A stretch of 64,000 nucleotides of DNA from Pseudomonadota bacterium (GTDB taxonomy: Bacteria; Pseudomonadota; Gammaproteobacteria; Burkholderiales; Ferrovaceae), in contig JAJZFH010000056.1 in NCBI GenBank assembly GCA_021805445.1, positions 1-64,000 of the forward strand. Direction: 5' to 3'. This document shows positions 1-64,000 of this stretch, piece by piece. Within the stretch, counting starts at the first letter, position 1. The number at the start of each line of letters is the position of its first letter. The position numbers were made by a program, and so were the translations under genes. The notes under the pieces were generated by a model. It was given only the letters and a program-made list of their open reading frames with translations. It was not told where the DNA came from and made no database searches.

Positions 1-2011
1 GCTTGAGCAAATCATACATGCTCACCCCTTCACCGCAGAACAGGCTGATGCCGATACTGGCTGAACTGTGACACTCAATCCCCTGAAGATTGAAAGGCTG
101 GCTGATGGATGTCAGGATTTTCTCTCCAATATCCTGGGCTGTCGCCATGGCTTGTTGCGGATCCTGGCTCAGATTCTCGAGCATGACAACGAACTCGTCG
201 CCGCCCAGGCGGGCGACCATATCGCTATCGCGAACGCAGTCTTGGAGAATGCGCTGGGCGACATTAATCAGTAGCAGGTCGCCGATGTCGTGTCCACGGG
301 TATCATTGAGCGTTTTGAAGTTATCCAGATCAAGGAATAACAGCGCTCCATTACGCTGGCTGCGGGCGCTGGCCACCATGGCCTGCTGCAAACGGTCCCG
401 CAACAGGCCCCGGTTAGGTAAATTAGTAAGCGGGTCATGAAAGGCAAGAAGGTGTATTCTTTCCTCCACTTCCTTGCGAACCGAAATGTCGGAAAACACC
501 CCAACATAGTGTGTGACCTGACATTTCGCATCAAGCACTGCGGTGATGGTCAACCATTCTGGGTAAACCTCGCCATTCTTACGCCGGTTCCAGAGTTCTC
601 CCTGCCAGAATTTATCGCGAATGAGGGCTTCCCATAGACTGCGATAAAAAGTCGCGTCTTGTCGCCCGGATTTGAGTATGGCAGGTGTTCGCCCAATCGA
701 CTCCTCGGCGCTGTAGCCAGTCAGTTTTGTGAAAGTTTGGTTGACCCGGAGGATGCGGTTGTCCCGGTCGGTAATCACAATACCCTCCTGTATCTCGAAG
801 ACCGTGGCAGCAATGCGCAGATCCTGCTCGGCGCGCTTGCGCTCGCTTTCCCGGTCGAAATTGTCCAGTGCAAAGGAGATATCCCTGGCCATTTCATCCA
901 GAAGGTTGACCATTTCTGTATCAAATGCGTCAGGATGTACATGGTAAACAGAGAGCACGGCAAAGGGTTTTCCGGCACGCAGGATCGGAAAAACCCCGCT
1001 CGATCTAAAGCCGTAGTGCAAAGTCCGCTCATGCCATGACGCCGCAATATCGTCATTCTGGAAATAGTTGTCAACTACGTTACGGCTCTCGCGGAAGGCG
1101 ATACCCGTTTTCCCACGCCCCTCAGGGACATCTTCCCTTGAAGAAATCACCAGTCCGTTCAGGTAGTCTGAATTTCCATAACTCACCACCGGTTCGATCA
1201 AGCCATTGGCTTCATTCACCTGGCCAATCCAGGCTAGTTTCAAGCCGCCGAAATCCACCGCCATTCTGCACACCAGAGGGAACAAAGCGGACTCGTCGTC
1301 CATTCGAACGATGGCCTGATTAACTTCGCTGAGCGCCTTATAGAGTTTCGTCAGGCGTTCGTTATGTGCTTCTAGCGCTTTGTGCTGAGTAATGTCGCGT
1401 CCAATGACCACCAGCCCCTTGCGTTGGCCATTGTTATCAAATGTTGGCATCTTGCGCGTCTCGACGGTCACCATATGACCCGCTTCATCTGCTGCAAAGA
1501 CTTCTTCTCCCACCAGCAACTGTCCGGCCTGCCAAGCACGATCATCGCCCGCCACACATCCTTCGTGTGCTTCGCGGAACTCTGGTTGCAACTCAGCCAG
1601 TTCCATCTCGGTCTTTCCCTGCCAGGGAAGATTGTGCACTTGGAACATCTGCTTGGCAGCCTCGTTGATGAATAACCAGCGTCCGTCGCCATCCTTCAAG
1701 AAAATCGCATCGGGGATGGTATTGACCAATACCGTTGCTTGCTCGTGGTGACGCAATACACCAGACAATTCCTCAAGTTCGACTTGCTGTCTGCGCAGGG
1801 GCTTATAGACCAGGATGTAAAGGATAGGGGAGACAAGCGCGGTCAGTATAACGGGATCGATGAATTCCCATACCATGGGTCCCACGCTTTTCAAGATAGG
1901 TTTGGAAAGACCTATCAATAGCATGATCAACAACTCGATCACCAAAACAACCAGCCCCACCAAGGCCATAATTCCCACAGGTGTTAAATTCAACCGCCAA
2001 TTTCTTAGCAT
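1..2011 (-). CDS. Membrane sensor diguanylate cyclase, TM-PAS-GAF-PAS-GGDEF (partial, runs off the left edge)
   Basis: This open frame has no stop before base 1, so its C-terminus is missing; an EAL domain could follow but cannot be seen. From the ATG at 2011 it reads MLRNWRLNLTPVGIMALVG, then two hydrophobic segments (about residues 14-36 and 50-68), a PAS (about 85-200), a GAF-like domain (about 215-370), a second PAS (about 380-500) and a GGDEF domain from about 510. The GGDEF motif lies at bases 191-205 (about residues 603-607). An RDSD sequence sits exactly five residues before it, as expected for the RxxD product-inhibition I-site. The protein is therefore predicted to make cyclic-di-GMP in response to a membrane or cytoplasmic signal. 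Its start overlaps the stop of the PAS gene upstream, so the two are probably co-translated. The true start could also be the ATG at 1969. Confidence 0.85.
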   Translation of the reverse strand, partial: MLRNWRLNLTPVGIMALVGLVVLVIELLIMLLIGLSKPILKSVGPMVWEFIDPVILTALVSPILYILVYKPLRRQQVELEELSGVLRHHEQATVLVNTIPDAIFLKDGDGRWLFINEAAKQMFQVHNLPWQGKTEMELAELQPEFREAHEGCVAGDDRAWQAGQLLVGEEVFAADEAGHMVTVETRKMPTFDNNGQRKGLVVIGRDITQHKALEAHNERLTKLYKALSEVNQAIVRMDDESALFPLVCRMAVDFGGLKLAWIGQVNEANGLIEPVVSYGNSDYLNGLVISSREDVPEGRGKTGIAFRESRNVVDNYFQNDDIAASWHERTLHYGFRSSGVFPILRAGKPFAVLSVYHVHPDAFDTEMVNLLDEMARDISFALDNFDRESERKRAEQDLRIAATVFEIQEGIVITDRDNRILRVNQTFTKLTGYSAEESIGRTPAILKSGRQDATFYRSLWEALIRDKFWQGELWNRRKNGEVYPEWLTITAVLDAKCQVTHYVGVFSDISVRKEVEERIHLLAFHDPLTNLPNRGLLRDRLQQAMVASARSQRNGALLFLDLDNFKTLNDTRGHDIGDLLLINVAQRILQDCVRDSDMVARLGGDEFVVMLENLSQDPQQAMATAQDIGEKILTSISQPFNLQGIECHSSASIGISLFCGEGVSMYDLLK

Positions 2012-2373
2012 GTTGAGTTATGATCGTCGTCTGAATGCGCGTATCCCTCGACCTTTCCGTGACAAACGATGGGCGATACGGTGGCCCGTACCCAGTAATG
2101 GTCGCCATTTTTGGCCCGGTTCTTGACGATCCCGCGCCAGACATGGCCGGATTTGACCGTGGCCCACAGATCGGCAAAAGCCCAGGCGGGCATGTCGGGG
2201 TGGCGCACCCTGTTGTGGCTCTTGCCCAGCAGTTCTTCCCGCCCGAATCCCGACACCTCGATGAATGAGGCATTGGCGTCGGTCATGACGCCCTTGAGAT
2301 CGGTGCGGGAGACGAATACCGCCGATTCCGGGTAGTCGATCTCTCGTTGGGTTACAGGGCCGTTGTTCTTCAT
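2005..2373 (-). CDS. Small Aer-type PAS domain protein
   Basis: This 122-residue protein is almost entirely one PAS domain. It contains the segments NRVRHPDMPAWAFADLW and GIVKNRAKNGDHYWVRA, which closely resemble the FAD-binding PAS of the Escherichia coli aerotaxis receptor Aer (from memory of that protein). It ends shortly after the domain and has none of Aer's membrane, HAMP or signalling regions. A good ribosome-binding site (ggagga) precedes the ATG at 2373. Its TAA stop overlaps the ATG of the TM-PAS-GGDEF gene, so it may act as a detached redox or oxygen-sensing module for that cyclase. That partnership is an inference from gene order. Confidence 0.8.
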   Translation of the reverse strand: MKNNGPVTQREIDYPESAVFVSRTDLKGVMTDANASFIEVSGFGREELLGKSHNRVRHPDMPAWAFADLWATVKSGHVWRGIVKNRAKNGDHYWVRATVSPIVCHGKVEGYAHSDDDHNSTC

Positions 2374-2438
2374 GAGATGCTGTTCCTCCGGATGTCTTAT
2401 GCCTGGTTGTTATTGATCTGCCGGCTGTTGGGGACCCC

Positions 2439-2485
2439 CGGTGTCAGGGAAGATGTCGGGTACTACGATATCTCCCCCTGACACC
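2439..2485. repeat. Inverted repeat, 10-11 bp arms
   Basis: The left arm ggtgtcaggg (2440-2449) pairs with ccctgacacc (2476-2485) around a 26-base loop. The right arm is followed by agccgg and a related ccggctg lies further left at 2421, so the symmetry is broader but imperfect. The repeat sits just upstream of the PAS gene. No T-run follows on either strand, so a simple intrinsic terminator is unlikely. It may be a protein-binding site or the relic end of an insertion sequence. Confidence 0.45.
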
Positions 2486-2681
2486 AGCCGGAATTGGCCG
2501 ATAAGCGAAAAACGGCACCCAGCACCATCATCGAAAAATGTGGGAGCAGTTGAACAACAGAGAGTAACTGTGGAGAACGCCCGGAAATCCTTCCCGGAGC
2601 GAAAAAGGAATCTGCCCGCCTTACGAATCGGCCTCGTAGCCCGACACAGAGCCTTACAGGACCGGATAACCGGATTGTCTG

Positions 2682-2694
2682 CCCCCCCCCCCCC
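2682..2694. repeat. Homopolymer of 13 C
   Basis: Thirteen consecutive C residues lie in otherwise mixed sequence and outside any supported gene. Such tracts are unstable during replication and sequencing, so the length may vary between cells or be an assembly artefact. Confidence 0.7.
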
Positions 2695-2801
2695 GAGAAG
2701 AGCCGGGAAGAAGCCTGAGCAACGAGGCGATTCCTGTTAGGGATTTTATCGAGCGAGCAATACGCATAAATTATTCCGCGTTCCATAACAACCGTGTCAG
2801 G

Positions 2802-2825
2802 ATTGTATACGATATCGGTCACAAT
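2802..2825. promoter_or_regulatory. Operator-like dyad centred on cgatatcg
   Basis: A 24-base imperfect palindrome runs from attgtatacgat to atcggtcacaat with an exactly symmetrical cgatatcg centre (2810-2817). Nine of twelve positions match between the arms. It could bind a dimeric repressor or a recombinase, but no adjacent regulator gene is seen. Confidence 0.25.
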
Positions 2826-3155
2826 ACGGAAAAGTTTAGACATCATGTATTGACCTACCGTAACGTACTTCGAACATCTCGAACCTCCTATATGCCATCA
2901 CGTTTCTCCGAGAAAATCCTCAAGATAACGCGATCAAGAAGTTCAAGACCGCAATACAACCCCCTGCTACTGGTTCCTTCTGGCCGCCACCCGATTGGTA
3001 CTATGCGCCCGCCGATTCACACCTCACAAAGCGTGCAATTCAAACCCTCATTTACGTTGATTCCGCTCAGGCGGGAGGCTCGTATCAAAATCGATGCAAT
3101 CGTTGAGTACGCATATCACCGCGCCGCCAGCTTTGAAGGGGATTTCGTGGCCATT

Positions 3156-3175
3156 GCCGAGCTAAATAGCTCGGC
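3156..3175. repeat. Perfect palindrome with 9-bp arms just after the element's thyA
   Basis: The arms gccgagcta (3156-3164) and tagctcggc (3167-3175) flank a two-base aa loop, 20 bases beyond the thyA stop. The stem would form in the 3' end of the thyA transcript, but no T-run follows on the minus strand, so it is not a clear intrinsic terminator. It may stabilise the RNA or mark the left end of the element. Confidence 0.5.
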
Positions 3176-3194
3176 TTGACCAATAGCTAAAGTC

Positions 3195-4019
3195 TCAAAC
3201 AGCTACAGGCGCCTTGATTGGCGGATGGGGATCGTAGCCAACAAGTTCAAAATCCTCGAACTCGTAATGGTAAATTGAGTCTGGTTTTCGCTTGATAACG
3301 AGCTTGGGCAGGCTTCTCGGCTCCCTGGCCAATTGAGTTCGAACTTGCTCAAAATGGTTCGAGTAGATATGGGCATCACCTATGGATATGACAAGGTCGC
3401 CAAGTTCAAGATCGCATTGTTGCGCCAGCACATGCACCCACAATGCCGCTTGAGCCACATTGAACGGGTTCCCCAAAAAAAGATCGTTGGAGCGAATGGT
3501 CAGCATTAATGAAAGCTTGTTATCAGCCACATAGAATTGATAGAGCAAGTGGCACGGGGGCAACGCCATCTTTCCCTTCCTAACGTTTTCTTGGGGACTA
3601 TCAGCCTCATCAGGAAGGTACTCCACATTCCAAGCATGAAACAAGATGCGACGGCTGTTCGGGTTCTTTTTTAGGGTTTCTACAGCGTAGTCAATTTGAT
3701 TGATGGAGCCGCCATCTTTTGTAGGCCAAGCAGTCCACATCTTCCCATAGACGGGCCCAAGCTCCCCATCCTCTGTCGCCCATTCATTCCAGATGGTTGC
3801 TTTCAAATCTTTGATATTGGTGCTACCTGACACGAACCATTTCCACTCATGGAAGATGGAGGGAAAGTGAACTTTTTTCGTGGTCAGTAACGGAAATCCC
3901 TCAGATAAATCAAAGCGCATCATGCGTCCGAATACCGATACGGTTCCGGTACCCGTTCTATCCCTTTTATGGGTCCCGTTTTCCATGACGTCTTTAATCA
4001 GGTCAAGATACTGTTTCAT
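3195..4019 (-). CDS. thyA: Thymidylate synthase carried by the recombinase element
   Basis: This 274-residue enzyme is full length and looks functional. ThyA converts dUMP to dTMP with methylene-tetrahydrofolate, an essential step of cytosolic DNA precursor synthesis. Visible motifs are RTGTGT near residue 22, GPVYG (89-92), NSRR (121-124), the catalytic cysteine in PPCH (C156), [12 protein letters not shown] (from R177) and the C-terminal IKAPVAV. It resembles the E. coli type, unlike the broken host copy at 10422-10778, which has a different central region. A ggag ribosome-binding site lies six bases before the ATG. The gene starts 10 bases after the third recombinase gene and is the last gene of that operon. 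The simplest inference is that the element supplies the ThyA activity it destroys by insertion. Confidence 0.95.
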
Positions 4020-4029
4020 GTTGTCTCCG

Positions 4030-5457
4030 TTATTCGTTGTAATGTTGTTGCGGCGGGCTTATCCGCGCAACATCTGTTGTTCTGAGATTAAGCAATTCCT
4101 GGTACTTTTCAAGGTAGATCGAGACGGGAAGGCCGGCCCTAAGTTCCATATGGAGGATATCTACATTGCTATCAAATGATTCATACGCCTCTTGCAACTG
4201 AACGGTGCTTACCACCACACCAAGGTTCGCCACCTCATCAAACGCCAAGTCAATATAGGTATCAAGCGAATCCACATTGCCGTGCCCGGTATATTGTTGC
4301 ACCTGTTGCTTCAGAGTATTTGCGTCCAGAAGAACCCTCCTGAAGTCATCCTTATTGTCGAATTCATACTGGTTGATTAGCCGAACAAATAGTTTGGTAA
4401 TAAAGCGGTTTCGGAACATGTGAGCACAAGCCTGACTGGTGATGCCTGCTGTACGCCTTAAAAGACCCACTTCATTTGACATGTACTTACTTGAAAGCGG
4501 CTTGCCCGTTACTTCGCTTATAAACATGCTACCGTGATCCTTCGCGGTTCCTATCGTCCTTTTGATTACCATATGGCGATTTACTCTGGCATAAACTTTC
4601 AAGACTGCCAGATCTTGATGCAGAACGGGTACAAAACGATGCTCCCGTCTTTTTTTCTTGAGCGTAGTCAGCTGTAGCTTCGGGTCATTTTGTTCAATGG
4701 CCTCCTCAATATCCTTTATCTGAATTCTTGCAACCTCTTCGATACGTGCCCCAGTCATTTCAAGGAGGCGAAGCATAACTGTTCTTCTACGGTCAATAAA
4801 CCGCTTGCTTTGTTGATCCAGACTGGTCGAACTGAGCAATGGAATTGCATCATACAATCCCGCAATAGACTGCTTGGAGATTGCCGATCGTCTATTTCTT
4901 GGGCTTGGGGTGTCAAAGGATTCGTGATACCACCCGAACTTTTCAATCCTGCCTGATTTCGAATTCTTCGTACGGATCTGATATTTCTTCTGTTGGGCGT
5001 TCACAGTGTCAATTACAAAACGGTCATCTCCATTCAGCCTGCCAATGAAATCCAAGAAGTCGATACACTTCCGCCCAATAGCATTGAGAGTATTGGAATC
5101 CCGTATTCTTGCCATAGGGTTCAGTGGATCTTTCTCACTTCTTAATTTAGCAATTAAGGCGGTAAATCGATCATCATTCATCTGAATGAAGTCAATGCTG
5201 TTGTCAAAGCAGTATCGAATGAGATGACTTATATCCTTGGCGAATTGGCGTAAGGTTCCTCCGTTGTTGTTTCTGCTTAAATTTCGTTTATAAAGGTACA
5301 TCATGTAGGCATTCGCAGCCAAACATGGCACACCGTTTGGCCAGCAAATAAATGGCAAATTGTTCGCTTCACGAAGCTTTACTTCACCACGCACAGCATC
5401 AAAATAATGGACCAGTTCCATCTCGGGAATGATCTTGAAGAGTTGATGGATGACCAC
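4030..5457 (-). CDS. Tyrosine recombinase/integrase, 475 aa, third recombinase of the element
   Basis: The C-terminal half carries a complete tyrosine-recombinase active site: R238 in TGARIEE, lysines around 267-269 in a beta-hairpin-like LKKKRREH, H346 and R349 in HMFR, H392 in TGHG and the nucleophile Y401 nine residues later. The N-terminal 200 residues should form the core-binding DNA domain. Such enzymes cut and rejoin DNA through a phosphotyrosine intermediate. The start is a GTG preceded by a perfect aggagg eight bases away. It follows the small coiled-coil gene by 12 bases and precedes thyA by 10 bases. Of the three recombinases it has the most canonical catalytic core, so it is the best candidate for the strand-cleaving enzyme. 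Confidence 0.93.
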
Positions 5458-5469
5458 GTTAATAGCCTC

Positions 5470-6042
5470 CTAAACCTTTCGGTTCAGGTGAATGACATTC
5501 GAGTGGTCAGGGTCAAGCACATGCGTTATATGCCTGACTGACATCAGTGCAAGAAGTTTTCTAATCGCCTCTTGTGATCGACGATCCCGTGCAGCCCCAT
5601 CTTCAATGTTTGCAACTGATTTGATATCTGAGATCACTTCATACAATGCTTGATCCAGAAGATAGTTTGATTGCTTAAGCAGAAGAATGTCTTTTTCAAG
5701 CTCATCCACGCGCTTTACAAGTCCTGTACGAGTCCGCTTATTGGAAGCCTTTTCTCGATGCTCATGCTCTTCAATACGTTCGAGCGCACCTTTTCTTAAG
5801 TCATCCAATGCCTTGAACCCGCCATCAATAACCTCGGCACACAATCTTTTGAGAGTATTGATTGAGGTGGAACTGATACCCAACTCAGTATTTGTGAATT
5901 TTGACAAATCACCTTGAGACTTGAGCGCATCTCGCAGCAATTTGTCATTGGAGAATAATTCTGGCTTCTCACACACCTCCTTCAGGAGGTTGCGGAGGGC
6001 AATAATAGATTTGATGCTCCGTTCAATTCTTTTATCAGCCAT
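5470..6042 (-). CDS. Small coiled-coil accessory protein of the recombinase operon (TnpC-like position)
   Basis: This is a 190-residue, highly charged protein without membrane segments. A heptad-like stretch from about residue 85 to 135 (LERIEEHEHREKASNK, then VDELEKDILLLKQSN) predicts a coiled coil. A basic N-terminus and a possible helix-turn-helix-like segment around residues 50-70 (ISSTSINTLKRLC) suggest DNA contact. In Tn554 and related elements a small accessory protein, TnpC, is encoded after two large tyrosine recombinases and influences integration orientation and frequency. The position and size here match that role, but I infer it from context and not from a recognised sequence motif. 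Its start overlaps the end of the 699-aa recombinase gene by eight bases. Confidence 0.75.
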   Translation of the reverse strand: MADKRIERSIKSIIALRNLLKEVCEKPELFSNDKLLRDALKSQGDLSKFTNTELGISSTSINTLKRLCAEVIDGGFKALDDLRKGALERIEEHEHREKASNKRTRTGLVKRVDELEKDILLLKQSNYLLDQALYEVISDIKSVANIEDGAARDRRSQEAIRKLLALMSVRHITHVLDPDHSNVIHLNRKV

Positions 6043-8134
6043 AATGCTTGTCTCGGGTTATAACCAAAATCCGATAGGATTGACCATTGTCATCGTCGAT
6101 GAATTCTGGCTCTAAATCCACCTCTCCTGAAAGGATCAACTCATCGATGTACTCCTCCAGGTCGCCAGTGCTTAGAACGGTAAAATCGACTGTGCCATAC
6201 CTGTCAGAAATCAACTCTCTCAGTTCTGTATGCTCATTCAGGGTTTCAGCCAGGAATTGCGATTTCGCATGGCGAAGAACCTCGCCGGGTGTGTTCTCCG
6301 TAATATAGTGATACAAATGCTGAAGGTCAGTATGCCCCATGAACCAACGCAGAGTATCCATCCCACCAAATCCACTACCCCAGAAAAAACTCAATGCGAA
6401 GAATCGTCTTAACTGATGCGTTCTAATGTAGAAACGTTTCCCATCACGTAACGGGGTTTCAAAGTAGTCGCAAAAAAGGTCGAAATTTTGTGCGTAGCCA
6501 TGGTGATACCCGTGAACAGGAAGCATCTTGGTGGGATTCTGCATTGAGACCAGATCGAAGAGATGTCCCGTTTTATTGGTGAAGCCAATCTCAATGTACA
6601 GCCTATGAATTTCAATTAGCTTCTCAATCATCTCGACCGCTATTTCATCGATAGGCCGGGCGACCTGGACTCTACGCCCCTCCAGGAGCCTCGTACTTTT
6701 TGCCTTTCTGAATACCAGATATCGCTTGCTTTCATCGAGGCAACTGTCTGTCTTCAAGTTAACAATCTCAGTCTGCCTCCGCGCCATAAGCGCACTGACT
6801 ACAATTTGCACAGACCCGTAATAAATTCTTAAAAGTTCACCTAAACCTTTATTGCTGCGCAGCGCATCGAAATAATTCTTTTCTTTGCTTATAGTCCATT
6901 TTTCAACCCCAATCCTTTGCATCTGAGGATGAAGCAGAGCTGAAAATTCTTTCGGAGAAATGAGCTTCGCTACAGAAGTACGCGCCCCCTCATTTGCATT
7001 CGCCAATTTTTCTTGGATTTTGAGGAGTAGGTTCTTTAAACTAAAAGCCAGACCTTCGGCATATTGAAGATGAAATTCAATGGCATTCTTCACAGAATTG
7101 AGAACAACTTGGCTCGGAAGAGTTGCGAAGCGATTGGAGGCAACATTGTCCGGGGAATACGTAAGTTGGGCATATATTATCTCGACAGGAGGAAGCAGTA
7201 GATCTTCGTCGCACAAAGCTTCATCCTTCAATAGTGTTAGGGCTTTCAGAGCCGTTTTGTAGTTCTGGATCCCGGTAAAGCTTATCGTCTCATCATCCTC
7301 GCCCGTGACTGGTACTCTCGGGTATTCACTGGATGTAACTCCGTCGAGCTCACTGAGATTAAGTATGGTCGGACATGGTTTGGCTGACGCTGCGCCCCTG
7401 AGAGTGATTGATCCATATATCAGTTCGGATAGTCTGATCGTATTTACAACATACTTATGTTCACCGTTACTCGTTTCACGATAAAGGTTGTTTTCCCACA
7501 GCCAATACCTGACCCGAGGTATAAGTTCAGCTGGAATCGAAAGGTTGTCTTGCTCCAACTGATTATCTGAAGTTGAAGCGAAATCGATTCCATCGCATTT
7601 TGGAGACTTCACCAATTTCTCAAAGTCTGAGCCGGTCACCTGACCCAATAGAAACTCAGACAATCTTTCCGTCCAACCATAAACATGTTCGGCAATTCTT
7701 TTGTCCTTGGCTTGTTGATCGGAAAATTGCTTGAGATGGTCCTCTGTGATTGCTTGCAGACCACAGCTGGATATGGCCAGATACTTGTCATTAAGAAGAA
7801 AGTAGTCTATTAGATTTGCCACCTTGATAATACTATTCCTGGCAGTAACATCGGCATAAGCAAATCCCCGGCCTCTTGTGTTATCGGGGTGTACGCTTGC
7901 ATTAATCCAGTATTTGAAGGTATTCAGCAACCTTCTATTTTCTTTATCCGTCAGAACTGTCTCATTCGATAACTTCACATTGAAATCAATGCTAAATCCA
8001 CTGACATTGGGTGCTTTCATTTCAAAATGCCAAACATTTTCATCAAAGTCACTGGCAAGCCACTTTGACTCACGATATAACCCACTCCTTGGCCCCAATA
8101 CGCTATCAAGGAAAGCTAAATTATCACGAGTCAT
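6035..8134 (-). CDS. Large tyrosine recombinase, 699 aa, second recombinase of the element
   Basis: The last 260 residues contain a complete catalytic set: an arginine pair at 452-453 (ARRQTEIVNL), a hairpin lysine near 477-479, H573 and R576 in HQLRR, H601 in FMGHTD and the nucleophile Y610. The long N-terminal part (about 430 residues) has no motif I can name, but long N-terminal regions are usual in TnpB-type recombinases of Tn554-like elements. About 90 residues follow the active site and end in an acidic segment (EVDLEPEFIDDD). The ATG directly follows the TAA of the preceding recombinase gene with ggagg eight bases before it, so translation is coupled. The AT-rich composition differs from the flanking core genes. 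Confidence 0.92.
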   Translation of the reverse strand: MTRDNLAFLDSVLGPRSGLYRESKWLASDFDENVWHFEMKAPNVSGFSIDFNVKLSNETVLTDKENRRLLNTFKYWINASVHPDNTRGRGFAYADVTARNSIIKVANLIDYFLLNDKYLAISSCGLQAITEDHLKQFSDQQAKDKRIAEHVYGWTERLSEFLLGQVTGSDFEKLVKSPKCDGIDFASTSDNQLEQDNLSIPAELIPRVRYWLWENNLYRETSNGEHKYVVNTIRLSELIYGSITLRGAASAKPCPTILNLSELDGVTSSEYPRVPVTGEDDETISFTGIQNYKTALKALTLLKDEALCDEDLLLPPVEIIYAQLTYSPDNVASNRFATLPSQVVLNSVKNAIEFHLQYAEGLAFSLKNLLLKIQEKLANANEGARTSVAKLISPKEFSALLHPQMQRIGVEKWTISKEKNYFDALRSNKGLGELLRIYYGSVQIVVSALMARRQTEIVNLKTDSCLDESKRYLVFRKAKSTRLLEGRRVQVARPIDEIAVEMIEKLIEIHRLYIEIGFTNKTGHLFDLVSMQNPTKMLPVHGYHHGYAQNFDLFCDYFETPLRDGKRFYIRTHQLRRFFALSFFWGSGFGGMDTLRWFMGHTDLQHLYHYITENTPGEVLRHAKSQFLAETLNEHTELRELISDRYGTVDFTVLSTGDLEEYIDELILSGEVDLEPEFIDDDNGQSYRILVITRDKHYG

Positions 8135-10369
8135 TTATATGACCTCCGCTATGGCCTGCGATATATTTGCCTGATGCACCATGTTTTTCATCAGATTTGG
8201 ATTGACTTTACCTCGGGCTATATTAAGGGCATGAGACAGCTCAGGGTCATACGTATTTTTCTCGATTTCCATCTCCAGTAGGGAGGAGAATTTCGACCAG
8301 TAATGTGCCTTTTCACAGACAAGTTTTGGATCCAACAATTGAACTGCGGACTTGATTGATAGGAGGGCTGCCAGAATATTTTCATCCACAGAAATGTAAA
8401 CCTCCTTGGCAGTCCTACTTTTCCTTTGCACCGTATTATCCGGATCGCCAGGTAAACTAAATACATGCCGTGTTAGGAATTTATCCAACTCTTCCATGGA
8501 ATCAAAATTGCTCGCGCGCAATAGCATTGGGCTATCTTTCATGGACTCGCAGATAATTCCCTTTTGGAAGATCCTGATCCATCTCGACTGAAAGAATGCC
8601 AGTATCGGTTCAGGCAAATAATGAGAAAGTAGTTCAGGCTTGTATTTCGCATGTCCCAAAGCCTCCGACATGGCTTTAGCACTTCCTGTTTCGAGGTAAA
8701 CCTGAAGTCCCACTGTAGCCCTGAATCTCGTCGGACTGAGATTCTTCACAAGTTGGAATGCATCTTGATCGCCAGAATCACTCATCATGTCCTCAAACTG
8801 GTTGACCCTGGCATTGAATGCGGCAGTTTGATGAGGGCTAAGGGCATTGGAAACAGGAGCAGGATAAGAAAACCCCTCTCTGCAACTCAAGAACATATAC
8901 CTGTAATTGTCATCCCCTTTGGCTTTAAGATAATTTCGGAGAGGCTGGGTAAGCTGTATCACTTGCTCAACAAGGGTGGCAGACTTTTCGTTAAGGAGAA
9001 CCCTTTGCAGCGCCTTTTTCCCGCCTTTGCGTCTTTTATACCCAACCAAGTAGGTACACTTGTCCGTTTTTTCCAGGCCAACAAATTTCCCATGCTTGTC
9101 GTATAATCTAAGGTTAAAAAGGAAGCTTTCAGTAATAAGGGGATGCTCTTTAATCAGTAGATATACAAATGGATCCAATGAATAAGAAGTTGGGAGACCC
9201 AATCGGCAGGAAATTTCACTGATGGTTGCAAGTTTCAATTGAGTTTTCCGGTATTTGGATTTGATCTGAACTGAATCGAGATCAAAGTCCATAAAATCGA
9301 ATTGGTTGCCGTTGGCCATAAATCTGTTAACGATGTTCTTAGCCTGATTATCAGCCCAGCGAAGCACGCTATCCACTGCGTTTGAAATCTTTTGGAAAAG
9401 TAGTTTTATAACTTCGTCATCTGTCAGACTAAGAGGCACCTCAACAATCAGCTTGTCTTTAACGAGAATCCCATCTTCGTTGGTGGCAATTTTCGTTTCA
9501 GCCCCCACCTTCCGACTTGGCTCTATGTAAGGGAATTTTCGGTACGGCCTTGCAAAGACCCCCGAGTCAAGGAGTGTTGATTCCAGGAATGGGAGTGCGT
9601 CATTCCAACGCTTTATGGTTGTCTCAAGGCAGTTTCCCGAATCAACCTTACTTTCAAAGAAATCTCGACAAAAACCTTCTATTAGTTTAGTAGTGATGTT
9701 AGGACTGTCCAGTTCTGCCTGCTTTAAGCCAGGGTGAAATCGTTCAAGGTAATGAACCAGGTCATTGAAAACCGGTACGAAATTACCTTTACTCTTGGCT
9801 TCATAGCGCTCAGAAAACCTACATGCTGCTGCATGTAATGTTTTTGCCTTGTCCGGCCCCATGGTGTTCCAAATCCAAGCAAGCTTGAGGAAGCCTGCCT
9901 GCCCCCCATTCTTATCCTGTGCGTGCCATCCTTGGTAATACTCACGCTGAAGAAGATCAACCTTCATTTGTTGCCATAACTGCGAAGAAAGCTCCAGATT
10001 TATCTCAAAGGCTAAGTTCGGGATCTCTAAAGCCATTGATTTAAGAGCGGCTAAAAAAGTTCTCCTATAAGTATCTTTTGTTACTTCAGAGGCGTTTATG
10101 AAGGTAGATGAGATTAAGGCACCAATGAACCCATGGAGGACAGGAATCGTGGATTTTTTAGAGAGGGAGGGATAAGAGATGGACTGACCAGTAAGGCCAA
10201 GATAGCAATCCAACAAGTTGATTAAAGGATTGCGTGGATCTGATTTGGGATTACCTACTGTAATGCACCGATAGAGGAGGCTTATGGACTGTGCGTCTAT
10301 ATGCTTCCGCGGAAAATATCTGAGTTCCCCAGAGGAACTGACAATTGTCAGTTTCTTTTTTGTGGTCAT
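8135..10369 (-). CDS. Large divergent tyrosine-recombinase-like protein, 744 aa, first gene of the element
   Basis: This is the first and longest gene of the operon. Near residues 540-590 it shows LSPTRFRATVGL followed by ALGHAKYKPELLSHYLP, which corresponds to boxes II and III of tyrosine recombinases. The usual HxxR histidine is replaced (SPTR), and the candidate nucleophile tyrosine lies eleven residues after the GH histidine where nine is usual. A clear box-I arginine is hard to assign. The protein may thus be a poorly active or structural partner of the other two enzymes. I chose the ATG at 10369, which has a gggg just upstream; the longer ATG at 10384 adds five residues and has no ribosome-binding site. 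It lies directly downstream of the host thyA fragment in the same direction. Confidence 0.85.
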   Translation of the reverse strand: MTTKKKLTIVSSSGELRYFPRKHIDAQSISLLYRCITVGNPKSDPRNPLINLLDCYLGLTGQSISYPSLSKKSTIPVLHGFIGALISSTFINASEVTKDTYRRTFLAALKSMALEIPNLAFEINLELSSQLWQQMKVDLLQREYYQGWHAQDKNGGQAGFLKLAWIWNTMGPDKAKTLHAAACRFSERYEAKSKGNFVPVFNDLVHYLERFHPGLKQAELDSPNITTKLIEGFCRDFFESKVDSGNCLETTIKRWNDALPFLESTLLDSGVFARPYRKFPYIEPSRKVGAETKIATNEDGILVKDKLIVEVPLSLTDDEVIKLLFQKISNAVDSVLRWADNQAKNIVNRFMANGNQFDFMDFDLDSVQIKSKYRKTQLKLATISEISCRLGLPTSYSLDPFVYLLIKEHPLITESFLFNLRLYDKHGKFVGLEKTDKCTYLVGYKRRKGGKKALQRVLLNEKSATLVEQVIQLTQPLRNYLKAKGDDNYRYMFLSCREGFSYPAPVSNALSPHQTAAFNARVNQFEDMMSDSGDQDAFQLVKNLSPTRFRATVGLQVYLETGSAKAMSEALGHAKYKPELLSHYLPEPILAFFQSRWIRIFQKGIICESMKDSPMLLRASNFDSMEELDKFLTRHVFSLPGDPDNTVQRKSRTAKEVYISVDENILAALLSIKSAVQLLDPKLVCEKAHYWSKFSSLLEMEIEKNTYDPELSHALNIARGKVNPNLMKNMVHQANISQAIAEVI

Positions 10370-10421
10370 ATAGCCCCATAACATTATGGTTTTATTGACA
10401 AGTATAGCCTATGGATAAAAT

Positions 10422-10778
10422 TTAGGTTATGGGAAAAACGCCATAAAGAGGACCCAGGTCATCGATTCCCTGGCGGAAAGGATTGTTGAGCCAGGCAGCG
10501 TTATCATTGGCATTCTGGTCCCATACCCGGCATCCCAGAGCGCGAAAGTTTTCTGCATTGCGGTAGCCTCGCAAAAACCCCACCAATTCTCCCATGGCGG
10601 AGCGGAAGGCCAGTTTACGAGTGGTCAGAGCAGGGAATCCCTGGGTCAGGTCAAAACGCAACATGGCCCCCGGCAGACTCAGAGTGCGGATACCCGTACG
10701 GTTGGACTGCCAGGTCCCTTGGGCCAGGACGGTGCGAATGAGGTCGAGATAGGGCTGCACGAGGGAACCTCTTGTCAT
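10422..10778 (-). pseudogene. thyA: Host thymidylate synthase gene, 5' fragment cut by the element
   Basis: The frame encodes the N-terminal 114 residues of a ThyA ([53 protein letters not shown]) and then four foreign codons (FPIT) before a stop. The catalytic cysteine region and everything after it are missing, so the product cannot be active. The [19 protein letters not shown] insertion before GPLYG places it in a different ThyA subgroup from the intact copy at 3195-4019. I chose the ATG at 10778; a start at 10790 adds four residues. The gene diverges from the aminopeptidase gene across about 50 bases, so its promoter is probably intact and could read into the recombinase operon. Confidence 0.92.
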
Positions 10779-10830
10779 GGATACGCTCATGATACCATTG
10801 GCGATCATCCGAATCCTGTGGTTGCCTGCC

Positions 10831-12378
10831 ATGCACTTGCCTCACGTCCCACCGCCCGCCAGTCTCTCCGTACTTCCTGAATTGAATGGATTGACCGACA
10901 TTCCTCATTTTACGGTGGCGGCATGGACCCCGACGGAGTGGGTGGGACAGGGGGTGTTTCATGTTTTGGTCGTGCTGCCTGCTGCGCCTGAGGACGGGGG
11001 TATCGGTCCGGGCCAGGAGACTTTGAATGCACTGTGCCAACGGCGGGCCCAGTCAGAAGTTTGCGCGCGTCATAAAAACAAGAAGAAAGGATTCGATCCT
11101 CACGTGGCTATGCTGCCGGATGGCGTTCTGGTCTCCTGGGTATGGTTGGCAGGGGCATCCCGGAACTTTGAGCGGCATACCCGATTGCGCCATGCCCTCC
11201 ACCCATTACTCGATGAGAAACCTACCCATCTGGCGGTTTGGTTCAGTGGACAGGAATCCTCTTCCGAGCGGGAAGAGATCCTCTATACCCTGACGCTCAA
11301 TGGTCGATCTTTGCCGAGTGCTCAACGCGCTGCCTGGAGTGGGGTGAAGGCGTGGTTTTTGCTCGGCTCAATGCCCTCCTTCGAGCCTTCCATGCGTCCG
11401 ATTTCTTTGGCGCTTGCCAATACCCTGACACGGGCCTTGACGGTTCTGCCTCCGAATCGGTTGACCCCGGCAAACTATCGCGAATTCGTCCGGCAACGGG
11501 CGGTGGAAGAGCATTGGGACTGGGAAGAATATGGGGTGGAACGTTTGCAGGCCTTAGGGGCAGGAGCATTTTTGGCAGTGGCACAGGGTAGCGCAGAAGC
11601 CGATGCGGCGATCGTTCATTTGACCTGGTCTCATCCGCAAGCAATCCGTCGGGTGGCTCTGGTGGGAAAGGGCATCTGTTTCGATACGGGCGGCCTCAAT
11701 CTCAAACCGGCACGCTACATGCAGGGCATGCATGGGGATATGAATGGTTCCGCTGTGGTCCTGGGCCTCATTCAGGCCATTGCCCGCCTCCAGTTGCCGC
11801 TGGTCGTGGATGCCTGGTTGGCGATTGCCCAGAATTCGGTGGGTCCTCGGGCCTATCGCCAGAACGAAGTCGTGACGACCTTGGAAGGAACCACCCTTGA
11901 AGTGGTTCATACTGACGCGGAAGGACGGATGGTTTTGGCCGATACCCTGACGCTGGCGGCGCGACAGAAACCCGACTTGATCGTGGACTTTGCCACGTTG
12001 ACCGGAAGCATGCATACCGCATTGGGAAGCCGGTATAGCGGGTTATTCACCACATCGGAGGTGCTTTCCCGCTTGGCGGAAGAGGCGGGGAAGACCAGTG
12101 GTGAACGCGTATGGGGGTTTCCTCAGGACGAGGACTATGATGAGGCTTTGGAAAGTTCGGTGGCTGACATCAAACAGTGTACTTTGGAGGGTGAAGCCGA
12201 CCATATTCTTGCTGCCCGCTTTTTGTCGCGCTTTACGGCGCAGGTGCCTTGGGTTCATGTGGATCTCTCCGCTTCGGTCCATCCTGAGGGGCTGGGTGCA
12301 GTGGCGACGGAAGTGACGGGGTTCGGAGTGCGCTGGGGGGTTGAATTTCTGGACAAGTGGATAAAAAATCCTTTATAA
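10831..12378 (+). CDS. Leucyl aminopeptidase family (M17) protein
   Basis: This 515-residue protein belongs to the M17 family, two-metal enzymes that release N-terminal amino acids from peptides in the cytosol. The C-terminal catalytic domain shows [15 protein letters not shown] with its metal-binding Lys and Asp, GDMNGSA, and [12 protein letters not shown] with the Asp/Glu ligands and the Arg. Most members have NTDAEGR, so the His in place of Asn is unusual, although the ligands themselves are kept. The N-terminal third is poorly conserved, as is common in shorter PepB/PepA relatives. The start at MHLPHV (10831) is preferred over the upstream frame, which would overlap the thyA 5' end. The gene is separated from rimP by a promoter and a terminator-like leader. 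Confidence 0.87.
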
Positions 12379-12379
12379 T
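12350..12379 (+). promoter_or_regulatory. Sigma-70 promoter for the rimP-nusA-infB operon
   Basis: A tggaca -35 element (12350-12355) and a perfect tataat -10 element (12374-12379) are separated by 18 bases. The promoter overlaps the end of the aminopeptidase gene and would start RNA about 30 bases before a terminator hairpin, upstream of rimP. Confidence 0.7.
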
Positions 12380-12412
12380 CTCCGTGATTGAGTAGGATGG
12401 TGTCTCTGCAGT

Positions 12413-12432
12413 GGGCCTCGGGCCCTTTTTTT
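12413..12432 (+). terminator. Intrinsic terminator/attenuator in the rimP leader
   Basis: A gggcc/ggccc stem with a tcg loop is followed by seven T residues. It would end transcripts of the aminopeptidase gene, and also those from the promoter at 12350, before rimP. Because nusA, which modulates hairpin-dependent termination, lies downstream, attenuation with feedback is a reasonable hypothesis. Confidence 0.7.
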
Positions 12433-12469
12433 ATTTGTGTGATTTCAAGGAATAGGTTACCGAACGAAT

Positions 12470-12895
12470 ATGGACCTCGTGGGACTGGTGGATAAAACTG
12501 TGACAGGGCTGGGCTATGAGTTTGTGGAACTCGAACGCGCGGGTCGAGGTTTGTTGCGTGTTTTCATCGATCATTCCAAGGGGATTGGTGTTGAAGATTG
12601 TGCTACGGTCAGTCATCAGTTGACCCGTCTGTTCGGTGTGGAAGAGGTGCCCTATGAACGGCTCGAGGTATCCTCACCCGGTTTGGACAGACCATTGAAT
12701 AAGACCGCTGATTTCGAACGGTTTTTAGGACACGAGGTCAAGATTAAATTGCGCATTCCTCATGCAGGTCAGAGAAATTTTTCAGGGCGTCTTGAAGCAG
12801 TGACTGAACAGACCCTTACTTTGGCAACCTCGGCGGGATTGTTGGACATGGCGCGCGAGGATATCGAACGCGCCCGTCTCGTACCGGAATTGTGA
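12470..12895 (+). CDS. rimP: Ribosome maturation factor RimP
   Basis: RimP assists maturation of the 30S subunit. The 141-residue product has the family's N-terminal alpha/beta domain, with [11 protein letters not shown] and [17 protein letters not shown], and the conserved [15 protein letters not shown] segment leading into the C-terminal SH3-like barrel. Its length is typical. It is the first gene of the classical rimP-nusA-infB-rbfA-truB order and ends 14 bases before the nusA start. Expression probably comes from the promoter at 12350 through the leader hairpin. Confidence 0.95.
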
Positions 12896-12909
12896 CTGGA
12901 GAGAACAGA

Positions 12910-14385
12910 ATGAGCAAGGAAGTACTGTTGTTGGTCGATGCGTTGGCGCGGGAGAAAAACGTTTCGCCCGAGATCGTGTTCGTGGCACTGGAACAGGCTC
13001 TGGCCTCGGCTACCCGTAAGAAACATGGGGAGGAAGATATCGATGTGCGGGTCAGCATCGATCGTCATACCGGCGATTTCCAATCCTATCGGCGCTGGCG
13101 TGTCGTGGAGGATCAGGAATGGCTGTCCGAATTCCAGGAATTGCCTCTGTCTCAGGTACGGGCAAGCAATCCGGAAGCACAAGCCGGTGAGATCATCGAG
13201 ACCCCTTTGGAACCCATCGAGTTTGGTCGAATTGGAGCCCAAGCTGCCAAGCAAGTGATTTTTCAGAAAATTCGGGATGCGGAACGGGAACAGATTCTGG
13301 CCGATTTCCTGCAACGGCAGGACAATCTGGTCAGTGGCCTGGTCAAGCGTCAGGAACGTGGGAATTACATCGTGGAATCCGGTCGGGTCGAAGCCCTGTT
13401 GCCGCGTGATCAGTTGATTCAACGAGAAAATTTGCGTATCGGGGATCGAGTGCGCGCCTATTTGCTTCGGGTCGAGCGTGGAGGGCGGGGTCCTCAGGTG
13501 ATACTGTCGCGCGTGGTTCCGGAATTCCTGGTCAAATTGTTTGAACTGGAAGTGCCGGAAATCGAGGAGGGTTTGTTGGAGATCAAGGCCGCAGCCCGTG
13601 ATCCTGGTATCCGTGCCAAGATTGCCGTGCATTCTCGGGATCGACGTATCGACCCTATCGGAACCTGTGTGGGGATGCGGGGGTCACGGGTGCAAGCCGT
13701 GATTTCGGAATTGGGCGGGGAACGAGTCGACATCATTTTGTGGTCGGAAGACCCGGCCCAGTTTGTGATCAATGCGCTGGCTCCTGCGGAGGTCAATTCT
13801 ATCCGTGTGGATGAAGAGTCCCATAGCATGGACGTGGTGGTGGACGAAGATCATCTGGCGCAGGCGATTGGTCGGAATGGACAGAATGTTCGATTGGCTT
13901 CGGAATTGACGGGTTGGTCTCTCAACATCATGACCGAAGATCAGGCCCAGGAAAAAGACGAAGTGGAAACCCTGCGCTTGCGCAATTTGTTTGTGGCTCG
14001 CCTGGATGTGGATGAAGAGGTGGCGGATATTCTGATTCAAGAGGGGTTTTCCAGTTTGGAGGAAGTCGCTTATGTACCCAAACTGGAGATGCTGGCGATT
14101 GCAGCATTCGACGAAGGTACGGTGAATGAGTTGCGGAGTCGGGCGCGCAATGCTTTACTGACAGAAGCGATTGCCACAGAAGAAAAGGTTGAACATGCAG
14201 TGGAAGACTTGAGACATATGGCGGGAATGGATCCCGAAACTGCAGTTCTACTGGCTTCAAAGGGAATTCATACGGTGCAGGATCTGGCAGATCTGGCGGT
14301 GGATGAACTGGAAGAATTGACGGGACTGACGCAAGAACGCGCCAGTGCCTTGATCATGGCGGCGCGAGCTCCGCTGTTTGAGTAA
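12910..14385 (+). CDS. nusA: Transcription termination/antitermination factor NusA
   Basis: NusA binds RNA polymerase and RNA and controls pausing, intrinsic termination and antitermination. The 491-residue product shows the N-terminal polymerase-binding domain ([20 protein letters not shown]), an S1 domain around 140-200, two KH domains ([14 protein letters not shown] and [14 protein letters not shown]), and two acidic helix-hairpin-helix repeats at the C-terminus (about 360-490), as in E. coli NusA. The ATG at 12910 has tggagag upstream and matches family N-termini; the frame extends six codons further but without support. It overlaps nothing and is followed by infB after 16 bases. Confidence 0.97.
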
Positions 14386-14401
14386 TCAGGAGACATCAAC
14401 C

Positions 14402-17242
14402 ATGACGCACTCCACCGTGACGGATCTGGCTATAGAACTAAAAATGACGCCCTCGGCGTTGCTCGATCAATTACAAGCGGCGGGTATTCAAAAAACGGCG
14501 CAGGACACGCTGACCGAACGAGACAAGGCGGTTTTACTGGAACATCTGCGCGAGCAGCATGGCCGTGCAGAGTCAAATACGCGGATTACTCTGACTCGGC
14601 GTCAGACCAGCGAAATTCGAAAGGCTGACAACACGACGGGTAGGGCACGCACCATACAGGTGGAAGTACGGAAAAAACGCGTTTTGATCAAACGGGAAGT
14701 GACGGAAAATCAGCCGGAGGTTCTGGAAGTTTTGGAAAGTATTCCTTCTGTCGTGGGGAACGAGGAGGAGGCATCCGATGTCAGGATAGAAGCCCCGTTG
14801 CTCGAAGAATCGCAGGACACCGGGTTGCCTGACACTCAGGACATGGATGTTCCATTGCCACTGGTCCCGGAGATCGAGGAAGACAATAAGGAAGAAGAGA
14901 GTCAGGACAGGGACACGGTGATGTCGGGTCCTGATCTGGCAGTCCCTCCGGAAGAAGAAGTCGTTTCCGCCCCGATTCCCGCTGAAGCTCCCGTGTCGCA
15001 ACGGACGCTCCGTATTTCGCCCATCGATGAGGAACAGCGTGCCATCCGAGAAATGGAAGCGCGTCGTCAGGCCGAATTGCGTTTCAGGCAAGCCGCTGAT
15101 GCACTGGATAAAATGGAACGGGCAAGGATGCGCAAAGAGGTCGAGGAAAAGGCAGAGGCTGCCCGAGTTTCGGCTTTGGAGGCCAGTACCAAGACGGCAG
15201 CACCCGTAGTGGTAGAGACTCGTCCTGAAAAGACGGGAACCCTTCATCGTCCTGCAGTGGCGGTGGCTGCGACTACGGATGCGGGAGGTGTGCGTAAACC
15301 TGCAAAGAAAACAGAAAAACAGCCTGCCACTGCCTGGACCGATGATGGCGCCAAACGTCGAGCGCTCAAGACGCGCGGAGAAACCGGGGGTACGGGGTGG
15401 CGTGAACCGCATGGTCGTCATGGCAAGGGACATAAGGCGGATTCCTCCCAATCCCATGCTTTTTCAGCCCCCACAGAGCCCATCATCCATGAAGTACTGG
15501 TGCCGGAAACCATCAGCGTCGCTGTGCTGGCACAAAAAATGGCCGTCAAGGCCGCCGAGGTGATCAAGACACTGATGAAAATGGGCATGATGGTCACTAT
15601 CAATCAGGTGCTGGATCAGGAAACGGCCATGATCGTGGTACAGGAATTGGGCCACATGGCCAAACCTGCCAAGTTGGATGATCCGGAAGCCCTGCTTGCG
15701 GAAACCGGTACCATTCAGGAAGATGCGATTCTTGAACCGCGTGCCCCGGTCGTCACCGTCATGGGGCATGTGGACCATGGCAAGACCTCACTCCTCGACT
15801 ACATTCGTCGGACGCGCGTGGCCAGTGGTGAAGCGGGCGGGATTACCCAGCATATCGGGGCATACCATGTAGAAACACAGCGTGGCATGGTGACTTTTCT
15901 GGATACGCCGGGTCATGAAGCGTTTACGGCGATGAGGGCTCGTGGCGCCAAGGTCACGGACATCGTGATCTTGGTGGTGGCGGCAGATGATGGAGTTATG
16001 CCCCAAACCATCGAGGCCATTCACCATACCAAGGCAGCACAAGTACCTGTGGTTGTGGCGGTCAACAAGATGGACAAGCCCGAGGCAAATTTTGATCGAA
16101 TCAAGAATGAACTGGTCACCCAGGGGGTTCTTCCTGAAGAGTATGGCGGTGATGCACAGTTTGTCGCCGTTTCCGCCAAATCCGGCATGGGAATCGATGA
16201 ATTGCTCGAATCCGTACTGCTTCAGGCCGAAGTGCTGGAACTGAAGGCTCCGCGCAATACACCCGCCAAAGGGATCGTCATCGAAGCGCGTCTCGACAAG
16301 GGGCGCGGTCCCGTGGCGACGATTCTGGTGCAGTCCGGTCGGTTACGGCGTGGGGATATGGTTCTGGCTGGAGCGGCTTATGGGCGGGTACGGGCCATGT
16401 TGAACGAAGCAGGGCAGCCGGTGGACAGCGCTGGGCCTTCGATTCCCGTGGAAATTCAGGGATTGACCGAAGTTCCCGTGGCCGGTGAAGATGTCATGGT
16501 CCTGAATGACGAACGTAAAGCGCGGGAAATAGCCCTGTTCCGTCAGGGTAAGTTCCGCGATGTGAAACTGGCCCGTCAACAGGCCGCGAAGTTGGAAAAC
16601 ATGTTTGAGCAGATGGGGGAAGGCGAAATCAAGACCTTATCGCTCATCATCAAATCTGACGTGCAGGGCTCCTATGAAGCACTTTCCCAATCATTGCTCA
16701 AGTTGTCCAACGAAGAAGTTCGGGTCAATATCGTCCATGCGGCAGTGGGGGGGATTACCGAGTCGGACGTCAATCTGGCCTTGGCTTCAAAGGCCGTGAT
16801 CATTGGTTTCAACACGCGTGCGGATACGATGGCACGCAAACTGATCGCTTCTGCGGGAGTGGATGTGCGATATTACGACATCATCTATACCGTGGTGGAT
16901 GAAGTCAAAGCCGCGCTCTCCGGTATGTTGGCGCCTGACCGTAAGGAAAATATCCTTGGATTGGTGGATATTCGCGAAGTGTTCCGTATCTCGCGGGTGG
17001 GGGCCGTGGCAGGATGTTACGTTCTGGAAGGCGTCGTCAAGCGGGGCGCCCAGGTCCGATTGCTACGGGATCAAGTGGTGATCCATACGGGCGAACTGGA
17101 CTCTCTCAAACGCTTCAAGGATGATGTCCGTGAGGTCAAGACGGGGTTTGAATGCGGTTTGTCCCTGCGTAACTATAATGATCTGCAGGTGGGAGACAAG
17201 TTGGAAGTCTTTGAAATCGTAGAAGTCGTGCGGAGTCTGTGA
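14402..17242 (+). CDS. infB: Translation initiation factor IF-2
   Basis: IF-2 is the GTPase that places initiator tRNA on the 30S subunit and promotes 70S joining. The 946-residue product has an N-terminal IF2_N module, a long charged and low-complexity linker (about 60-370), a second IF2_N module, then the G domain: [21 protein letters not shown] and SAKSG. Domains II-IV follow to the end. The ATG at 14402 has cagg/agg spacing typical of a ribosome-binding site; an earlier in-frame TTG at 14378 overlaps nusA and is less likely. The gene is followed by rbfA after seven bases. Confidence 0.97.
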
Positions 17243-17249
17243 GACTGAC

Positions 17250-17618
17250 ATGAAACATTTTCCGCGCCAGATACGGGTGGCCGATCAGATCCAGAAAGAA
17301 TTGGCTGATTTGCTTCGGCGTGAATTCAAGGACCCGCGCGTGGGAATGATCACCTTCACGGCGGTGGAGGTGGCGAGGGATTATGCCCATGCCAAGGTTT
17401 ATGTCAGTTCGCTCCAGGGGGATGAGGTATTGACCCGATCTCTGGAGGCGTTGCGTGATGGAGCCGGGTTTCTGCGTCATCATCTGGGGCGACGCCTGAC
17501 GTTGCATACTCTGCCGCAGTTGCATTTTTTGGCAGACACTTCGGCAGATCGGGCCTTTGTTCTGACCAACCTGATCGATGCCGCGCGGGCGGCCGATGAA
17601 GCCTTCCAAAAATCCTGA
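17250..17618 (+). CDS. rbfA: Ribosome-binding factor A
   Basis: RbfA is a cold-shock-related assembly factor that binds the 30S precursor near helix 1 of 16S rRNA. The 122-residue sequence has the KH-like fold signatures RVADQIQKELADLLRREFKDPR, with VEVARDYAHAKVYVS and the LHFLADTS motif near the end. The start follows infB by seven bases, and its 3' end overlaps the truB start by 23 bases, so the three genes are translationally linked. Confidence 0.95.
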   Translation: MKHFPRQIRVADQIQKELADLLRREFKDPRVGMITFTAVEVARDYAHAKVYVSSLQGDEVLTRSLEALRDGAGFLRHHLGRRLTLHTLPQLHFLADTSADRAFVLTNLIDAARAADEAFQKS

Positions 17619-18546
17619 ACGCCCGGAGCGGCGTGCGCTCACCGGAGTCATCCTGTTCGACAAGCCGTTTGGATTGTCGAGCAATCATGCCTTGCAGCGC
17701 GTGCGCCGTCTTTTTCAGGCGCTCAAGGCAGGACACACCGGCACTCTGGACCCCCATGCCACGGGATTGCTCCCTCTGTGTTTGGGAGAAGCCACCAAGT
17801 ATTCAGGATGGATCCTCGATGCACCGAAGACTTATCACGCTACCCTGACTCTGGGACAAACCAGCAGTACAGGGGATGGAGAAGGCGTATTGTGCCCCGG
17901 GCGCCCATTTCTGGGGAATGAAACGACCTTGATGGCTGCGCTTGATGGGTTCCTGGGCCCTCAAACCCAGTTACCCCCCATGCATTCGGCTCTCAAGGTT
18001 CAGGGGCAGACGTTGTACCAGTTGGCGCGCGCTGGTCAGGAAGTGGAACGCACCCCTCGTGCCATTCAGGTTCATGAGATACGTCTCCTCTCCTGGCGAG
18101 AGGATCGGGCGGTCATCGAGACCAGGGTCAGCAAAGGTACCTACATCCGGGTACTGGTCCAGGATATCGGTGCTGCCCTGGGGTGTGGCGCCTACCTGAG
18201 TGGTTTACGACGAACGGCCACCGGCCCTTTTTCCCTGAGCGAGGCGGTGACTCTGGAAGGTCTGGAAGGGATGTCTCAAGCACAGCGCGATGCCTGTCTT
18301 CAACCCGTGGACTGCCTGCTGGCCGGACTGCCGCGCCTCGATCTGCCCCCCGCCCAGGGGCGTGCCCTGAGTCAGGGGCAGATCGTTACGGGGAATCTCC
18401 TCTGGCAGGAATCGCTCTACCGGGTTTATACCCAGAACCATTTTTTGGGATTGGCTCAACCGGATGCCACGCAGGGCAACCTGATGCCGCTGCGCATGAT
18501 GGGTGACGCCTCTTCCACGCTTTTTCAGGAATCCGGTGCCCCATGA
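17596..18546 (+). CDS. truB: tRNA pseudouridine(55) synthase TruB
   Basis: TruB converts uridine 55 of tRNA T-loops to pseudouridine and acts as a tRNA chaperone. The 316-residue product carries the catalytic motif GHTGTLDPHATGLLPLCLG with its Asp, the KTYHATLTLG strand and VSKGTYIRVLVQDIG, followed by a short C-terminal PUA-like part. I chose MKPSKNPE at 17596, inside the end of rbfA; the frame opens six codons earlier. The stop overlaps the ATG of the ABC exporter gene by four bases (ATGA). Confidence 0.95.
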   Translation: MKPSKNPERPERRALTGVILFDKPFGLSSNHALQRVRRLFQALKAGHTGTLDPHATGLLPLCLGEATKYSGWILDAPKTYHATLTLGQTSSTGDGEGVLCPGRPFLGNETTLMAALDGFLGPQTQLPPMHSALKVQGQTLYQLARAGQEVERTPRAIQVHEIRLLSWREDRAVIETRVSKGTYIRVLVQDIGAALGCGAYLSGLRRTATGPFSLSEAVTLEGLEGMSQAQRDACLQPVDCLLAGLPRLDLPPAQGRALSQGQIVTGNLLWQESLYRVYTQNHFLGLAQPDATQGNLMPLRMMGDASSTLFQESGAP

Positions 18547-20396
18547 GACCCCATCATCCCCCATCCGCTTCATCTTCTGCGCCCCATGCGTTTGCAGCAG
18601 GGGACTGGCGGGCCATTCGCGGGTTGATGCCCTATTTGCTGGCATTCAAGGGAAGGGTTTTCTTTGCGTTGTCCTGTCTGGTGTTGGCCAAGGTGGCCAA
18701 TGTGGGCGTACCCCTGCTGCTCAAAGAGATCATCGATCGTCTTGCGCCAGGGAAAGGGGCGCTGGTGGTGCCGGTGGCTTTGGTCCTGTCCTATGGGGCT
18801 TTGCGCTTTTCGACGACCCTGTTCAACGAGTTACGGGATGGGGTCTTTGCCAAAGTGACCCAACGTGCCATTCGCTCCATTGCCTTGTCCGTGTTCCAGC
18901 ATTTGCATGCCCTGAACCTGCGCTTTCATCTGGAACGTCATACCGGGGGGTTGTCACGCGACATTGAACGGGGTACGCGCGGCATTGAAAGTTTATTGCG
19001 TTTCACCCTCTTCAGCATTTTTCCCACTCTGGTGGAAATGGCCATGGTGGCGGGTATTCTGGCCTGGAAATATGATTTCTGGTTCGCTTTGATCACCCTG
19101 GTGACATTGGGGATTTATATTGTGCTGACGGTGGCGATCACCGAGTGGCGCACCCATTTCCGGCGGCGCATGAATGAACTGGATTCCAAGGCCAATGCTC
19201 GCGCCATCGACAGTCTGATCAACTATGAAACGGTCAAATATTTTGGGAATGAGGCCTGGGAAGCGCAACGCTACGATCAGAACTTGGCTCATTGGGAAGA
19301 AGCGGCAGTCAAAAGCCAAACCTCTCTGGCCTTGCTCAATGGAATCCAAAGTCTGATCATCGGGGCAGGTGCAGTGGCCCTGATGCTGCGGGCAACGGCA
19401 GGGGTGTCTGCTGGACGCCTGACCGTGGGGGATCTGGTGTTGATCAATGCTCTTTTATTGCAACTGTACATGCCTCTGAACTTTCTGGGGGTGGTCTATC
19501 GCGAAATCAAGCAGTCCTTGGCGGACATGGACCGCCTGTTTCGATTATTGACGGTGGAAACGGAGATTCGTGACTGTCCTGATGCTCGACCTTTACAGGT
19601 TGGCGCTGGGGTCGTTCGTTTTGAAGCGGTGGATTTTGCCTATGACGAACGACGTGCCATTCTGCATCAGGTGGATTTCGAGATTCCAGCGGGACATAAA
19701 GTGGCGGTGGTTGGGTCGAGCGGGGCAGGAAAGTCCACACTGTCTCGCCTTTTGTTCCGTTTCTATGACGTGCAACAGGGGCGCATACTGATCGATGGTC
19801 AGGACATCCGCCAGATTACCCAACAATCCCTGCGTGCTGCGATCGGTATCGTGCCCCAGGATACCGTGTTGTTCAATGATACGATCTATGCCAACATCGC
19901 TTACGGACAGCCCGGTGCTGCACGTGAGGAGGTTCTGCGCTGTGCTCAGGCCGCCCATATCCATGCGTTTATCGAAAGTTTGCCTGAAGGGTATGAAACC
20001 CAGGTGGGGGAACGGGGCCTCAAACTGTCCGGCGGTGAAAAGCAGCGTGTCGCGATTGCCCGCACCCTGCTCAAGGCACCGCGCATTCTGGTATTCGATG
20101 AGGCCACCTCTGCCCTCGATTCCCACTTCGAGCGGGAAATCCAGGAAGAGTTGTCCTCCATGGCGCGTCACCATACCACCCTGGTCATTGCGCATCGTTT
20201 GTCCACCATCATCGATGCCGATCAGATCATGGTCATGGAAGCGGGGCGTATCCTGGAACGGGGGACACATCTCGAGTTATTGGCCAGGAATGGGCGATAT
20301 GCGGAACTATGGGCCCTGCAGCAGTCGGAGGAGGGCAGAGCAGAAAAACCAACGGGCAGGCGTATCGGGCTCACCAGCCCGGTGGCCCAGGTTTAG
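18543..20396 (+). CDS. Atm1-type ABC exporter, fused permease and ATPase
   Basis: This 617-residue half-transporter has about six membrane segments (about 40-330) followed by an ATPase domain. Visible motifs are Walker A GSSGAGKST, signature LSGGEKQRVAIAR, Walker B ILVFDEATSALD and the H-loop VIAHRLSTI. The transmembrane sequence NELDSKANARAIDSLINYETVKYF is characteristic of the Atm1/HMT1 group, which exports glutathione-linked compounds or heavy metals and supports iron-sulfur metabolism in mitochondria. The bacterial substrate cannot be stated from sequence. The start overlaps truB by four bases, and the 3' end overlaps the convergent pbpG-like gene by four bases. Confidence 0.9.
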   Translation: MRPHHPPSASSSAPHAFAAGDWRAIRGLMPYLLAFKGRVFFALSCLVLAKVANVGVPLLLKEIIDRLAPGKGALVVPVALVLSYGALRFSTTLFNELRDGVFAKVTQRAIRSIALSVFQHLHALNLRFHLERHTGGLSRDIERGTRGIESLLRFTLFSIFPTLVEMAMVAGILAWKYDFWFALITLVTLGIYIVLTVAITEWRTHFRRRMNELDSKANARAIDSLINYETVKYFGNEAWEAQRYDQNLAHWEEAAVKSQTSLALLNGIQSLIIGAGAVALMLRATAGVSAGRLTVGDLVLINALLLQLYMPLNFLGVVYREIKQSLADMDRLFRLLTVETEIRDCPDARPLQVGAGVVRFEAVDFAYDERRAILHQVDFEIPAGHKVAVVGSSGAGKSTLSRLLFRFYDVQQGRILIDGQDIRQITQQSLRAAIGIVPQDTVLFNDTIYANIAYGQPGAAREEVLRCAQAAHIHAFIESLPEGYETQVGERGLKLSGGEKQRVAIARTLLKAPRILVFDEATSALDSHFEREIQEELSSMARHHTTLVIAHRLSTIIDADQIMVMEAGRILERGTHLELLARNGRYAELWALQQSEEGRAEKPTGRRIGLTSPVAQV

Positions 20397-21337
20397 AGGG
20401 CGACGCCCGATTTCGGAACGGGTTTGGCCGACAACAGTCCTAAAGCGGTCTGGTCCTGCACTTCCAGCCAACGTCGCACCCGATTGGCATCAGAAAAGCG
20501 GGCATGATGACCACGGGAATCAAGCAGGACGATGATGGTAGGACGCTGATGGATGGTGGCTTGCATGACCAAGCATTGTCCCGCTTCATTGATGAAACCG
20601 GTTTTGGATAGGCCGATTTGCCAGCCTTCCTGAGCGACCAGGGGATTGGTATTGCGCAAGGTGACCAAGCGTCCTCCCCGCCCGATCGGAACCTGGATCT
20701 CGGAGCGGGTGGTGATCTCGTGAATCAGGGGGACCTTGACGGCAGTTTCCACCAGCACGGCCAGATCCTGGGCCGTGGCGACATTGGCGCCATTGAGTCC
20801 GCTGGAATCTTCAAAATGAGTGTCTTTCATGCCCAACTTCTGGGCTTGCAGGTTCATTTGCTGAACAAAGGCTGCGGTACCCCCAGGAAAATTCCGGGCG
20901 AGCGCGGCGGCGGCGCGGTTTTCAGAGGCAACCAAAGCCATGCGCAAGAAATCAAGACGGGTCGCCTGAGTGCCCACGCGCAGGTGGGAATGACTGTAAC
21001 GCAGCGTGTCCACGTCTTCCTGACTCACGGTCAAGGTTTCCTCCAGATTCTGATGATTCTGAATGACCACCAGTGCCGTCATCAACTTGGTGATGGAAGC
21101 GATGGGGTGGGCAGGTTCGGGATTTTTGGCATAAACGACTTTCTGGGTCTGTTCATCCACGACCAAAGCCGTGACTGACAGAAGGACCATGTGCCGGGGG
21201 TCTGGATCGACCTGGGCTGCGTGATGGTGGTGATGCAGATGGTGCACCCGCGCTTCGGCCAACGGAACATGGGTGACAAGGAGGGCCATGAACCCCGTGA
21301 GGACCCAGAAGCGCAAAGCAGAAGAGGATAAAAACAT
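20393..21337 (-). CDS. pbpG: D-alanyl-D-alanine endopeptidase, PBP7-like
   Basis: The 314-residue product starts with a signal peptide (MFLSSSALRFWVLTGF to about residue 30) and then a short histidine-rich run (HHLHHHHH). The penicillin-binding core follows, with SITK as the SxxK nucleophile motif, SEN as SxN and KTG in LSKTGF. This is the low-molecular-weight S11 family, and the pattern matches PBP7/PbpG, a periplasmic endopeptidase that cuts peptidoglycan cross-links. The upstream frame would add 20 residues without a signal-peptide character, so I chose the ATG at 21337. The His-rich stretch after cleavage might bind metal, but that is a guess. Confidence 0.9.
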   Translation of the reverse strand: MFLSSSALRFWVLTGFMALLVTHVPLAEARVHHLHHHHHAAQVDPDPRHMVLLSVTALVVDEQTQKVVYAKNPEPAHPIASITKLMTALVVIQNHQNLEETLTVSQEDVDTLRYSHSHLRVGTQATRLDFLRMALVASENRAAAALARNFPGGTAAFVQQMNLQAQKLGMKDTHFEDSSGLNGANVATAQDLAVLVETAVKVPLIHEITTRSEIQVPIGRGGRLVTLRNTNPLVAQEGWQIGLSKTGFINEAGQCLVMQATIHQRPTIIVLLDSRGHHARFSDANRVRRWLEVQDQTALGLLSAKPVPKSGVAL

Positions 21338-21402
21338 GGGTGTATTCCGGGGTGGATGAAACGGTTCAACGATACAAAAAAAATCCCTGAGATGCAAGGG
21401 GT

Positions 21403-24400
21403 TTACCCCGATTTACCGTGATTTTCCCAGAATTTTTCAAGACGGGGTACGGAAACGGGGTATGGCGTCTTGAGCGATTGTGCAAAGAGAGCGCAATGCA
21501 ACTCTTCCAGCAGCCAGCGAAACTCCTCCAGTGCTGGACTGGGCCCTCGCCGCCGGAGGGTATCTGCCCAGCGACGTTCCAGGCGCATCAGGTCGGTGTT
21601 CTTGCGGATATCTCCAGCAAGGTCGCGGGGCAACTTCTCCAAACGGATTTCCATGGCGTGCAAGTAGCGAGGAAAATGGGCCAGTTTGGCGGGAGGAGTG
21701 GTGCGCAGCGCGGTAAAATTCATCAGGCGTTGACGGCGATGCTCCAGTTCCTTCAAAGGACCTGCCAGGTCCGGTTGGCGTGACAGTTGGGCCAGACGTT
21801 GAACCACATTCCGGTGTCGTGTGAAAATGTCGTGGAATAAGGCCACCTGGATTTTCAGGGATTGATCCAGGCTACTCTTGAGGGATTGGAGACGATGCTG
21901 GAACTCGGTACGCGTGTGCGGCGGAATACCTTCATCCGGCAACCATTGGCGTAGTATCTGTTGAAGTAACAGGTCGAAGAGGGTGTCTGCCGTGACCGGA
22001 TCCCCATTTTGGGCCAGACGGGCAAACTCAGTAAGGAGGGGAAGGAGGTCGGGTCGGGTATTCGACCCTTTGAGCCGTAGCGGGGCCAGACTCAAATGGG
22101 CCAATCGGCGGATTCCCGCTCGGGTACTGGAGAGGGCTTCTTCCTGATCGTCGAAGGCCACCAGATCCACGGTCTGGCCTCGATCCACCAACCCAGGATA
22201 GACCGTAAGGACGATGCCCGCGCGCGCCAGTGTCCGGGGGCCGGAAAGTTCCTCGAAATCCCAACGGGTCAGTCCCTTTCGTACCCAGTCCGGTTCTTTT
22301 TCGGGACTCAGAGTGCGAAGGAGCGGGTTGTTCCATTGAGCCCGCAGTAGGTCGAGGTCACGGCCACTGGCGATTTCCCGACCCGCTTCATCGGCCAGGA
22401 GCAGTCGCATTTTCAGGTGTTCTGGGGGGGTGGCCCAATCCTCCGGGGATACCGTCTGTCCGCTGCGTTGGTGGACAAAATGACTCAATTGGGGAAGAAG
22501 TGCGCCTCGAGTGGGACCATGACGCTCCAGAAAAGCCGTGACAGTGGGAGGCAGGGGCACCAGGGTACGACGCAGGGTACCGGGCAGTTTTTTTAATAGA
22601 AAGGTAATTTTTTCGCGGATCAGGCCGGGGACCAGCCAATCCAGTGGAGCATTGTCCAACAGGGACAGCACGGGCAAGGGCAGGGTCAGGGTGACTCCAT
22701 CGAGAGGATGCCCAGGCTCAAAACGGTAGGTCAGAGGCCAGTCCTGCCCTCCCCAGGAAAAGTGGTCGGGAAACTGAACTTCGGTAATGTCCCCGGCGGC
22801 ATGGCGCATCAGAAATTCACGGGTCATGAGCAGCGGGTCCGGGTGGCCCGGAGTCCGTTCGCGCAACCAATGATTCAGGCGCTGGGCGCTCCATACCTCG
22901 AGAGGCAAGCAATCCTCATAAAAGGCGCAGAGGTCTTCTTCGGGAATCAGAACGCCCTGGCGCCGCCCCTTATGTTCCAACGCCAGTACTTCAGCCATGG
23001 TAGCCAGGTTATGGACCAGAAAAGGAGGCGGTTTCTTCAATTCTCCCGCGACGAGGCCATGCTGGATAAAGACTCGCCGCGCCTCGTGGGGTGCGATGGG
23101 ACCATACCGCACAGGGCGGCGGGCCACCAGGGTCAGGCCATAGAGCGTCACTTTTTCATAGGCATTGACCTGTTCGCCTTGGGGGTCCCAGTAGGGATCA
23201 CCATAACTGCGTTGAACCAGTGGTCCGGCGGCGACTTCGATCCATTCCGGTTGGATGGGGGCCACCAGACGGGCCTGGATGCCTTCGGTTTCTGCCAGTT
23301 CGGCCGCCATGATCCAGCGCGGGCGTTCCTTACCCCGCCCTCCAGAGGGGATCCGGAAACGAATACCGCGCGGGCCGAGATAATTCTGCGCTTCCCGATC
23401 CCATTGGCCGATCTGGCCCAGTAATCCGCAGAGTAAGGCGCGGTGGATACTTTCTGGCGGGGCGGGATTTTCGTTCGGCAGCCACTGCCGTTCAGCCATC
23501 AGCCCCACCAGTTGACCGTGTAACTCGCGCCATTCACGCACCCGTGCAGGAGAGAGGTAATTGCGCAGGCAGAAGTGCGCCAGTTGGCGTCCCGATTTGC
23601 GGTGTCGAAAGGCTTCCTGTACCTTGTCCCAGATCTGGAGAAGGGCCAGGAATTCTGAACCGGTTTGGAGGAACTGGGCATGGTGGGCATCGGCTCGGCT
23701 GCGATCATCAGAGGGGCGCATGCGCGGATCTTGCACACTCAGGGCTGCCACCAGGACCAGGATTTCCCGTAGGCAACCCAGGTCACGAGCAGCGAGAACC
23801 ATGCGACCCAAACGCGGGTCGAGGGGGAGAGGAGCCAGTTCACGGCCCAACTGGGTGAGTAGGCGGGCTTCGTCCATGGCCCCCAGTTCATGCAGGAGTC
23901 GATAACCTTCTTCGATGGCGCGTGGGGTAGGACTGTCAAGCAGAGGAAGGGTATCCAGACTGCCCAATCCCAGGTGGGCCAGACGCAGGATGACGCTGGC
24001 AAGGGAGGTACGAAGAATTTCGGGTGTGGTGAAGGGTGGGCGTGCGGCAAAGTCCACCTCGCCATACAGTCGAATGCAGATTCCGGCCGCCACCCGCCCA
24101 CAACGCCCGGCACGCTGGCGGGCCGCAGCCTGAGAGATCTTTTCCACGCGCAACTGGGTGACCTTGGTGCGCAGACTGTAGCGATTGACGCGGGCCAATC
24201 CCGTATCGATGACAAAGTGGATACCCGGCACGGTCAGGGAAGTTTCGGCCACATTGGTGGCCAACACGATGCGTCTCCCCGTGCCCGCTTGAAAAACCCG
24301 ATCCTGTTCGGCTTGAGATTGACGGGCGTAGAGCGGTAAGATCTCGGTGTGGGGGGGGTGGTGCTTGCGCAGAGCCTCGGCAGTTTTCCGGATATCCCGT

Positions 24401-25164
24401 TCTCCCGGCAGGAAGATCAGAATGTCACCCCGAGCATGCAGATCTCCCAACTCGTCCACGGCATTCAGCAATGCCTGGAGATCCCGGTCTTCGTCATCGT
24501 CGGTTTCTTCCTCGGAGGGTGCCTCGATGGAGCGCCAGCGGATTTCCACCGGCCAGGTTCGCCCTGATACTTCGATGACCGGGGCTTGGCCAAAGTGAGT
24601 CGACAGTCGTTCTGCTTCGAGGGTGGCGGAGGTCAGAACCACTTTGAGGTCGGGGCGACGGGGGAGCAGACATTTCAGATAGCCCATCAGAAAGTCCATG
24701 TTGAGACTACGCTCATGTACTTCATCGAGGATCAGGGTGTCATAGCGACGCAATTCGGGATCATGGGCGATTTCGGCCAACAGGATTCCTTCGGTCATGA
24801 CCTTGATGAAGGAGCGGTCCGATACCTGATCGTGGAAACGAACCTGATAACCCACGGCTTCACCCAGGCGGGTTCCCAGTTCCTGGGCGAGACGTTGCGC
24901 CACGCTGCGCGCCGCCACACGGCGTGGCTGCGTACATCCGATCAGTCCCTCCACACCTCGTTCAAGAAGCAGGCAGAGTTGTGGGAGTTGAGTGGTTTTT
25001 CCAGACCCGGTTTCTCCACAGACAATGGTGACGGGATGGCGAGACACGGCGGACAGTATTTCTTCCCGTGCCGCCAGCACCGGCAAGTCACTGGTCAACA
25101 CAGGGCGCGGCAAGGTCTCCCGACGCCGGGCTTGAACGGCGGGAGAAAAGGGTTTGTGCCTCAT
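21403..25164 (-). CDS. hrpA: ATP-dependent RNA helicase HrpA
   Basis: This 1253-residue protein belongs to the DEAH/RHA helicases, and HrpA in E. coli acts on mRNA and stalled ribosomes. Motifs are Walker A GETGSGKTTQ at about residue 50, DEVHERSLNMDF as motif II, SATLEAERLS, and QRAGRCGR as motif VI. A helicase-associated domain, an OB fold and a long DUF3418-type C-terminus follow, giving the typical length of about 1250-1300. Motif II reads DEVH where the family name-giving sequence is DEAH. The gene overlaps the glycosyltransferase gene behind it by four bases (ATGA). Confidence 0.95.
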   Translation of the reverse strand: MRHKPFSPAVQARRRETLPRPVLTSDLPVLAAREEILSAVSRHPVTIVCGETGSGKTTQLPQLCLLLERGVEGLIGCTQPRRVAARSVAQRLAQELGTRLGEAVGYQVRFHDQVSDRSFIKVMTEGILLAEIAHDPELRRYDTLILDEVHERSLNMDFLMGYLKCLLPRRPDLKVVLTSATLEAERLSTHFGQAPVIEVSGRTWPVEIRWRSIEAPSEEETDDDEDRDLQALLNAVDELGDLHARGDILIFLPGERDIRKTAEALRKHHPPHTEILPLYARQSQAEQDRVFQAGTGRRIVLATNVAETSLTVPGIHFVIDTGLARVNRYSLRTKVTQLRVEKISQAAARQRAGRCGRVAAGICIRLYGEVDFAARPPFTTPEILRTSLASVILRLAHLGLGSLDTLPLLDSPTPRAIEEGYRLLHELGAMDEARLLTQLGRELAPLPLDPRLGRMVLAARDLGCLREILVLVAALSVQDPRMRPSDDRSRADAHHAQFLQTGSEFLALLQIWDKVQEAFRHRKSGRQLAHFCLRNYLSPARVREWRELHGQLVGLMAERQWLPNENPAPPESIHRALLCGLLGQIGQWDREAQNYLGPRGIRFRIPSGGRGKERPRWIMAAELAETEGIQARLVAPIQPEWIEVAAGPLVQRSYGDPYWDPQGEQVNAYEKVTLYGLTLVARRPVRYGPIAPHEARRVFIQHGLVAGELKKPPPFLVHNLATMAEVLALEHKGRRQGVLIPEEDLCAFYEDCLPLEVWSAQRLNHWLRERTPGHPDPLLMTREFLMRHAAGDITEVQFPDHFSWGGQDWPLTYRFEPGHPLDGVTLTLPLPVLSLLDNAPLDWLVPGLIREKITFLLKKLPGTLRRTLVPLPPTVTAFLERHGPTRGALLPQLSHFVHQRSGQTVSPEDWATPPEHLKMRLLLADEAGREIASGRDLDLLRAQWNNPLLRTLSPEKEPDWVRKGLTRWDFEELSGPRTLARAGIVLTVYPGLVDRGQTVDLVAFDDQEEALSSTRAGIRRLAHLSLAPLRLKGSNTRPDLLPLLTEFARLAQNGDPVTADTLFDLLLQQILRQWLPDEGIPPHTRTEFQHRLQSLKSSLDQSLKIQVALFHDIFTRHRNVVQRLAQLSRQPDLAGPLKELEHRRQRLMNFTALRTTPPAKLAHFPRYLHAMEIRLEKLPRDLAGDIRKNTDLMRLERRWADTLRRRGPSPALEEFRWLLEELHCALFAQSLKTPYPVSVPRLEKFWENHGKSG

Positions 25165-26825
25165 CGAGCCGAGTGGGTCAGGAGGAGGAATCGTTCATTC
25201 CGGTCTCCAGGACGTTCTGCACTCCAGCGTAGGTGCCAACCTGGGGGTACCAAAAAGGCATTCTGTCCATTGGATTGCACCAGCCAGAGGGAACAGTGAA
25301 CGTGAGGATCCAGTTCCCGCCGTTCGGTATGAAGGTCGAGAGTATCGTCCAGCAATCCGCGCTGGGGTTCCCCCAGGCCTGTGCTCATGACGCAGCCATG
25401 GGCGCGAGGCAGTGCTCTTCCCAGCGAAAGCATGACTCCCTCATAACTGCGTGAGGCTTCCACGTAGGGCAACCAGAGGGACATGACCAGCATCCAGGAA
25501 ACCGTCATACCCACCGACCAGTTGATCAGGGCGCGCCGGGGAGACGGATGGGAATGAAAAATGGTGAAGGCCCAGAGCAGCGTCAAAAACAGGGAGAAAG
25601 CGAAAGGCAGTGCCTGGAAATGCGTATGAAAGTCAGGTAGTTGGGCATCGAGGTAATGTACGATGCCGACGGGCCAACCCGTCATCTGGGCAATCCAGCC
25701 CAACCACAGCAAGGTGGTCAGAAGCCCGAAAGTCAGCATGCCGAACCAGTCCAGTGCGCTGGTGGCACCCCGTCGTAATCCGTCCAGTCCGCCTGTCGCC
25801 AGCAAGGTAAAGGGAAGGAGGAGGGGTAGGGCATTGCCTTCACGGGGAGAAGTGCATAGACCCAGAACGATGAGCCAGAGCCCCAGCATCAGTAACAGAA
25901 AACGGGTCTGAGGTTTTTCCCAGGTCCGTTTCCCCCCGGTCCATAGTACCCCCAGGGCCAAGGGAGCCGCTGGCCAGGCAAACCAACTGGAAACGGCCAG
26001 ATAGTAAAGGGGGGAAGCATCGGTGACCAACCATGTCTCTGGATGCAGGAAAGGGCCGAACAACAGGGGTTTCCAGAGAACATAGGTGGCGGGATGGTCG
26101 AGTGCCAGAAGGATGGGCCAGATGACCAGGAAGGGGATGGCCCCCATGGCCCAGAAGAGTGTGAACCGTCCCGTCTGGGGCGGACGAAATTCATGGATCA
26201 GAGCGGGGGCCAGGATCAACAGGGGCAAGAGTAAGGGGAACGCCAATGTGCCCTGGGACAGAAACGCCATGCCGAATCCGATTCCTCCCATCAATCCTCC
26301 CCGGACGGTTTGAGTCCGTCCCATGGGAAGGGCGGCCACGACCCATGAGACGCCCATCAACCAGGACAAATCCGTACTCATCTCATGAGCACGGATGACC
26401 AACCCCACGCTTCCGATGAAGACCAGGATGGCTAAACGAAGGGTTCTGGGACCGTAGAGATGACGGGCGGCCAGGGCAATTCCCGCAAAGGTCCCCACCA
26501 TGAACAGTCCGCTGGCCAGACGTGCCGCATCGTGAGGAGGGACGAGGTGGAAGGAGAGGCGCACCAGAATTGCGCCCAGCCAATAGTACAGGGGAGGGTG
26601 GGCGAGGTAGGGTTCACCGGCCAGGGTGGGGGATAACCAGGATCCCCCATTCAGCATGCCGTGGATGATTCCTTGGCTGACCGCCTCGTCGTACTTCCAT
26701 GGGGTATGCCCCGTCAGGCCAGGCAGAAGCCAGGCGAGACAGATGAGGAGAAAAAGTACGATCTTGAGGGGTGTGGCAGTCCCGTCGAAATTAAGGGTTC
26801 TATCGATCAACGATCCGGAAGCCAC
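25161..26825 (-). CDS. ArnT-like membrane glycosyltransferase (PMT family)
   Basis: The 554-residue protein has about a dozen hydrophobic segments and a PMT/ArnT-type N-terminus: WKYDEAVSQGIIHGML, with the Asp-Glu of the first periplasmic loop, and AHPPLYYWLG. Relatives transfer a sugar from an undecaprenyl or dolichyl carrier, for example aminoarabinose to lipid A by ArnT. The substrate is not predictable here, and no arn genes are nearby. It starts with GTG, preceded by aaggga, and its end overlaps the hrpA start by four bases, so the two may be cotranscribed. Confidence 0.8.
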   Translation of the reverse strand: MASGSLIDRTLNFDGTATPLKIVLFLLICLAWLLPGLTGHTPWKYDEAVSQGIIHGMLNGGSWLSPTLAGEPYLAHPPLYYWLGAILVRLSFHLVPPHDAARLASGLFMVGTFAGIALAARHLYGPRTLRLAILVFIGSVGLVIRAHEMSTDLSWLMGVSWVVAALPMGRTQTVRGGLMGGIGFGMAFLSQGTLAFPLLLPLLILAPALIHEFRPPQTGRFTLFWAMGAIPFLVIWPILLALDHPATYVLWKPLLFGPFLHPETWLVTDASPLYYLAVSSWFAWPAAPLALGVLWTGGKRTWEKPQTRFLLLMLGLWLIVLGLCTSPREGNALPLLLPFTLLATGGLDGLRRGATSALDWFGMLTFGLLTTLLWLGWIAQMTGWPVGIVHYLDAQLPDFHTHFQALPFAFSLFLTLLWAFTIFHSHPSPRRALINWSVGMTVSWMLVMSLWLPYVEASRSYEGVMLSLGRALPRAHGCVMSTGLGEPQRGLLDDTLDLHTERRELDPHVHCSLWLVQSNGQNAFLVPPGWHLRWSAERPGDRNERFLLLTHSAR

Positions 26826-26882
26826 AGTGATCCCTTTGCAGTTCCACCCCCCATCCTCAGTGACGAGTCGTGGGGGGATGGA

Positions 26883-27089
26883 TTACTTGCGGGCGTATTT
26901 TTGACGGAATTTCTCGACCCGTCCGGCGGTATCCACGATTTTCTGTTTACCGGTATAGAAGGGATGACAGGCTGAGCAGACTTCCACGGAAAGGGCTGGC
27001 TTGCCCATCGTGGAGCGGGTGACGAAAGAGTTACCGCAACTGCAGGTTACGGTGAGGTCATTGTAGGTGGGGTGAATATCAGCTTTCAT
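26883..27089 (-). CDS. rpmE: 50S ribosomal protein L31, zinc-binding type
   Basis: This 68-residue protein begins [16 protein letters not shown] and has the four zinc ligands C16, C18, C37 and C40 (CSCG and [10 protein letters not shown]). That makes it the C+ zinc-binding L31 form and not the zinc-independent paralogue YkgM. The ATG at 27089 matches family N-termini; the frame opens 19 codons earlier without support. It lies immediately downstream of rho, a common neighbourhood. Confidence 0.95.
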
Positions 27090-27178
27090 GAGCGTTCCTG
27101 TACGTGAGCCGGGGTATACGGCACCAAACCCAAAATTATGCGCCAAAATAAGATTTCATGCAAGTCACTGACGCGTGG

Positions 27179-28438
27179 TCAACCGCGCCGCATGGAGTCG
27201 AAGAAGTCGGCATTGTTCTTGGTGGCTTTGATCTTGTCGAGCAGGAATTCGATGGCTTCCATTTCGTCCATGGGATAAAGCAGTTTGCGCAGTACCCAGA
27301 TCTTTTGCAAGACGTCCTGCTTGATGAGCAATTCTTCCCGTCGGGTTCCCGAACGGTTCACATTGAGCGCCGGGTAGATGCGTTTTTCTGCCATGCGCCG
27401 GTCAAGATGGATTTCCATGTTTCCCGTGCCCTTGAACTCTTCATAGATCACATCGTCCATGCGGGATCCGGTATCGACCAAGGCGGTGGCGATGATGGTC
27501 AGCGATCCCCCTTCTTCGATATTGCGTGCCGCGCCAAAGAAACGTTTGGGTCGTTGCAGGGCGTTGGCATCCACTCCTCCCGTCAGTACCTTGCCCGAGG
27601 AAGGAACCACCGTATTATAAGCACGAGCCAGACGAGTGATGGAATCGAGCAGGATGATGACATCGCGCTTATGCTCCACCAGGCGCTTGGCTTTTTCAAT
27701 CACCATTTCGGCGACCTGGACGTGGCGGGTGGCGGGCTCGTCGAAAGTGGATGAAACCACTTCACCCCGTACCGAGCGTTGCATTTCCGTGACCTCCTCG
27801 GGACGCTCATCGATCAGCAACACGATCAAGGTGGCGTCGGGATTGTTGGCCGAGATGGAATGAGCGATATGCTGGAGCATCACCGTTTTCCCACTCTTGG
27901 GACTGGCTACCAGCAAGCCGCGTTGTCCCTTGCCGATCGGGGCGACGATGTCGATGACACGCCCCGTAATGTTTTCCTCGGCACGGATATCCCGTTCCAG
28001 AATCATGGGCTGAGTGGGGAAGAGGGGCGTCAAGTTCTCGAAGAGGATCTTGTTCTTGGCATTTTCCGGGAGTTCACCGTTGACCGAGTCGACCTTGACC
28101 AAGGCAAAGTAACGTTCCCCTTCCTTGGGGATTCGGATCTCGCCTTGAATACTGTCCCCTGTATGCAGGTTGAAGCGGCGAATCTGGGAGGGACTGATAT
28201 AGATATCATCCGGACTGGACAGGTAGGAGGTTTCTGGCGAACGAAGAAAGCCGAAGCCATCTTGCAGGACTTCCAGCGTCCCTTCTCCATAAATGCTTTC
28301 GCCTCGTTTGGCTTGGTTCTTGAGCAGGGCAAAAATCAACTCCTGCTTGCGCATACGATTGGCGCCTTCAATTTCGAATTTGGTGGCCATGTCCACCAAC
28401 TCGGTGACATGGTGGGTTTTAAGATCGGAAAGATGCAT
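27179..28438 (-). CDS. rho: Transcription termination factor Rho
   Basis: Rho is the hexameric RNA helicase that terminates untranslated transcripts. The 419-residue product shows the N-terminal [18 protein letters not shown] helical domain, the cold-shock-like RNA-binding domain with DGFGFLRS, Walker A in ASPKSGKT, the Walker B-containing [16 protein letters not shown] region and the R-loop/Q-loop part around [14 protein letters not shown]. Its length equals E. coli Rho (419). A 141-base leader separates it from trxA upstream; rho genes are often autogenously attenuated there, but no specific structure was identified. Confidence 0.97.
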
Positions 28439-28579
28439 GGATCGGGTATCAGAAAGGGAAATGATTCAGTGGATGTGCACTGGGAGCCGCGCAGGAGCGA
28501 GGTACAGAGCGAGTTTGGTGAGTGTGGTGGGGCCATTCATGCGCCACCCGAGTGGTCTCAGGGGCGCAGAATAACGCGT

Positions 28580-28903
28580 TCAGAGGTGGCTGTCAATGAA
28601 TGCATTCAATTGTGATTTGGAAAGTGCACCGACTTTGGTGCCTTCCACGCTCCCGTTCTTGAACAGCAGCAGGGTCGGAATACCTCGTACACTGTACTTT
28701 CGCGCTGTTTCTGGATTGTCGTCCACATTCAACTTGGCAATCTTGATTCGTTCGCCATATTCTTTTGCGGATTCTTCCAGTATGGGGCCAATCAATTTGC
28801 AGGGACCACACCATTCGGCCCAGAAGTCGAGTAATACGGGAATGGGAGATTGTAGAACATCCTGTTCGAAGGAACGGTCAGTGACATGATGCACATTACT
28901 CAT
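28580..28903 (-). CDS. trxA: Thioredoxin
   Basis: The 107-residue protein is a classical thioredoxin with the redox motif WCGPC at residues 31-35 and the cis-proline segment [11 protein letters not shown]. It reduces protein disulfides in the cytosol using thioredoxin reductase. The start at MSNVHHV (28903) is preferred to an ATG four codons earlier because it matches family N-termini. It is upstream of rho on the same strand, a frequent arrangement in proteobacteria. Confidence 0.96.
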
Positions 28904-29099
28904 GGAAAACCTCAACCAGATTTGGGATGAAAATTATTACGACGTCAGGAACGGACAAAAAATCAATTTGCAGAGAGGGACTCGAGGGATATCCTAAACC
29001 AAAATTCAGCGAAACGCAAAGCCAACCTTACCGGTTTCTGGGCAGATCAGTTAAAATCATGGTCTTTCGTCGGCGGATCATGATAACCAAGGAGACTCT

Positions 29100-29426
29100 A
29101 TGACTTATGTGGTGACCGAATCCTGTATACGCTGCAAATATACGGACTGTGTCGATGTCTGCCCGGTGGATTGTTTTCGGGAGGGACCAAATTTTCTCGT
29201 GATCGATCCAGACGAGTGCATCGACTGTACTCTTTGCGTGGCCGAATGTCCCGCCGAAGCCATCTTTGCCGAGGATGACGTTCCCGAAAATCAGCGCGCT
29301 TTCATCGCCATCAATGCGGAACTGGCCAAGCACTGGAAACCCATCATCGAGCGCAAGGAAGCCCCTGCCGATGCTGACGAGTGGAAAGGGGTGATGCCCA
29401 AGGCGCATCTGCTCGACCGAGGGTGA
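29100..29426 (+). CDS. fdxA: 7Fe-type ferredoxin FdxA
   Basis: The 108-residue protein contains two ferredoxin cysteine clusters: C9, C12, C17, C21 and C25 in the first half, and C40, C43, C46 and C50 in [11 protein letters not shown]. This is the pattern of seven-iron ferredoxins, holding one 3Fe-4S and one 4Fe-4S centre, as in Azotobacter FdI. The product is a soluble electron carrier; the partner enzyme is unknown. It is transcribed divergently from trxA across about 200 bases. Confidence 0.94.
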
Positions 29427-29466
29427 CAGTCCTCTCGCACGACCCCGTCTGAAAAGCCACCGTCGA

Positions 29467-30120
29467 TCATTGGTCGGGCTTGCGTGCGATCATGCCGATG
29501 AGCGCCGACCGGCCATGGTGTCCCGAGCCTTCACTGAGGGTATCTTCGTACGCTTTCAGATATTCGATGGTGTAATCTCCCCACGCCTGACGCAAGAATT
29601 CTTCCGTATAGAGATTTTCCACGACCGAGGGTCCCCCGGTTTTGTACTCCAGTTGCTTCGGCGTATACCCCTGCAACAGGATCCTCCCCCCAGGTTTCAG
29701 TAGCGTGCGAATTTGTTCAAACTGGCGCTGACGCAAGACAGGGGGAGCAAACTGGATGAAAATTCCCACCACCCAATCAAACAGGGCAGGGGTCTGGGGG
29801 GTGCGCCACTCATCCGCGAGCATGTCACCACAACAAAAATCCACGGTCACCCCGCGCATTTTTGCCAGTTGGCGTGCCTTTTCCACTGCGACGGCAGAAA
29901 TTTCCACGGCACTGACCTGTAATTCCTGGCTGGCCAACCAAACGCTGTTACGACCCTCCCCATCGGCTACGGACAGGACTCTTTCGCCCGGGATGAAACG
30001 CTCCTTCTGTTTGGCCAGAAAGTGGTTGGGTTCGGTACCGAACAGAAAATTTTGTCCCACACCTTCGTAGCGAGAACTCCACATCCTGTTTTGTTCTGCG
30101 ACAAAGTCATCGTTCTTCAT
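29467..30120 (-). CDS. Class I SAM-dependent methyltransferase
   Basis: The 217-residue product has the Rossmann-type SAM-binding motif VLSVADGEGRNSVWLA, the acidic post-I position (SAVEIS) and the motif GDMLADEW. It resembles the TehB/thiopurine methyltransferase-like group of small-molecule methylases, but the substrate is unknown. The ATG at 30120 has a gagg upstream, whereas the frame start at 30138 lacks one. It converges on fdxA, with about 40 bases between them. Confidence 0.8.
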   Translation of the reverse strand: MKNDDFVAEQNRMWSSRYEGVGQNFLFGTEPNHFLAKQKERFIPGERVLSVADGEGRNSVWLASQELQVSAVEISAVAVEKARQLAKMRGVTVDFCCGDMLADEWRTPQTPALFDWVVGIFIQFAPPVLRQRQFEQIRTLLKPGGRILLQGYTPKQLEYKTGGPSVVENLYTEEFLRQAWGDYTIEYLKAYEDTLSEGSGHHGRSALIGMIARKPDQ

Positions 30121-30404
30121 GGTCGGGGCCTCATTCAAAAAAGCAGTTTTCTTCGGTCCATCGCCGAACCTTGAGGATTCTACATGAAATATTTACATGC
30201 CATGGTTCGGGTTTCCCCCTGGAATCGTCTCTTCGATGCAGATGTTTCGGCTGGTAACGTGAGAGTCTCATTGCACATGGTTGACGATCATCGCGATCAT
30301 CTGGTGGAACTAACGTAAGTAACATGTTTAAATAAAACATCATATAACCGGATGAACATCTTAGGGTAATCAAGCCCGTGGTGCACGACAGGGGAGTGGT
30401 AAAA
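30121..30404. other. Intergenic stretch with one tiny unsupported frame
   Basis: This AT-richer stretch lies between the methyltransferase start and a frameshifted membrane-protein gene. The only notable item is a 44-codon plus-strand frame at 30184-30318 (MKYLHAMVRVSPWNR...), which has a gagg seven bases before its ATG but no recognisable family. I do not call it as a gene. Promoters for the flanking genes presumably lie here. Confidence 0.4.
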
Positions 30405-30601
30405 ATGCTGGAAATTGTTGCAATCATCTTGCTTGTCCTCTGGTTACCGGGTATAGTTTTTCCTTATATGCCATGGACTGGTTCATACACATTCTTCTGG
30501 CCGTGGTGATATTGGTACGCATCGTTCAAGGCCATCGCCCATCGTGTGGTTTCTATTGCTTTTTCTACAGCACACTGCGGGTCGGGACTGCGAATTTTTG
30601 A
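30405..30601 (+). pseudogene. Frameshifted small hydrophobic protein (Lmo0937-family-like)
   Basis: The first frame starts at an ATG with a ggggag ribosome-binding site and encodes MLEIVAIILLVLWLPGIVF. The expected continuation is found in another frame: YAMDWFIHILLAVVILVRIVQG, ending at 30601. Together they match the small two-segment membrane proteins of the Lmo0937 type (family recalled from memory). The break coincides with a run of five T (30457-30461); six T would restore one frame of about 65 codons. The change is either a real mutation or a sequencing error. It precedes the yqjD-like gene, which fits a small envelope-stress membrane-protein cluster. Confidence 0.6.
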
Positions 30602-30625
30602 CCATAAAACACTTGGGAATTCACC

Positions 30626-30973
30626 ATGAACATGATAGAGTTGGAATCAGAGAAAAGCATGAAAAAACTATCCGATGAAGTCACCAAAGAGCAGTTGATT
30701 GCCGATTTCATGGTGGTGCTGGCGGATGCTGAGGCGCTGCTGAAGGCTTCTGCCAATCATGGCGGCGAAAAATTGGCCGAAGTTCGCGCCAAGGCCGAAG
30801 AATCACTCAAAGCGGTGAAAGCCAAGATGGCCGGGACACAGACCCTCCTGCTTGCCAAAACCAAAACGGCCAGCGATGCGACGGATGCTTATGTTCACGA
30901 CAATCCTTGGAGCGCCATCGGAATCTCTGCCGGTGTGGGCCTGTTGATCGGCTTACTCATCGGTCGTCGCTAA
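30626..30973 (+). CDS. DUF883 (YqjD/ElaB-type) membrane-anchored protein
   Basis: The 115-residue protein has a long charged, alanine-rich helical part (about 10-88) and a single C-terminal membrane segment with a GISAGVGLLIGLLIGRR ending. This is the architecture of the YqjD/ElaB/YgaM family, which in E. coli tethers ribosomes to the inner membrane in stationary phase. The ATG at 30626 has a weak ribosome-binding site; M12 is an alternative. It is followed 12 bases later by the yqjE-like gene. Confidence 0.88.
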   Translation: MNMIELESEKSMKKLSDEVTKEQLIADFMVVLADAEALLKASANHGGEKLAEVRAKAEESLKAVKAKMAGTQTLLLAKTKTASDATDAYVHDNPWSAIGISAGVGLLIGLLIGRR

Positions 30974-30985
30974 ACAGGGCGCGTT

Positions 30986-31375
30986 ATGTCTGAGAAGATA
31001 TCCGGTGCACGCGCCGGGCTGTTCTCTTCACTGAGGGTTCTTGCGACAACGCTGGTTGCAGTCGCACATACGCGCTTGGATTTATTGTCCACAGAACTGG
31101 AGGAGGAGCGAGAGTATTTTCTGGCACAACTGGTTTTGATCCTGATGGCACTGTTTCTCCTCGGAATTGGGGTGGTTCTGGCAACGATCCTGCTCGTGAT
31201 GGCTTTCTGGGATACGCATCGTCTCCTTGTATTGGGCCTTTTTTCCGGATTTTTTCTGGGGGCTGGCATGATGGCGTGGGGAGTTGCCTGGCGCAAAGCG
31301 AGAGTAAAGCCAAAGCCATTTTCAGCAAGTTTGTCGGAGTTGTTCAAAGACCGACAGCAGATCGAGACTCGTTGA
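30986..31375 (+). CDS. YqjE-like phage-holin-superfamily membrane protein
   Basis: The 129-residue protein has an amphipathic N-terminal helix (SGARAGLFSSLRVLATTLVA, HTRLDLLSTELEEE) and two membrane segments (about 45-70 and 78-100), as in YqjE proteins. Its function is unknown; members usually lie between yqjD and yqjK, as here. The stop overlaps the start of the next gene in the sequence tgatg. Confidence 0.85.
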   Translation: MSEKISGARAGLFSSLRVLATTLVAVAHTRLDLLSTELEEEREYFLAQLVLILMALFLLGIGVVLATILLVMAFWDTHRLLVLGLFSGFFLGAGMMAWGVAWRKARVKPKPFSASLSELFKDRQQIETR

Positions 31376-31644
31376 TGAGTGATAAACTGGCTGGACTGGC
31401 AAAACGTCGCGAACGTCTGGTTGCTCAGGCTACTGTGCAGCGCGAAATGTTGGCGCAAAGCATCAAGCCGTGGCTCGTACCCCTGACGCTGGCCGATCGG
31501 GGGCTGGCCGTTCTGAATTTCGTCAAGAAACATCCTGGGTGGATGATCGTCGGCGTTCTGCTTTCAGTCTATCGGTCCAATCCTCTTGGGAAATATCTGA
31601 GACAGGGGCTGGTAACGTGGTTGGCCATCTGCAAGCTGCTGTGA
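31375..31644 (+). CDS. YqjK-like protein
   Basis: The 89-residue product begins MSDKLAGLAKRRERLVAQA, a basic helical segment typical of YqjK proteins, and ends in a region with one moderately hydrophobic segment (WMIVGVLLSVYRS). The ATG at 31375 overlaps the yqjE stop. The same frame is open for 33 more codons upstream inside yqjE, but that start would be an artefact. Function is unknown. Confidence 0.75.
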   Translation: MSDKLAGLAKRRERLVAQATVQREMLAQSIKPWLVPLTLADRGLAVLNFVKKHPGWMIVGVLLSVYRSNPLGKYLRQGLVTWLAICKLL

Positions 31645-31780
31645 TTTAACCGGGCGATGAACGCCAGATACGGTCGCCACCTGGATGTCCCTGGTAATGT
31701 CACTTGCTTAATTGGCCATGAATTTCGCGGTTACCCAAACGCCCATACTATCCCGGCAAGAGCCAAAAAGACTACCTCAT

Positions 31781-32215
31781 TCAGCCGACACTCATGATCT
31801 GATTGAAAACCTGACGCATCAGATTTAACTCGATCATGGGCATCTTGCGCATTTCACTGATCGGCTTGAACGAACCGCCGAACGACTCTATCGATTGATG
31901 AGGTGCATCCAGAGTCGTGAAACGGACAAGATGTACGCGTATGGAGGTGCCGTCACTGACCATCCATGCCTGAAAATGTTCATCAAGGTTCAACTGCGCG
32001 GAGTTGAGCGAAAATTGCGCGGCCAGTGCATCCAGCACCGCTTCGGGATCATGGTGTCCTGCAATGTCGCCAGGTATTGGCATGGGGGATGAGGATTCCG
32101 GCAGGGGAGTTGGCGCAAGGATGCTGGAACCGAAGCGGGCAAATACCAAGGCTGCGCTATAGTTGTCAAAGTGACACAGAATCACTCGATTGTGATCAAA
32201 GATGAGATTGTTCAT
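31781..32215 (-). CDS. Hypothetical protein
   Basis: I do not recognise this 144-residue protein. It is soluble, with no signal peptide or membrane segment, moderately acidic, and ends MIELNLMRQVFNQIMSVG. A proline- and serine-rich stretch (APTPLPESSSPMPIP) near residue 45 separates two parts. It follows the fumarylacetoacetase-family gene on the same strand. The ATG at 32215 has aggat upstream; starts at 32224 and GTG 32245 are also open. The pair with the upstream gene may be one operon. Confidence 0.6.
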   Translation of the reverse strand: MNNLIFDHNRVILCHFDNYSAALVFARFGSSILAPTPLPESSSPMPIPGDIAGHHDPEAVLDALAAQFSLNSAQLNLDEHFQAWMVSDGTSIRVHLVRFTTLDAPHQSIESFGGSFKPISEMRKMPMIELNLMRQVFNQIMSVG

Positions 32216-32247
32216 AACGTCCATATCCTGGATTAAATTAGGCACCC

Positions 32248-32934
32248 CTAACCGATCGTGATGATCAAAGGTTCCAGACCGGCAACCGTGGCTTCGATCA
32301 CGTCGCCCTTGATTACCGGGCTGATACCCGCAGGGGTTCCGGTAAAAATCAGATCGCCCGGGAACAGTTCGATCTGATTTGACAACCAGTTGACCATCTG
32401 GGGAATCTTCAGAATCATGTCGCCGATATCGCCGCTCTGACGAATTTCTCCGTTCACCCTCAGTTCGATCTTTCCACTCGAGAGGGTGCCTGAATAGAAC
32501 TCCGGCGTGATCGCACTACAAGGTGCCGAATGGTCGAATGCTTTGGCCATATCCCAGGGATGACCTTTTTCGCGGGCAACTCGTTGAAGATCCCGTTTGG
32601 TCATATCCAGACCCACAGCATAGCCGAATATATAATCATAATTCACCCTGTCGGCGGGAATGTTTTTGCCGCCTTTGTGTAAAGCTACCACCAGTTCCAC
32701 CTCAGGCTGCAAATCGGCCGTGTTGGACGGATAGGGGAAAATGGAATTATTATGCAAGACGGCACCCGCGGGTTTCATGAAAAAGAAAGGCTCATGGGCG
32801 CTCACAATACCTCCCATTTCCTGTACATGTGCAGCGTAATTCTGGCCCATGCAGAAAATACGGCGCACTGGAAACGGATTGCTCGACATGGCATCCAGAG
32901 TGACGATGGGGGTTGGCGGAAAGGCGTAGTTCAT
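32248..32934 (-). CDS. Fumarylacetoacetate hydrolase family protein
   Basis: The 228-residue protein matches the FAH superfamily, whose members hydrolyse or decarboxylate beta-diketo or oxaloacetate-like compounds with a divalent metal. Visible features are FCMGQNYAAHVQEMG, the metal-binding acidic segment PEVELVVALHKGG, the lid-like KAFDHSAPCSA and FTGTPAGISPV. The size and order resemble YcgM/FAHD1-type acylpyruvases. The ATG at 32934 has a strong gaggg upstream; the open frame extends 29 codons further but is unsupported. Confidence 0.87.
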   Translation of the reverse strand: MNYAFPPTPIVTLDAMSSNPFPVRRIFCMGQNYAAHVQEMGGIVSAHEPFFFMKPAGAVLHNNSIFPYPSNTADLQPEVELVVALHKGGKNIPADRVNYDYIFGYAVGLDMTKRDLQRVAREKGHPWDMAKAFDHSAPCSAITPEFYSGTLSSGKIELRVNGEIRQSGDIGDMILKIPQMVNWLSNQIELFPGDLIFTGTPAGISPVIKGDVIEATVAGLEPLIITIG

Positions 32935-33106
32935 TGTTCTTCCCTCGTAAAACTCGGTTATGGCACACACGCCAGCAGCGATCTTCAATTCTGTCGCAAA
33001 ACGGACAAACATGACCTGCACGGCACATATCGAGCAAGAATGGTGCCAAGCAGAAATCCCTTAACCATCAAATAACCTGGTTACGCTCAGGGCTTTTGGA
33101 GAAATC

Positions 33107-33649
33107 ATGAAATACATAAAAACAGGGTTGGTTCTGCTGCTGATGTTCATCCTTGGTCTGGGGCTGTTCATCGGATCAGGCAGGTACAATCCTGGGGCTG
33201 ACAGTCCTCACTGGAAAATCACCTATGCTATCCTTCGAAGTATGCGCGAACGCTCTGTCGAACACCATGCATCTGAAGTGGCACTCCCCGCCAATCTCGA
33301 TGACGCACAGTTGATCCTGAAAGGGGCCGGTCAATATGCCGCAATGTGTACCCATTGTCATCTGGCTCCCGGGATGAAGAATTCCGAGATACGCCCGGGG
33401 TTGTATCCTGAGCCGCCCAACCTGAGCAAAGTCACAGTGGACCCGCGCGAGGCGTTCTGGGTCATCAAACACGGCCTCAAAATGACTGCAATGCCGGCCT
33501 GGGGAATAGGGCACGACGATGCGACAATCTGGAGCATGGTTGCCTTCCTGCAGAAACTCCCGGGGATGACCTCCGCTCAGTACCATGCGATGGTTGCCAA
33601 GGCGCCGCCTGACGATGACATGGACTCGATGGATCATGCTACCCCTTGA
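33107..33649 (+). CDS. Membrane-anchored c-type cytochrome
   Basis: The 180-residue protein has an N-terminal membrane anchor or signal (residues 5-24), one haem-binding motif CTHCH (81-85) and a likely axial Met in KMTAMPAWG (M126 or M129). A short acidic and Met/His-rich tail (PPDDDMDSMDH) follows. It should be a periplasmic monohaem electron carrier. The partner is unknown. It is transcribed away from the FAH gene and precedes the rhodanese by about 100 bases. Confidence 0.88.
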   Translation: MKYIKTGLVLLLMFILGLGLFIGSGRYNPGADSPHWKITYAILRSMRERSVEHHASEVALPANLDDAQLILKGAGQYAAMCTHCHLAPGMKNSEIRPGLYPEPPNLSKVTVDPREAFWVIKHGLKMTAMPAWGIGHDDATIWSMVAFLQKLPGMTSAQYHAMVAKAPPDDDMDSMDHATP

Positions 33650-33754
33650 AAACAGAAAGTGCACGGACGAGGCCGCGATTATAATGGTGGCGGTCAGCGT
33701 GTTGAAAATTGTTGAAACAGTACCAGAATTTGCCAAATAATCAGAGGACTCAGC

Positions 33755-34093
33755 ATGGGATTTTTTTCACACTTCATGGCCGCGGTCAGTGACCACAAGA
33801 CTGGCACAGAACTGCCTGCCGGTGCACGATTGATCGATGTACGTACCCATTCGGAGTTCATTTCCGGACACATCGAAGGGGCCATCAATCTTCCACTGGA
33901 TCGGTTCAATCATGATATTCATCAGGTTATTCCGGATAAAAGTACGCCCGTGATCCTGTATTGCCGCTCGGGTGCACGCTCGGGCCACGCCTTGTCCGTC
34001 ATGCATCAACTGGGTTACACCCAGGTATTCAATGGAGGCAGTGTGGGAAGTTTGGCTTTACGTGTGAAGAAAGAGATAAAACGAGGAGTTTGA
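33755..34093 (+). CDS. Rhodanese-like sulfurtransferase
   Basis: The 112-residue single-domain protein shows RLIDVRTHSEFISGHIEGAIN, the CH2A-type start, and the active-site loop CRSGARSG with C70. Such cytosolic domains carry persulfide sulfur or bind metal-related thiols. No other sulfur-oxidation gene is next to it, so the pathway is unknown. Confidence 0.88.
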   Translation: MGFFSHFMAAVSDHKTGTELPAGARLIDVRTHSEFISGHIEGAINLPLDRFNHDIHQVIPDKSTPVILYCRSGARSGHALSVMHQLGYTQVFNGGSVGSLALRVKKEIKRGV

Positions 34094-34233
34094 TATCTCG
34101 GAACGATCTCAGCGGCATACCTCTGCTTTTTCGGATACTGACCATGCTTGTTGACATCGCATCGACTACGGACACTCATTCCAGCCACGACAAATACGGT
34201 AATTGATCGCTCAATCGATACTCAGGCGGGTGC

Positions 34234-35058
34234 ATGTTGAAGAAAAAAGGGTATGTTTGCACGCTCCTGATGGCATTTTTACTCTTTCTGGCGGTGGATA
34301 TTGCAGGGTGGGGTGGGGAGACAGAAGGGGGCAGGGTGGGGGTTCCCATTCTGTTGTACCATCGCTTTGGTCCCGTGGTTACGGACTCGATGACGGTCGA
34401 AACTTCAGTCATTGCTTCCCAACTCGAATATCTTCGGGTGCAGGGTTACACCGTGATTCCTCTGCGCCGTCTGGTTGCATCGCTTGCAGGGAAAGCGCCG
34501 TCACCGCCCGATCACTCCGTCGTGATCACTGTTGATGATGGTCATGAATCCGTATTTACTGACCTGTATCCGCTGGTCCGCCGCTACCATATTCCCATTA
34601 CCTTATTCATCTATCCTTCGGCCATCTCCAACGCCAGTTATGCCTTGACATGGAAACAATTACAGGAAATGAAGGACAGTGGCCTCGTGGACATCCAATC
34701 CCATACTTATTGGCATCCTAACTTCAAGAAAGAAAAAAAACGCCTGACTGCGCAGGAGTATGAGGATTTTGTCCATCGTCAATTGCTCAAATCCAGGGAA
34801 GTATTGCAACAGAAACTGGGAGGAACAGTGGACATGCTGGCTTGGCCCTATGGGATTTATGACGATGAACTGGTCAACGACGCCAGACGGGTGGGTTATA
34901 TCGCAGGATTTTCCATGGCAAGACACCCGGTTACCCGCGCCGATTCAATGATGACCTTGCCCCGTTATCTGATGATCAATCAGGTCCAGGGCATCGCGTT
35001 CGAAAAGTTGCTCGCAGAATCTTCCCGTTTTCGGAAGAAAAGAGAAAATCAGCCGTGA
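34234..35058 (+). CDS. Polysaccharide deacetylase (NodB domain), exported
   Basis: The 274-residue protein begins with a basic signal or anchor (MLKKKGYVCTLLMAFLLFLA). It contains the NodB motifs TVDDGHES (D101/D102), SHTYWHP (H157 and H161 for the metal) and AWPYGIYDDE. The NodB family removes acetyl groups from chitin-like, poly-N-acetylglucosamine or peptidoglycan glycans in the periplasm, and the start of the domain (PILLYHRF) resembles the PgaB type. It overlaps the next gene by four bases, making a three-gene envelope operon likely. Confidence 0.9.
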   Translation: MLKKKGYVCTLLMAFLLFLAVDIAGWGGETEGGRVGVPILLYHRFGPVVTDSMTVETSVIASQLEYLRVQGYTVIPLRRLVASLAGKAPSPPDHSVVITVDDGHESVFTDLYPLVRRYHIPITLFIYPSAISNASYALTWKQLQEMKDSGLVDIQSHTYWHPNFKKEKKRLTAQEYEDFVHRQLLKSREVLQQKLGGTVDMLAWPYGIYDDELVNDARRVGYIAGFSMARHPVTRADSMMTLPRYLMINQVQGIAFEKLLAESSRFRKKRENQP

Positions 35059-36335
35059 AGAATTTCAAACACTCCTTTCCCCTTCTGCTCCTCCTATGGA
35101 GTGCGCTGAGCCCGGTATCCACCTTTGCAGCCCCTTATGTGGGCACGGTACTTGATGCTGATACCCGGAAACCCATCGAAAATGCCTTCGTTACGCTTGG
35201 TTTCACCGTTGCGCGAACCGATCCGGACGGAAAATTTACCATCGATGGCAATGGCGAGAAACTGTGCATTCGGGCCTATGGGCATGTCCGACGCGAGGTC
35301 CCCTTGAACGCCCTCGATCATGGGATTACCCTGAACCCTTTCATTCCCAAGGCTATTTACCTCTCGTTCTACGGGATCGGAGACAAAGCGTTGCGCGAAT
35401 CTGCACTCGGAGTGATCCAGCGTACGGAAGTGAACGCGCTGGTGATCGATCTCAAAGGAGACAGGGGGGGAGTCTCCTTCAAAAGCACCACTCCTTTGGC
35501 GACACAAATCGGCGCACGAAAAATCACGACCATCGAGGATATCCAAGCACTGGTGAGTGAACTGCACGCCAAGGGCATTTATGCCATCGGGAGAATCGTG
35601 GTGTTCAAGGATGATCCGCTGGCTACTGCACGACCCGATCTGGCACTCAGAACTGCAGATGGGGCCGTCTGGAAAGACCGGGAGGGGTTGTCATGGCCTG
35701 ACCCATTCAACAAAATGGTATGGCGCTATAACATCGATCTGGCGGAGGAGGCGGCGCGCGCCGGATTTGATGAAATTCAATTTGACTATGTTCGCTTCCC
35801 GGATTCCATGGAGCCGATTTATCCAGCACCAAACACGGAAAAAAACCGGGTCGAGACCATTTCCGGTTTTCTTGCCGAGGCGAGAAAAAGACTCGTTCCC
35901 TACAATGTTTTTCTTGCGGCGGATATTTTCGGGTATGTGGCATGGAATACCGACGATACCCATATTGGCCAGAAGTTGCAAAACCTTGCTGAAGTTCTGG
36001 ACTATCTGTCGTTCATGCTCTACCCCTCCGGATTCAAGTTCGGGATTCCGGGCTACCCCGATCCCGTCCAGCATCCCCGCGAAATCGTCTTGCTTTCCCT
36101 GGAGCGGGCACAACAACGCAGCAATTTGCCAGCCATTCGCTTTCGGCCCTGGCTGCAGGCATTCCGGGACTATGCTTTTGACCGAAGGTTGTTCCAGACG
36201 CCCCAAATACGGGCGCAGATCGAAGCCGCCGACCATTTTGGCAGTGATGGATGGATGCTGTGGAACCCGCACAACCTCTATGGCGATGGCCTTCAGGACA
36301 AGCCAATCCATGGACTCAACGTATTCACTCCATAG
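35055..36335 (+). CDS. DUF4015 putative glycoside hydrolase, exported
   Basis: The 426-residue protein has a signal peptide (to about residue 25), a small beta-sandwich-like domain (about 28-90, VLDADTRKPIENAFVTLGF), and then a TIM-barrel-like DUF4015 domain with VIDLKGDRG, GRIVVFKDDPLA and EIQFDYVRFPDS. DUF4015 is related to glycoside-hydrolase families; the activity is unproved. The start overlaps the deacetylase stop, and the next gene follows its stop within one base, so all three proteins may act on the same envelope polysaccharide. Confidence 0.88.
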   Translation: MKNFKHSFPLLLLLWSALSPVSTFAAPYVGTVLDADTRKPIENAFVTLGFTVARTDPDGKFTIDGNGEKLCIRAYGHVRREVPLNALDHGITLNPFIPKAIYLSFYGIGDKALRESALGVIQRTEVNALVIDLKGDRGGVSFKSTTPLATQIGARKITTIEDIQALVSELHAKGIYAIGRIVVFKDDPLATARPDLALRTADGAVWKDREGLSWPDPFNKMVWRYNIDLAEEAARAGFDEIQFDYVRFPDSMEPIYPAPNTEKNRVETISGFLAEARKRLVPYNVFLAADIFGYVAWNTDDTHIGQKLQNLAEVLDYLSFMLYPSGFKFGIPGYPDPVQHPREIVLLSLERAQQRSNLPAIRFRPWLQAFRDYAFDRRLFQTPQIRAQIEAADHFGSDGWMLWNPHNLYGDGLQDKPIHGLNVFTP

Positions 36336-36336
36336 G

Positions 36337-38694
36337 ATGAAACTTCTTGCCGCCCTCGTCTGGCTATTGCTCTTCCTCTCGTGGAGAACGGAGGCCTTTG
36401 CCCAGAATCCCGGCCAACTCGAAATGGCCGATCTGGATCCCATTGGCGCATTGACTCAACGCGAAATCCAACTCGGACGAATCCCCGGCGCCGTCATCTT
36501 GGTGGGCAACCCCACGAAAATTTTATACCGGAAAGCGTTCGGCCTGAGCGCCTGGAAGCCAGAACCCCGACCGATGACGGTGGATACCCGTTTCGATCTC
36601 GCCTCCCTGACCAAGGTCGTTGCCACCACCACAGCCATCCTGCAGTTGGCGGACCAACAAAAACTCCGTCTGGATGATCCCGTCGCAAGATATTGGCCGG
36701 AATTTGGCAAGAACCACAAGGAATCCATCACCATCCGCCAGTTGTTGACTCATTATTCGGGTTTGCGGGCCGATCTGGATTTGACCACGGGATGGTCTGG
36801 TTATCCCGCAGCCATCGGTTTGATCCTGGCGGAAAATCCCTTTGTGCAGCCGGGTAGCCAATATCTTTACAGCGACATCAACTTCGAGATCCTGGGAGAA
36901 CTGGTCCAACGGATCTCCGGCATGCCTCTGGATATTTATTGCGCCAAATATATATTTCAGCCCCTGGGAATGAAAAATACCGACTTCAAACCTTCTCGGT
37001 CATCAGCCTCCCCTATTGCCCCCACCGAATACATGGAAGGCAAACTCCGTTGGGGGGAAGTGCATGACCCCACGGCGTACCGCATGGAGGGGGTCTCGGG
37101 GCATGCGGGGCTGTTTTCTACGGCAGATGACCTGGCCATTTTTGCCCGGATGCTCCTCAAGGGGGGAAGTACGAAAGGAGTCCGAATTCTGAACCGCAGC
37201 ACCGTGGAGCAAATGACCCGCCCCCAGTCGCCGCCCGGCATGACCGAGTTGCGCGGACTGGGGTGGGCATTGGCCGCCCCCTTTGCCACCAACCGTGAAC
37301 AGTTGCTTCCACTGGGGGCTTATGGGCACCTGGGATATACCGGCACGCTCCTGTGGATAGATCCGGTCACCCATACGTTTGTCATCATCCTGAGCAACCG
37401 CGTATACCCTCATGGAAAAGGCAATGCCAATCCCTTGCGCAAAGGGATACTGGCCATCGTCTCCGATGCATTGGGACCACAGACCAATGAGAAGATACTT
37501 GCCGCCCGCCCAGCCATTGCCGCTTACCTGCAACGAACCGCTGCATACCCTGTGATTCACCCCGCCACGCAGGTCGCCACCGGACTGGATATTCTGGAAG
37601 CCCAAAATTTTGCTCCTCTGAAGGGCTTGCGCATTGGCATCATTACCAATCAAACGGGCGTGGATGCCGACGGAAATCGTGGGGTGGATCTGTTATACCG
37701 CGCGCGCGGTGTCAGCCTTACCAAAATATTCAGTCCCGAACACGGTCTCCAGGGCAACCGGGATGAAAAAATTTCCTCGGGAAAGGATCCCTTCACGGGA
37801 CTGACGGTCTACAGTTTGTACGGAGAAACCCGGAGACCCACCGACGAGATGCTCCAGGACACCGATGCCCTGGTATTCGACATTCAGGATGTAGGGGCCC
37901 GTTTCTACACCTACGCCACCACCCTGGCCTATGCCATGGAAGCCGCTGCGCGCAGGGGCATCGATTTTTATGTTTTGGACCGGCCGGATCCCATCGGCGC
38001 AGACGTCGTGCAAGGCCCCATGCTGGAGGCGACCATGACCTCCTTCACCACCTACTTTCCGCTTCCGGTACGACATGGCATGACCATCGGCGAATTGGCC
38101 GAACTTTTTAACCGGGAAGGTAAAATCGGCGTCAAACTACACGTCATCAAAATGCGCGGTTACCGACGCCAGGACTGGTACGACGAAACCGGTATCCCGT
38201 GGATCCCTCCTTCCCCCAATCTTCGCACCCTTACCGAAGCAACCCTCTATCCGGGCGTTGCGCTGGTGGAAGGTGCCAATGTCAGCGTTGGACGCGGCAC
38301 CGATACACCCTTCGAACTGCTGGGTGCGCCGTGGATCAACGGCCGGAAACTGGCAGATGACCTGAATCGGCGCGAGATTGCAGGCGTGTTTTTTATCCCC
38401 GCAGATTTCACGCCCGACACCCATCGCTATCCTCATCAATTCTGCCATGGTGTTCGCATTCTGCTGCTGGATCGGCACGAACTCAACTCACCGTTACTGG
38501 GAATGGAATTGGCCAGTGCCCTTCACCAACTCTACCCGAAACAGTTTCACACGCAGGAAATCCTGGGCATGGTGGGGTCACCTTCGTGGGTACAGGCTAT
38601 TATCGATGGGCAAGACCCAAAATCCATCGCCTCGCAATGGTCGAGTGGCCTTAAGGATTTTTCCGCATCGAGAAAACGATTCCTGCTTTATTAG
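36337..38694 (+). CDS. Serine hydrolase (beta-lactamase fold) fused to NamZ/DUF1343 exo-N-acetylmuramidase
   Basis: The 785-residue product begins at the ATG 36337 with a signal peptide (MKLLAALVWLLLFLSW). The first domain (about 30-390) has the class C beta-lactamase/esterase motifs SLTK (S90-K93), YSD (178-180) and HLG in GHLGYTGT. The second (from about 410) begins GLRIGIITNQTGVD and contains SPEHGLQG, DIQDVGARFYTY and WIPPSPNL, matching DUF1343, the NamZ (GH171) family that removes terminal MurNAc from peptidoglycan fragments. The fusion suggests a cell-wall recycling role in the periplasm. The frame stays open upstream inside the DUF4015 gene, but only the start after its stop makes sense. 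Confidence 0.92.
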   Translation: MKLLAALVWLLLFLSWRTEAFAQNPGQLEMADLDPIGALTQREIQLGRIPGAVILVGNPTKILYRKAFGLSAWKPEPRPMTVDTRFDLASLTKVVATTTAILQLADQQKLRLDDPVARYWPEFGKNHKESITIRQLLTHYSGLRADLDLTTGWSGYPAAIGLILAENPFVQPGSQYLYSDINFEILGELVQRISGMPLDIYCAKYIFQPLGMKNTDFKPSRSSASPIAPTEYMEGKLRWGEVHDPTAYRMEGVSGHAGLFSTADDLAIFARMLLKGGSTKGVRILNRSTVEQMTRPQSPPGMTELRGLGWALAAPFATNREQLLPLGAYGHLGYTGTLLWIDPVTHTFVIILSNRVYPHGKGNANPLRKGILAIVSDALGPQTNEKILAARPAIAAYLQRTAAYPVIHPATQVATGLDILEAQNFAPLKGLRIGIITNQTGVDADGNRGVDLLYRARGVSLTKIFSPEHGLQGNRDEKISSGKDPFTGLTVYSLYGETRRPTDEMLQDTDALVFDIQDVGARFYTYATTLAYAMEAAARRGIDFYVLDRPDPIGADVVQGPMLEATMTSFTTYFPLPVRHGMTIGELAELFNREGKIGVKLHVIKMRGYRRQDWYDETGIPWIPPSPNLRTLTEATLYPGVALVEGANVSVGRGTDTPFELLGAPWINGRKLADDLNRREIAGVFFIPADFTPDTHRYPHQFCHGVRILLLDRHELNSPLLGMELASALHQLYPKQFHTQEILGMVGSPSWVQAIIDGQDPKSIASQWSSGLKDFSASRKRFLLY

Positions 38695-39287
38695 AAAGTG
38701 ATTCCCTCTCCAGCCAGATTGCGCGCCACGAAATCCCAATCAACCAGGGCCCAGAAAGTTTCGATATAACGGGGGCGTTCGTTGCGATAGTCGATGTAGT
38801 AGGCATGCTCCCAGACATCGCAGGTCAGGAGTGGAATCTGGTTCCATTGCAAAGGATTCTCTGCATCGTTGCTATTGCGAATAGCCAGTTTTCCATCTTC
38901 TGTCTTGACCAGCCAAGTCCATCCTGCGCCAAACTTTGTGGCGGCAGCCGTCTTGAACTGTGCCGCAAATTGATCGAACGAGCCAAAATTCTTGTCGATG
39001 GCGGCGGCAAGTTCCCCGGTGGGCTTGTCACTTCCCCGAGGATTGAGCCCATACCAATAAAAGTTATGATTCCACACCTGAGCCGCGTTGTTGAATGTCG
39101 GCCCCGTGGTTTTTTTGACCAGATCGGACAGTGATAATCCTTCGAGTTCAGTCCCCTTGATCAGTTCATTGAGTTTGTTGACATAGGTTCGATGATGCTT
39201 CCCATAATGATATTCCAGAGTCTCCTTGGAAATATGGGGAGCGAGCGCATCCATGGCAAAGGGCAGGGTCATGAGTTCGTGTGTCAC
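38691..39287 (-). CDS. sodB: Iron/manganese superoxide dismutase
   Basis: The 198-residue enzyme detoxifies superoxide in the cytosol. Residues such as LEYHYGKHHRTY and the DVWEHAYYIDYRN segment hold the metal ligands, and the sequence is closest to the iron type. The start is a GTG at 39287, chosen because ggagaattcaa precedes it and because the N-terminus then aligns with SodB (ELMTLPFAMDALAPHIS). An ATG five codons downstream and a longer frame upstream fit less well. It converges on the NamZ gene with a four-base overlap. Confidence 0.94.
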   Translation of the reverse strand: MTHELMTLPFAMDALAPHISKETLEYHYGKHHRTYVNKLNELIKGTELEGLSLSDLVKKTTGPTFNNAAQVWNHNFYWYGLNPRGSDKPTGELAAAIDKNFGSFDQFAAQFKTAAATKFGAGWTWLVKTEDGKLAIRNSNDAENPLQWNQIPLLTCDVWEHAYYIDYRNERPRYIETFWALVDWDFVARNLAGEGITF

Positions 39288-39374
39288 TTGAATTCTCCAG
39301 AGTTCGGTTCGGAATACCGTCAGCATACAACAATTTTAGAATGAGTATAGAACATTGAGATATTCCTTGCGGAT

Positions 39375-40598
39375 TTATATTCCCGGTGCTCCTGCGATCA
39401 CTTGAGTGAGGGCCTCGACCACCCGTTCAAGGTTATGTTCATTGAGAGCGGCAATACATATTCTCCCTGTGTCCACGGCATAAATAGAGAAGTCCTGACG
39501 CAGGCGGCGGACTTGCGCCAGGTTCAGTCCCGAGAAGGAAAACATCCCCTGTTGTTCGGCAACGAATCCGAAATCCTGATCCGGAAGCGCCTCCCTGAGG
39601 TATGAAACCAACGTCAGGCGCATGGATTGGATGCGATTGCGCATGCCAGCCAACTCATCTTCCCAGAGTTGATGCAGGTCGGAATCTTCCAATACCGTTG
39701 CCACGATGGATGCCCCGTGGGTAGGGGGGTTGGAATAGTTGGTGCGGATGACTCGTTTCAACTGCGACCGGACCCGCTGGGCTTCCTCCCGATCGGCGCA
39801 CACCAGGGTCAGGGCGCCCACCCGTTCCCCATAAAGAGAGAAGGATTTGGAAAAGGAATTGGCAACCAGGATTGGGATGTCGAGCTCGGAAAAACATCGG
39901 ACACTGGCCGCATCCATCTCGGTACCTCGGGAAAACCCCTGATAGGCCAGATCGAGAAAGGGGGTCAGTCCGCGTTCGACCACCACGGTACGAATGGCTT
40001 GCCATTGCGCCGTGCTCAAATCCACGCCGCTGGGATTATGGCAACAGGCGTGAAGAACGACGATGGTGCCGCGTGGCGCTTTTTCCAAGGAATGAAGCAG
40101 TCCGGAAAAATTCACGCCGTGGGTTTCCGGGTCGTAATAGGGATAAGATTTGACAGTAAATCCCGCAGCCTCGAAAAGTGCGCGATGATTCTCCCAACTG
40201 GGGTCAGAGATCCAGACTTCGGCGGCGGGATGAAACCAGCGCAGAAAATCGGCACCTAACTTGAGGCCTCCCGTCCCACCCAGGGACTGCACGGTAACCA
40301 GGCGACCTTCCTGGAGGGCAGGAGCGTTCTCTCCGAAAACGAGGGTCTGGACCTGCCGGATATAACGTCCCAAACCCTCGATGGGTAAATAGCCACGGGC
40401 GGATTTGAGGGTGTTGAGCCGGTCTTCCGCCAGCGCGACGGAGCGCAAGAGTGGCAACTTTCCTTGTTCGTCCGTATAGACGCCCACCCCCAGATTGACC
40501 TTGTGCGGATTGGAATCCGCCTGAAAGGCTTCAGTTACGCCCAAAATGGGGTCTTTCGGAGCCAACGGGAGATGAGCAAGAAAAGAGGGAGCGATCAT
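39375..40598 (-). CDS. Aromatic/aspartate aminotransferase
   Basis: This 407-residue pyridoxal-phosphate enzyme belongs to fold-type I class I aminotransferases of the AspC/TyrB group. It contains HACCHNPSGVDLS, the PLP lysine in NSFSKSFSLYGERVGAL and the substrate-binding arginine region near FSFSGLN. It interconverts aspartate or aromatic amino acids with their keto acids; aspartate and aromatic preference cannot be separated by eye. The start at MIAPSFLAHL (40598) is preferred over a frame ten codons longer. It is divergent from uvrB. Confidence 0.92.
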   Translation of the reverse strand: MIAPSFLAHLPLAPKDPILGVTEAFQADSNPHKVNLGVGVYTDEQGKLPLLRSVALAEDRLNTLKSARGYLPIEGLGRYIRQVQTLVFGENAPALQEGRLVTVQSLGGTGGLKLGADFLRWFHPAAEVWISDPSWENHRALFEAAGFTVKSYPYYDPETHGVNFSGLLHSLEKAPRGTIVVLHACCHNPSGVDLSTAQWQAIRTVVVERGLTPFLDLAYQGFSRGTEMDAASVRCFSELDIPILVANSFSKSFSLYGERVGALTLVCADREEAQRVRSQLKRVIRTNYSNPPTHGASIVATVLEDSDLHQLWEDELAGMRNRIQSMRLTLVSYLREALPDQDFGFVAEQQGMFSFSGLNLAQVRRLRQDFSIYAVDTGRICIAALNEHNLERVVEALTQVIAGAPGI

Positions 40599-40712
40599 GA
40601 TACCAAGAGAAGAAATTAAAGCGTCCATTGTAGAGGTTTTTTACCAACCGAGGGTACAATGCGACACTCAGGGTTCTCTGGTATCCATGCCCTTGCCCTT
40701 CAGGAACTGCCA

Positions 40713-42731
40713 GTGCTCGTCACTTTTGAAAACAGCCCCTTTCGTCTGATTCAGCCCTTCGCTCCCGCTGGCGATCAACCCAAGGCCATCGCTCAACTGA
40801 CCGAGGGGGTGAATGTCGGTTTGCACTATCAAACCCTGCTGGGGGTGACCGGATCAGGCAAGACCTATACCATGGCTCAGGTCATCGCCCGCCTGGGACG
40901 ACCCGCCCTGGTTCTGGCCCATAACAAAACCCTCGCCGCCCAACTCTATGCGGAATTTCGCGAGTTTTTTCCTGAAAATGCGGTGGAATACTTCGTTTCC
41001 TATTATGATTATTATCAGCCGGAAGCCTATGTTCCGGCACGCGATCTCTACATCGAAAAAGATTCCAGCATCAATGAGGCCATTGAACAAATGCGCCTGT
41101 CTGCGACCAAGTCACTGCTGGAGCGATCCGATTGCATCATCGTGGCCTCCGTATCTTCCATTTATGGGATCGGTGATCTGGCCGATTACCATAAGATGGT
41201 TTTACACCTGAAGGAAGGGGAGAAAATTGATCAACGTGCCATTGTGGGGCGTCTCGCCGTCATGCAGTACACGCGCAACGAAGTGGAATTCAAGCGTGGG
41301 GGGTTTCGGGTACGGGGGGATGTCATCGATGTATATCCTGCAGAACACAGCGAATCGGCCTTGCGCATCACGCTCTTCGACGACGAGTTGGAACGGCTGA
41401 CTCTTTTCGACCCGCTCACAGGGCGTCTGCAGAAACGCCTGGGGCGTTTTACCGTGTTTCCTTCCAGCCACTATGTGACCCCCCGTGACACCGTGGTGCG
41501 GGCCATTGAAACCATCAAAATCGAATTACAGGAACGAATGGAATTTTATGTCCGGCAACAACGCCCGGTGGAATTACAACGTATCGAGCAGCGTACCCGT
41601 TTCGATCTGGAGTTGTTGCACACCCTCGGCTTCTGCAAAGGCATTGAAAACTACTCACGGCATCTGTCAAGACGTCCGGAAGGTTCACCTCCTCCCACCT
41701 TGATTGAATATCTCCCTTCCAACGCATTGCTCTTCATCGATGAATCTCATGCCACCCTGCCGCAGGTCGGGGGAATGTATAAAGGAGATCGGGCGCGCAA
41801 GGAAAACCTGGTCAATTATGGCTTTCGTCTGCCCTCTGCCCTTGATAATCGGCCCTTGCGGTTTGACGAATTCGAGGGTCTCATGCCCCAGACCATCTTT
41901 GTGTCGGCCACGCCAGGACCCTATGAGCAAAAACATGCAGGGCAAGTGGTCGAGCAAATCATCCGTCCTACCGGCCTGGTAGACCCGCCCGTGGAGATCC
42001 GTCCTGCCCTGTCCCAAGTGGATGACTTGCTGGGAGAGATTCGTATCTCTGCAGCGCGCCAGGAGCGCGTCCTGGTCACCACCCTGACCAAACGCATGGC
42101 GGAAACCCTGACCGAATTCCTGCATGAGCAGGGCATCCGTGTCCGCTACCTGCATTCGGACATCGATACAGTGGAACGGGTAGAGATCATCCGCGATCTG
42201 CGTCAGAAAAAATTTGATGTACTGGTGGGGATCAACCTGTTGCGTGAAGGACTGGATATTCCGGAAGTGGCTCTGGTGGCCATTCTGGATGCCGACAAGG
42301 AAGGTTTTTTGCGCTCGGAACGTTCCCTGATTCAGACCATCGGACGGGCTGCTCGGCATCTCGAAGGGCGCGCCATTCTCTATGCCGATCGGACCACGGA
42401 TTCCATGCAACGGGCCCTGGATGAAATGGCGCGCCGGCGTACCTTGCAGGAAGCACATAATCAGGCGCAGGGCATTATCCCGCGCGGCGTGGTCAAACCC
42501 ATCGTGGACATTCTCGAAGGCATCTATGCAGAGGTTGAGGTCGCGCCTCCCCTGAAGGTGGCAGAACCGGAAAAAGGCAGCGAAGCCCTGACGGAAAAAC
42601 AACGTCAAGCCTTGCTCCAGCGTCTGGAAAGAGAGATGCACGGCGCTGCCAATCAACTGGAATTCGAAAAGGCGGCGGCTCTGCGCGACCAGATCAAGAA
42701 ACTACAGATGCTATGGCTGGCTTTGGGTTAG
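40713..42731 (+). CDS. uvrB: Excinuclease ABC subunit UvrB
   Basis: UvrB is the damage-verifying helicase-like subunit of nucleotide-excision repair. The 672-residue product has Walker [11 protein letters not shown], the beta-hairpin [26 protein letters not shown], motif [11 protein letters not shown] and a C-terminal UVR domain that binds UvrC ([21 protein letters not shown]). I chose the GTG at 40713, which has agga upstream and matches family N-termini ([10 protein letters not shown]); the ATG at 40659 adds 18 residues of little character. Its end overlaps the convergent oxidase gene by four bases. Confidence 0.96.
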
Positions 42732-44143
42732 GCCAGGATTTTTCCGGGATTGAGCAGCCCCTGGGGGTCCAGAAGCATTTTGAGTTTTTTCATCAGATCG
42801 AGAGCCACGGGGTCTTTGTAATGAATCAACTCTTGTACTTTCAACTGACCGATTCCATGTTCTGCGCTGATACTCCCGTTTAGGGCAGTGACCACATCAT
42901 GCACGATCCGGTTGATGGCGGGCGTTTGGGGAATCAGGGTACGATTACGTTCGGGATCTGAAAAAGACAGGTTGTAATGCAGGTTGCCATCCCCCACATG
43001 ACCAAAACACACCACCCGAATGCCCGGAAAAGCCGCTTCAAGATTTTTTCCTGCGTGTTCGATGAATTCAGGGATTCGACTGACGGGGACACTGATGTCG
43101 TGTTTGATGCTGATCCCTTCCCGTTTCTGCGCTTCGGAGATCTGTTCCCGCAAGGCCCAAAGGGTCTGGGCTTCGGTCAAACTCTGCGCCAGCACGGCAT
43201 TGTCCAGCAGACGCTCTTCCAACGCCAGGACCAAGGCCTTTTCCAGCAATCCATGGAGGGGAGCCTGAGCATCGAATTCTTCCAGTTCGATCAGAACCGA
43301 CCAGGCGGGGAGAGGATCGAGGGGGGCCTGGAACTGGGGAAGGTGGTGCAAGACCAGAGACAAGGCAGAATGGGAAACCAGTTCGAAAGCCGAGATCCGG
43401 TCTCCACATTGGGTGCGCAGAAAACGTAAAAGGCGTACGGCCAGCATGGGTGAGGGCACGGATAGCCAGGCTGTCACCCGCTGGCGAGGAAGAGGATAGA
43501 GGCGCAGGACGGCGCGCGTAATGACCCCCAACGTGCCTTCCGCCCCGATAAAACATTGTTTGAGGTCGTATCCGGTATTGTCCTTGCGCAGTCCCTTCAA
43601 CCCATTCCAGCAGCGTCCGTCCGCCAGGACCACTTCCAGACCAAGAACCTGGGCACGCATATTTCCGTAACGCAGAACCGCCGTTCCCCCAGCATTGGTG
43701 GAAATCACCCCTCCGATCTGAGCGCTCCCTTCGGAGGCCAGACTGAGAGGAAAGAGAAAGCCCGCCGCCTCTGCATGTTTTTGGACTTGGGCGAGGACCG
43801 CACCGGCTTCACAGACCAAAGTCGCGTTTTCCGCATCCAGTTCGAGAATTCGGTTCATGCGGGACAAACTGAGAATGATTTCCGGACAGCCCAGGCGGGG
43901 CGTGGCCGCACCGCACTGGCTGGTATTCCCTCCCTGTGGGACGAGGGGGACCCCTGCTTTGGCACAGGCTTTGATCACTTCGATGACCTGCGCTGTAGAG
44001 TTCGGTTGAACCACCCAGGGGGCGGTTCCCTGATAGCGTCCGCGCCAATCCGTATTATGGGCGGTGACCGCCAGAGGATCGGTCAGGAGCCCCGATTCTC
44101 CCAACAGCGTACGCAAGTCCGCATAAAGAGCCGAATAATCCAA
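42728..44143 (-). CDS. FAD-linked oxidase, GlcD/D-lactate dehydrogenase-like
   Basis: The 471-residue product has the FAD-binding type 4 motif [49 protein letters not shown] and the C-terminal [15 protein letters not shown] signature of the GlcD/DLD family. These oxidise 2-hydroxy acids such as glycolate, D-lactate or D-2-hydroxyglutarate. No GlcE/GlcF subunit is adjacent, so it looks like the single-subunit type. I chose the TTG at 44143, just after the nadE stop, with ggaagg upstream; the frame is open to 44239 inside nadE, but that extension is not protein-like. The two genes should be translationally coupled. Confidence 0.87.
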
Positions 44144-44145
44144 AC

Positions 44146-46188
44146 TCAGTCTTCCTTCCGAGGTAAGGGAGAGGCTGTGGGCAAGGTCCGGACTTCCTCC
44201 TCCCACACGGCAGCGGAGGCATCGCTGGGTGCACGCCAATCTCCGCGCGGAGAGAGCGATCCACCCGATCCGACCTTGGGACCGTTGGCCAGACAGGAGC
44301 GTTTGAATTGGCTATCTCGAAAGAAGCGGGTGACAAAGATTCCCAACCAGTGACGGATTTCGGCAAAGGAATAGGGGTCGGATCCCTGTCCCCAAGTACA
44401 CCAAGCCATGTAAGCCAGTCGGTGGGGGGGGAAACCGAAACGCAACATGTGGTACAGGAAAAAATCCTGCAGTTCGTAAGGTCCCACGGTATTCTCGCTG
44501 CGCTGTATCTGTCCCGCCTGGGCCGGGATCAGTTCGGGCGAGATATCCAGAGCCAATACTTCTTCCAGCAGGGGACCCAGAGCCGGCGTCAGCAGCGAGC
44601 GCTCCCGAGCCCAGCGCAATAAATGCTGGATCAAGGTTTTGGGAACACTGGCATTGACGTGGTAATGTGCCATGTGGTCACCTACCCCATAGGTAGACCA
44701 ACCCAACGCCAATTCGCTCAAGTCACTGGTCCCTACCACCAATCCTCCATGGTGATTGGCCAAACGAAAAAGGTGGCTGGTCCGTTCGCCTGCCTGGACA
44801 TTTTCGAAAGTGATGTCGTAACTCTCTTCTCCCTGCGCATAAGGATGATCGAGATCTTTCAACATCTGCAGGCAACTGGGTCGAATATCGATTTCTTCTG
44901 CCGTGACCCCCAACACATTCATGAGACGGTGGGCCAACGCCAAGGAGGTCGAGCCGGTGGCAAAGCCCGGCAGGGTATAAGCACGCAGACACTGACGCGA
45001 CAGCCCCAGTTGATCCAGCACGGCACAGCACACCAACAAGGCGTGGGTCGAGTCCAGTCCGCCGGAAATTCCCAATATCAAGGTTTTCAAACCGGTGGCT
45101 CGCAAGCGGGTGGCCAAGCCTTGAACCTGGATATGGAAGACTTCGGCACAGCGTTCATCCCGTTGATCAGAGGCACCGGGAACATAAGGGAAACGGGTTA
45201 GGACGGGGCGCACCGTAGGGCAGGGGCGGGAGCCTTTCAACGGCGCCAGGCGCACGGTGTCGAAAGTTTCGAGTTCATTCTGATGATGGGAGCAGGCTTG
45301 GGCAAAGGTATTCTGGCGCATGCGTTCCTGATGCAGTCGCAGTAGGTCCAGATCGGCAAAGATCAACTGATCCGTGGGGGTATAGCGGGTACTTTCGGCC
45401 AAAATGTTCCCGTAATCCACGATCAAACCATGACCATCCCAAGCCAGATCCGTGGTGGATTCACCACACCCCGCCGCACTGTACAGGTAAGCACTCAAAC
45501 AGCGGGCAGATTGGTTGGCCACCAACTGACGCCGGTAGTCGGCCTTGCCTACCGTGGCATTGGAGGCCGAAGCGTTGAGCAAGACCGTAGCGCCGGCCAG
45601 TGCTGCCAGACTGGAGGGGGGAATGGGGACCCACAGGTCCTCACAAATTTCTACCGCCAATGTCGCCAGGGGTTGTTCTTCCCACTGAAAGAGCAAACGC
45701 GGGCCAAAGGGAATCGGCGGATGGGATTCCCATTTCACCCATTCAGTACGTAACGAGAGCGCGGGCGTGAACTGACGGGCCTCATAAAACTCTCGATAAT
45801 TCGGCAAATAGGATTTGGGAACGATACCGTGAATCTTCCCGCCTCCGATCAATGCCGCACAATTGAACAGGTGACTGCGGTGGCGCAAGGGAAATCCCAC
45901 CAGCGCGAAGACCGGTAGTTCCCCGCTGGCCTGGCGTACCTGTTCCAGTGCCTGGAGCGCAGACTTGAGCAGGGCTTCCTGATGAAACAGGTCATCACAG
46001 GAGTATCCGGTCAGACCCAGTTCCGGGAATACCACGATCCGTGCCCCACGCTCCACAGCCTGAGACATGAGTGCCACAGTCTGACGGGCATTGTCCAGAG
46101 GGCGTGCCAGAGCCACGGTGGGGATGGCCACGGCGACCCGCAGATAGTTCTGAGCATGAAGGTCAAAAAAAGAAGAAGTCGTACTCAT
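44146..46188 (-). CDS. nadE: Glutamine-dependent NAD+ synthetase
   Basis: This 680-residue enzyme makes NAD+ from deamido-NAD using glutamine, the last step of NAD synthesis. An N-terminal nitrilase domain carries the catalytic Glu (FPELGLTGYSCDD), Lys (PKSYLPNYREFYE) and Cys (LAVEICEDLW). The C-terminal synthetase domain has the PP-loop LGISGGLDSTHAL and LVVGTSDLSELALGWSTYG. It is the long, two-domain type. I chose MSTTSSFFD at 46188, 18 codons into the open frame. The gene begins only a few bases after the OprM-like gene ends. Confidence 0.95.
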   Translation of the reverse strand: MSTTSSFFDLHAQNYLRVAVAIPTVALARPLDNARQTVALMSQAVERGARIVVFPELGLTGYSCDDLFHQEALLKSALQALEQVRQASGELPVFALVGFPLRHRSHLFNCAALIGGGKIHGIVPKSYLPNYREFYEARQFTPALSLRTEWVKWESHPPIPFGPRLLFQWEEQPLATLAVEICEDLWVPIPPSSLAALAGATVLLNASASNATVGKADYRRQLVANQSARCLSAYLYSAAGCGESTTDLAWDGHGLIVDYGNILAESTRYTPTDQLIFADLDLLRLHQERMRQNTFAQACSHHQNELETFDTVRLAPLKGSRPCPTVRPVLTRFPYVPGASDQRDERCAEVFHIQVQGLATRLRATGLKTLILGISGGLDSTHALLVCCAVLDQLGLSRQCLRAYTLPGFATGSTSLALAHRLMNVLGVTAEEIDIRPSCLQMLKDLDHPYAQGEESYDITFENVQAGERTSHLFRLANHHGGLVVGTSDLSELALGWSTYGVGDHMAHYHVNASVPKTLIQHLLRWARERSLLTPALGPLLEEVLALDISPELIPAQAGQIQRSENTVGPYELQDFFLYHMLRFGFPPHRLAYMAWCTWGQGSDPYSFAEIRHWLGIFVTRFFRDSQFKRSCLANGPKVGSGGSLSPRGDWRAPSDASAAVWEEEVRTLPTASPLPRKED

Positions 46189-46192
46189 TTCC

Positions 46193-47653
46193 TCAGTGTA
46201 CCCCATCCTGTTGAGTTTGTTGCACTGGGGGTTCGCCCCCATCCCACCCTCCCCCGAGGGCTGCTATGAGTTGGGCAGCCGCCACGAAGGCTCGGCCGCG
46301 CAAGGTGACTTCGTTGACCTGTCCGGTCAGTAAGGAAGTTTGAGCGATGATGACATTGAGATAATCCACGGTTCCCGAGCGGTATTGCTGGTCCGTCAGA
46401 ACGACCGTGCGCGCAGCAGCCTTGACCGCGCGTTGTTGCACCGTGATTTCCCGCGTCAGGATTTCTTCTGTCGCCAGATTATCCTCGACATTCTGGAAAG
46501 CGTTCAGGACGATCTGGCGATAATTGGCCACGGCCTGATCAAAGCCTGCGCGGGCCTGGTCCAGGTTGGCCAGGCGCAAACCGGCATCATACAAGGGTTG
46601 AAAGAGTTGGGGGCCGATAGACCAGTTTTGATTGGGCAGGGCGAAGAGATTACTGTAAGCGCTGTTCTGATACCCATAGTTTCCCGTCAAGGTCAGATTG
46701 GGATAAAAAGCCGCCTGAGCCACTCCGATATTGGCGGAGGCAGAGGCAGCCTGACGTTCGGCCACGGCAATGTCCGGACGCCGCTCCAGCAAAACTGACG
46801 GTATGGTCAAGGGAGGCTTGGGATAGCCGTCACCGAGGGGGAGCGGAGGAAGTCTGAACTCCGAAGGCACTTTTCCCATCAGCACGGCAATGGCGTGTTC
46901 CATCTGACTGCGTTGGACCTCCACGTCGATGAGTTGAGCCTTGGCCGTTTCCAACTGGTTTTCGGCGAGAAGGATATCCGTATCCGCAGCCACCCCGGAT
47001 TTTTTACGGTTGACGGTCAGATCCAGAGATTTTTGGTAGGCCTTGACCGTCTCCGTCAAGAGGGCCGATTCGGCATCATCGGTGCGTAGTTGATAGTAGT
47101 CCACCGCCAGTTCACTTTGCAAACTCAGTAGCGTGGCGGCCACCTGATTGGCATCGGCCTGCGCCGAGGCCTGGTTGGCTTCGATGCTTCGCCGCACCGA
47201 CCCCCACAAATCCGGCACCCAGTTGGCTTGCAGGGCGGCCATGTCGTTGTTGTAGATCAGGCCATTGGCCAGGACCACGCCATTGGCCGAAGCCCGGTTA
47301 CGGGATTCGGCCGCGAACAGATTGAGTGTGGGAAACAATCCGGCCTGGGTACTGCGCACCAAAGCCTGAGATTGACGCCAAGCCGCTTCTTGCTGAGCCA
47401 CTGTCTGGTTGGCCTGAGCCACTTGAACTTCCAATTGCTCCAGCGTGGGGTCCTGAAACAGGGTCCACCAACGGGCGGGAATGGGAGTCCCGTGCGCGGA
47501 AGCGACTTTCCAACCCTCAGGCACCCGAAAACTGTTGGCCGTAGGTGAAGTGGGTTTGACGTAGTCGGGTCCCACTTCACACCCTGACAGAGTCAGAACC
47601 AGAAGGGAAGTCAAAGAAGACAGAGGCCAGGACCATCGATATGAATTCTTCAT
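46193..47653 (-). CDS. OprM/NodT-family outer-membrane efflux lipoprotein
   Basis: The 486-residue protein has a lipobox (LTLSGC, Cys25) followed by EVGPDYVKP, the hallmark start of NodT/OprM channel lipoproteins, and two OEP repeats with long helices. It forms the trimeric outer-membrane channel of an RND pump. It directly follows mdtC with a four-base overlap, so the complete tripartite system mdtA-mdtB-mdtC-channel is encoded as one operon. Confidence 0.92.
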   Translation of the reverse strand: MKNSYRWSWPLSSLTSLLVLTLSGCEVGPDYVKPTSPTANSFRVPEGWKVASAHGTPIPARWWTLFQDPTLEQLEVQVAQANQTVAQQEAAWRQSQALVRSTQAGLFPTLNLFAAESRNRASANGVVLANGLIYNNDMAALQANWVPDLWGSVRRSIEANQASAQADANQVAATLLSLQSELAVDYYQLRTDDAESALLTETVKAYQKSLDLTVNRKKSGVAADTDILLAENQLETAKAQLIDVEVQRSQMEHAIAVLMGKVPSEFRLPPLPLGDGYPKPPLTIPSVLLERRPDIAVAERQAASASANIGVAQAAFYPNLTLTGNYGYQNSAYSNLFALPNQNWSIGPQLFQPLYDAGLRLANLDQARAGFDQAVANYRQIVLNAFQNVEDNLATEEILTREITVQQRAVKAAARTVVLTDQQYRSGTVDYLNVIIAQTSLLTGQVNEVTLRGRAFVAAAQLIAALGGGWDGGEPPVQQTQQDGVH

Positions 47654-50600
47654 ACATCACCCGTGGCAGAGTGGATCGGGACGATGCGTTTCCAGGCGAA
47701 ACGCTTCCCCCAGCGCTGACGAAAATGATCCAGATACAGGTAGACCACGGGGGTGGTATACAGGGTCAATAATTGACTCAATGCCAGTCCACCCAGAATG
47801 GCAATGCCCAAGGGTCGGCGTAATTCTCCGCCACTTCCCCAGTCGAAGGCAAGAGGTAGAGAGCCGAACATGGCGGCCAGGGTGGTCATCAAAATGGGGC
47901 GAAAACGTTTGACACACGCTTTCAGGATGGCCTCTTCCGGAGACAGGCCTTCGCTCCGTTCGGCCTGCAGGGCAAAGTCGATCATCAGGATGGCATTTTT
48001 CTTGACGATTCCAATCAGCAGGATGATCCCGATCAGGGTCATCAGATTGAACTCCTGCCCCGTGACCAGCAAAGCCACGACCACTCCGACCCCTGCAGAG
48101 GGGAGGGTGGAAAGAATGGTCAAAGGGTGAATCAGACTTTCGTAGAGAATCCCCAACACGATATAGACCACCACCAATGCACCTGCGATCAGAAGAGGTT
48201 CACTGGCCAGTGAGTCCTTGAAGACCTTGGCGGTACCTTCAAAAGTGCCTTGAATGGAAGGCGGAACGCCCAGTTGTTTGAAAGTATGATGAATGGCATC
48301 CGTGGCCTGTCCCAGGGAGACCCCCGGGGGAAGATTGAAGGTGATGGTCGTGGCGGGAAACTGTCCCTGATGATTGACAGTCAGGGAAACATTGCCCGGT
48401 CGAATCTTGACTACTGCAGCCAACGGCACCATGTCGCCGTGAGTTCCATAAATATAGGTTTGTTCGAGCATGGAAGGGGATTGCCAATAAGGCGGGGCTG
48501 CTTCCATCACCACGCGGTACTGGTTGAGTGGGTTGAAGATGGTTGAAATGATGCGCTGCCCATACAGGTCGTTGAGGACCTGATCCAGTGCCCGTGGATC
48601 CACTCCCAGACGAGAAGCGGTATCCCGATCGATTTCGAGCCAGGATTCCAGCCCCAATTCTTGCTGATCACTATTGACATCGGCCAATTCGGGTAATTTG
48701 GCCAATGCAGTGCGGATGCGTCGTGACCATGTCCGCAATTCCTCCAGATGATTACCCTGAAGGGTGTACTGATACTGGGCATTGGTCACGCGTCCACCAA
48801 AGCGCAGGTCCTGGATGGGTTGAAAGTAGAGGCTGGCTCCGGCCACTGCTTTCAACCGGGTGCGCAGACGGGCAATGACTTCATCCGAGGTGGCATGACG
48901 TTCTCCTTCCGGCCTCAGAACCACGAAAATGTTGCCGGCATTACGCGCTTCGCCTCCAGTAAAACCGATGACGTCCTGGGCATCCGGATCACTTTTGCAG
49001 ATCCGGATGAAGCGGGTCATTTTGTCGCGCATGGACTGAAAGGAAATGTTCTGATCTGCCTGAACCCGACCGATCAGACGCCCCGTGTCCTGTTGGGGCA
49101 TGAACCCCTTGGGGACGACGGAAAAGAGATAAAAGTTCAGACCAATGGTCAGAAACAACAAAAAAAGAACCAGACGCTTATGGTGAAGTGCGGTATCCAG
49201 AGTACGTTGATACCTTTTTTCCAGGCGTTGAAACAACTCGGCACCCCACTTTAATCGACGCTGCCAAGCGGAGGAAGGAGGCCGATCCTGCGGGTCCACG
49301 CGCCGTAACCAGCGTCCGCACAGCATGGGCGTGGTGGTGAGCGATACCACCAGGGAAACCAGCACGGCCGTGGACAGGACAACGGCGAATTCACGAAACA
49401 TGCGCCCCACCAGGCCGCCCATCAGGAGCAGGGGGATGAATACGGCCACCAGGGAAACACTCATGGAGACCACGGTAAAGGCCACTTCCTGCGCACCGAT
49501 CAGGGCGGCTTGCAGAGGAGGAAGCCCGCGTTCGATATGGCGGGTGATATTCTCAAGCATGACGATGGCGTCATCCACCACGAAACCCGTGGCGACCGTC
49601 AGGGCCATGAGAGAAAGATTGTCGAGGCTGTAGTGTCCCAGATAGAGGATACCAAAGGTCCCTACCAGGGAAACCGGAATGGCGATACTGGGTATGAGCG
49701 CCGCACGCACCTCCCCCAGAAAAAGGAATACCACCAGAATCACCAGTGCTGTGGCAATCACCAGAGAACGTTCTACGTCATGTAACGAGGCGCGAATGGA
49801 TGGGGTTCGATCCATGATCACCTTGAGGTCGATGGAAGTTGGGATGGAGGCTTGCAGGCGCGGCAGGATGGCACGAATACGATCCACCGTTTCGATGATG
49901 TTGGCACTGGGTTGACGACTGACGATGAGCAGAATGGCCCGTTGCCCGTTGGCCAGCCCCAGAGTGCGCAGATCCTGGACGCTGTCCTCCACTTCGGCAA
50001 TATCCTGTAAACGGATGGGGTTTCCATGGCGGTAGGCCAGGACGAGAGGGCGGTAGTCTTTGGCCGTCTTCGCCTGATCGTTGTCATCGACTTGCCAACG
50101 ATTCTCTGAATTTTCCAATAACCCTTTGGGAATATTTACATTATTGTTTGAGATCGAGGTTCTGATATTCTCCACGGAGAGGCCATAACTTTGCAGGGAT
50201 GGCGCATTCAGTTCGACTCGTACCGCCGGCAAGGAGCCGCCACCCACCAGGACCTGACCGACTCCTTCGACTTGAGACAAACGTTGGGCGACGATGGTGG
50301 AGGCCGCGTCATAGATTTCTCCGGGGGCCTTGGTAGGCGATGTCATGGTCATGACCAGGATCGGGGCATCCGCCGGATTGATCTTGCGATAAACCGGATT
50401 GAAGGGGAGGGCAGGAGGTAACAGGCTGCGCGCCGCATCCAGGGCCGCCATGACATCGCGCGCCGCCCCATTGATGTCCCGGTCGAGGTCGAAGAGCAAG
50501 CTGAGGGAGGCCATGCCGGTGGCACTCGAGGAAGTCATTTCCGTCAATCCGGCAATTCTTCCTACCGTTCGTTCCAGGGGGGTGACCATGATGGCTGCCA

Positions 50601-50775
50601 TGGTTTCCGGACTGGCCCCAGGCAACGCCACCTGAACGTTGATGGCCGGGAAATCGATTTGCGGCAAGGGGGCAATGGGCATGAGGGTAAAGCCCACCCA
50701 TCCCGCCAAGGTGATGGCTGCCGTCAACAAGGTCGTCGCAATGGGACGGGCGATGAATAACCCGGTCAGGTTCAT
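47650..50775 (-). CDS. mdtC: RND efflux transporter, MdtC-like inner-membrane subunit
   Basis: The 1041-residue protein shows the RND pattern of twelve membrane segments and two large periplasmic loops. Motif GFVVDDAIVMLENITRH carries the proton-relay aspartates of TM4. It is the second of two RND genes, as in MdtBC heteromultimer pumps that export bile salts, novobiocin and zinc-related stressors in E. coli. It overlaps mdtB and the channel gene by four bases each. The assignment B versus C rests on order and similarity recalled from E. coli. Confidence 0.9.
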   Translation of the reverse strand: MNLTGLFIARPIATTLLTAAITLAGWVGFTLMPIAPLPQIDFPAINVQVALPGASPETMAAIMVTPLERTVGRIAGLTEMTSSSATGMASLSLLFDLDRDINGAARDVMAALDAARSLLPPALPFNPVYRKINPADAPILVMTMTSPTKAPGEIYDAASTIVAQRLSQVEGVGQVLVGGGSLPAVRVELNAPSLQSYGLSVENIRTSISNNNVNIPKGLLENSENRWQVDDNDQAKTAKDYRPLVLAYRHGNPIRLQDIAEVEDSVQDLRTLGLANGQRAILLIVSRQPSANIIETVDRIRAILPRLQASIPTSIDLKVIMDRTPSIRASLHDVERSLVIATALVILVVFLFLGEVRAALIPSIAIPVSLVGTFGILYLGHYSLDNLSLMALTVATGFVVDDAIVMLENITRHIERGLPPLQAALIGAQEVAFTVVSMSVSLVAVFIPLLLMGGLVGRMFREFAVVLSTAVLVSLVVSLTTTPMLCGRWLRRVDPQDRPPSSAWQRRLKWGAELFQRLEKRYQRTLDTALHHKRLVLFLLFLTIGLNFYLFSVVPKGFMPQQDTGRLIGRVQADQNISFQSMRDKMTRFIRICKSDPDAQDVIGFTGGEARNAGNIFVVLRPEGERHATSDEVIARLRTRLKAVAGASLYFQPIQDLRFGGRVTNAQYQYTLQGNHLEELRTWSRRIRTALAKLPELADVNSDQQELGLESWLEIDRDTASRLGVDPRALDQVLNDLYGQRIISTIFNPLNQYRVVMEAAPPYWQSPSMLEQTYIYGTHGDMVPLAAVVKIRPGNVSLTVNHQGQFPATTITFNLPPGVSLGQATDAIHHTFKQLGVPPSIQGTFEGTAKVFKDSLASEPLLIAGALVVVYIVLGILYESLIHPLTILSTLPSAGVGVVVALLVTGQEFNLMTLIGIILLIGIVKKNAILMIDFALQAERSEGLSPEEAILKACVKRFRPILMTTLAAMFGSLPLAFDWGSGGELRRPLGIAILGGLALSQLLTLYTTPVVYLYLDHFRQRWGKRFAWKRIVPIHSATGDV

Positions 50776-53700
50776 GCCTGCCGCCCCGTCAGCGTGCGCA
50801 AACGTCCCACCAGCCGTTCCATGGTCAGGTAGATCACCGGAGTGGTAAAGAGGGTCAGTAACTGACTGACCAAAAGTCCCCCCACCAGCGTCAGGCCCAG
50901 CGGTTGTCGCAACTCGGCTCCGATCCCGGTGCCGAAGAGGAAGGGGAAAGCCGCGAAGAATGCCGACAAGGTGGTCATCAAGATGGGACGGAAACGCAAC
51001 AGACAGGCTTCCCGGATGGCCTGTTCCGGGGATAGCCCCTGGTGCCGTTGGGCTTCCAGGGCAAAGTCGATCATCATGATGGCATTTTTCTTGACGATAC
51101 CGATCAGCAGCACGATGCCGATCACCCCCAGAATGTCGAGGTCATGGCCCGTCAAAAACAGGGCCAACAAAGCGCCCACGGCAGCTGAAGGAAGGGTGGA
51201 CAGAATGGTGATGGGATGTATGTAACTTTCATAGAGGACCCCCAATACGATGTACATGGTCACCACGGCCGCCAGCAGGAGCAGGAGCGTGGATGAGAGC
51301 GACTTCTGGTAGGCACGGGCCGCGCCCTGGAATTGGAGTTCCACACTTTGAGGCAAGCCCAATTCGTTGACCGCTTGGTCGATGGCTTCCACTGCCTGCC
51401 CCAGGGATTGGTGGGGACCCAGGTTGAAGGAGAGGGTGGCCGCAGGAAATTGTCCCAGATGATGGATCGACAAAGGACCGGTGGTTTCCCGGATATGTGC
51501 CAACTGGTCCAGGGGAACCTGTGCACCATTGGCGCCGGGAACATAAAACAGGTGTAACTGATCGGGTGTCTGACTGAATTGTGGCCCGCTTTCAAGGATC
51601 ACGCGGTACTGGTTTGATTGAGTGAAAATGGTCGACACGATTCGTTGGGAAAATGCATCATAGAGCAGGTCATCCAGTGCCGCAACGGAGACTCCCAGGC
51701 GCAAGGCGTTGTCCCGATCGATGTCCAGAAAGACCCGTTTTCCTTGATCCTGCTGGTCGCTGGCGGCATCACGCAACGATGGAATGTGATGCATTTTTTC
51801 AAGGAGAAGGGGAACCCAATGCTGGATCTCGGCCATCTTGGGGCTTTCCAGCGTCAATTGATATTGGGTTCGACTCAGGGTATCTTCCAGTGTCATGTCC
51901 TGAACTGGCTGGAAATAGACTTCCAGAGAACTGTGGCTCCGGGCCATGGTTTCGTGCAGACGGCGCATGATCGCCCGGATGGACTTTTCATCCCCGCGCC
52001 GGGCAAAGGGTTTGAGGTTGATCATCAGACGGCCCGAATTGATCGTGGTGTTCGATCCATCCACTCCAATGAAGGAGGATAGACTTTCCACAGCGGGATC
52101 CTTCAGAATCTTTTGCGCCAATGAAAACTGTTCCCGACGCATGGCACCAAAGGAAATGGTTTGAGGACCCTGAGTAATGGCTTGCAGGATACCCGTATCC
52201 TGAATTGGAAAAAATCCTTTGGGAAGATAAATGTAGAGCACGGCGGTGAGAATCAGGGTGAGCAGGGCCGTGAGCAATACCCCTCCCTGATGATGCAGGG
52301 CGATGTCCAGCCAGCGCGCATAGAACTGGATCAGGCGGTCAAGAATTTGTTTCCAATGAAGACGCCAGCCCGTTTCTGGCGCTTCCTTGCCTCCGAGTAC
52401 ATGGGCACAGAGCATGGGCGTGAGCGTCAGGGAGACAAACGCCGAAATCAGGATGGTGACGGCCAGTGTGATGGCAAACTCACGGAACAGGCGCCCGATG
52501 ACATCCGACATGAACAGCAGAGGGATGAGTACGGCGATCAGAGAAAAGGTCAGAGAGAGGATGGTAAAACCGATTTGACGAGATCCGGTAAAGGCGGCCG
52601 TGCGGGCATCTTCGCCCATCTCGCGATGGCGGGCGATATTTTCAATCATGACGATGGCATCGTCCACGACAAACCCGGTGGCGATGGTCAGGGCCATCAG
52701 CGTGAGGTTGTTGATACTGAAATTGGCCAGATACATGACACCCAGAGTGCCGATCAGAGAAACCGGTACGGCAAAAGCAGGGATCAGAGTGGCCGGCAGA
52801 CTGCGTAGAAACAGAAAAATCACCATGACCACCAGGGCAATGGCCAACATCAATTCAAACTGAATCTCATGGACAGAAGCGCGAATGGTGGTGGTACGGT
52901 CGGACAATAATTCCACTTTGACGCTTTCAGGCAAGGAATCCCGTAACTTGGGGAGAAGTGCCTTGATCCGGTCGGACACCTGGATGACATTTGCGCCGGG
53001 TTGGCGCTGAATATTGACGATGATGGCCGGTGTATCGTTCCTCCAGGCGGCCAGATGGACATCTTCGGCGTCGTCCACGACTTCGGCCACATCTCCGATC
53101 CGGACCGGAGCGCCATTCAGATAGGTGATGACGATTTGACGATAGGACGCAGCATCATGCAATTGGTCATTGGCATCCACCGTCACCGAATGGTTTGGAC
53201 CATCGAAGCTCCCCTTGGGGATGTCGACATTATTGTTGATGATCGCAGTGCGCAAATCTTCGAATCCGAGACGGCGCAATGCCAAGGCAGTGGGGTTGCC
53301 TCGAATCCTCACGGCGGGGCGCAATCCCCCCCCCATGCTGACCATGCCAACCCCCGACACTTGAGAGAGTTTGCCTACCAGACGCGTCTCGACCCAATCC
53401 TGAAGATGCGGCAAGGTCATATGCGCAGAGGTCACCGCCAGGGTCAAAATGGGTGCATCGGCAGGATTGACCTTGTTATATAGTGGCGGCATGGGCAGAT
53501 CTGTAGGCAAAAAGGTACCGGCAGCATTGATCGCCTCCTGAACCTGTTGTTCCGCCACATCGATGGACTGGGACAATGAAAACTGAAGGGTGATGACGGA
53601 AGCGCCGCCTGAACTGGTGGAAGCCATCTGGGTCAATCCGGCCATTTGTCCGAACTGCCGTTCCAGGGGGGCAGTCACGGTTCCGGCCATCACTTCGGGT

Positions 53701-53864
53701 CCTGCCCCGGGATAGAGCGTCGTGACCTCGATGGTGGGGTAATCCACTTCTGGTAGGGCAGACAGGGGTAGTTGACGCCAGGCAATCAACCCCAACAGCA
53801 GGATCGCCACCATCACGAGAGAAGTGGCGATCGGGCGATCGATGAAAGGGCTGGAAAAATTCAC
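50772..53864 (-). CDS. mdtB: RND efflux transporter, MdtB-like inner-membrane subunit
   Basis: The 1030-residue protein is the partner of MdtC. It starts MNFSSPFIDRPIATSLVMVA, a typical MdtB/AcrB-superfamily first membrane segment, and has GFVVDDAIVMIENIARH in TM4 and a C-terminal LRFRPILMTTLSAFF helix region. The adaptor gene mdtA lies upstream and its stop overlaps this start. Two different RND subunits in a row point to a heterotrimeric pump and not to a homotrimeric AcrB type. Confidence 0.9.
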   Translation of the reverse strand: MNFSSPFIDRPIATSLVMVAILLLGLIAWRQLPLSALPEVDYPTIEVTTLYPGAGPEVMAGTVTAPLERQFGQMAGLTQMASTSSGGASVITLQFSLSQSIDVAEQQVQEAINAAGTFLPTDLPMPPLYNKVNPADAPILTLAVTSAHMTLPHLQDWVETRLVGKLSQVSGVGMVSMGGGLRPAVRIRGNPTALALRRLGFEDLRTAIINNNVDIPKGSFDGPNHSVTVDANDQLHDAASYRQIVITYLNGAPVRIGDVAEVVDDAEDVHLAAWRNDTPAIIVNIQRQPGANVIQVSDRIKALLPKLRDSLPESVKVELLSDRTTTIRASVHEIQFELMLAIALVVMVIFLFLRSLPATLIPAFAVPVSLIGTLGVMYLANFSINNLTLMALTIATGFVVDDAIVMIENIARHREMGEDARTAAFTGSRQIGFTILSLTFSLIAVLIPLLFMSDVIGRLFREFAITLAVTILISAFVSLTLTPMLCAHVLGGKEAPETGWRLHWKQILDRLIQFYARWLDIALHHQGGVLLTALLTLILTAVLYIYLPKGFFPIQDTGILQAITQGPQTISFGAMRREQFSLAQKILKDPAVESLSSFIGVDGSNTTINSGRLMINLKPFARRGDEKSIRAIMRRLHETMARSHSSLEVYFQPVQDMTLEDTLSRTQYQLTLESPKMAEIQHWVPLLLEKMHHIPSLRDAASDQQDQGKRVFLDIDRDNALRLGVSVAALDDLLYDAFSQRIVSTIFTQSNQYRVILESGPQFSQTPDQLHLFYVPGANGAQVPLDQLAHIRETTGPLSIHHLGQFPAATLSFNLGPHQSLGQAVEAIDQAVNELGLPQSVELQFQGAARAYQKSLSSTLLLLLAAVVTMYIVLGVLYESYIHPITILSTLPSAAVGALLALFLTGHDLDILGVIGIVLLIGIVKKNAIMMIDFALEAQRHQGLSPEQAIREACLLRFRPILMTTLSAFFAAFPFLFGTGIGAELRQPLGLTLVGGLLVSQLLTLFTTPVIYLTMERLVGRLRTLTGRQA

Positions 53865-55057
53865 TGGGAAACAGCAGGGGTGGAGGATGAACGTTGGGCA
53901 AGGGTGACCGTCATCCCTGAGCGCAAGTTATCGACCCCTTCGGTCACGACCCGTTCTCCCGGCCGAACCCCACCCAGTATGGCAATTTCGTCTCCATTGG
54001 CCGGACCGGGTTTGACCTTGCGAATGGACACCTTCATGTTTTTGTCCACCACGAACACGAAGGGCCCTTGATCCCCCTGTTGTACCCCTGCTACCGGAAT
54101 GACGGTGGCATGAGGCAGGACCGCCACGCGTACCCGGGCATTGACGAACTCGTTGGGAAAGAGTTCATCATGGCGATTGACGAACTGGGCACGCAATTTG
54201 ACCATTCCCGTGGTGATGTCGACCTGATTGTCCAAGGTTTGCAATTCACCCGTGGCCAGTAAATGCTGGTTGGAACGATCCCAGGCCTCCACCTTGAGGG
54301 GAGCCAGAGGACTGTTCATACCCTGCTGAATGTCGCCCAGATAATCTTGAGGAAGGGGGAAGATCACGGTAATCGGGTCCAGTTGAGTCAACACCACCAG
54401 ACCGATGTTGCCGGCGGCCAGGATCATGTTGCCCTGATCCACCAGACGGATGCCGAGACGACCATTCACAGGTGCGGTGATATGGCAATAAATCAACAGG
54501 AGTTTGGCGTTGTCCACCTGAGATTGATCCGAGGTGACCGTTCCCTCGTATTGACTCACCAGCGCTTGCTGTGTGACCAATTGCTGATCCGGGATGGCGC
54601 CCGTTTTGATCAGTTCCTGATATCGTTTGAGATCGATCCTGGCATTGTCCAACAAAGCCTGATCGTGCACCAGTTGACCTTGGGCCTGAGCCAGTTGGAC
54701 TTGATAAGGGCGGGGATCGATTTCAACGATGGGATCCCCTCGATGAACCCGGTCTCCCTCCTTGAAATAGACCTTCATCAACTCGCCATCCACACGGCTT
54801 TTCAGAGTGACGGTATACACGGGCGTGACCGTGCCCAGTCCGGTCAGCCAGACCGGAAAGTCGGCCTGATGGGCCGTGGCCAGTGAAACGGGCGTGGGTG
54901 CAGGTCCTCTGAGGGTTTTCGGGTCATGAGTGTCCTGGCGAAAGTGGCGGAACAGACCTGACACCAGGAAAAAAACGACCAGGCCGATCAGCCAGAACCA
55001 TTTCTTTCCTTTGGCGAATTTAGGTGGCAAAGAAGGGGGGGCAGCAACAGTGGCCAT
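53861..55057 (-). CDS. mdtA: RND periplasmic adaptor, MdtA-like
   Basis: The 398-residue membrane-fusion protein has a single N-terminal membrane segment (WFWLIGLVVFFLVSGLF), then the biotinyl-lipoyl hairpin (LGTVTPVYTVTLKSRVDGEL...GDPIVEIDPRPY), an alpha-helical hairpin (about 115-185) and beta-barrel domains. It links the RND pump to the outer-membrane channel. As the first gene of the operon it likely carries the promoter in the 80 bases before it. No regulator such as BaeR is visible nearby. Confidence 0.92.
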   Translation of the reverse strand: MATVAAPPSLPPKFAKGKKWFWLIGLVVFFLVSGLFRHFRQDTHDPKTLRGPAPTPVSLATAHQADFPVWLTGLGTVTPVYTVTLKSRVDGELMKVYFKEGDRVHRGDPIVEIDPRPYQVQLAQAQGQLVHDQALLDNARIDLKRYQELIKTGAIPDQQLVTQQALVSQYEGTVTSDQSQVDNAKLLLIYCHITAPVNGRLGIRLVDQGNMILAAGNIGLVVLTQLDPITVIFPLPQDYLGDIQQGMNSPLAPLKVEAWDRSNQHLLATGELQTLDNQVDITTGMVKLRAQFVNRHDELFPNEFVNARVRVAVLPHATVIPVAGVQQGDQGPFVFVVDKNMKVSIRKVKPGPANGDEIAILGGVRPGERVVTEGVDNLRSGMTVTLAQRSSSTPAVSQ

Positions 55058-55137
55058 CGTGGTCGGAATCTCAAGTGTAACGTAGTGAAGCGTGACGAAA
55101 AGAAGGATGCGGCATCACTCGATGACGAGAAGGGAGA

Positions 55138-55944
55138 TCAAGACCATGAGGGTCGAAAATCCTGTTCCAGCGGAGGAGCGGGCCATTGAAAAGGCACGGG
55201 ACCATCGGCCTCGGCATGAATGAACTGGTAGGCATAAGCATCTTGAGTATTCTGACTGAGTGAAGAAGGCGTACCCTGACTGACAACGACACCCTCAGAA
55301 AGTAAAAACATGTCATCCACCACCTTCAGAGACTCGCTGACATCATAAGTGACCACGATCGATGTGATTCCGGTGCTGTCATTTAGTTCCCGAATCAGGC
55401 GGGCCACGGCATTGATGGAAATGGGGTCCAAGCCCGCAAAGGGTTCGTCGTAGACGGCCAGTGTGGGGTCCAGAGCAACGGCACGGGCCAGACAAACCCG
55501 CCGGACCATTCCCCCCGAGAGTTCGGACGGCATGAGATCACGGGCACCGCGCAATCCCACGGCTTGTAGTTTCATGAGGACCAGATCGCGAATCTGGCGG
55601 GCTGCAAGCCGAGTATGTTCACGCAAGGGGAATGCCACGTTTTCAAAGACGGACAGATCGCTGAATAATCCCCCCATCTGGAACATCATGCCCAACTCGC
55701 GGCGCATGGCATAGAGTTCCCGATCAGACATCTCGTGCACCACCCGGCCACGATAGCGTACTGCCCCCCGTTGTGGACGCAGTTGTCCGCCCACGAGGCG
55801 CAGAAGCGTGGACTTGCCTGAACCGCTGATACCCAGAACGGCAGAAATTTTCCCCTCTTGAAGAGAGAGGTTGATTCCTTTCAGGAGCGGCCGTGCACCA
55901 TAACTGAAGTGCAGGTCTTCGATTTCAATCAAGGGACGGGGCAT
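55138..55944 (-). CDS. mlaF: MlaF-like ABC transporter ATP-binding protein
   Basis: The 268-residue ATPase matches MlaF of the phospholipid transport system that keeps outer-membrane lipid asymmetry. Motifs are Walker A GISGSGKST, PSELSGGMVRRVCLARA, Walker B YDEPFAGLDPIS, the tract FPLREHTRL and the late ADGPVPFQWP segment found in E. coli MlaF. The H-loop position reads VVTYDVSES, so the usual His is a Tyr. No mlaE, mlaD or mlaC lies beside it in this window, so the permease partner must be elsewhere or the gene is an orphan. Confidence 0.85.
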   Translation of the reverse strand: MPRPLIEIEDLHFSYGARPLLKGINLSLQEGKISAVLGISGSGKSTLLRLVGGQLRPQRGAVRYRGRVVHEMSDRELYAMRRELGMMFQMGGLFSDLSVFENVAFPLREHTRLAARQIRDLVLMKLQAVGLRGARDLMPSELSGGMVRRVCLARAVALDPTLAVYDEPFAGLDPISINAVARLIRELNDSTGITSIVVTYDVSESLKVVDDMFLLSEGVVVSQGTPSSLSQNTQDAYAYQFIHAEADGPVPFQWPAPPLEQDFRPSWS

Positions 55945-56100
55945 GAGCGCATCACTCCAAAAAACTCCATCATGCTACCCTCCGTCCTGTCTTATCGCAA
56001 CATCCTCGGAGGATACTTGGCACCAGATTGAATTTCATCATAGAATTGCAGGGATGGATTACAGGATCATGACACGCTGGCCTCCTTCAGGACTTCTCAC

Positions 56101-59100
56101 TTGACTTCTACTTCCTCTGTCGTCCCTCTTCCGGATCCCCCGATTCTGGAGGTTTCGGATCCCGCGCGCGGTTTGTTGCGGCTGGTTTCCCTGTCCTTCC
56201 TTTCTCTGACCAGAAACCAGATTCATACCCTCTGGGAAGTATTTTGCCAGCGCAGCGACTTTCCAGCCTCTGATGCAACCCCTTTAATCGAACATCTTCT
56301 CGAAAAAAACGAACTGATCCTGTCTCAGGGTCGCTTATCCTGTTGTCCTGCCCTGAGCGAAGTCATTCTCCGTGCGCCAGAAGATGAGGCCCGGATTCAA
56401 ATAGCGCTGGATACGGTGCGTCAGGTCTTCAAGATTGCCGATTATCGCTTTGGTTATTTTGTGCGTCAATTCAACGAAGGCGTGCGAGATTTGCGCCTTG
56501 CGTTGTACGCCCGCCGTTTTGAGGATTTTTCCAAGTTGGCGCAGACGCTGCAAAGTTATTTTGCTTCCGAATGGCGTTTGCGCAACCCTTATCTGACCCT
56601 GTTTGACGACCCTTTTTCGGCCCGGCAATTCGACTCCCTGCCGCACGAAATTGCCCTCACCATCGCCGCCACCATTCTGGCACTGCGAACCAGTCGTCTG
56701 GAACCCTGCAAGGGGCCCCTTTCCTGGTTACGGGAACAAGCGCGTCTCGCTCCTGAAGAGCAACGGCAATGGTTTGCCAGTGTTCTGTGCGAACCCATGA
56801 TTCTGCGCGGACACCTGGAAGAATCGCTGGCCTTGGTGCGGGGACGTCCCTTTCCCCTGGCGCGTTGTGTGGAAGCGTTGGTTCTGGTCTTGCAGGGACA
56901 AACGGAACGAGCCCTTCCAGGGTTCGAGGACGTACTGAAGGATTGCCGAAAACCCCAGGATCTGCGCAAAAGCGGCATGAGTGGGCTGGGAGGAATCGCC
57001 TACGTCGTCTCTCTGATTGCCAGTAATGATCCAAAAGCATTGGAACGGGCCTCCCAGCACATTGCCCTGGTAATCCGCAATGGAGCAGGAATGAGTTCCA
57101 TCTATGCTTGTCTGGGACAGGTGGCCCATGCGGCCCAGTCCGTCCAGTCAAGCACTGCAGAGGGCAGAACGGAAATAGGTGACAAGGAGTCACTGGCACA
57201 ATTGTTTCGAGCCCTGGCCTGTTGGTGGGTGGATGGCGATGGTGAACGTATCGACCCCGTGCGCTTGATCGAATTGGCGCGACGTGCGGAATCCCACGGA
57301 TATCGCTGGATTGCGGCAGAGGCCTGGGAACTATTGGAGCGCATGCAAGCCGGAAGTCCTGTGCACCATGCCACCCATCTGCATCAGGAAATGGGATCCC
57401 TCACCCTGGTTCCTGCCATTCGCCGTCAACCCCTGTGGGAACGGGCACTGGGTGCGCTGGAGAGACTGGGAGAGGAGTTGGGTGAAACGCTGACGCCAGT
57501 CCGGCAACAGCGTTTTTACTGGGCCCTCAGTCGCCATTCCGACGGGGATACCTTTCTCCTCGAGGCACGTGAACAGAAGCGTCAGGTTCATGGGGCATGG
57601 GGTGCCAGCAAGGCGATTACCTTTCAGCGTCTGATCAATGTGACGCAAGAACTGGAAGGCGTCACGGACCAGGACAAAACCGTGATTGCCTATCTGAGAA
57701 ATACCCTGGTAAACCAGAAGCCCCACGACAAACGTTTCGTTGCCCCTCAGGCCTTGCGTCTGCTGATAGGGCATCCGCTGGTGTTTTGGGGGCATGACGC
57801 CCGGCGCCCCATTGAACTCGTGGCAGGACGTTTCGTTTTGACCAGTGGACGTGACCGCCATCATTGGTACCTGCAACTGGAACCGCAGATCCCGGAGGGA
57901 GAAGATTTGTGGATCGAGCAGGAGTCTTCCCACCGTTTACGCCTTTATGGACTGACCGAGGAGGAAATCCGTCTGCGCGACATTCTGGGAGAGTTGGGGC
58001 AGCAGATTCCCCTCCCTCAGGAGGAGCGAGTCGTCTCTTTGCTCAAGACCCTGAGTGGCCGTTTTCTGGTGCAAGGCGATCCTCCTGCGCCCGCCAATCT
58101 ACTTCTGGTGGATGCTTCAGTCTCCTTCTACGCTTTGCTCTCTCCTCATCCCCAAGGGATTCATCTGGCCCTGGTGGTCTACCCTCTGGGAGAATCTCGG
58201 GAATCCTTCATTCCTGGAGCGGGGCATGCTGTTTGTCTCGACGGAGAAAGCGACACCACGCCGAAAGGCGTGAAGCGCGTGCTGGACGGAGAGCGTTGTC
58301 GTGCACAAGAGATCTTTGACGCCTGTCTTCCCTGGCTGGTTCCTGCCGATCTTCCCTTTACCGGAATCAGTCGCCACCCTGCAGCAGCTTGTGAAATCCT
58401 GACTCTGCTCAAGACCATGGGTGAATCTACCGTGCATCTGCGCTGGCCGGCGGGAGAAAGTTTACGGATCCGTGGAGAAGTGCACCTCCCTCAAATGGCG
58501 CTTCAGATCCATTCCCAGGGAGACTGGCTCAAGATTTCCGGGGGAGTGCGTGTCGATGCCCATACCGTACTGGAACTCAAAACCCTCATGGAAGCGGCAA
58601 AACATTCGGACTGTCGTTTCGTGGCTTTGTCGGATGGTCAATTCATTGCCCTGAGTGAAGGCTTGCTGGATCGAATCCGGGGACTGGCCAGTCTGGCCCA
58701 GGAAGAAGAAGCCGGAGAACTTCAGATTCATGCCCTTGCTGCACCGCATCTGTCTGAACTGATCGAGCAGGAAAGTTCCGCAATCACCGATCAGCGTTGG
58801 ATCGAATTATTGATGCGGCATGAATCCCTGAGCCAATGGGAACCCCAGATTCCTTCCGTGCTTCAGGCAGAATTGCGCGATTATCAACGGACAGGGTTTG
58901 CCTGGATGGTGCGTCATGCCGAAGCCGGAGCAGGGGCCTGTCTGGCGGATGACATGGGCCTGGGCAAAACACTTCAAACGCTGGCCTTGCTCCTTTACCG
59001 AGCCCCCCTGGGGGCGGCTCTGGTGGTTGCGCCCACGTCGGTCTGCGGGAACTGGGTACAGGAGGCCCAACGTTTTTCTCCCACCCTGGACCTGCACTGG

Positions 59101-60252
59101 CTCTGCGTGGGCGGGAAAAACCAACTGGCGGATTTGGGCCCGAATTCCCTGGTCATTCTGAGTTACACCCTGTTTCAGCAAGAAACAGAGATGATCGGCA
59201 ACCATCATTGGGCCACTTGCGTGCTGGATGAAGCCCAGGCCATCAAGAATCCGGGCACCAAGCGCTCGCAGGCGGCCATGAAGATTCGTGCAGATTTTCG
59301 TTTGTTGACCACGGGAACCCCCATTGAAAATCACCTCGGAGAATTATGGAATCTTTTCCGTTTCATCAATCCCGGCCTGTTGGGGTCTCTGGACACGTTT
59401 ACGGAAAAGTTTTCCCACCCCATCGAGCGTCATGGGGATGTCGAAGCCCGGGAGCAATTGCGCCGCCTGATTCAACCGTTCATCCTGAGGCGTACCAAGT
59501 CTCAGGTGTTGACTGAATTGCCGCAACGTACGGAAGTCACGCTGCAACTGGAGGCCACCTCGGAGGAACAGGCCATGTATGAGGCGGTTCGTCTCGAAGC
59601 GCTGGAGAACACCACCTTGCCTGGCGACGAACAACCAAATAGAATCAAGGTATTGGCTGGCATCATGAAGTTGCGGCGGGCCTGTTGCCATGGTGCGCTG
59701 ATTCTCCCTGATCGACCCTGGATCTCCACCAAGATTACCGCACTCATGGAAATCCTGGAAGAATTGAAGGAGAGCGGGCATCGGGCCCTGGTCTTCAGTC
59801 AGTTCGTGGATTATCTGTCCCTGATTCGGCAATCGCTGGAAGAACATCACATCACCTATCAGTATCTGGATGGATCCACCCCATCCGCCGAACGGGCCAA
59901 ACGTGTCAGATCCTTTCAGGAAGGCACGGACGATATCTTCCTCATCAGTCTCAAGGCCGGTGGGGTAGGGCTCAACCTTACCGCAGCGGATTATGTCATT
60001 CATATGGATCCCTGGTGGAATCCTGCGGTAGAGGATCAAGCCTCGGACCGTGCCCATCGCATGGGGCAGACTCGACCCGTGACGGTTTATCGGTTGATCA
60101 TCAAGGATTCCATCGAGGAAAAGATCGTCGCCCTGCATGAACGCAAGCGCAACCTGGCAGACAGCTTGCTGGAGGGCGCTGGAGAAACCAGCACCCTCAG
60201 CACCGAGGAATTGATCGGTCTCCTGCAGAATCAGCCGTGCAGGGGTTTATAG
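56101..60252 (+). CDS. SNF2-family helicase-like ATPase, 1383 aa
   Basis: The C-terminal third is a complete SNF2 ATPase: motif I DDMGLGKTLQT (about 950-957), DEAQAIKNPGT (1043), TTGTPIENHLGELW, the second RecA lobe with VFSQFVDYLSLI, and HRMGQTRPVTVYRLI. Such motors move along DNA and displace bound proteins. The first about 900 residues are unusual: an all-alpha, repeat-like region without zinc-finger or SWIM motifs, possibly used for target binding. The predicted start is TTG with caggac upstream; its first three bases overlap the stop of an 11-codon frame (ATG 56069). The 3' end overlaps ettA by 22 bases on the opposite strand. The specific role is unknown. Confidence 0.88.
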   Translation: MTSTSSVVPLPDPPILEVSDPARGLLRLVSLSFLSLTRNQIHTLWEVFCQRSDFPASDATPLIEHLLEKNELILSQGRLSCCPALSEVILRAPEDEARIQIALDTVRQVFKIADYRFGYFVRQFNEGVRDLRLALYARRFEDFSKLAQTLQSYFASEWRLRNPYLTLFDDPFSARQFDSLPHEIALTIAATILALRTSRLEPCKGPLSWLREQARLAPEEQRQWFASVLCEPMILRGHLEESLALVRGRPFPLARCVEALVLVLQGQTERALPGFEDVLKDCRKPQDLRKSGMSGLGGIAYVVSLIASNDPKALERASQHIALVIRNGAGMSSIYACLGQVAHAAQSVQSSTAEGRTEIGDKESLAQLFRALACWWVDGDGERIDPVRLIELARRAESHGYRWIAAEAWELLERMQAGSPVHHATHLHQEMGSLTLVPAIRRQPLWERALGALERLGEELGETLTPVRQQRFYWALSRHSDGDTFLLEAREQKRQVHGAWGASKAITFQRLINVTQELEGVTDQDKTVIAYLRNTLVNQKPHDKRFVAPQALRLLIGHPLVFWGHDARRPIELVAGRFVLTSGRDRHHWYLQLEPQIPEGEDLWIEQESSHRLRLYGLTEEEIRLRDILGELGQQIPLPQEERVVSLLKTLSGRFLVQGDPPAPANLLLVDASVSFYALLSPHPQGIHLALVVYPLGESRESFIPGAGHAVCLDGESDTTPKGVKRVLDGERCRAQEIFDACLPWLVPADLPFTGISRHPAAACEILTLLKTMGESTVHLRWPAGESLRIRGEVHLPQMALQIHSQGDWLKISGGVRVDAHTVLELKTLMEAAKHSDCRFVALSDGQFIALSEGLLDRIRGLASLAQEEEAGELQIHALAAPHLSELIEQESSAITDQRWIELLMRHESLSQWEPQIPSVLQAELRDYQRTGFAWMVRHAEAGAGACLADDMGLGKTLQTLALLLYRAPLGAALVVAPTSVCGNWVQEAQRFSPTLDLHWLCVGGKNQLADLGPNSLVILSYTLFQQETEMIGNHHWATCVLDEAQAIKNPGTKRSQAAMKIRADFRLLTTGTPIENHLGELWNLFRFINPGLLGSLDTFTEKFSHPIERHGDVEAREQLRRLIQPFILRRTKSQVLTELPQRTEVTLQLEATSEEQAMYEAVRLEALENTTLPGDEQPNRIKVLAGIMKLRRACCHGALILPDRPWISTKITALMEILEELKESGHRALVFSQFVDYLSLIRQSLEEHHITYQYLDGSTPSAERAKRVRSFQEGTDDIFLISLKAGGVGLNLTAADYVIHMDPWWNPAVEDQASDRAHRMGQTRPVTVYRLIIKDSIEEKIVALHERKRNLADSLLEGAGETSTLSTEELIGLLQNQPCRGL

Positions 60253-61898
60253 CGTAAGCGACGGGGTCGCGCGCCTTCTTCTCCCAGACGTTTTTTCTTG
60301 TCTGCTTCGTATTCCTGGTAGTTGCCCGTAAAGAAGGTCACTTGCGAATCTCCCTCGAAGGCCAGGATATGGGTGGCAATCCGGTCCAGAAACCAACGGT
60401 CGTGGGAGATGACCAACACGGCCCCGGCAAATTCCAGCAAGGCATCTTCGAGCGCGCGCAGGGTCTCTACATCGAGATCGTTGGAAGGTTCATCCAGAAG
60501 TAGAACATTCCCCCCACGAATCAGGGTCTTGGCCAGATGCAGGCGACCGCGTTCCCCTCCTGACAGATTCCCCACGATCTTTTGCTGGTCCGCCCCCTTG
60601 AAATTGAAGCGCCCGATATAAGCACGGGACGGAGTTTCGTACTTGCCCACGGTGAGCATATCCGAGCCGCCGGAAATGAATTCCCAAACGGTTTTATCGC
60701 TGTCCAGCGTTTCGCGTGACTGATCCACATAGGAAAGATTTACGGTAGAACCTATTTTGATCGTACCGGAATCCGGAGTTTCCTGACCGACGATCATGCG
60801 AAAAAGTGTGGATTTACCGGCTCCGTTGGGACCAATGATGCCGACGATGGCACCGGGCGGAATGGCCAGACTGACATTATCCAGAAGCAGACGGTCTCCA
60901 AAGGATTTGGTGACCCCGTCGAGTTCTATGACGGAATCTCCCAAACGTTCGCCCACAGGAATAAAGATTTCCTGGGTTTCATTGCGCTTCTGGTACTCCT
61001 GAGAGTTGAGTTCCTCGAAGCGTGCCAAGCGGGCCTTGGATTTCGCCTGACGACCCTTGGGGTTCTGGCGAACCCATTCCAGTTCCTTGTGAATCGCTTT
61101 CTGGCGCGCAGATTCCTGAGATTCTTCCTGTTTCAGACGATCCTCTTTCTGACCAAGCCATGAACTGTAGTTACCCTTCCAGGGAATCCCGTGCCCCCGG
61201 TCCAGTTCCAAAATCCATTCGGCAGCATTGTCCAGAAAATACCGATCATGGGTCACTGCCACCACAGTACCTGGAAAACGCTGCAAAAACTGTTCCAACC
61301 AATCGACACTTTCTGCATCCAGGTGGTTCGTGGGTTCATCCAGCAGCAGCATGTCAGGTTTGGAGATCAGTAACTGACACAGGGCCACACGGCGTTTTTC
61401 ACCGCCGGACAGATTGCCGATCAGCGCGTCCCAGGGAGGAAGACGCAGGGCATCGGCCGCAATGTCCATTTGTAACTCGGCACTATGCCCATCAGCCGCA
61501 CTGAGAATGGCTTCAAGGCGAGCCTGTTCGGTCGCCAGATGATCAAAATCCGCGTCGGGCTCGGCATAGGCCGCATAGACAGCCTCCAGAGCCGCACGCG
61601 CTTCGATGATCGAACCCAGGCCCTGTTCCACCGCCTGACGGACGGTCAGTTCGGGATCCAGTTGGGGTTCCTGGGGGAGATAACCAATTTTCAGCCCGGG
61701 CTGAGGGGTGGCTTCACCTTCAATATCTCGGTCAATGCCGGCCATGATTCTGAGAATCGTGGATTTTCCCGAGCCATTCAGTCCAAGCACCCCGATTTTT
61801 GCCCCCGGGAAAAAACTCAGAGAGATATCCTTGAGGATCTGCCGCTTGGGTGGGACAATCTTCCCCACTCGGTTCATGCTGTAGACATACTGAGCCAT
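60231..61898 (-). CDS. ettA: Energy-dependent translational throttle protein EttA (ABC-F)
   Basis: The 555-residue protein has two ABC domains in tandem and no membrane segments, the ABC-F architecture. Motifs are GLNGSGKST, LSGGEKRRVALC and LLDEPTNHLDAES in the first, then GPNGAGKST, LSGGERGRLHLAKTL and LLDEPSNDLDVETL in the second. EttA binds the ribosomal E site and gates the first elongation step depending on the ADP/ATP ratio. The N-terminus MAQYVYSMNRVGK matches E. coli EttA. Confidence 0.96.
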   Translation of the reverse strand: MAQYVYSMNRVGKIVPPKRQILKDISLSFFPGAKIGVLGLNGSGKSTILRIMAGIDRDIEGEATPQPGLKIGYLPQEPQLDPELTVRQAVEQGLGSIIEARAALEAVYAAYAEPDADFDHLATEQARLEAILSAADGHSAELQMDIAADALRLPPWDALIGNLSGGEKRRVALCQLLISKPDMLLLDEPTNHLDAESVDWLEQFLQRFPGTVVAVTHDRYFLDNAAEWILELDRGHGIPWKGNYSSWLGQKEDRLKQEESQESARQKAIHKELEWVRQNPKGRQAKSKARLARFEELNSQEYQKRNETQEIFIPVGERLGDSVIELDGVTKSFGDRLLLDNVSLAIPPGAIVGIIGPNGAGKSTLFRMIVGQETPDSGTIKIGSTVNLSYVDQSRETLDSDKTVWEFISGGSDMLTVGKYETPSRAYIGRFNFKGADQQKIVGNLSGGERGRLHLAKTLIRGGNVLLLDEPSNDLDVETLRALEDALLEFAGAVLVISHDRWFLDRIATHILAFEGDSQVTFFTGNYQEYEADKKKRLGEEGARPRRLRYKPLHG

Positions 61899-62044
61899 AG
61901 GATTGAGGTATACCTTTCCGAAAAGAGTGACAGATTACCATAGACGGGATGTACGGAACCATTTCTCATGGTTAAACTCTATGCTGGCGAGTTATAATGA
62001 CGGATGTCCGATTTCAGACAAATTCGTAAGAGAGATCACCCAAC

Positions 62045-62674
62045 ATGACGCACAAAAATTATTTGACGCTCACCCTTTGTTCGTTGGCCTTGGCACTGTT
62101 ATCCGGTTGCTCCACTCCCGGTTTGGGGGGCAGCGACTACACCACCACGGAAGTACGCGGGGAACAATCGGTTCGTCTGGGGACGGTGGAAAGCCTGCGC
62201 AAGGTTCGCATCCAGAGCAATGAACCCGGCATTTTGGGTGCCTTGGGCGGCGGGGTGGCGGGAGCCGCGCTGGGAAGCACCATCGGAGGGGGCAATGGCA
62301 ATGCGGCAGCCACCGTTTTGGGCGCGCTGGCTGCTGGAGCGGCTGGAGATGCCGCCCAAAATGCCTTGTCCACTCAGAATGGAGTGGAAATTACGATTCG
62401 ACTGGACAGCGGTTACGTGATTGCCGTCACCCAAGGGGCCGATGAAGTGTTTCACGTGGGTGATCGCGTTCAAGTGCTGGGAGGAGGGGGTGCCACTCGG
62501 GTGACCAAACTGGATCCCAATTCCAGTCTCGGGCCCACCGGAAGAAGTTCATCGACTCCCAGTGGCATGGCACCGGGCAATGGACAACAGATCCATTATT
62601 ATTGCCCGGACAGCAACGCCTACTATCCCGCAGTCCCCAATTGCAAATCCCCCTGGATGAAAGTGGTGCGCTGA
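62045..62674 (+). CDS. Glycine-zipper outer-membrane lipoprotein (SlyB/Pcp-like)
   Basis: The 209-residue protein has a signal peptide with lipobox LLSGC (Cys22), and a glycine-zipper 2TM segment (GILGALGGGVAGAALGSTIGGG and GALAAGAAGDAAQ) between about residues 60 and 105, as in SlyB. The following beta-rich part (ITIRLDSGYVIAVTQG) resembles the same family. The extra C-terminus, with a Ser/Thr/Gly linker and CPDSNAYYPAVPNC, is unlike SlyB and has two cysteines that could form a disulfide. It is divergent from ettA. Confidence 0.85.
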   Translation: MTHKNYLTLTLCSLALALLSGCSTPGLGGSDYTTTEVRGEQSVRLGTVESLRKVRIQSNEPGILGALGGGVAGAALGSTIGGGNGNAAATVLGALAAGAAGDAAQNALSTQNGVEITIRLDSGYVIAVTQGADEVFHVGDRVQVLGGGGATRVTKLDPNSSLGPTGRSSSTPSGMAPGNGQQIHYYCPDSNAYYPAVPNCKSPWMKVVR

Positions 62675-62861
62675 TCATCGGTGATTTTTTGGGAGGTGGA
62701 TATTCTCCCACAGGCCTCATCTCCGGATGGGGCTTTACCCTCCGCCTGTATTTAACATAATATACATTATACGCAATCTATATCCTGCGGGTTACGCAAC
62801 ACCATGCGTCATTGGTACAATGATCCTTGTGTGCGAGAATCCCACAAAATAAGGAGCCGGT

Positions 62862-63932
62862 ATGATTTTTGTAACTGGAGGTGCAGGTTTTATTGGTGCT
62901 AATTTCGTTTTGGACTGGTTGAATCTCCGGGATGAACCCGTACTGACTCTCGACAAACTAACCTACGCCGGAAATCGGGATAACCTGACAAGCCTCAGTC
63001 AGGATCCACGCCATACGCTGGTAGTGGGCGATATTGGAGATGCGGCTCTGGTCCGCGCCCTGTTGAAATTGCACCGGCCCCGCGCGATCATCAATTTTGC
63101 CGCCGAAAGTCATGTAGACCGCTCCATTTATGGTCCGGCAGATTTCATTCAAACCAATATCGTCGGTACCTTTCATCTGCTGGAATCGGTACGTGCGTAC
63201 TGGAATGAATTGGGGGGTGAGGAACGCAAAAAATTCCATTTCCTGCACGTATCCACCGATGAAGTCTATGGTTCCCTGGCTCCACAGGACCCTGCCTTTT
63301 CCGAATCCACCCCCTATGCGCCGAATAGCCCCTACTCCGCTTCCAAAGCCGCTTCCGACCACCTGGTGCGCGCATGGCACCATACCTATGGATTGCCGGT
63401 CCTGACCACCAACTGTTCCAATAACTATGGGCCCTACCAGTTTCCGGAAAAATTGATACCCCTCATGTTGTATCAAGCCCTGGCTGAAAAACCTCTGCCG
63501 GTCTATGGGGATGGCCAGAACGTAAGGGACTGGCTCCATGTCAGTGATCACGCCAGCGGAATTCGCCGAGTGCTCGAGGCCGGACGGGTGGGAGAAACCT
63601 ACAATATCGGCGGAAATAGCGAATTAGCCAATCTTGCGGTGGTCCAGGCCCTCTGTGATGCGCTGGACCGGCATCGCCCCACGTCCCAGGGTTCCCGACG
63701 TCGTCTCATTCAATTCGTTGCTGACCGTCCGGGACATGATCGGCGCTACGCCATCGATGCCAGCAAAATTCGCAGGGAGTTGGATTGGCAGCCCGCCCAT
63801 ACCTTCGATTCCGGTTTGGAACAGACCGTGCGCTGGTATCTGAGTCATCAGGAGTGGAATGAACGTGTACTGTCTGGCGCTTATCGTTCCTGGCTGGAAC
63901 AAAATTATGCGGAACGGAGGCAGGAAGCATGA
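62862..63932 (+). CDS. rfbB: dTDP-glucose 4,6-dehydratase
   Basis: RfbB/RmlB makes dTDP-4-keto-6-deoxyglucose, the second step of dTDP-rhamnose synthesis for lipopolysaccharide. The 356-residue protein shows the NAD motif GGAGFIGANFV, STDEVYG, the catalytic YSASKAASDH and NNYGPYQFPEKLIPL. The aaggag upstream and typical length support the start. Its stop overlaps the ATG of rfbA (ATGA), so it begins an rfb operon that continues beyond the window. Confidence 0.96.
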   Translation: MIFVTGGAGFIGANFVLDWLNLRDEPVLTLDKLTYAGNRDNLTSLSQDPRHTLVVGDIGDAALVRALLKLHRPRAIINFAAESHVDRSIYGPADFIQTNIVGTFHLLESVRAYWNELGGEERKKFHFLHVSTDEVYGSLAPQDPAFSESTPYAPNSPYSASKAASDHLVRAWHHTYGLPVLTTNCSNNYGPYQFPEKLIPLMLYQALAEKPLPVYGDGQNVRDWLHVSDHASGIRRVLEAGRVGETYNIGGNSELANLAVVQALCDALDRHRPTSQGSRRRLIQFVADRPGHDRRYAIDASKIRRELDWQPAHTFDSGLEQTVRWYLSHQEWNERVLSGAYRSWLEQNYAERRQEA

Positions 63933-64000
63933 GAAAAGGCATCATTCTGGCCGGAGGTTCCGGGACCCGCCTCTATCCCGCCACTCAAGTCATTTCCAAA
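63929..64000 (+). CDS. rfbA: Glucose-1-phosphate thymidylyltransferase, N-terminal fragment at the window end
   Basis: The first 24 codons are visible and read MRKGIILAGGSGTRLYPAT, the nucleotide-binding start of RfbA/RmlA, which makes dTDP-glucose. The gene is cut by the window end and not by a mutation. It overlaps rfbB by four bases. Confidence 0.93.
   Translation, partial: MRKGIILAGGSGTRLYPATQVISK

Follow-up and report, generated by a model that had tools for sequence, protein, structure and literature searches.

Gamma-Mobile-Trio systems associate recombinases with a small protein on islands, and in islands residing in tRNA genes the element DNA repairs the interrupted target by restoring the gene end in place. 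Protein genes are targeted by strand-biased circularizing integrative elements (SE), which have a four-gene multi-recombinase module (PMC9345347; PMC10214605). SE ends are ~19-bp imperfect inverted repeats, and the element is described to form a strand-biased circle, with no empty site and a 6-bp footprint (PMC9345347; PMC10214605). SE-6283 has bcp as its insertion site and brings along a homologue of that gene (PMC9345347), and the available portions of the two sources do not mention an altered site in this carried gene (PMC9345347; PMC10214605). GInt (Tn6571) also combines three recombinase-like proteins with one small protein, is site-specific and holds its cargo behind the operon; its sites are located in the 5' end of an ABC-transporter gene, in ssb and in a ribonucleotide-reductase gene, and the available part of the source does not mention a carried target gene (PMC5385486). 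The Tn554 family also consists of recombinase transposons inserting into protein genes, and Tn552-II has been described with a gene named tgl (target-gene-like), which "may provide a rescue mechanism" (PMC12486829). An earlier note on the DNA analyzed here knew of no described Tn554-like family using thyA in the manner proposed; taken as a general statement on carried target genes, this is wrong in the light of SE-6283 and Tn552-II (PMC9345347; PMC12486829).

The locus lies in a window of 64,000 nucleotides which begins at the contig start, and all coordinates are positions in this window. A 5' piece of the host thyA, of the PRK13821 type, occupies 10437–10832 on the minus strand and ends after ...DDLGPLYGV, while in relatives the gene is intact and collinear. 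The host gene breaks off at 10437, precisely where intact thyA continues in four same-genus relatives (L034, L036, L038 and L039); their BLAST homology to the window (88–94%) ends at this position in 4/4 cases, and the alignment shows identity as far as ...CTTTATGGCGTT and unrelated sequence beyond. The interruption of the host thyA by an element, as claimed in the earlier note, was thereby confirmed. The motif it had named was also correct, while its codon 113-114 was probably counted from a later ATG, the remaining piece corresponding to residues 1–132 of the 351-aa ThyA of relatives. The 3' part of the host thyA is absent from the assembly, in which a thyA family search returned two matches in all and a DNA search with a relative's 3' thyA and next gene returned none. 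The comparison with empty sites proposed earlier thus fixed the junction at 10437 and could not fix the one on the far side.

The interrupting DNA contains a low-GC operon of four genes on the minus strand, designated A to D and encoding proteins of 749, 699, 190 and 475 aa, with a complete thyA (thyA2) starting 10 bp past it; operon and second thyA have the coordinates previously given. Gene A (8135–10384) has no Pfam match at E≤1 and none in NCBIfam or PHROG either. Structurally, the AlphaFold model of A resembles tyrosine recombinases (VIA Z 11.5 to Tn1549 Int) and returned no Foldseek match at E≤0.001, while R555, G577 and Y589 are invariant in 29/29 aligned sequences, L116 having been excluded as its frame starts upstream. 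Gene A is thus predicted to be a tyrosine recombinase by fold only. Gene B (6035–8134) codes for a long tyrosine recombinase in which R453, K479, H573, R576, H601 and Y610 are conserved, and gene D (4030–5457) for a tyrosine recombinase matching PF00589 (3.1e-10) with conserved R, K, H, R, H and Y. Gene C (5470–6042), located between B and D in relatives too, codes for a small accessory protein, a putative coiled coil according to the earlier note. No NCBIfam model matched A, B or C of the window at E≤1, and PADLOC returned no match. Judged by fold or by catalytic residues, A, B and D are tyrosine recombinases, and the three such enzymes reported earlier therefore hold at the level of the fold, for A via the AlphaFold model.

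The element-borne thyA2 (3195–4019, minus strand, 274 aa), with GGAG ahead of its ATG, matches PF00303 over its full length (358.7 bits). It keeps 12/12 of the E. coli active-site residues checked, C146 among them, in agreement with the complete gene and catalytic cysteine noted before. It is the only complete thymidylate synthase gene found in the host genome. Since neither a thyX nor another intact thyA was found, the host is likely dependent on thyA2, as had been supposed. The closest relatives of thyA2 are plasmid genes (68–70% identity), phage genes being below 60%. The Pseudomonas putida plasmid pZXPA-20-602k bears a thyA with 70% identity to thyA2 that shares 4 bp with another four-gene operon, this second operon being unrelated to that of the window. 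A literature search on thyA islands showed no such element among the papers listed.

The operon-proximal (A-side) element end (10395–10436) contains TTGACAAGTATAGCCTATGG at 10395–10414, and by eye similar TTGAC/GTCAA motifs occur at the A-side ends of other members; this stretch is presumed from sequence to be a recombinase binding motif. On the opposite side, TTGAGACTTTAGCTATTGG (3180–3198, minus strand), which overlaps the thyA2 stop codon, was selected by eye as its candidate inverted partner, and a perfect 9-bp inverted repeat lies behind thyA2 (3156–3175). Because the contig starts nearby and the thyA 3' part is missing, the low-coordinate border had to be inferred; from the spacing at the opposite end it is predicted near 3157. 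Repeats like those of SE would be represented here by the candidate pair TTGACAAGTATAGCCTATGG / TTGAGACTTTAGCTATTGG.

This locus differs from each of the described systems. The curated GmtY model NF040693 did not match window D at E≤1 and gave a relative's D a score of 19.4 for a cut-off of 340, while NF040692 (recomb_assoc), presumably GmtX, matched nowhere, controls included. With SE, the core order intA-tfp-intB-srap (PMC10214605) contrasts with that of the window, where the small gene is third. For pAQU1, the sole SE reference (545-614-671-161 aa), hmmsearch between its core proteins and those of the window found nothing at E≤10, and hhalign gave at most 2.7% except for D and IntA (55%), A, B and C being unrelated. 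In GInt, the order is ginA-B-C-D with the small ginD last (PMC5385486). The sole GInt reference, an E. coli ssb operon of 415-512-677-139 aa assigned to GInt by place and layout, has a GinA to which window D is related (E 1e-15, hhalign 96%), while A, B and C have no Gin relatives. Membership in Gamma-Mobile-Trio was rejected on the failure of the GmtY model, and membership in SE and GInt on sequence and gene order. The Tn554 family is set apart by gene content, having a three-gene tnpABC where four genes are conserved here, and the Tn552-II tgl retains an att copy (i-att2), whereas the carried copies described below have altered sites (PMC12486829). The earlier comparison with Tn554 hence stands for the class of mechanism and not for the number of genes. 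Recombinase-in-trio (RIT) elements also have adjacent tyrosine recombinase genes (PMC3414803), but their three enzymes measure 315–410 aa and no fourth gene is present, in contrast to the longer recombinases and small gene of the window (PMC10214605).

The operon is widespread, 113 relatives having been found with one gene order, A-B-C-D, of which 80 were kept for analysis. As a single query, D retrieved no relative in the genome contig set or the viral contig set, and a B alignment search found none among viral contigs and only the window among 369 genomes of the class. Insertions occur at fixed codons of conserved protein genes, namely hrpB (residue ~128, 19 loci), comM (residue ~302), thyA, topB and arfB; L160 is one insertion flanked by both comM halves, and L135 retains an N-terminal remnant of hrpB. 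Further targets (yggL, radC, ligA, an ion channel and terD/terB) were seen by eye from translations only. The family is therefore not specific for thyA, contrary to the proposal in the earlier note. A full-length copy of the target lies behind the operon for thyA (the window), topB (L143), arfB (L142, inverted) and hrpB (six loci: L090, L095, L096, L100, L121 and L133). In most insertions no replacement gene was found within the flanking sequence analyzed; among the 17 hrpB insertions for which 3.3 kb or more behind D was analyzed, 4 have one, and none of the comM insertions does. Homologues at unrelated sites without a thyA cargo, which the earlier note would have taken as contradicting its proposal, are thus literally what was found, yet carriage of the cut gene recurs with other genes. 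The possibility that carried hrpB is an in-place hybrid of a host N-terminus and an element C-terminus was dropped, since by eye the sequence downstream in L096 and L133 resembles cargo rather than host DNA, and in-place restoration is also opposed by the inverted arfB of L142. A domain common to the upstream and downstream sides of L137 likewise resembled cargo rather than target. Islands in tRNA genes rebuild a gene end at its own position, unlike this family, in which the carried gene is complete and separate and, in L142, even inverted.

In thyA, the insertion point lies within the codons GPxYG|xQWR, and carried copies deviate at near-invariant residues beside the cut. At the hrpB site, ERS is replaced by SRN, LRN or LRT. 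A rough post hoc combined p for these changes, from small panels, is 6e-7, or 1.6e-6 excluding thyA. In a comparison of codon windows, the first codon pair of L096, L121 and L133 was mispaired, and their site residues were taken from other alignments; 4/30 topB loci (L210 and L237–L239) were excluded from the TopB panel. Within the order of the host, a search for hrpB mainly recovered larger proteins (frames from ~1,250 aa upward), which were taken as HrpA and used for the DExH motif only; six pattern matches beyond this motif were discarded. The altered residues of the carried copies suggest an immunity against re-insertion.

An insertion by ordinary site specificity, with the adjoining thyA being chance cargo or a separate foreign gain and the rescue accidental, would account for the absence of a replacement in the analyzed flank of most hrpB members and all comM members, and genes like thyA abound on phages (3838 records matching thyA2) and on plasmids (938 records). 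We consider it unlikely, as the cargo is the cut gene in the window, in L143, in L142 and in the four hrpB loci that also retain a cut piece, as carried copies lie close behind D (10 bp from the D stop in the window; 99, 222, 58, 145, 1219 and 1512 bp from the end of the D match elsewhere), and as the carried hrpB genes derive from at least three lineages (71–76% identical). It is also unlikely that host thyA was broken by another cause or that operon and thyA2 belong to a larger island including 1–3190. The position of the window at a contig end, the missing thyA 3' part and the greater length that kin islands can reach (in L135 the target remnant lies 7 kb behind D) are consistent with such an island. 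However, the break coincides with the A-side end, as in hrpB and comM members, GC climbs back toward the host level at ~3.1 kb (0.44 in the operon, 0.476 in thyA2, 0.531 in 1–3159 and 0.557 in 11000–20000), and for portions of the left flank, paralogues occur within the genus. The lack of collinearity between this flank (1–3159, close to the host in GC) and relatives is a point against the integrative-element reading.

Lineage drift of the carried copies, with no selection for immunity, has a substantial, if less than even, chance of explaining the site substitutions. Codon windows at the cut are unexceptional within single pairs, natural variants occur in the panels (S to N of the DExHERS motif in 3/30 rows, T to S of GRVQT in 1/26), and V268 of hrpB, distant from the cut, is likewise changed in L090, L133 and L096. 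In addition, R99T of thyA2 is shared by plasmid thyA genes, including that of L177 with no recombinase operon annotated within the 24.8 kb retrieved, and may for this reason predate the element. Against drift, 6/6 carried hrpB copies, from three lineages, have changes at two conserved residues beside the cut, and this includes L090, where the remainder of the copy shares 93% identity with the local host piece.

The host gene is cut, the operon is conserved, a complete thyA adjoins it and no other intact thymidylate synthase gene was found, all of which was directly observed. The window probably holds a site-specific integrative element of ~7.3 kb, predicted to belong to an unnamed four-gene tyrosine-recombinase family, inserted in the host thyA, and the carried thyA would provide rescue and immunity; the insertion into a conserved motif by an element with its own replacement gene, as first envisaged, is supported. 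In the proposed mechanism, B and D would carry out recombination between a circular form and a short att sequence situated in a protein motif that is strongly conserved, A and C possibly serving as their DNA-binding or auxiliary partners. The carried thyA, probably expressed along with the operon, would then rescue the gene destroyed by insertion, and because its att codons differ it would be spared by the element itself and its kin; with the host thyA gone, the cell would depend on the element. New here are the instance in thyA, the recurrence over several genes, the alteration at the site and the presence of a thyA behind an unrelated operon on a Pseudomonas plasmid.

More broadly, the family is a source of recombinase sets whose sites in hrpB, comM, thyA and topB are defined. 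We tentatively propose, at close to even chances, a natural rescue-carrying insertion in which the element breaks a conserved and at times essential gene in a mutation-averse motif and supplies a working copy altered precisely there and thereby safe from attack, as evolved in at least four target genes. If true, it is akin to synthetic drives that carry a recoded rescue, and it ties the host to the element. It would also explain how conserved, even essential, protein genes can serve as integrase landing sites, the element paying for the damage and, if the altered att holds, offering a natural model for self-immunity and host addiction within one gene.

The element locus lies on the minus strand between 10832 and 3195, where a 5' thyA piece is followed by the four-gene operon A (749 aa), B (699 aa), C (190 aa) and D (475 aa). 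A complete thyA (274 aa; thyA2), the same gene as the one that is cut, is located 10 bp past the D stop codon. The long PRK13821 model gave the best score for the thyA piece, and ordinary models did so for the complete thyA. Alignment with same-genus relatives harboring an intact thyA (L034, L036, L038 and L039) revealed that homology (88–94%) ends at base 10437 in 4/4 cases, within the GPLYG codons of thyA. The four relatives are collinear with one another over a stretch that encodes, as read from translations, ThyA, a response regulator, a histidine kinase and a TonB receptor. The occupied genome contains only two thyA matches, the cut piece and the complete gene, and no thyX; across the genus, thyX was found in 0/8 genomes (controls matched in 6/14).

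A relative's 3' thyA and part of its next gene, used as a DNA query, had no match in the occupied genome; the extreme ends of contigs C19 and C52 carry exbBD-like sequence and a TonB receptor start; the window starts at a contig end; and positions 1–2373 resemble a decayed chemoreceptor-type gene, devoid of a long frame and with a PAS match at 2005–2373. A deletion or rearrangement after insertion is therefore likely. Paralogues of positions 1–1399 occur at 75–81% in the genus, and a run of 13 C (2682–2694) separates the decayed gene from the element. End-motif spacing and the return in GC place the predicted far border of the element near 3157. A 48-bp sequence at 3022–3069, repeated at 85–100% in several genus genomes and several times near contig ends, probably belongs to a repeat or IS.

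D matches PF00589, and the R-K-H-R-H-Y residues are kept in B and D. A has no sequence match, and hhalign gave no link to B or D. Over residues ~180–610, its structure model (pLDDT 81, pTM 0.58) aligns to Tn1549 integrase, XerH, Cre and lambda Int at VIA Z values of roughly 9–11.5; in Foldseek, the best E was 0.0055, with no match at 0.001 or below. A scan of genome contigs with the B alignment identified 113 relatives, the best 80 of which were retained, including many Pseudomonas but also Methylophilus, Marinobacter, Photobacterium, Vibrio, Burkholderiales and others. The order A-B-C-D was recovered by the A to D HMMs in the loci listed (91 sequences examined, several ending at contig ends). 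Two pairs with overlapping ranges on contigs of equal length, L050/L140 and L048/L106, are probable duplicates, each apparently one place. The operon is also present on plasmids of Pseudomonas, Providencia and Acinetobacter (tblastn, 17/72,556 records for D and likewise 17 for B).

Insertion sites were searched with eight reference proteins against the 91 sequences, 43 of which had no match, and the target list is thus incomplete. In 19 loci, an hrpB piece starting at residue 120–129 of the Pseudomonas reference is located 55–93 bp before A, and in L135 the complementary piece (4–128) sits 7 kb behind D. In P. aeruginosa, hrpB is mentioned as a site occupied by islands (PMC8373256). A comM piece ending at residue 302–304 precedes A in 10 loci; in five further rows (four distinct places), comM 1–302/304 adjoins D in reverse orientation. 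Burkholderiales members L050/L140, L139, L148 and L159 are inserted into comM at the same codon, in reverse orientation. In L160, both comM halves (1–302 and 298–501) flank an insertion of ~9 kb. A umuD piece starts 25 bp behind D in L076, L126 and L129–L132, and yggL-, radC-, ligA-, ion-channel- and terD-like pieces were read by eye. One family member (L138) lies, by eye, within a radC-like gene, a gene class also used by Tn554.

Replacement genes were detected by tblastx of each locus against itself and by reference protein search. Besides thyA2, complete copies of the gene that is cut at the same locus were found behind D for topB (L143, +99), arfB (L142, +222, inverted) and hrpB (L090, L096, L121 and L133). 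Loci L095 and L100 carry a full hrpB behind D, their A-side cut piece being either not found or outside the sequence covered. In L121 and L095, second-D-gene and hrpB remnants lie 0.2–1.2 kb behind D, between D and the full hrpB, and may reflect layered insertions or module exchange. L137 encodes, upstream of A, a protein that by eye resembles a macro domain and, behind D, an inverted protein; the two have a 148-residue stretch in common (87% identical) and are possibly paired cargo.

The closest thyA2 relatives found are plasmid genes (70%, 70% and 68%). On P. putida pZXPA-20-602k (L176:9628-16490), thyA shares a 4-bp overlap with the final gene of a different four-gene recombinase operon (368, 782, 693 and 168 aa), whose first protein is matched by the D HMM (E 6e-9) and whose proteins have no match to the A, B and C HMMs. 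In P. asiatica p1_Teo6, an integrase, a small gene and thyA are consecutive. No convincing cut thyA was found beside these two operons in the stretches examined, second thyA matches in L176 being weak only (E 0.04 and 0.8). No annotated recombinase operon was present in the stretch examined around the pMPPla107 thyA.

Carried copies are altered at the site of the cut. While the 19 host hrpB pieces start with (E)RSLDADL or (E)RSLQADL, the carried copies read DEFHSRNLDADL in L090, DEYHLRTLDADL in L095, L096, L100 and L121, and DEFHLRNLDADL in L133. Among 188 columns invariant in the 19 host pieces and E. coli, S129 is the sole one changed in all six carried hrpB. The neighboring E127, which four of the host pieces lack, is changed in 6/6 carried copies; a change at V268 is present in L090, L133 and L096. 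Carried lineages share 71–76% mutual identity, and the L090 copy and its local host piece are 93% identical. In an HrpA/HrpB panel, ER after DExH is kept in 30/30 motif rows, with S to N in 3. In carried topB, 3/4 residues after the cut deviate (T200S, T202L, L203V), versus 16/102 near-invariant columns overall (panel of 27). Carried arfB has KSQ versus KAQ in E. coli and the host piece, and thyA2 has KMWT versus QWR in 43/43 panel sequences, with deviations at 8/64 near-invariant columns overall. Hypergeometric values for these changes (0.001, 0.012, 0.007, 0.012 and 0.039), with a combined value of 6e-7, or of 1e-4 when L090 and thyA are excluded, are post hoc, from small panels, with a window picked after viewing the data and E127 added by hand. 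Codon windows at the cut showed nothing remarkable within single pairs.

The A-B-C-D family differs from SE and GInt, two known recombinase-element families, in gene order and sequence, and the window D has no match to the GmtY model of GMT. A GInt-layout four-gene operon is present at the ssb end in E. coli EC-16-35 (L168), followed by avs4 and an AbiGi-family antitoxin gene; in 430/5375 matching E. coli genomes, no place covers 80% of the ssb-yjcB stretch. A literature search, with subscription papers mostly outside its coverage, found no description of the A-B-C-D family or of a recoded rescue copy. For tgl, a gene borne by Tn552-II, the published description states that it "may provide a rescue mechanism" (PMC12486829). 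With published cases including this one, the rescue-gene principle is already in print. Of the 17 hrpB insertions for which the sequence behind D extends over at least 3.3 kb, 4 have a copy within the covered sequence, and comM has a replacement in none of its loci, within the sequence covered. Within the A-B-C-D family, a replacement gene is therefore an option rather than a rule.
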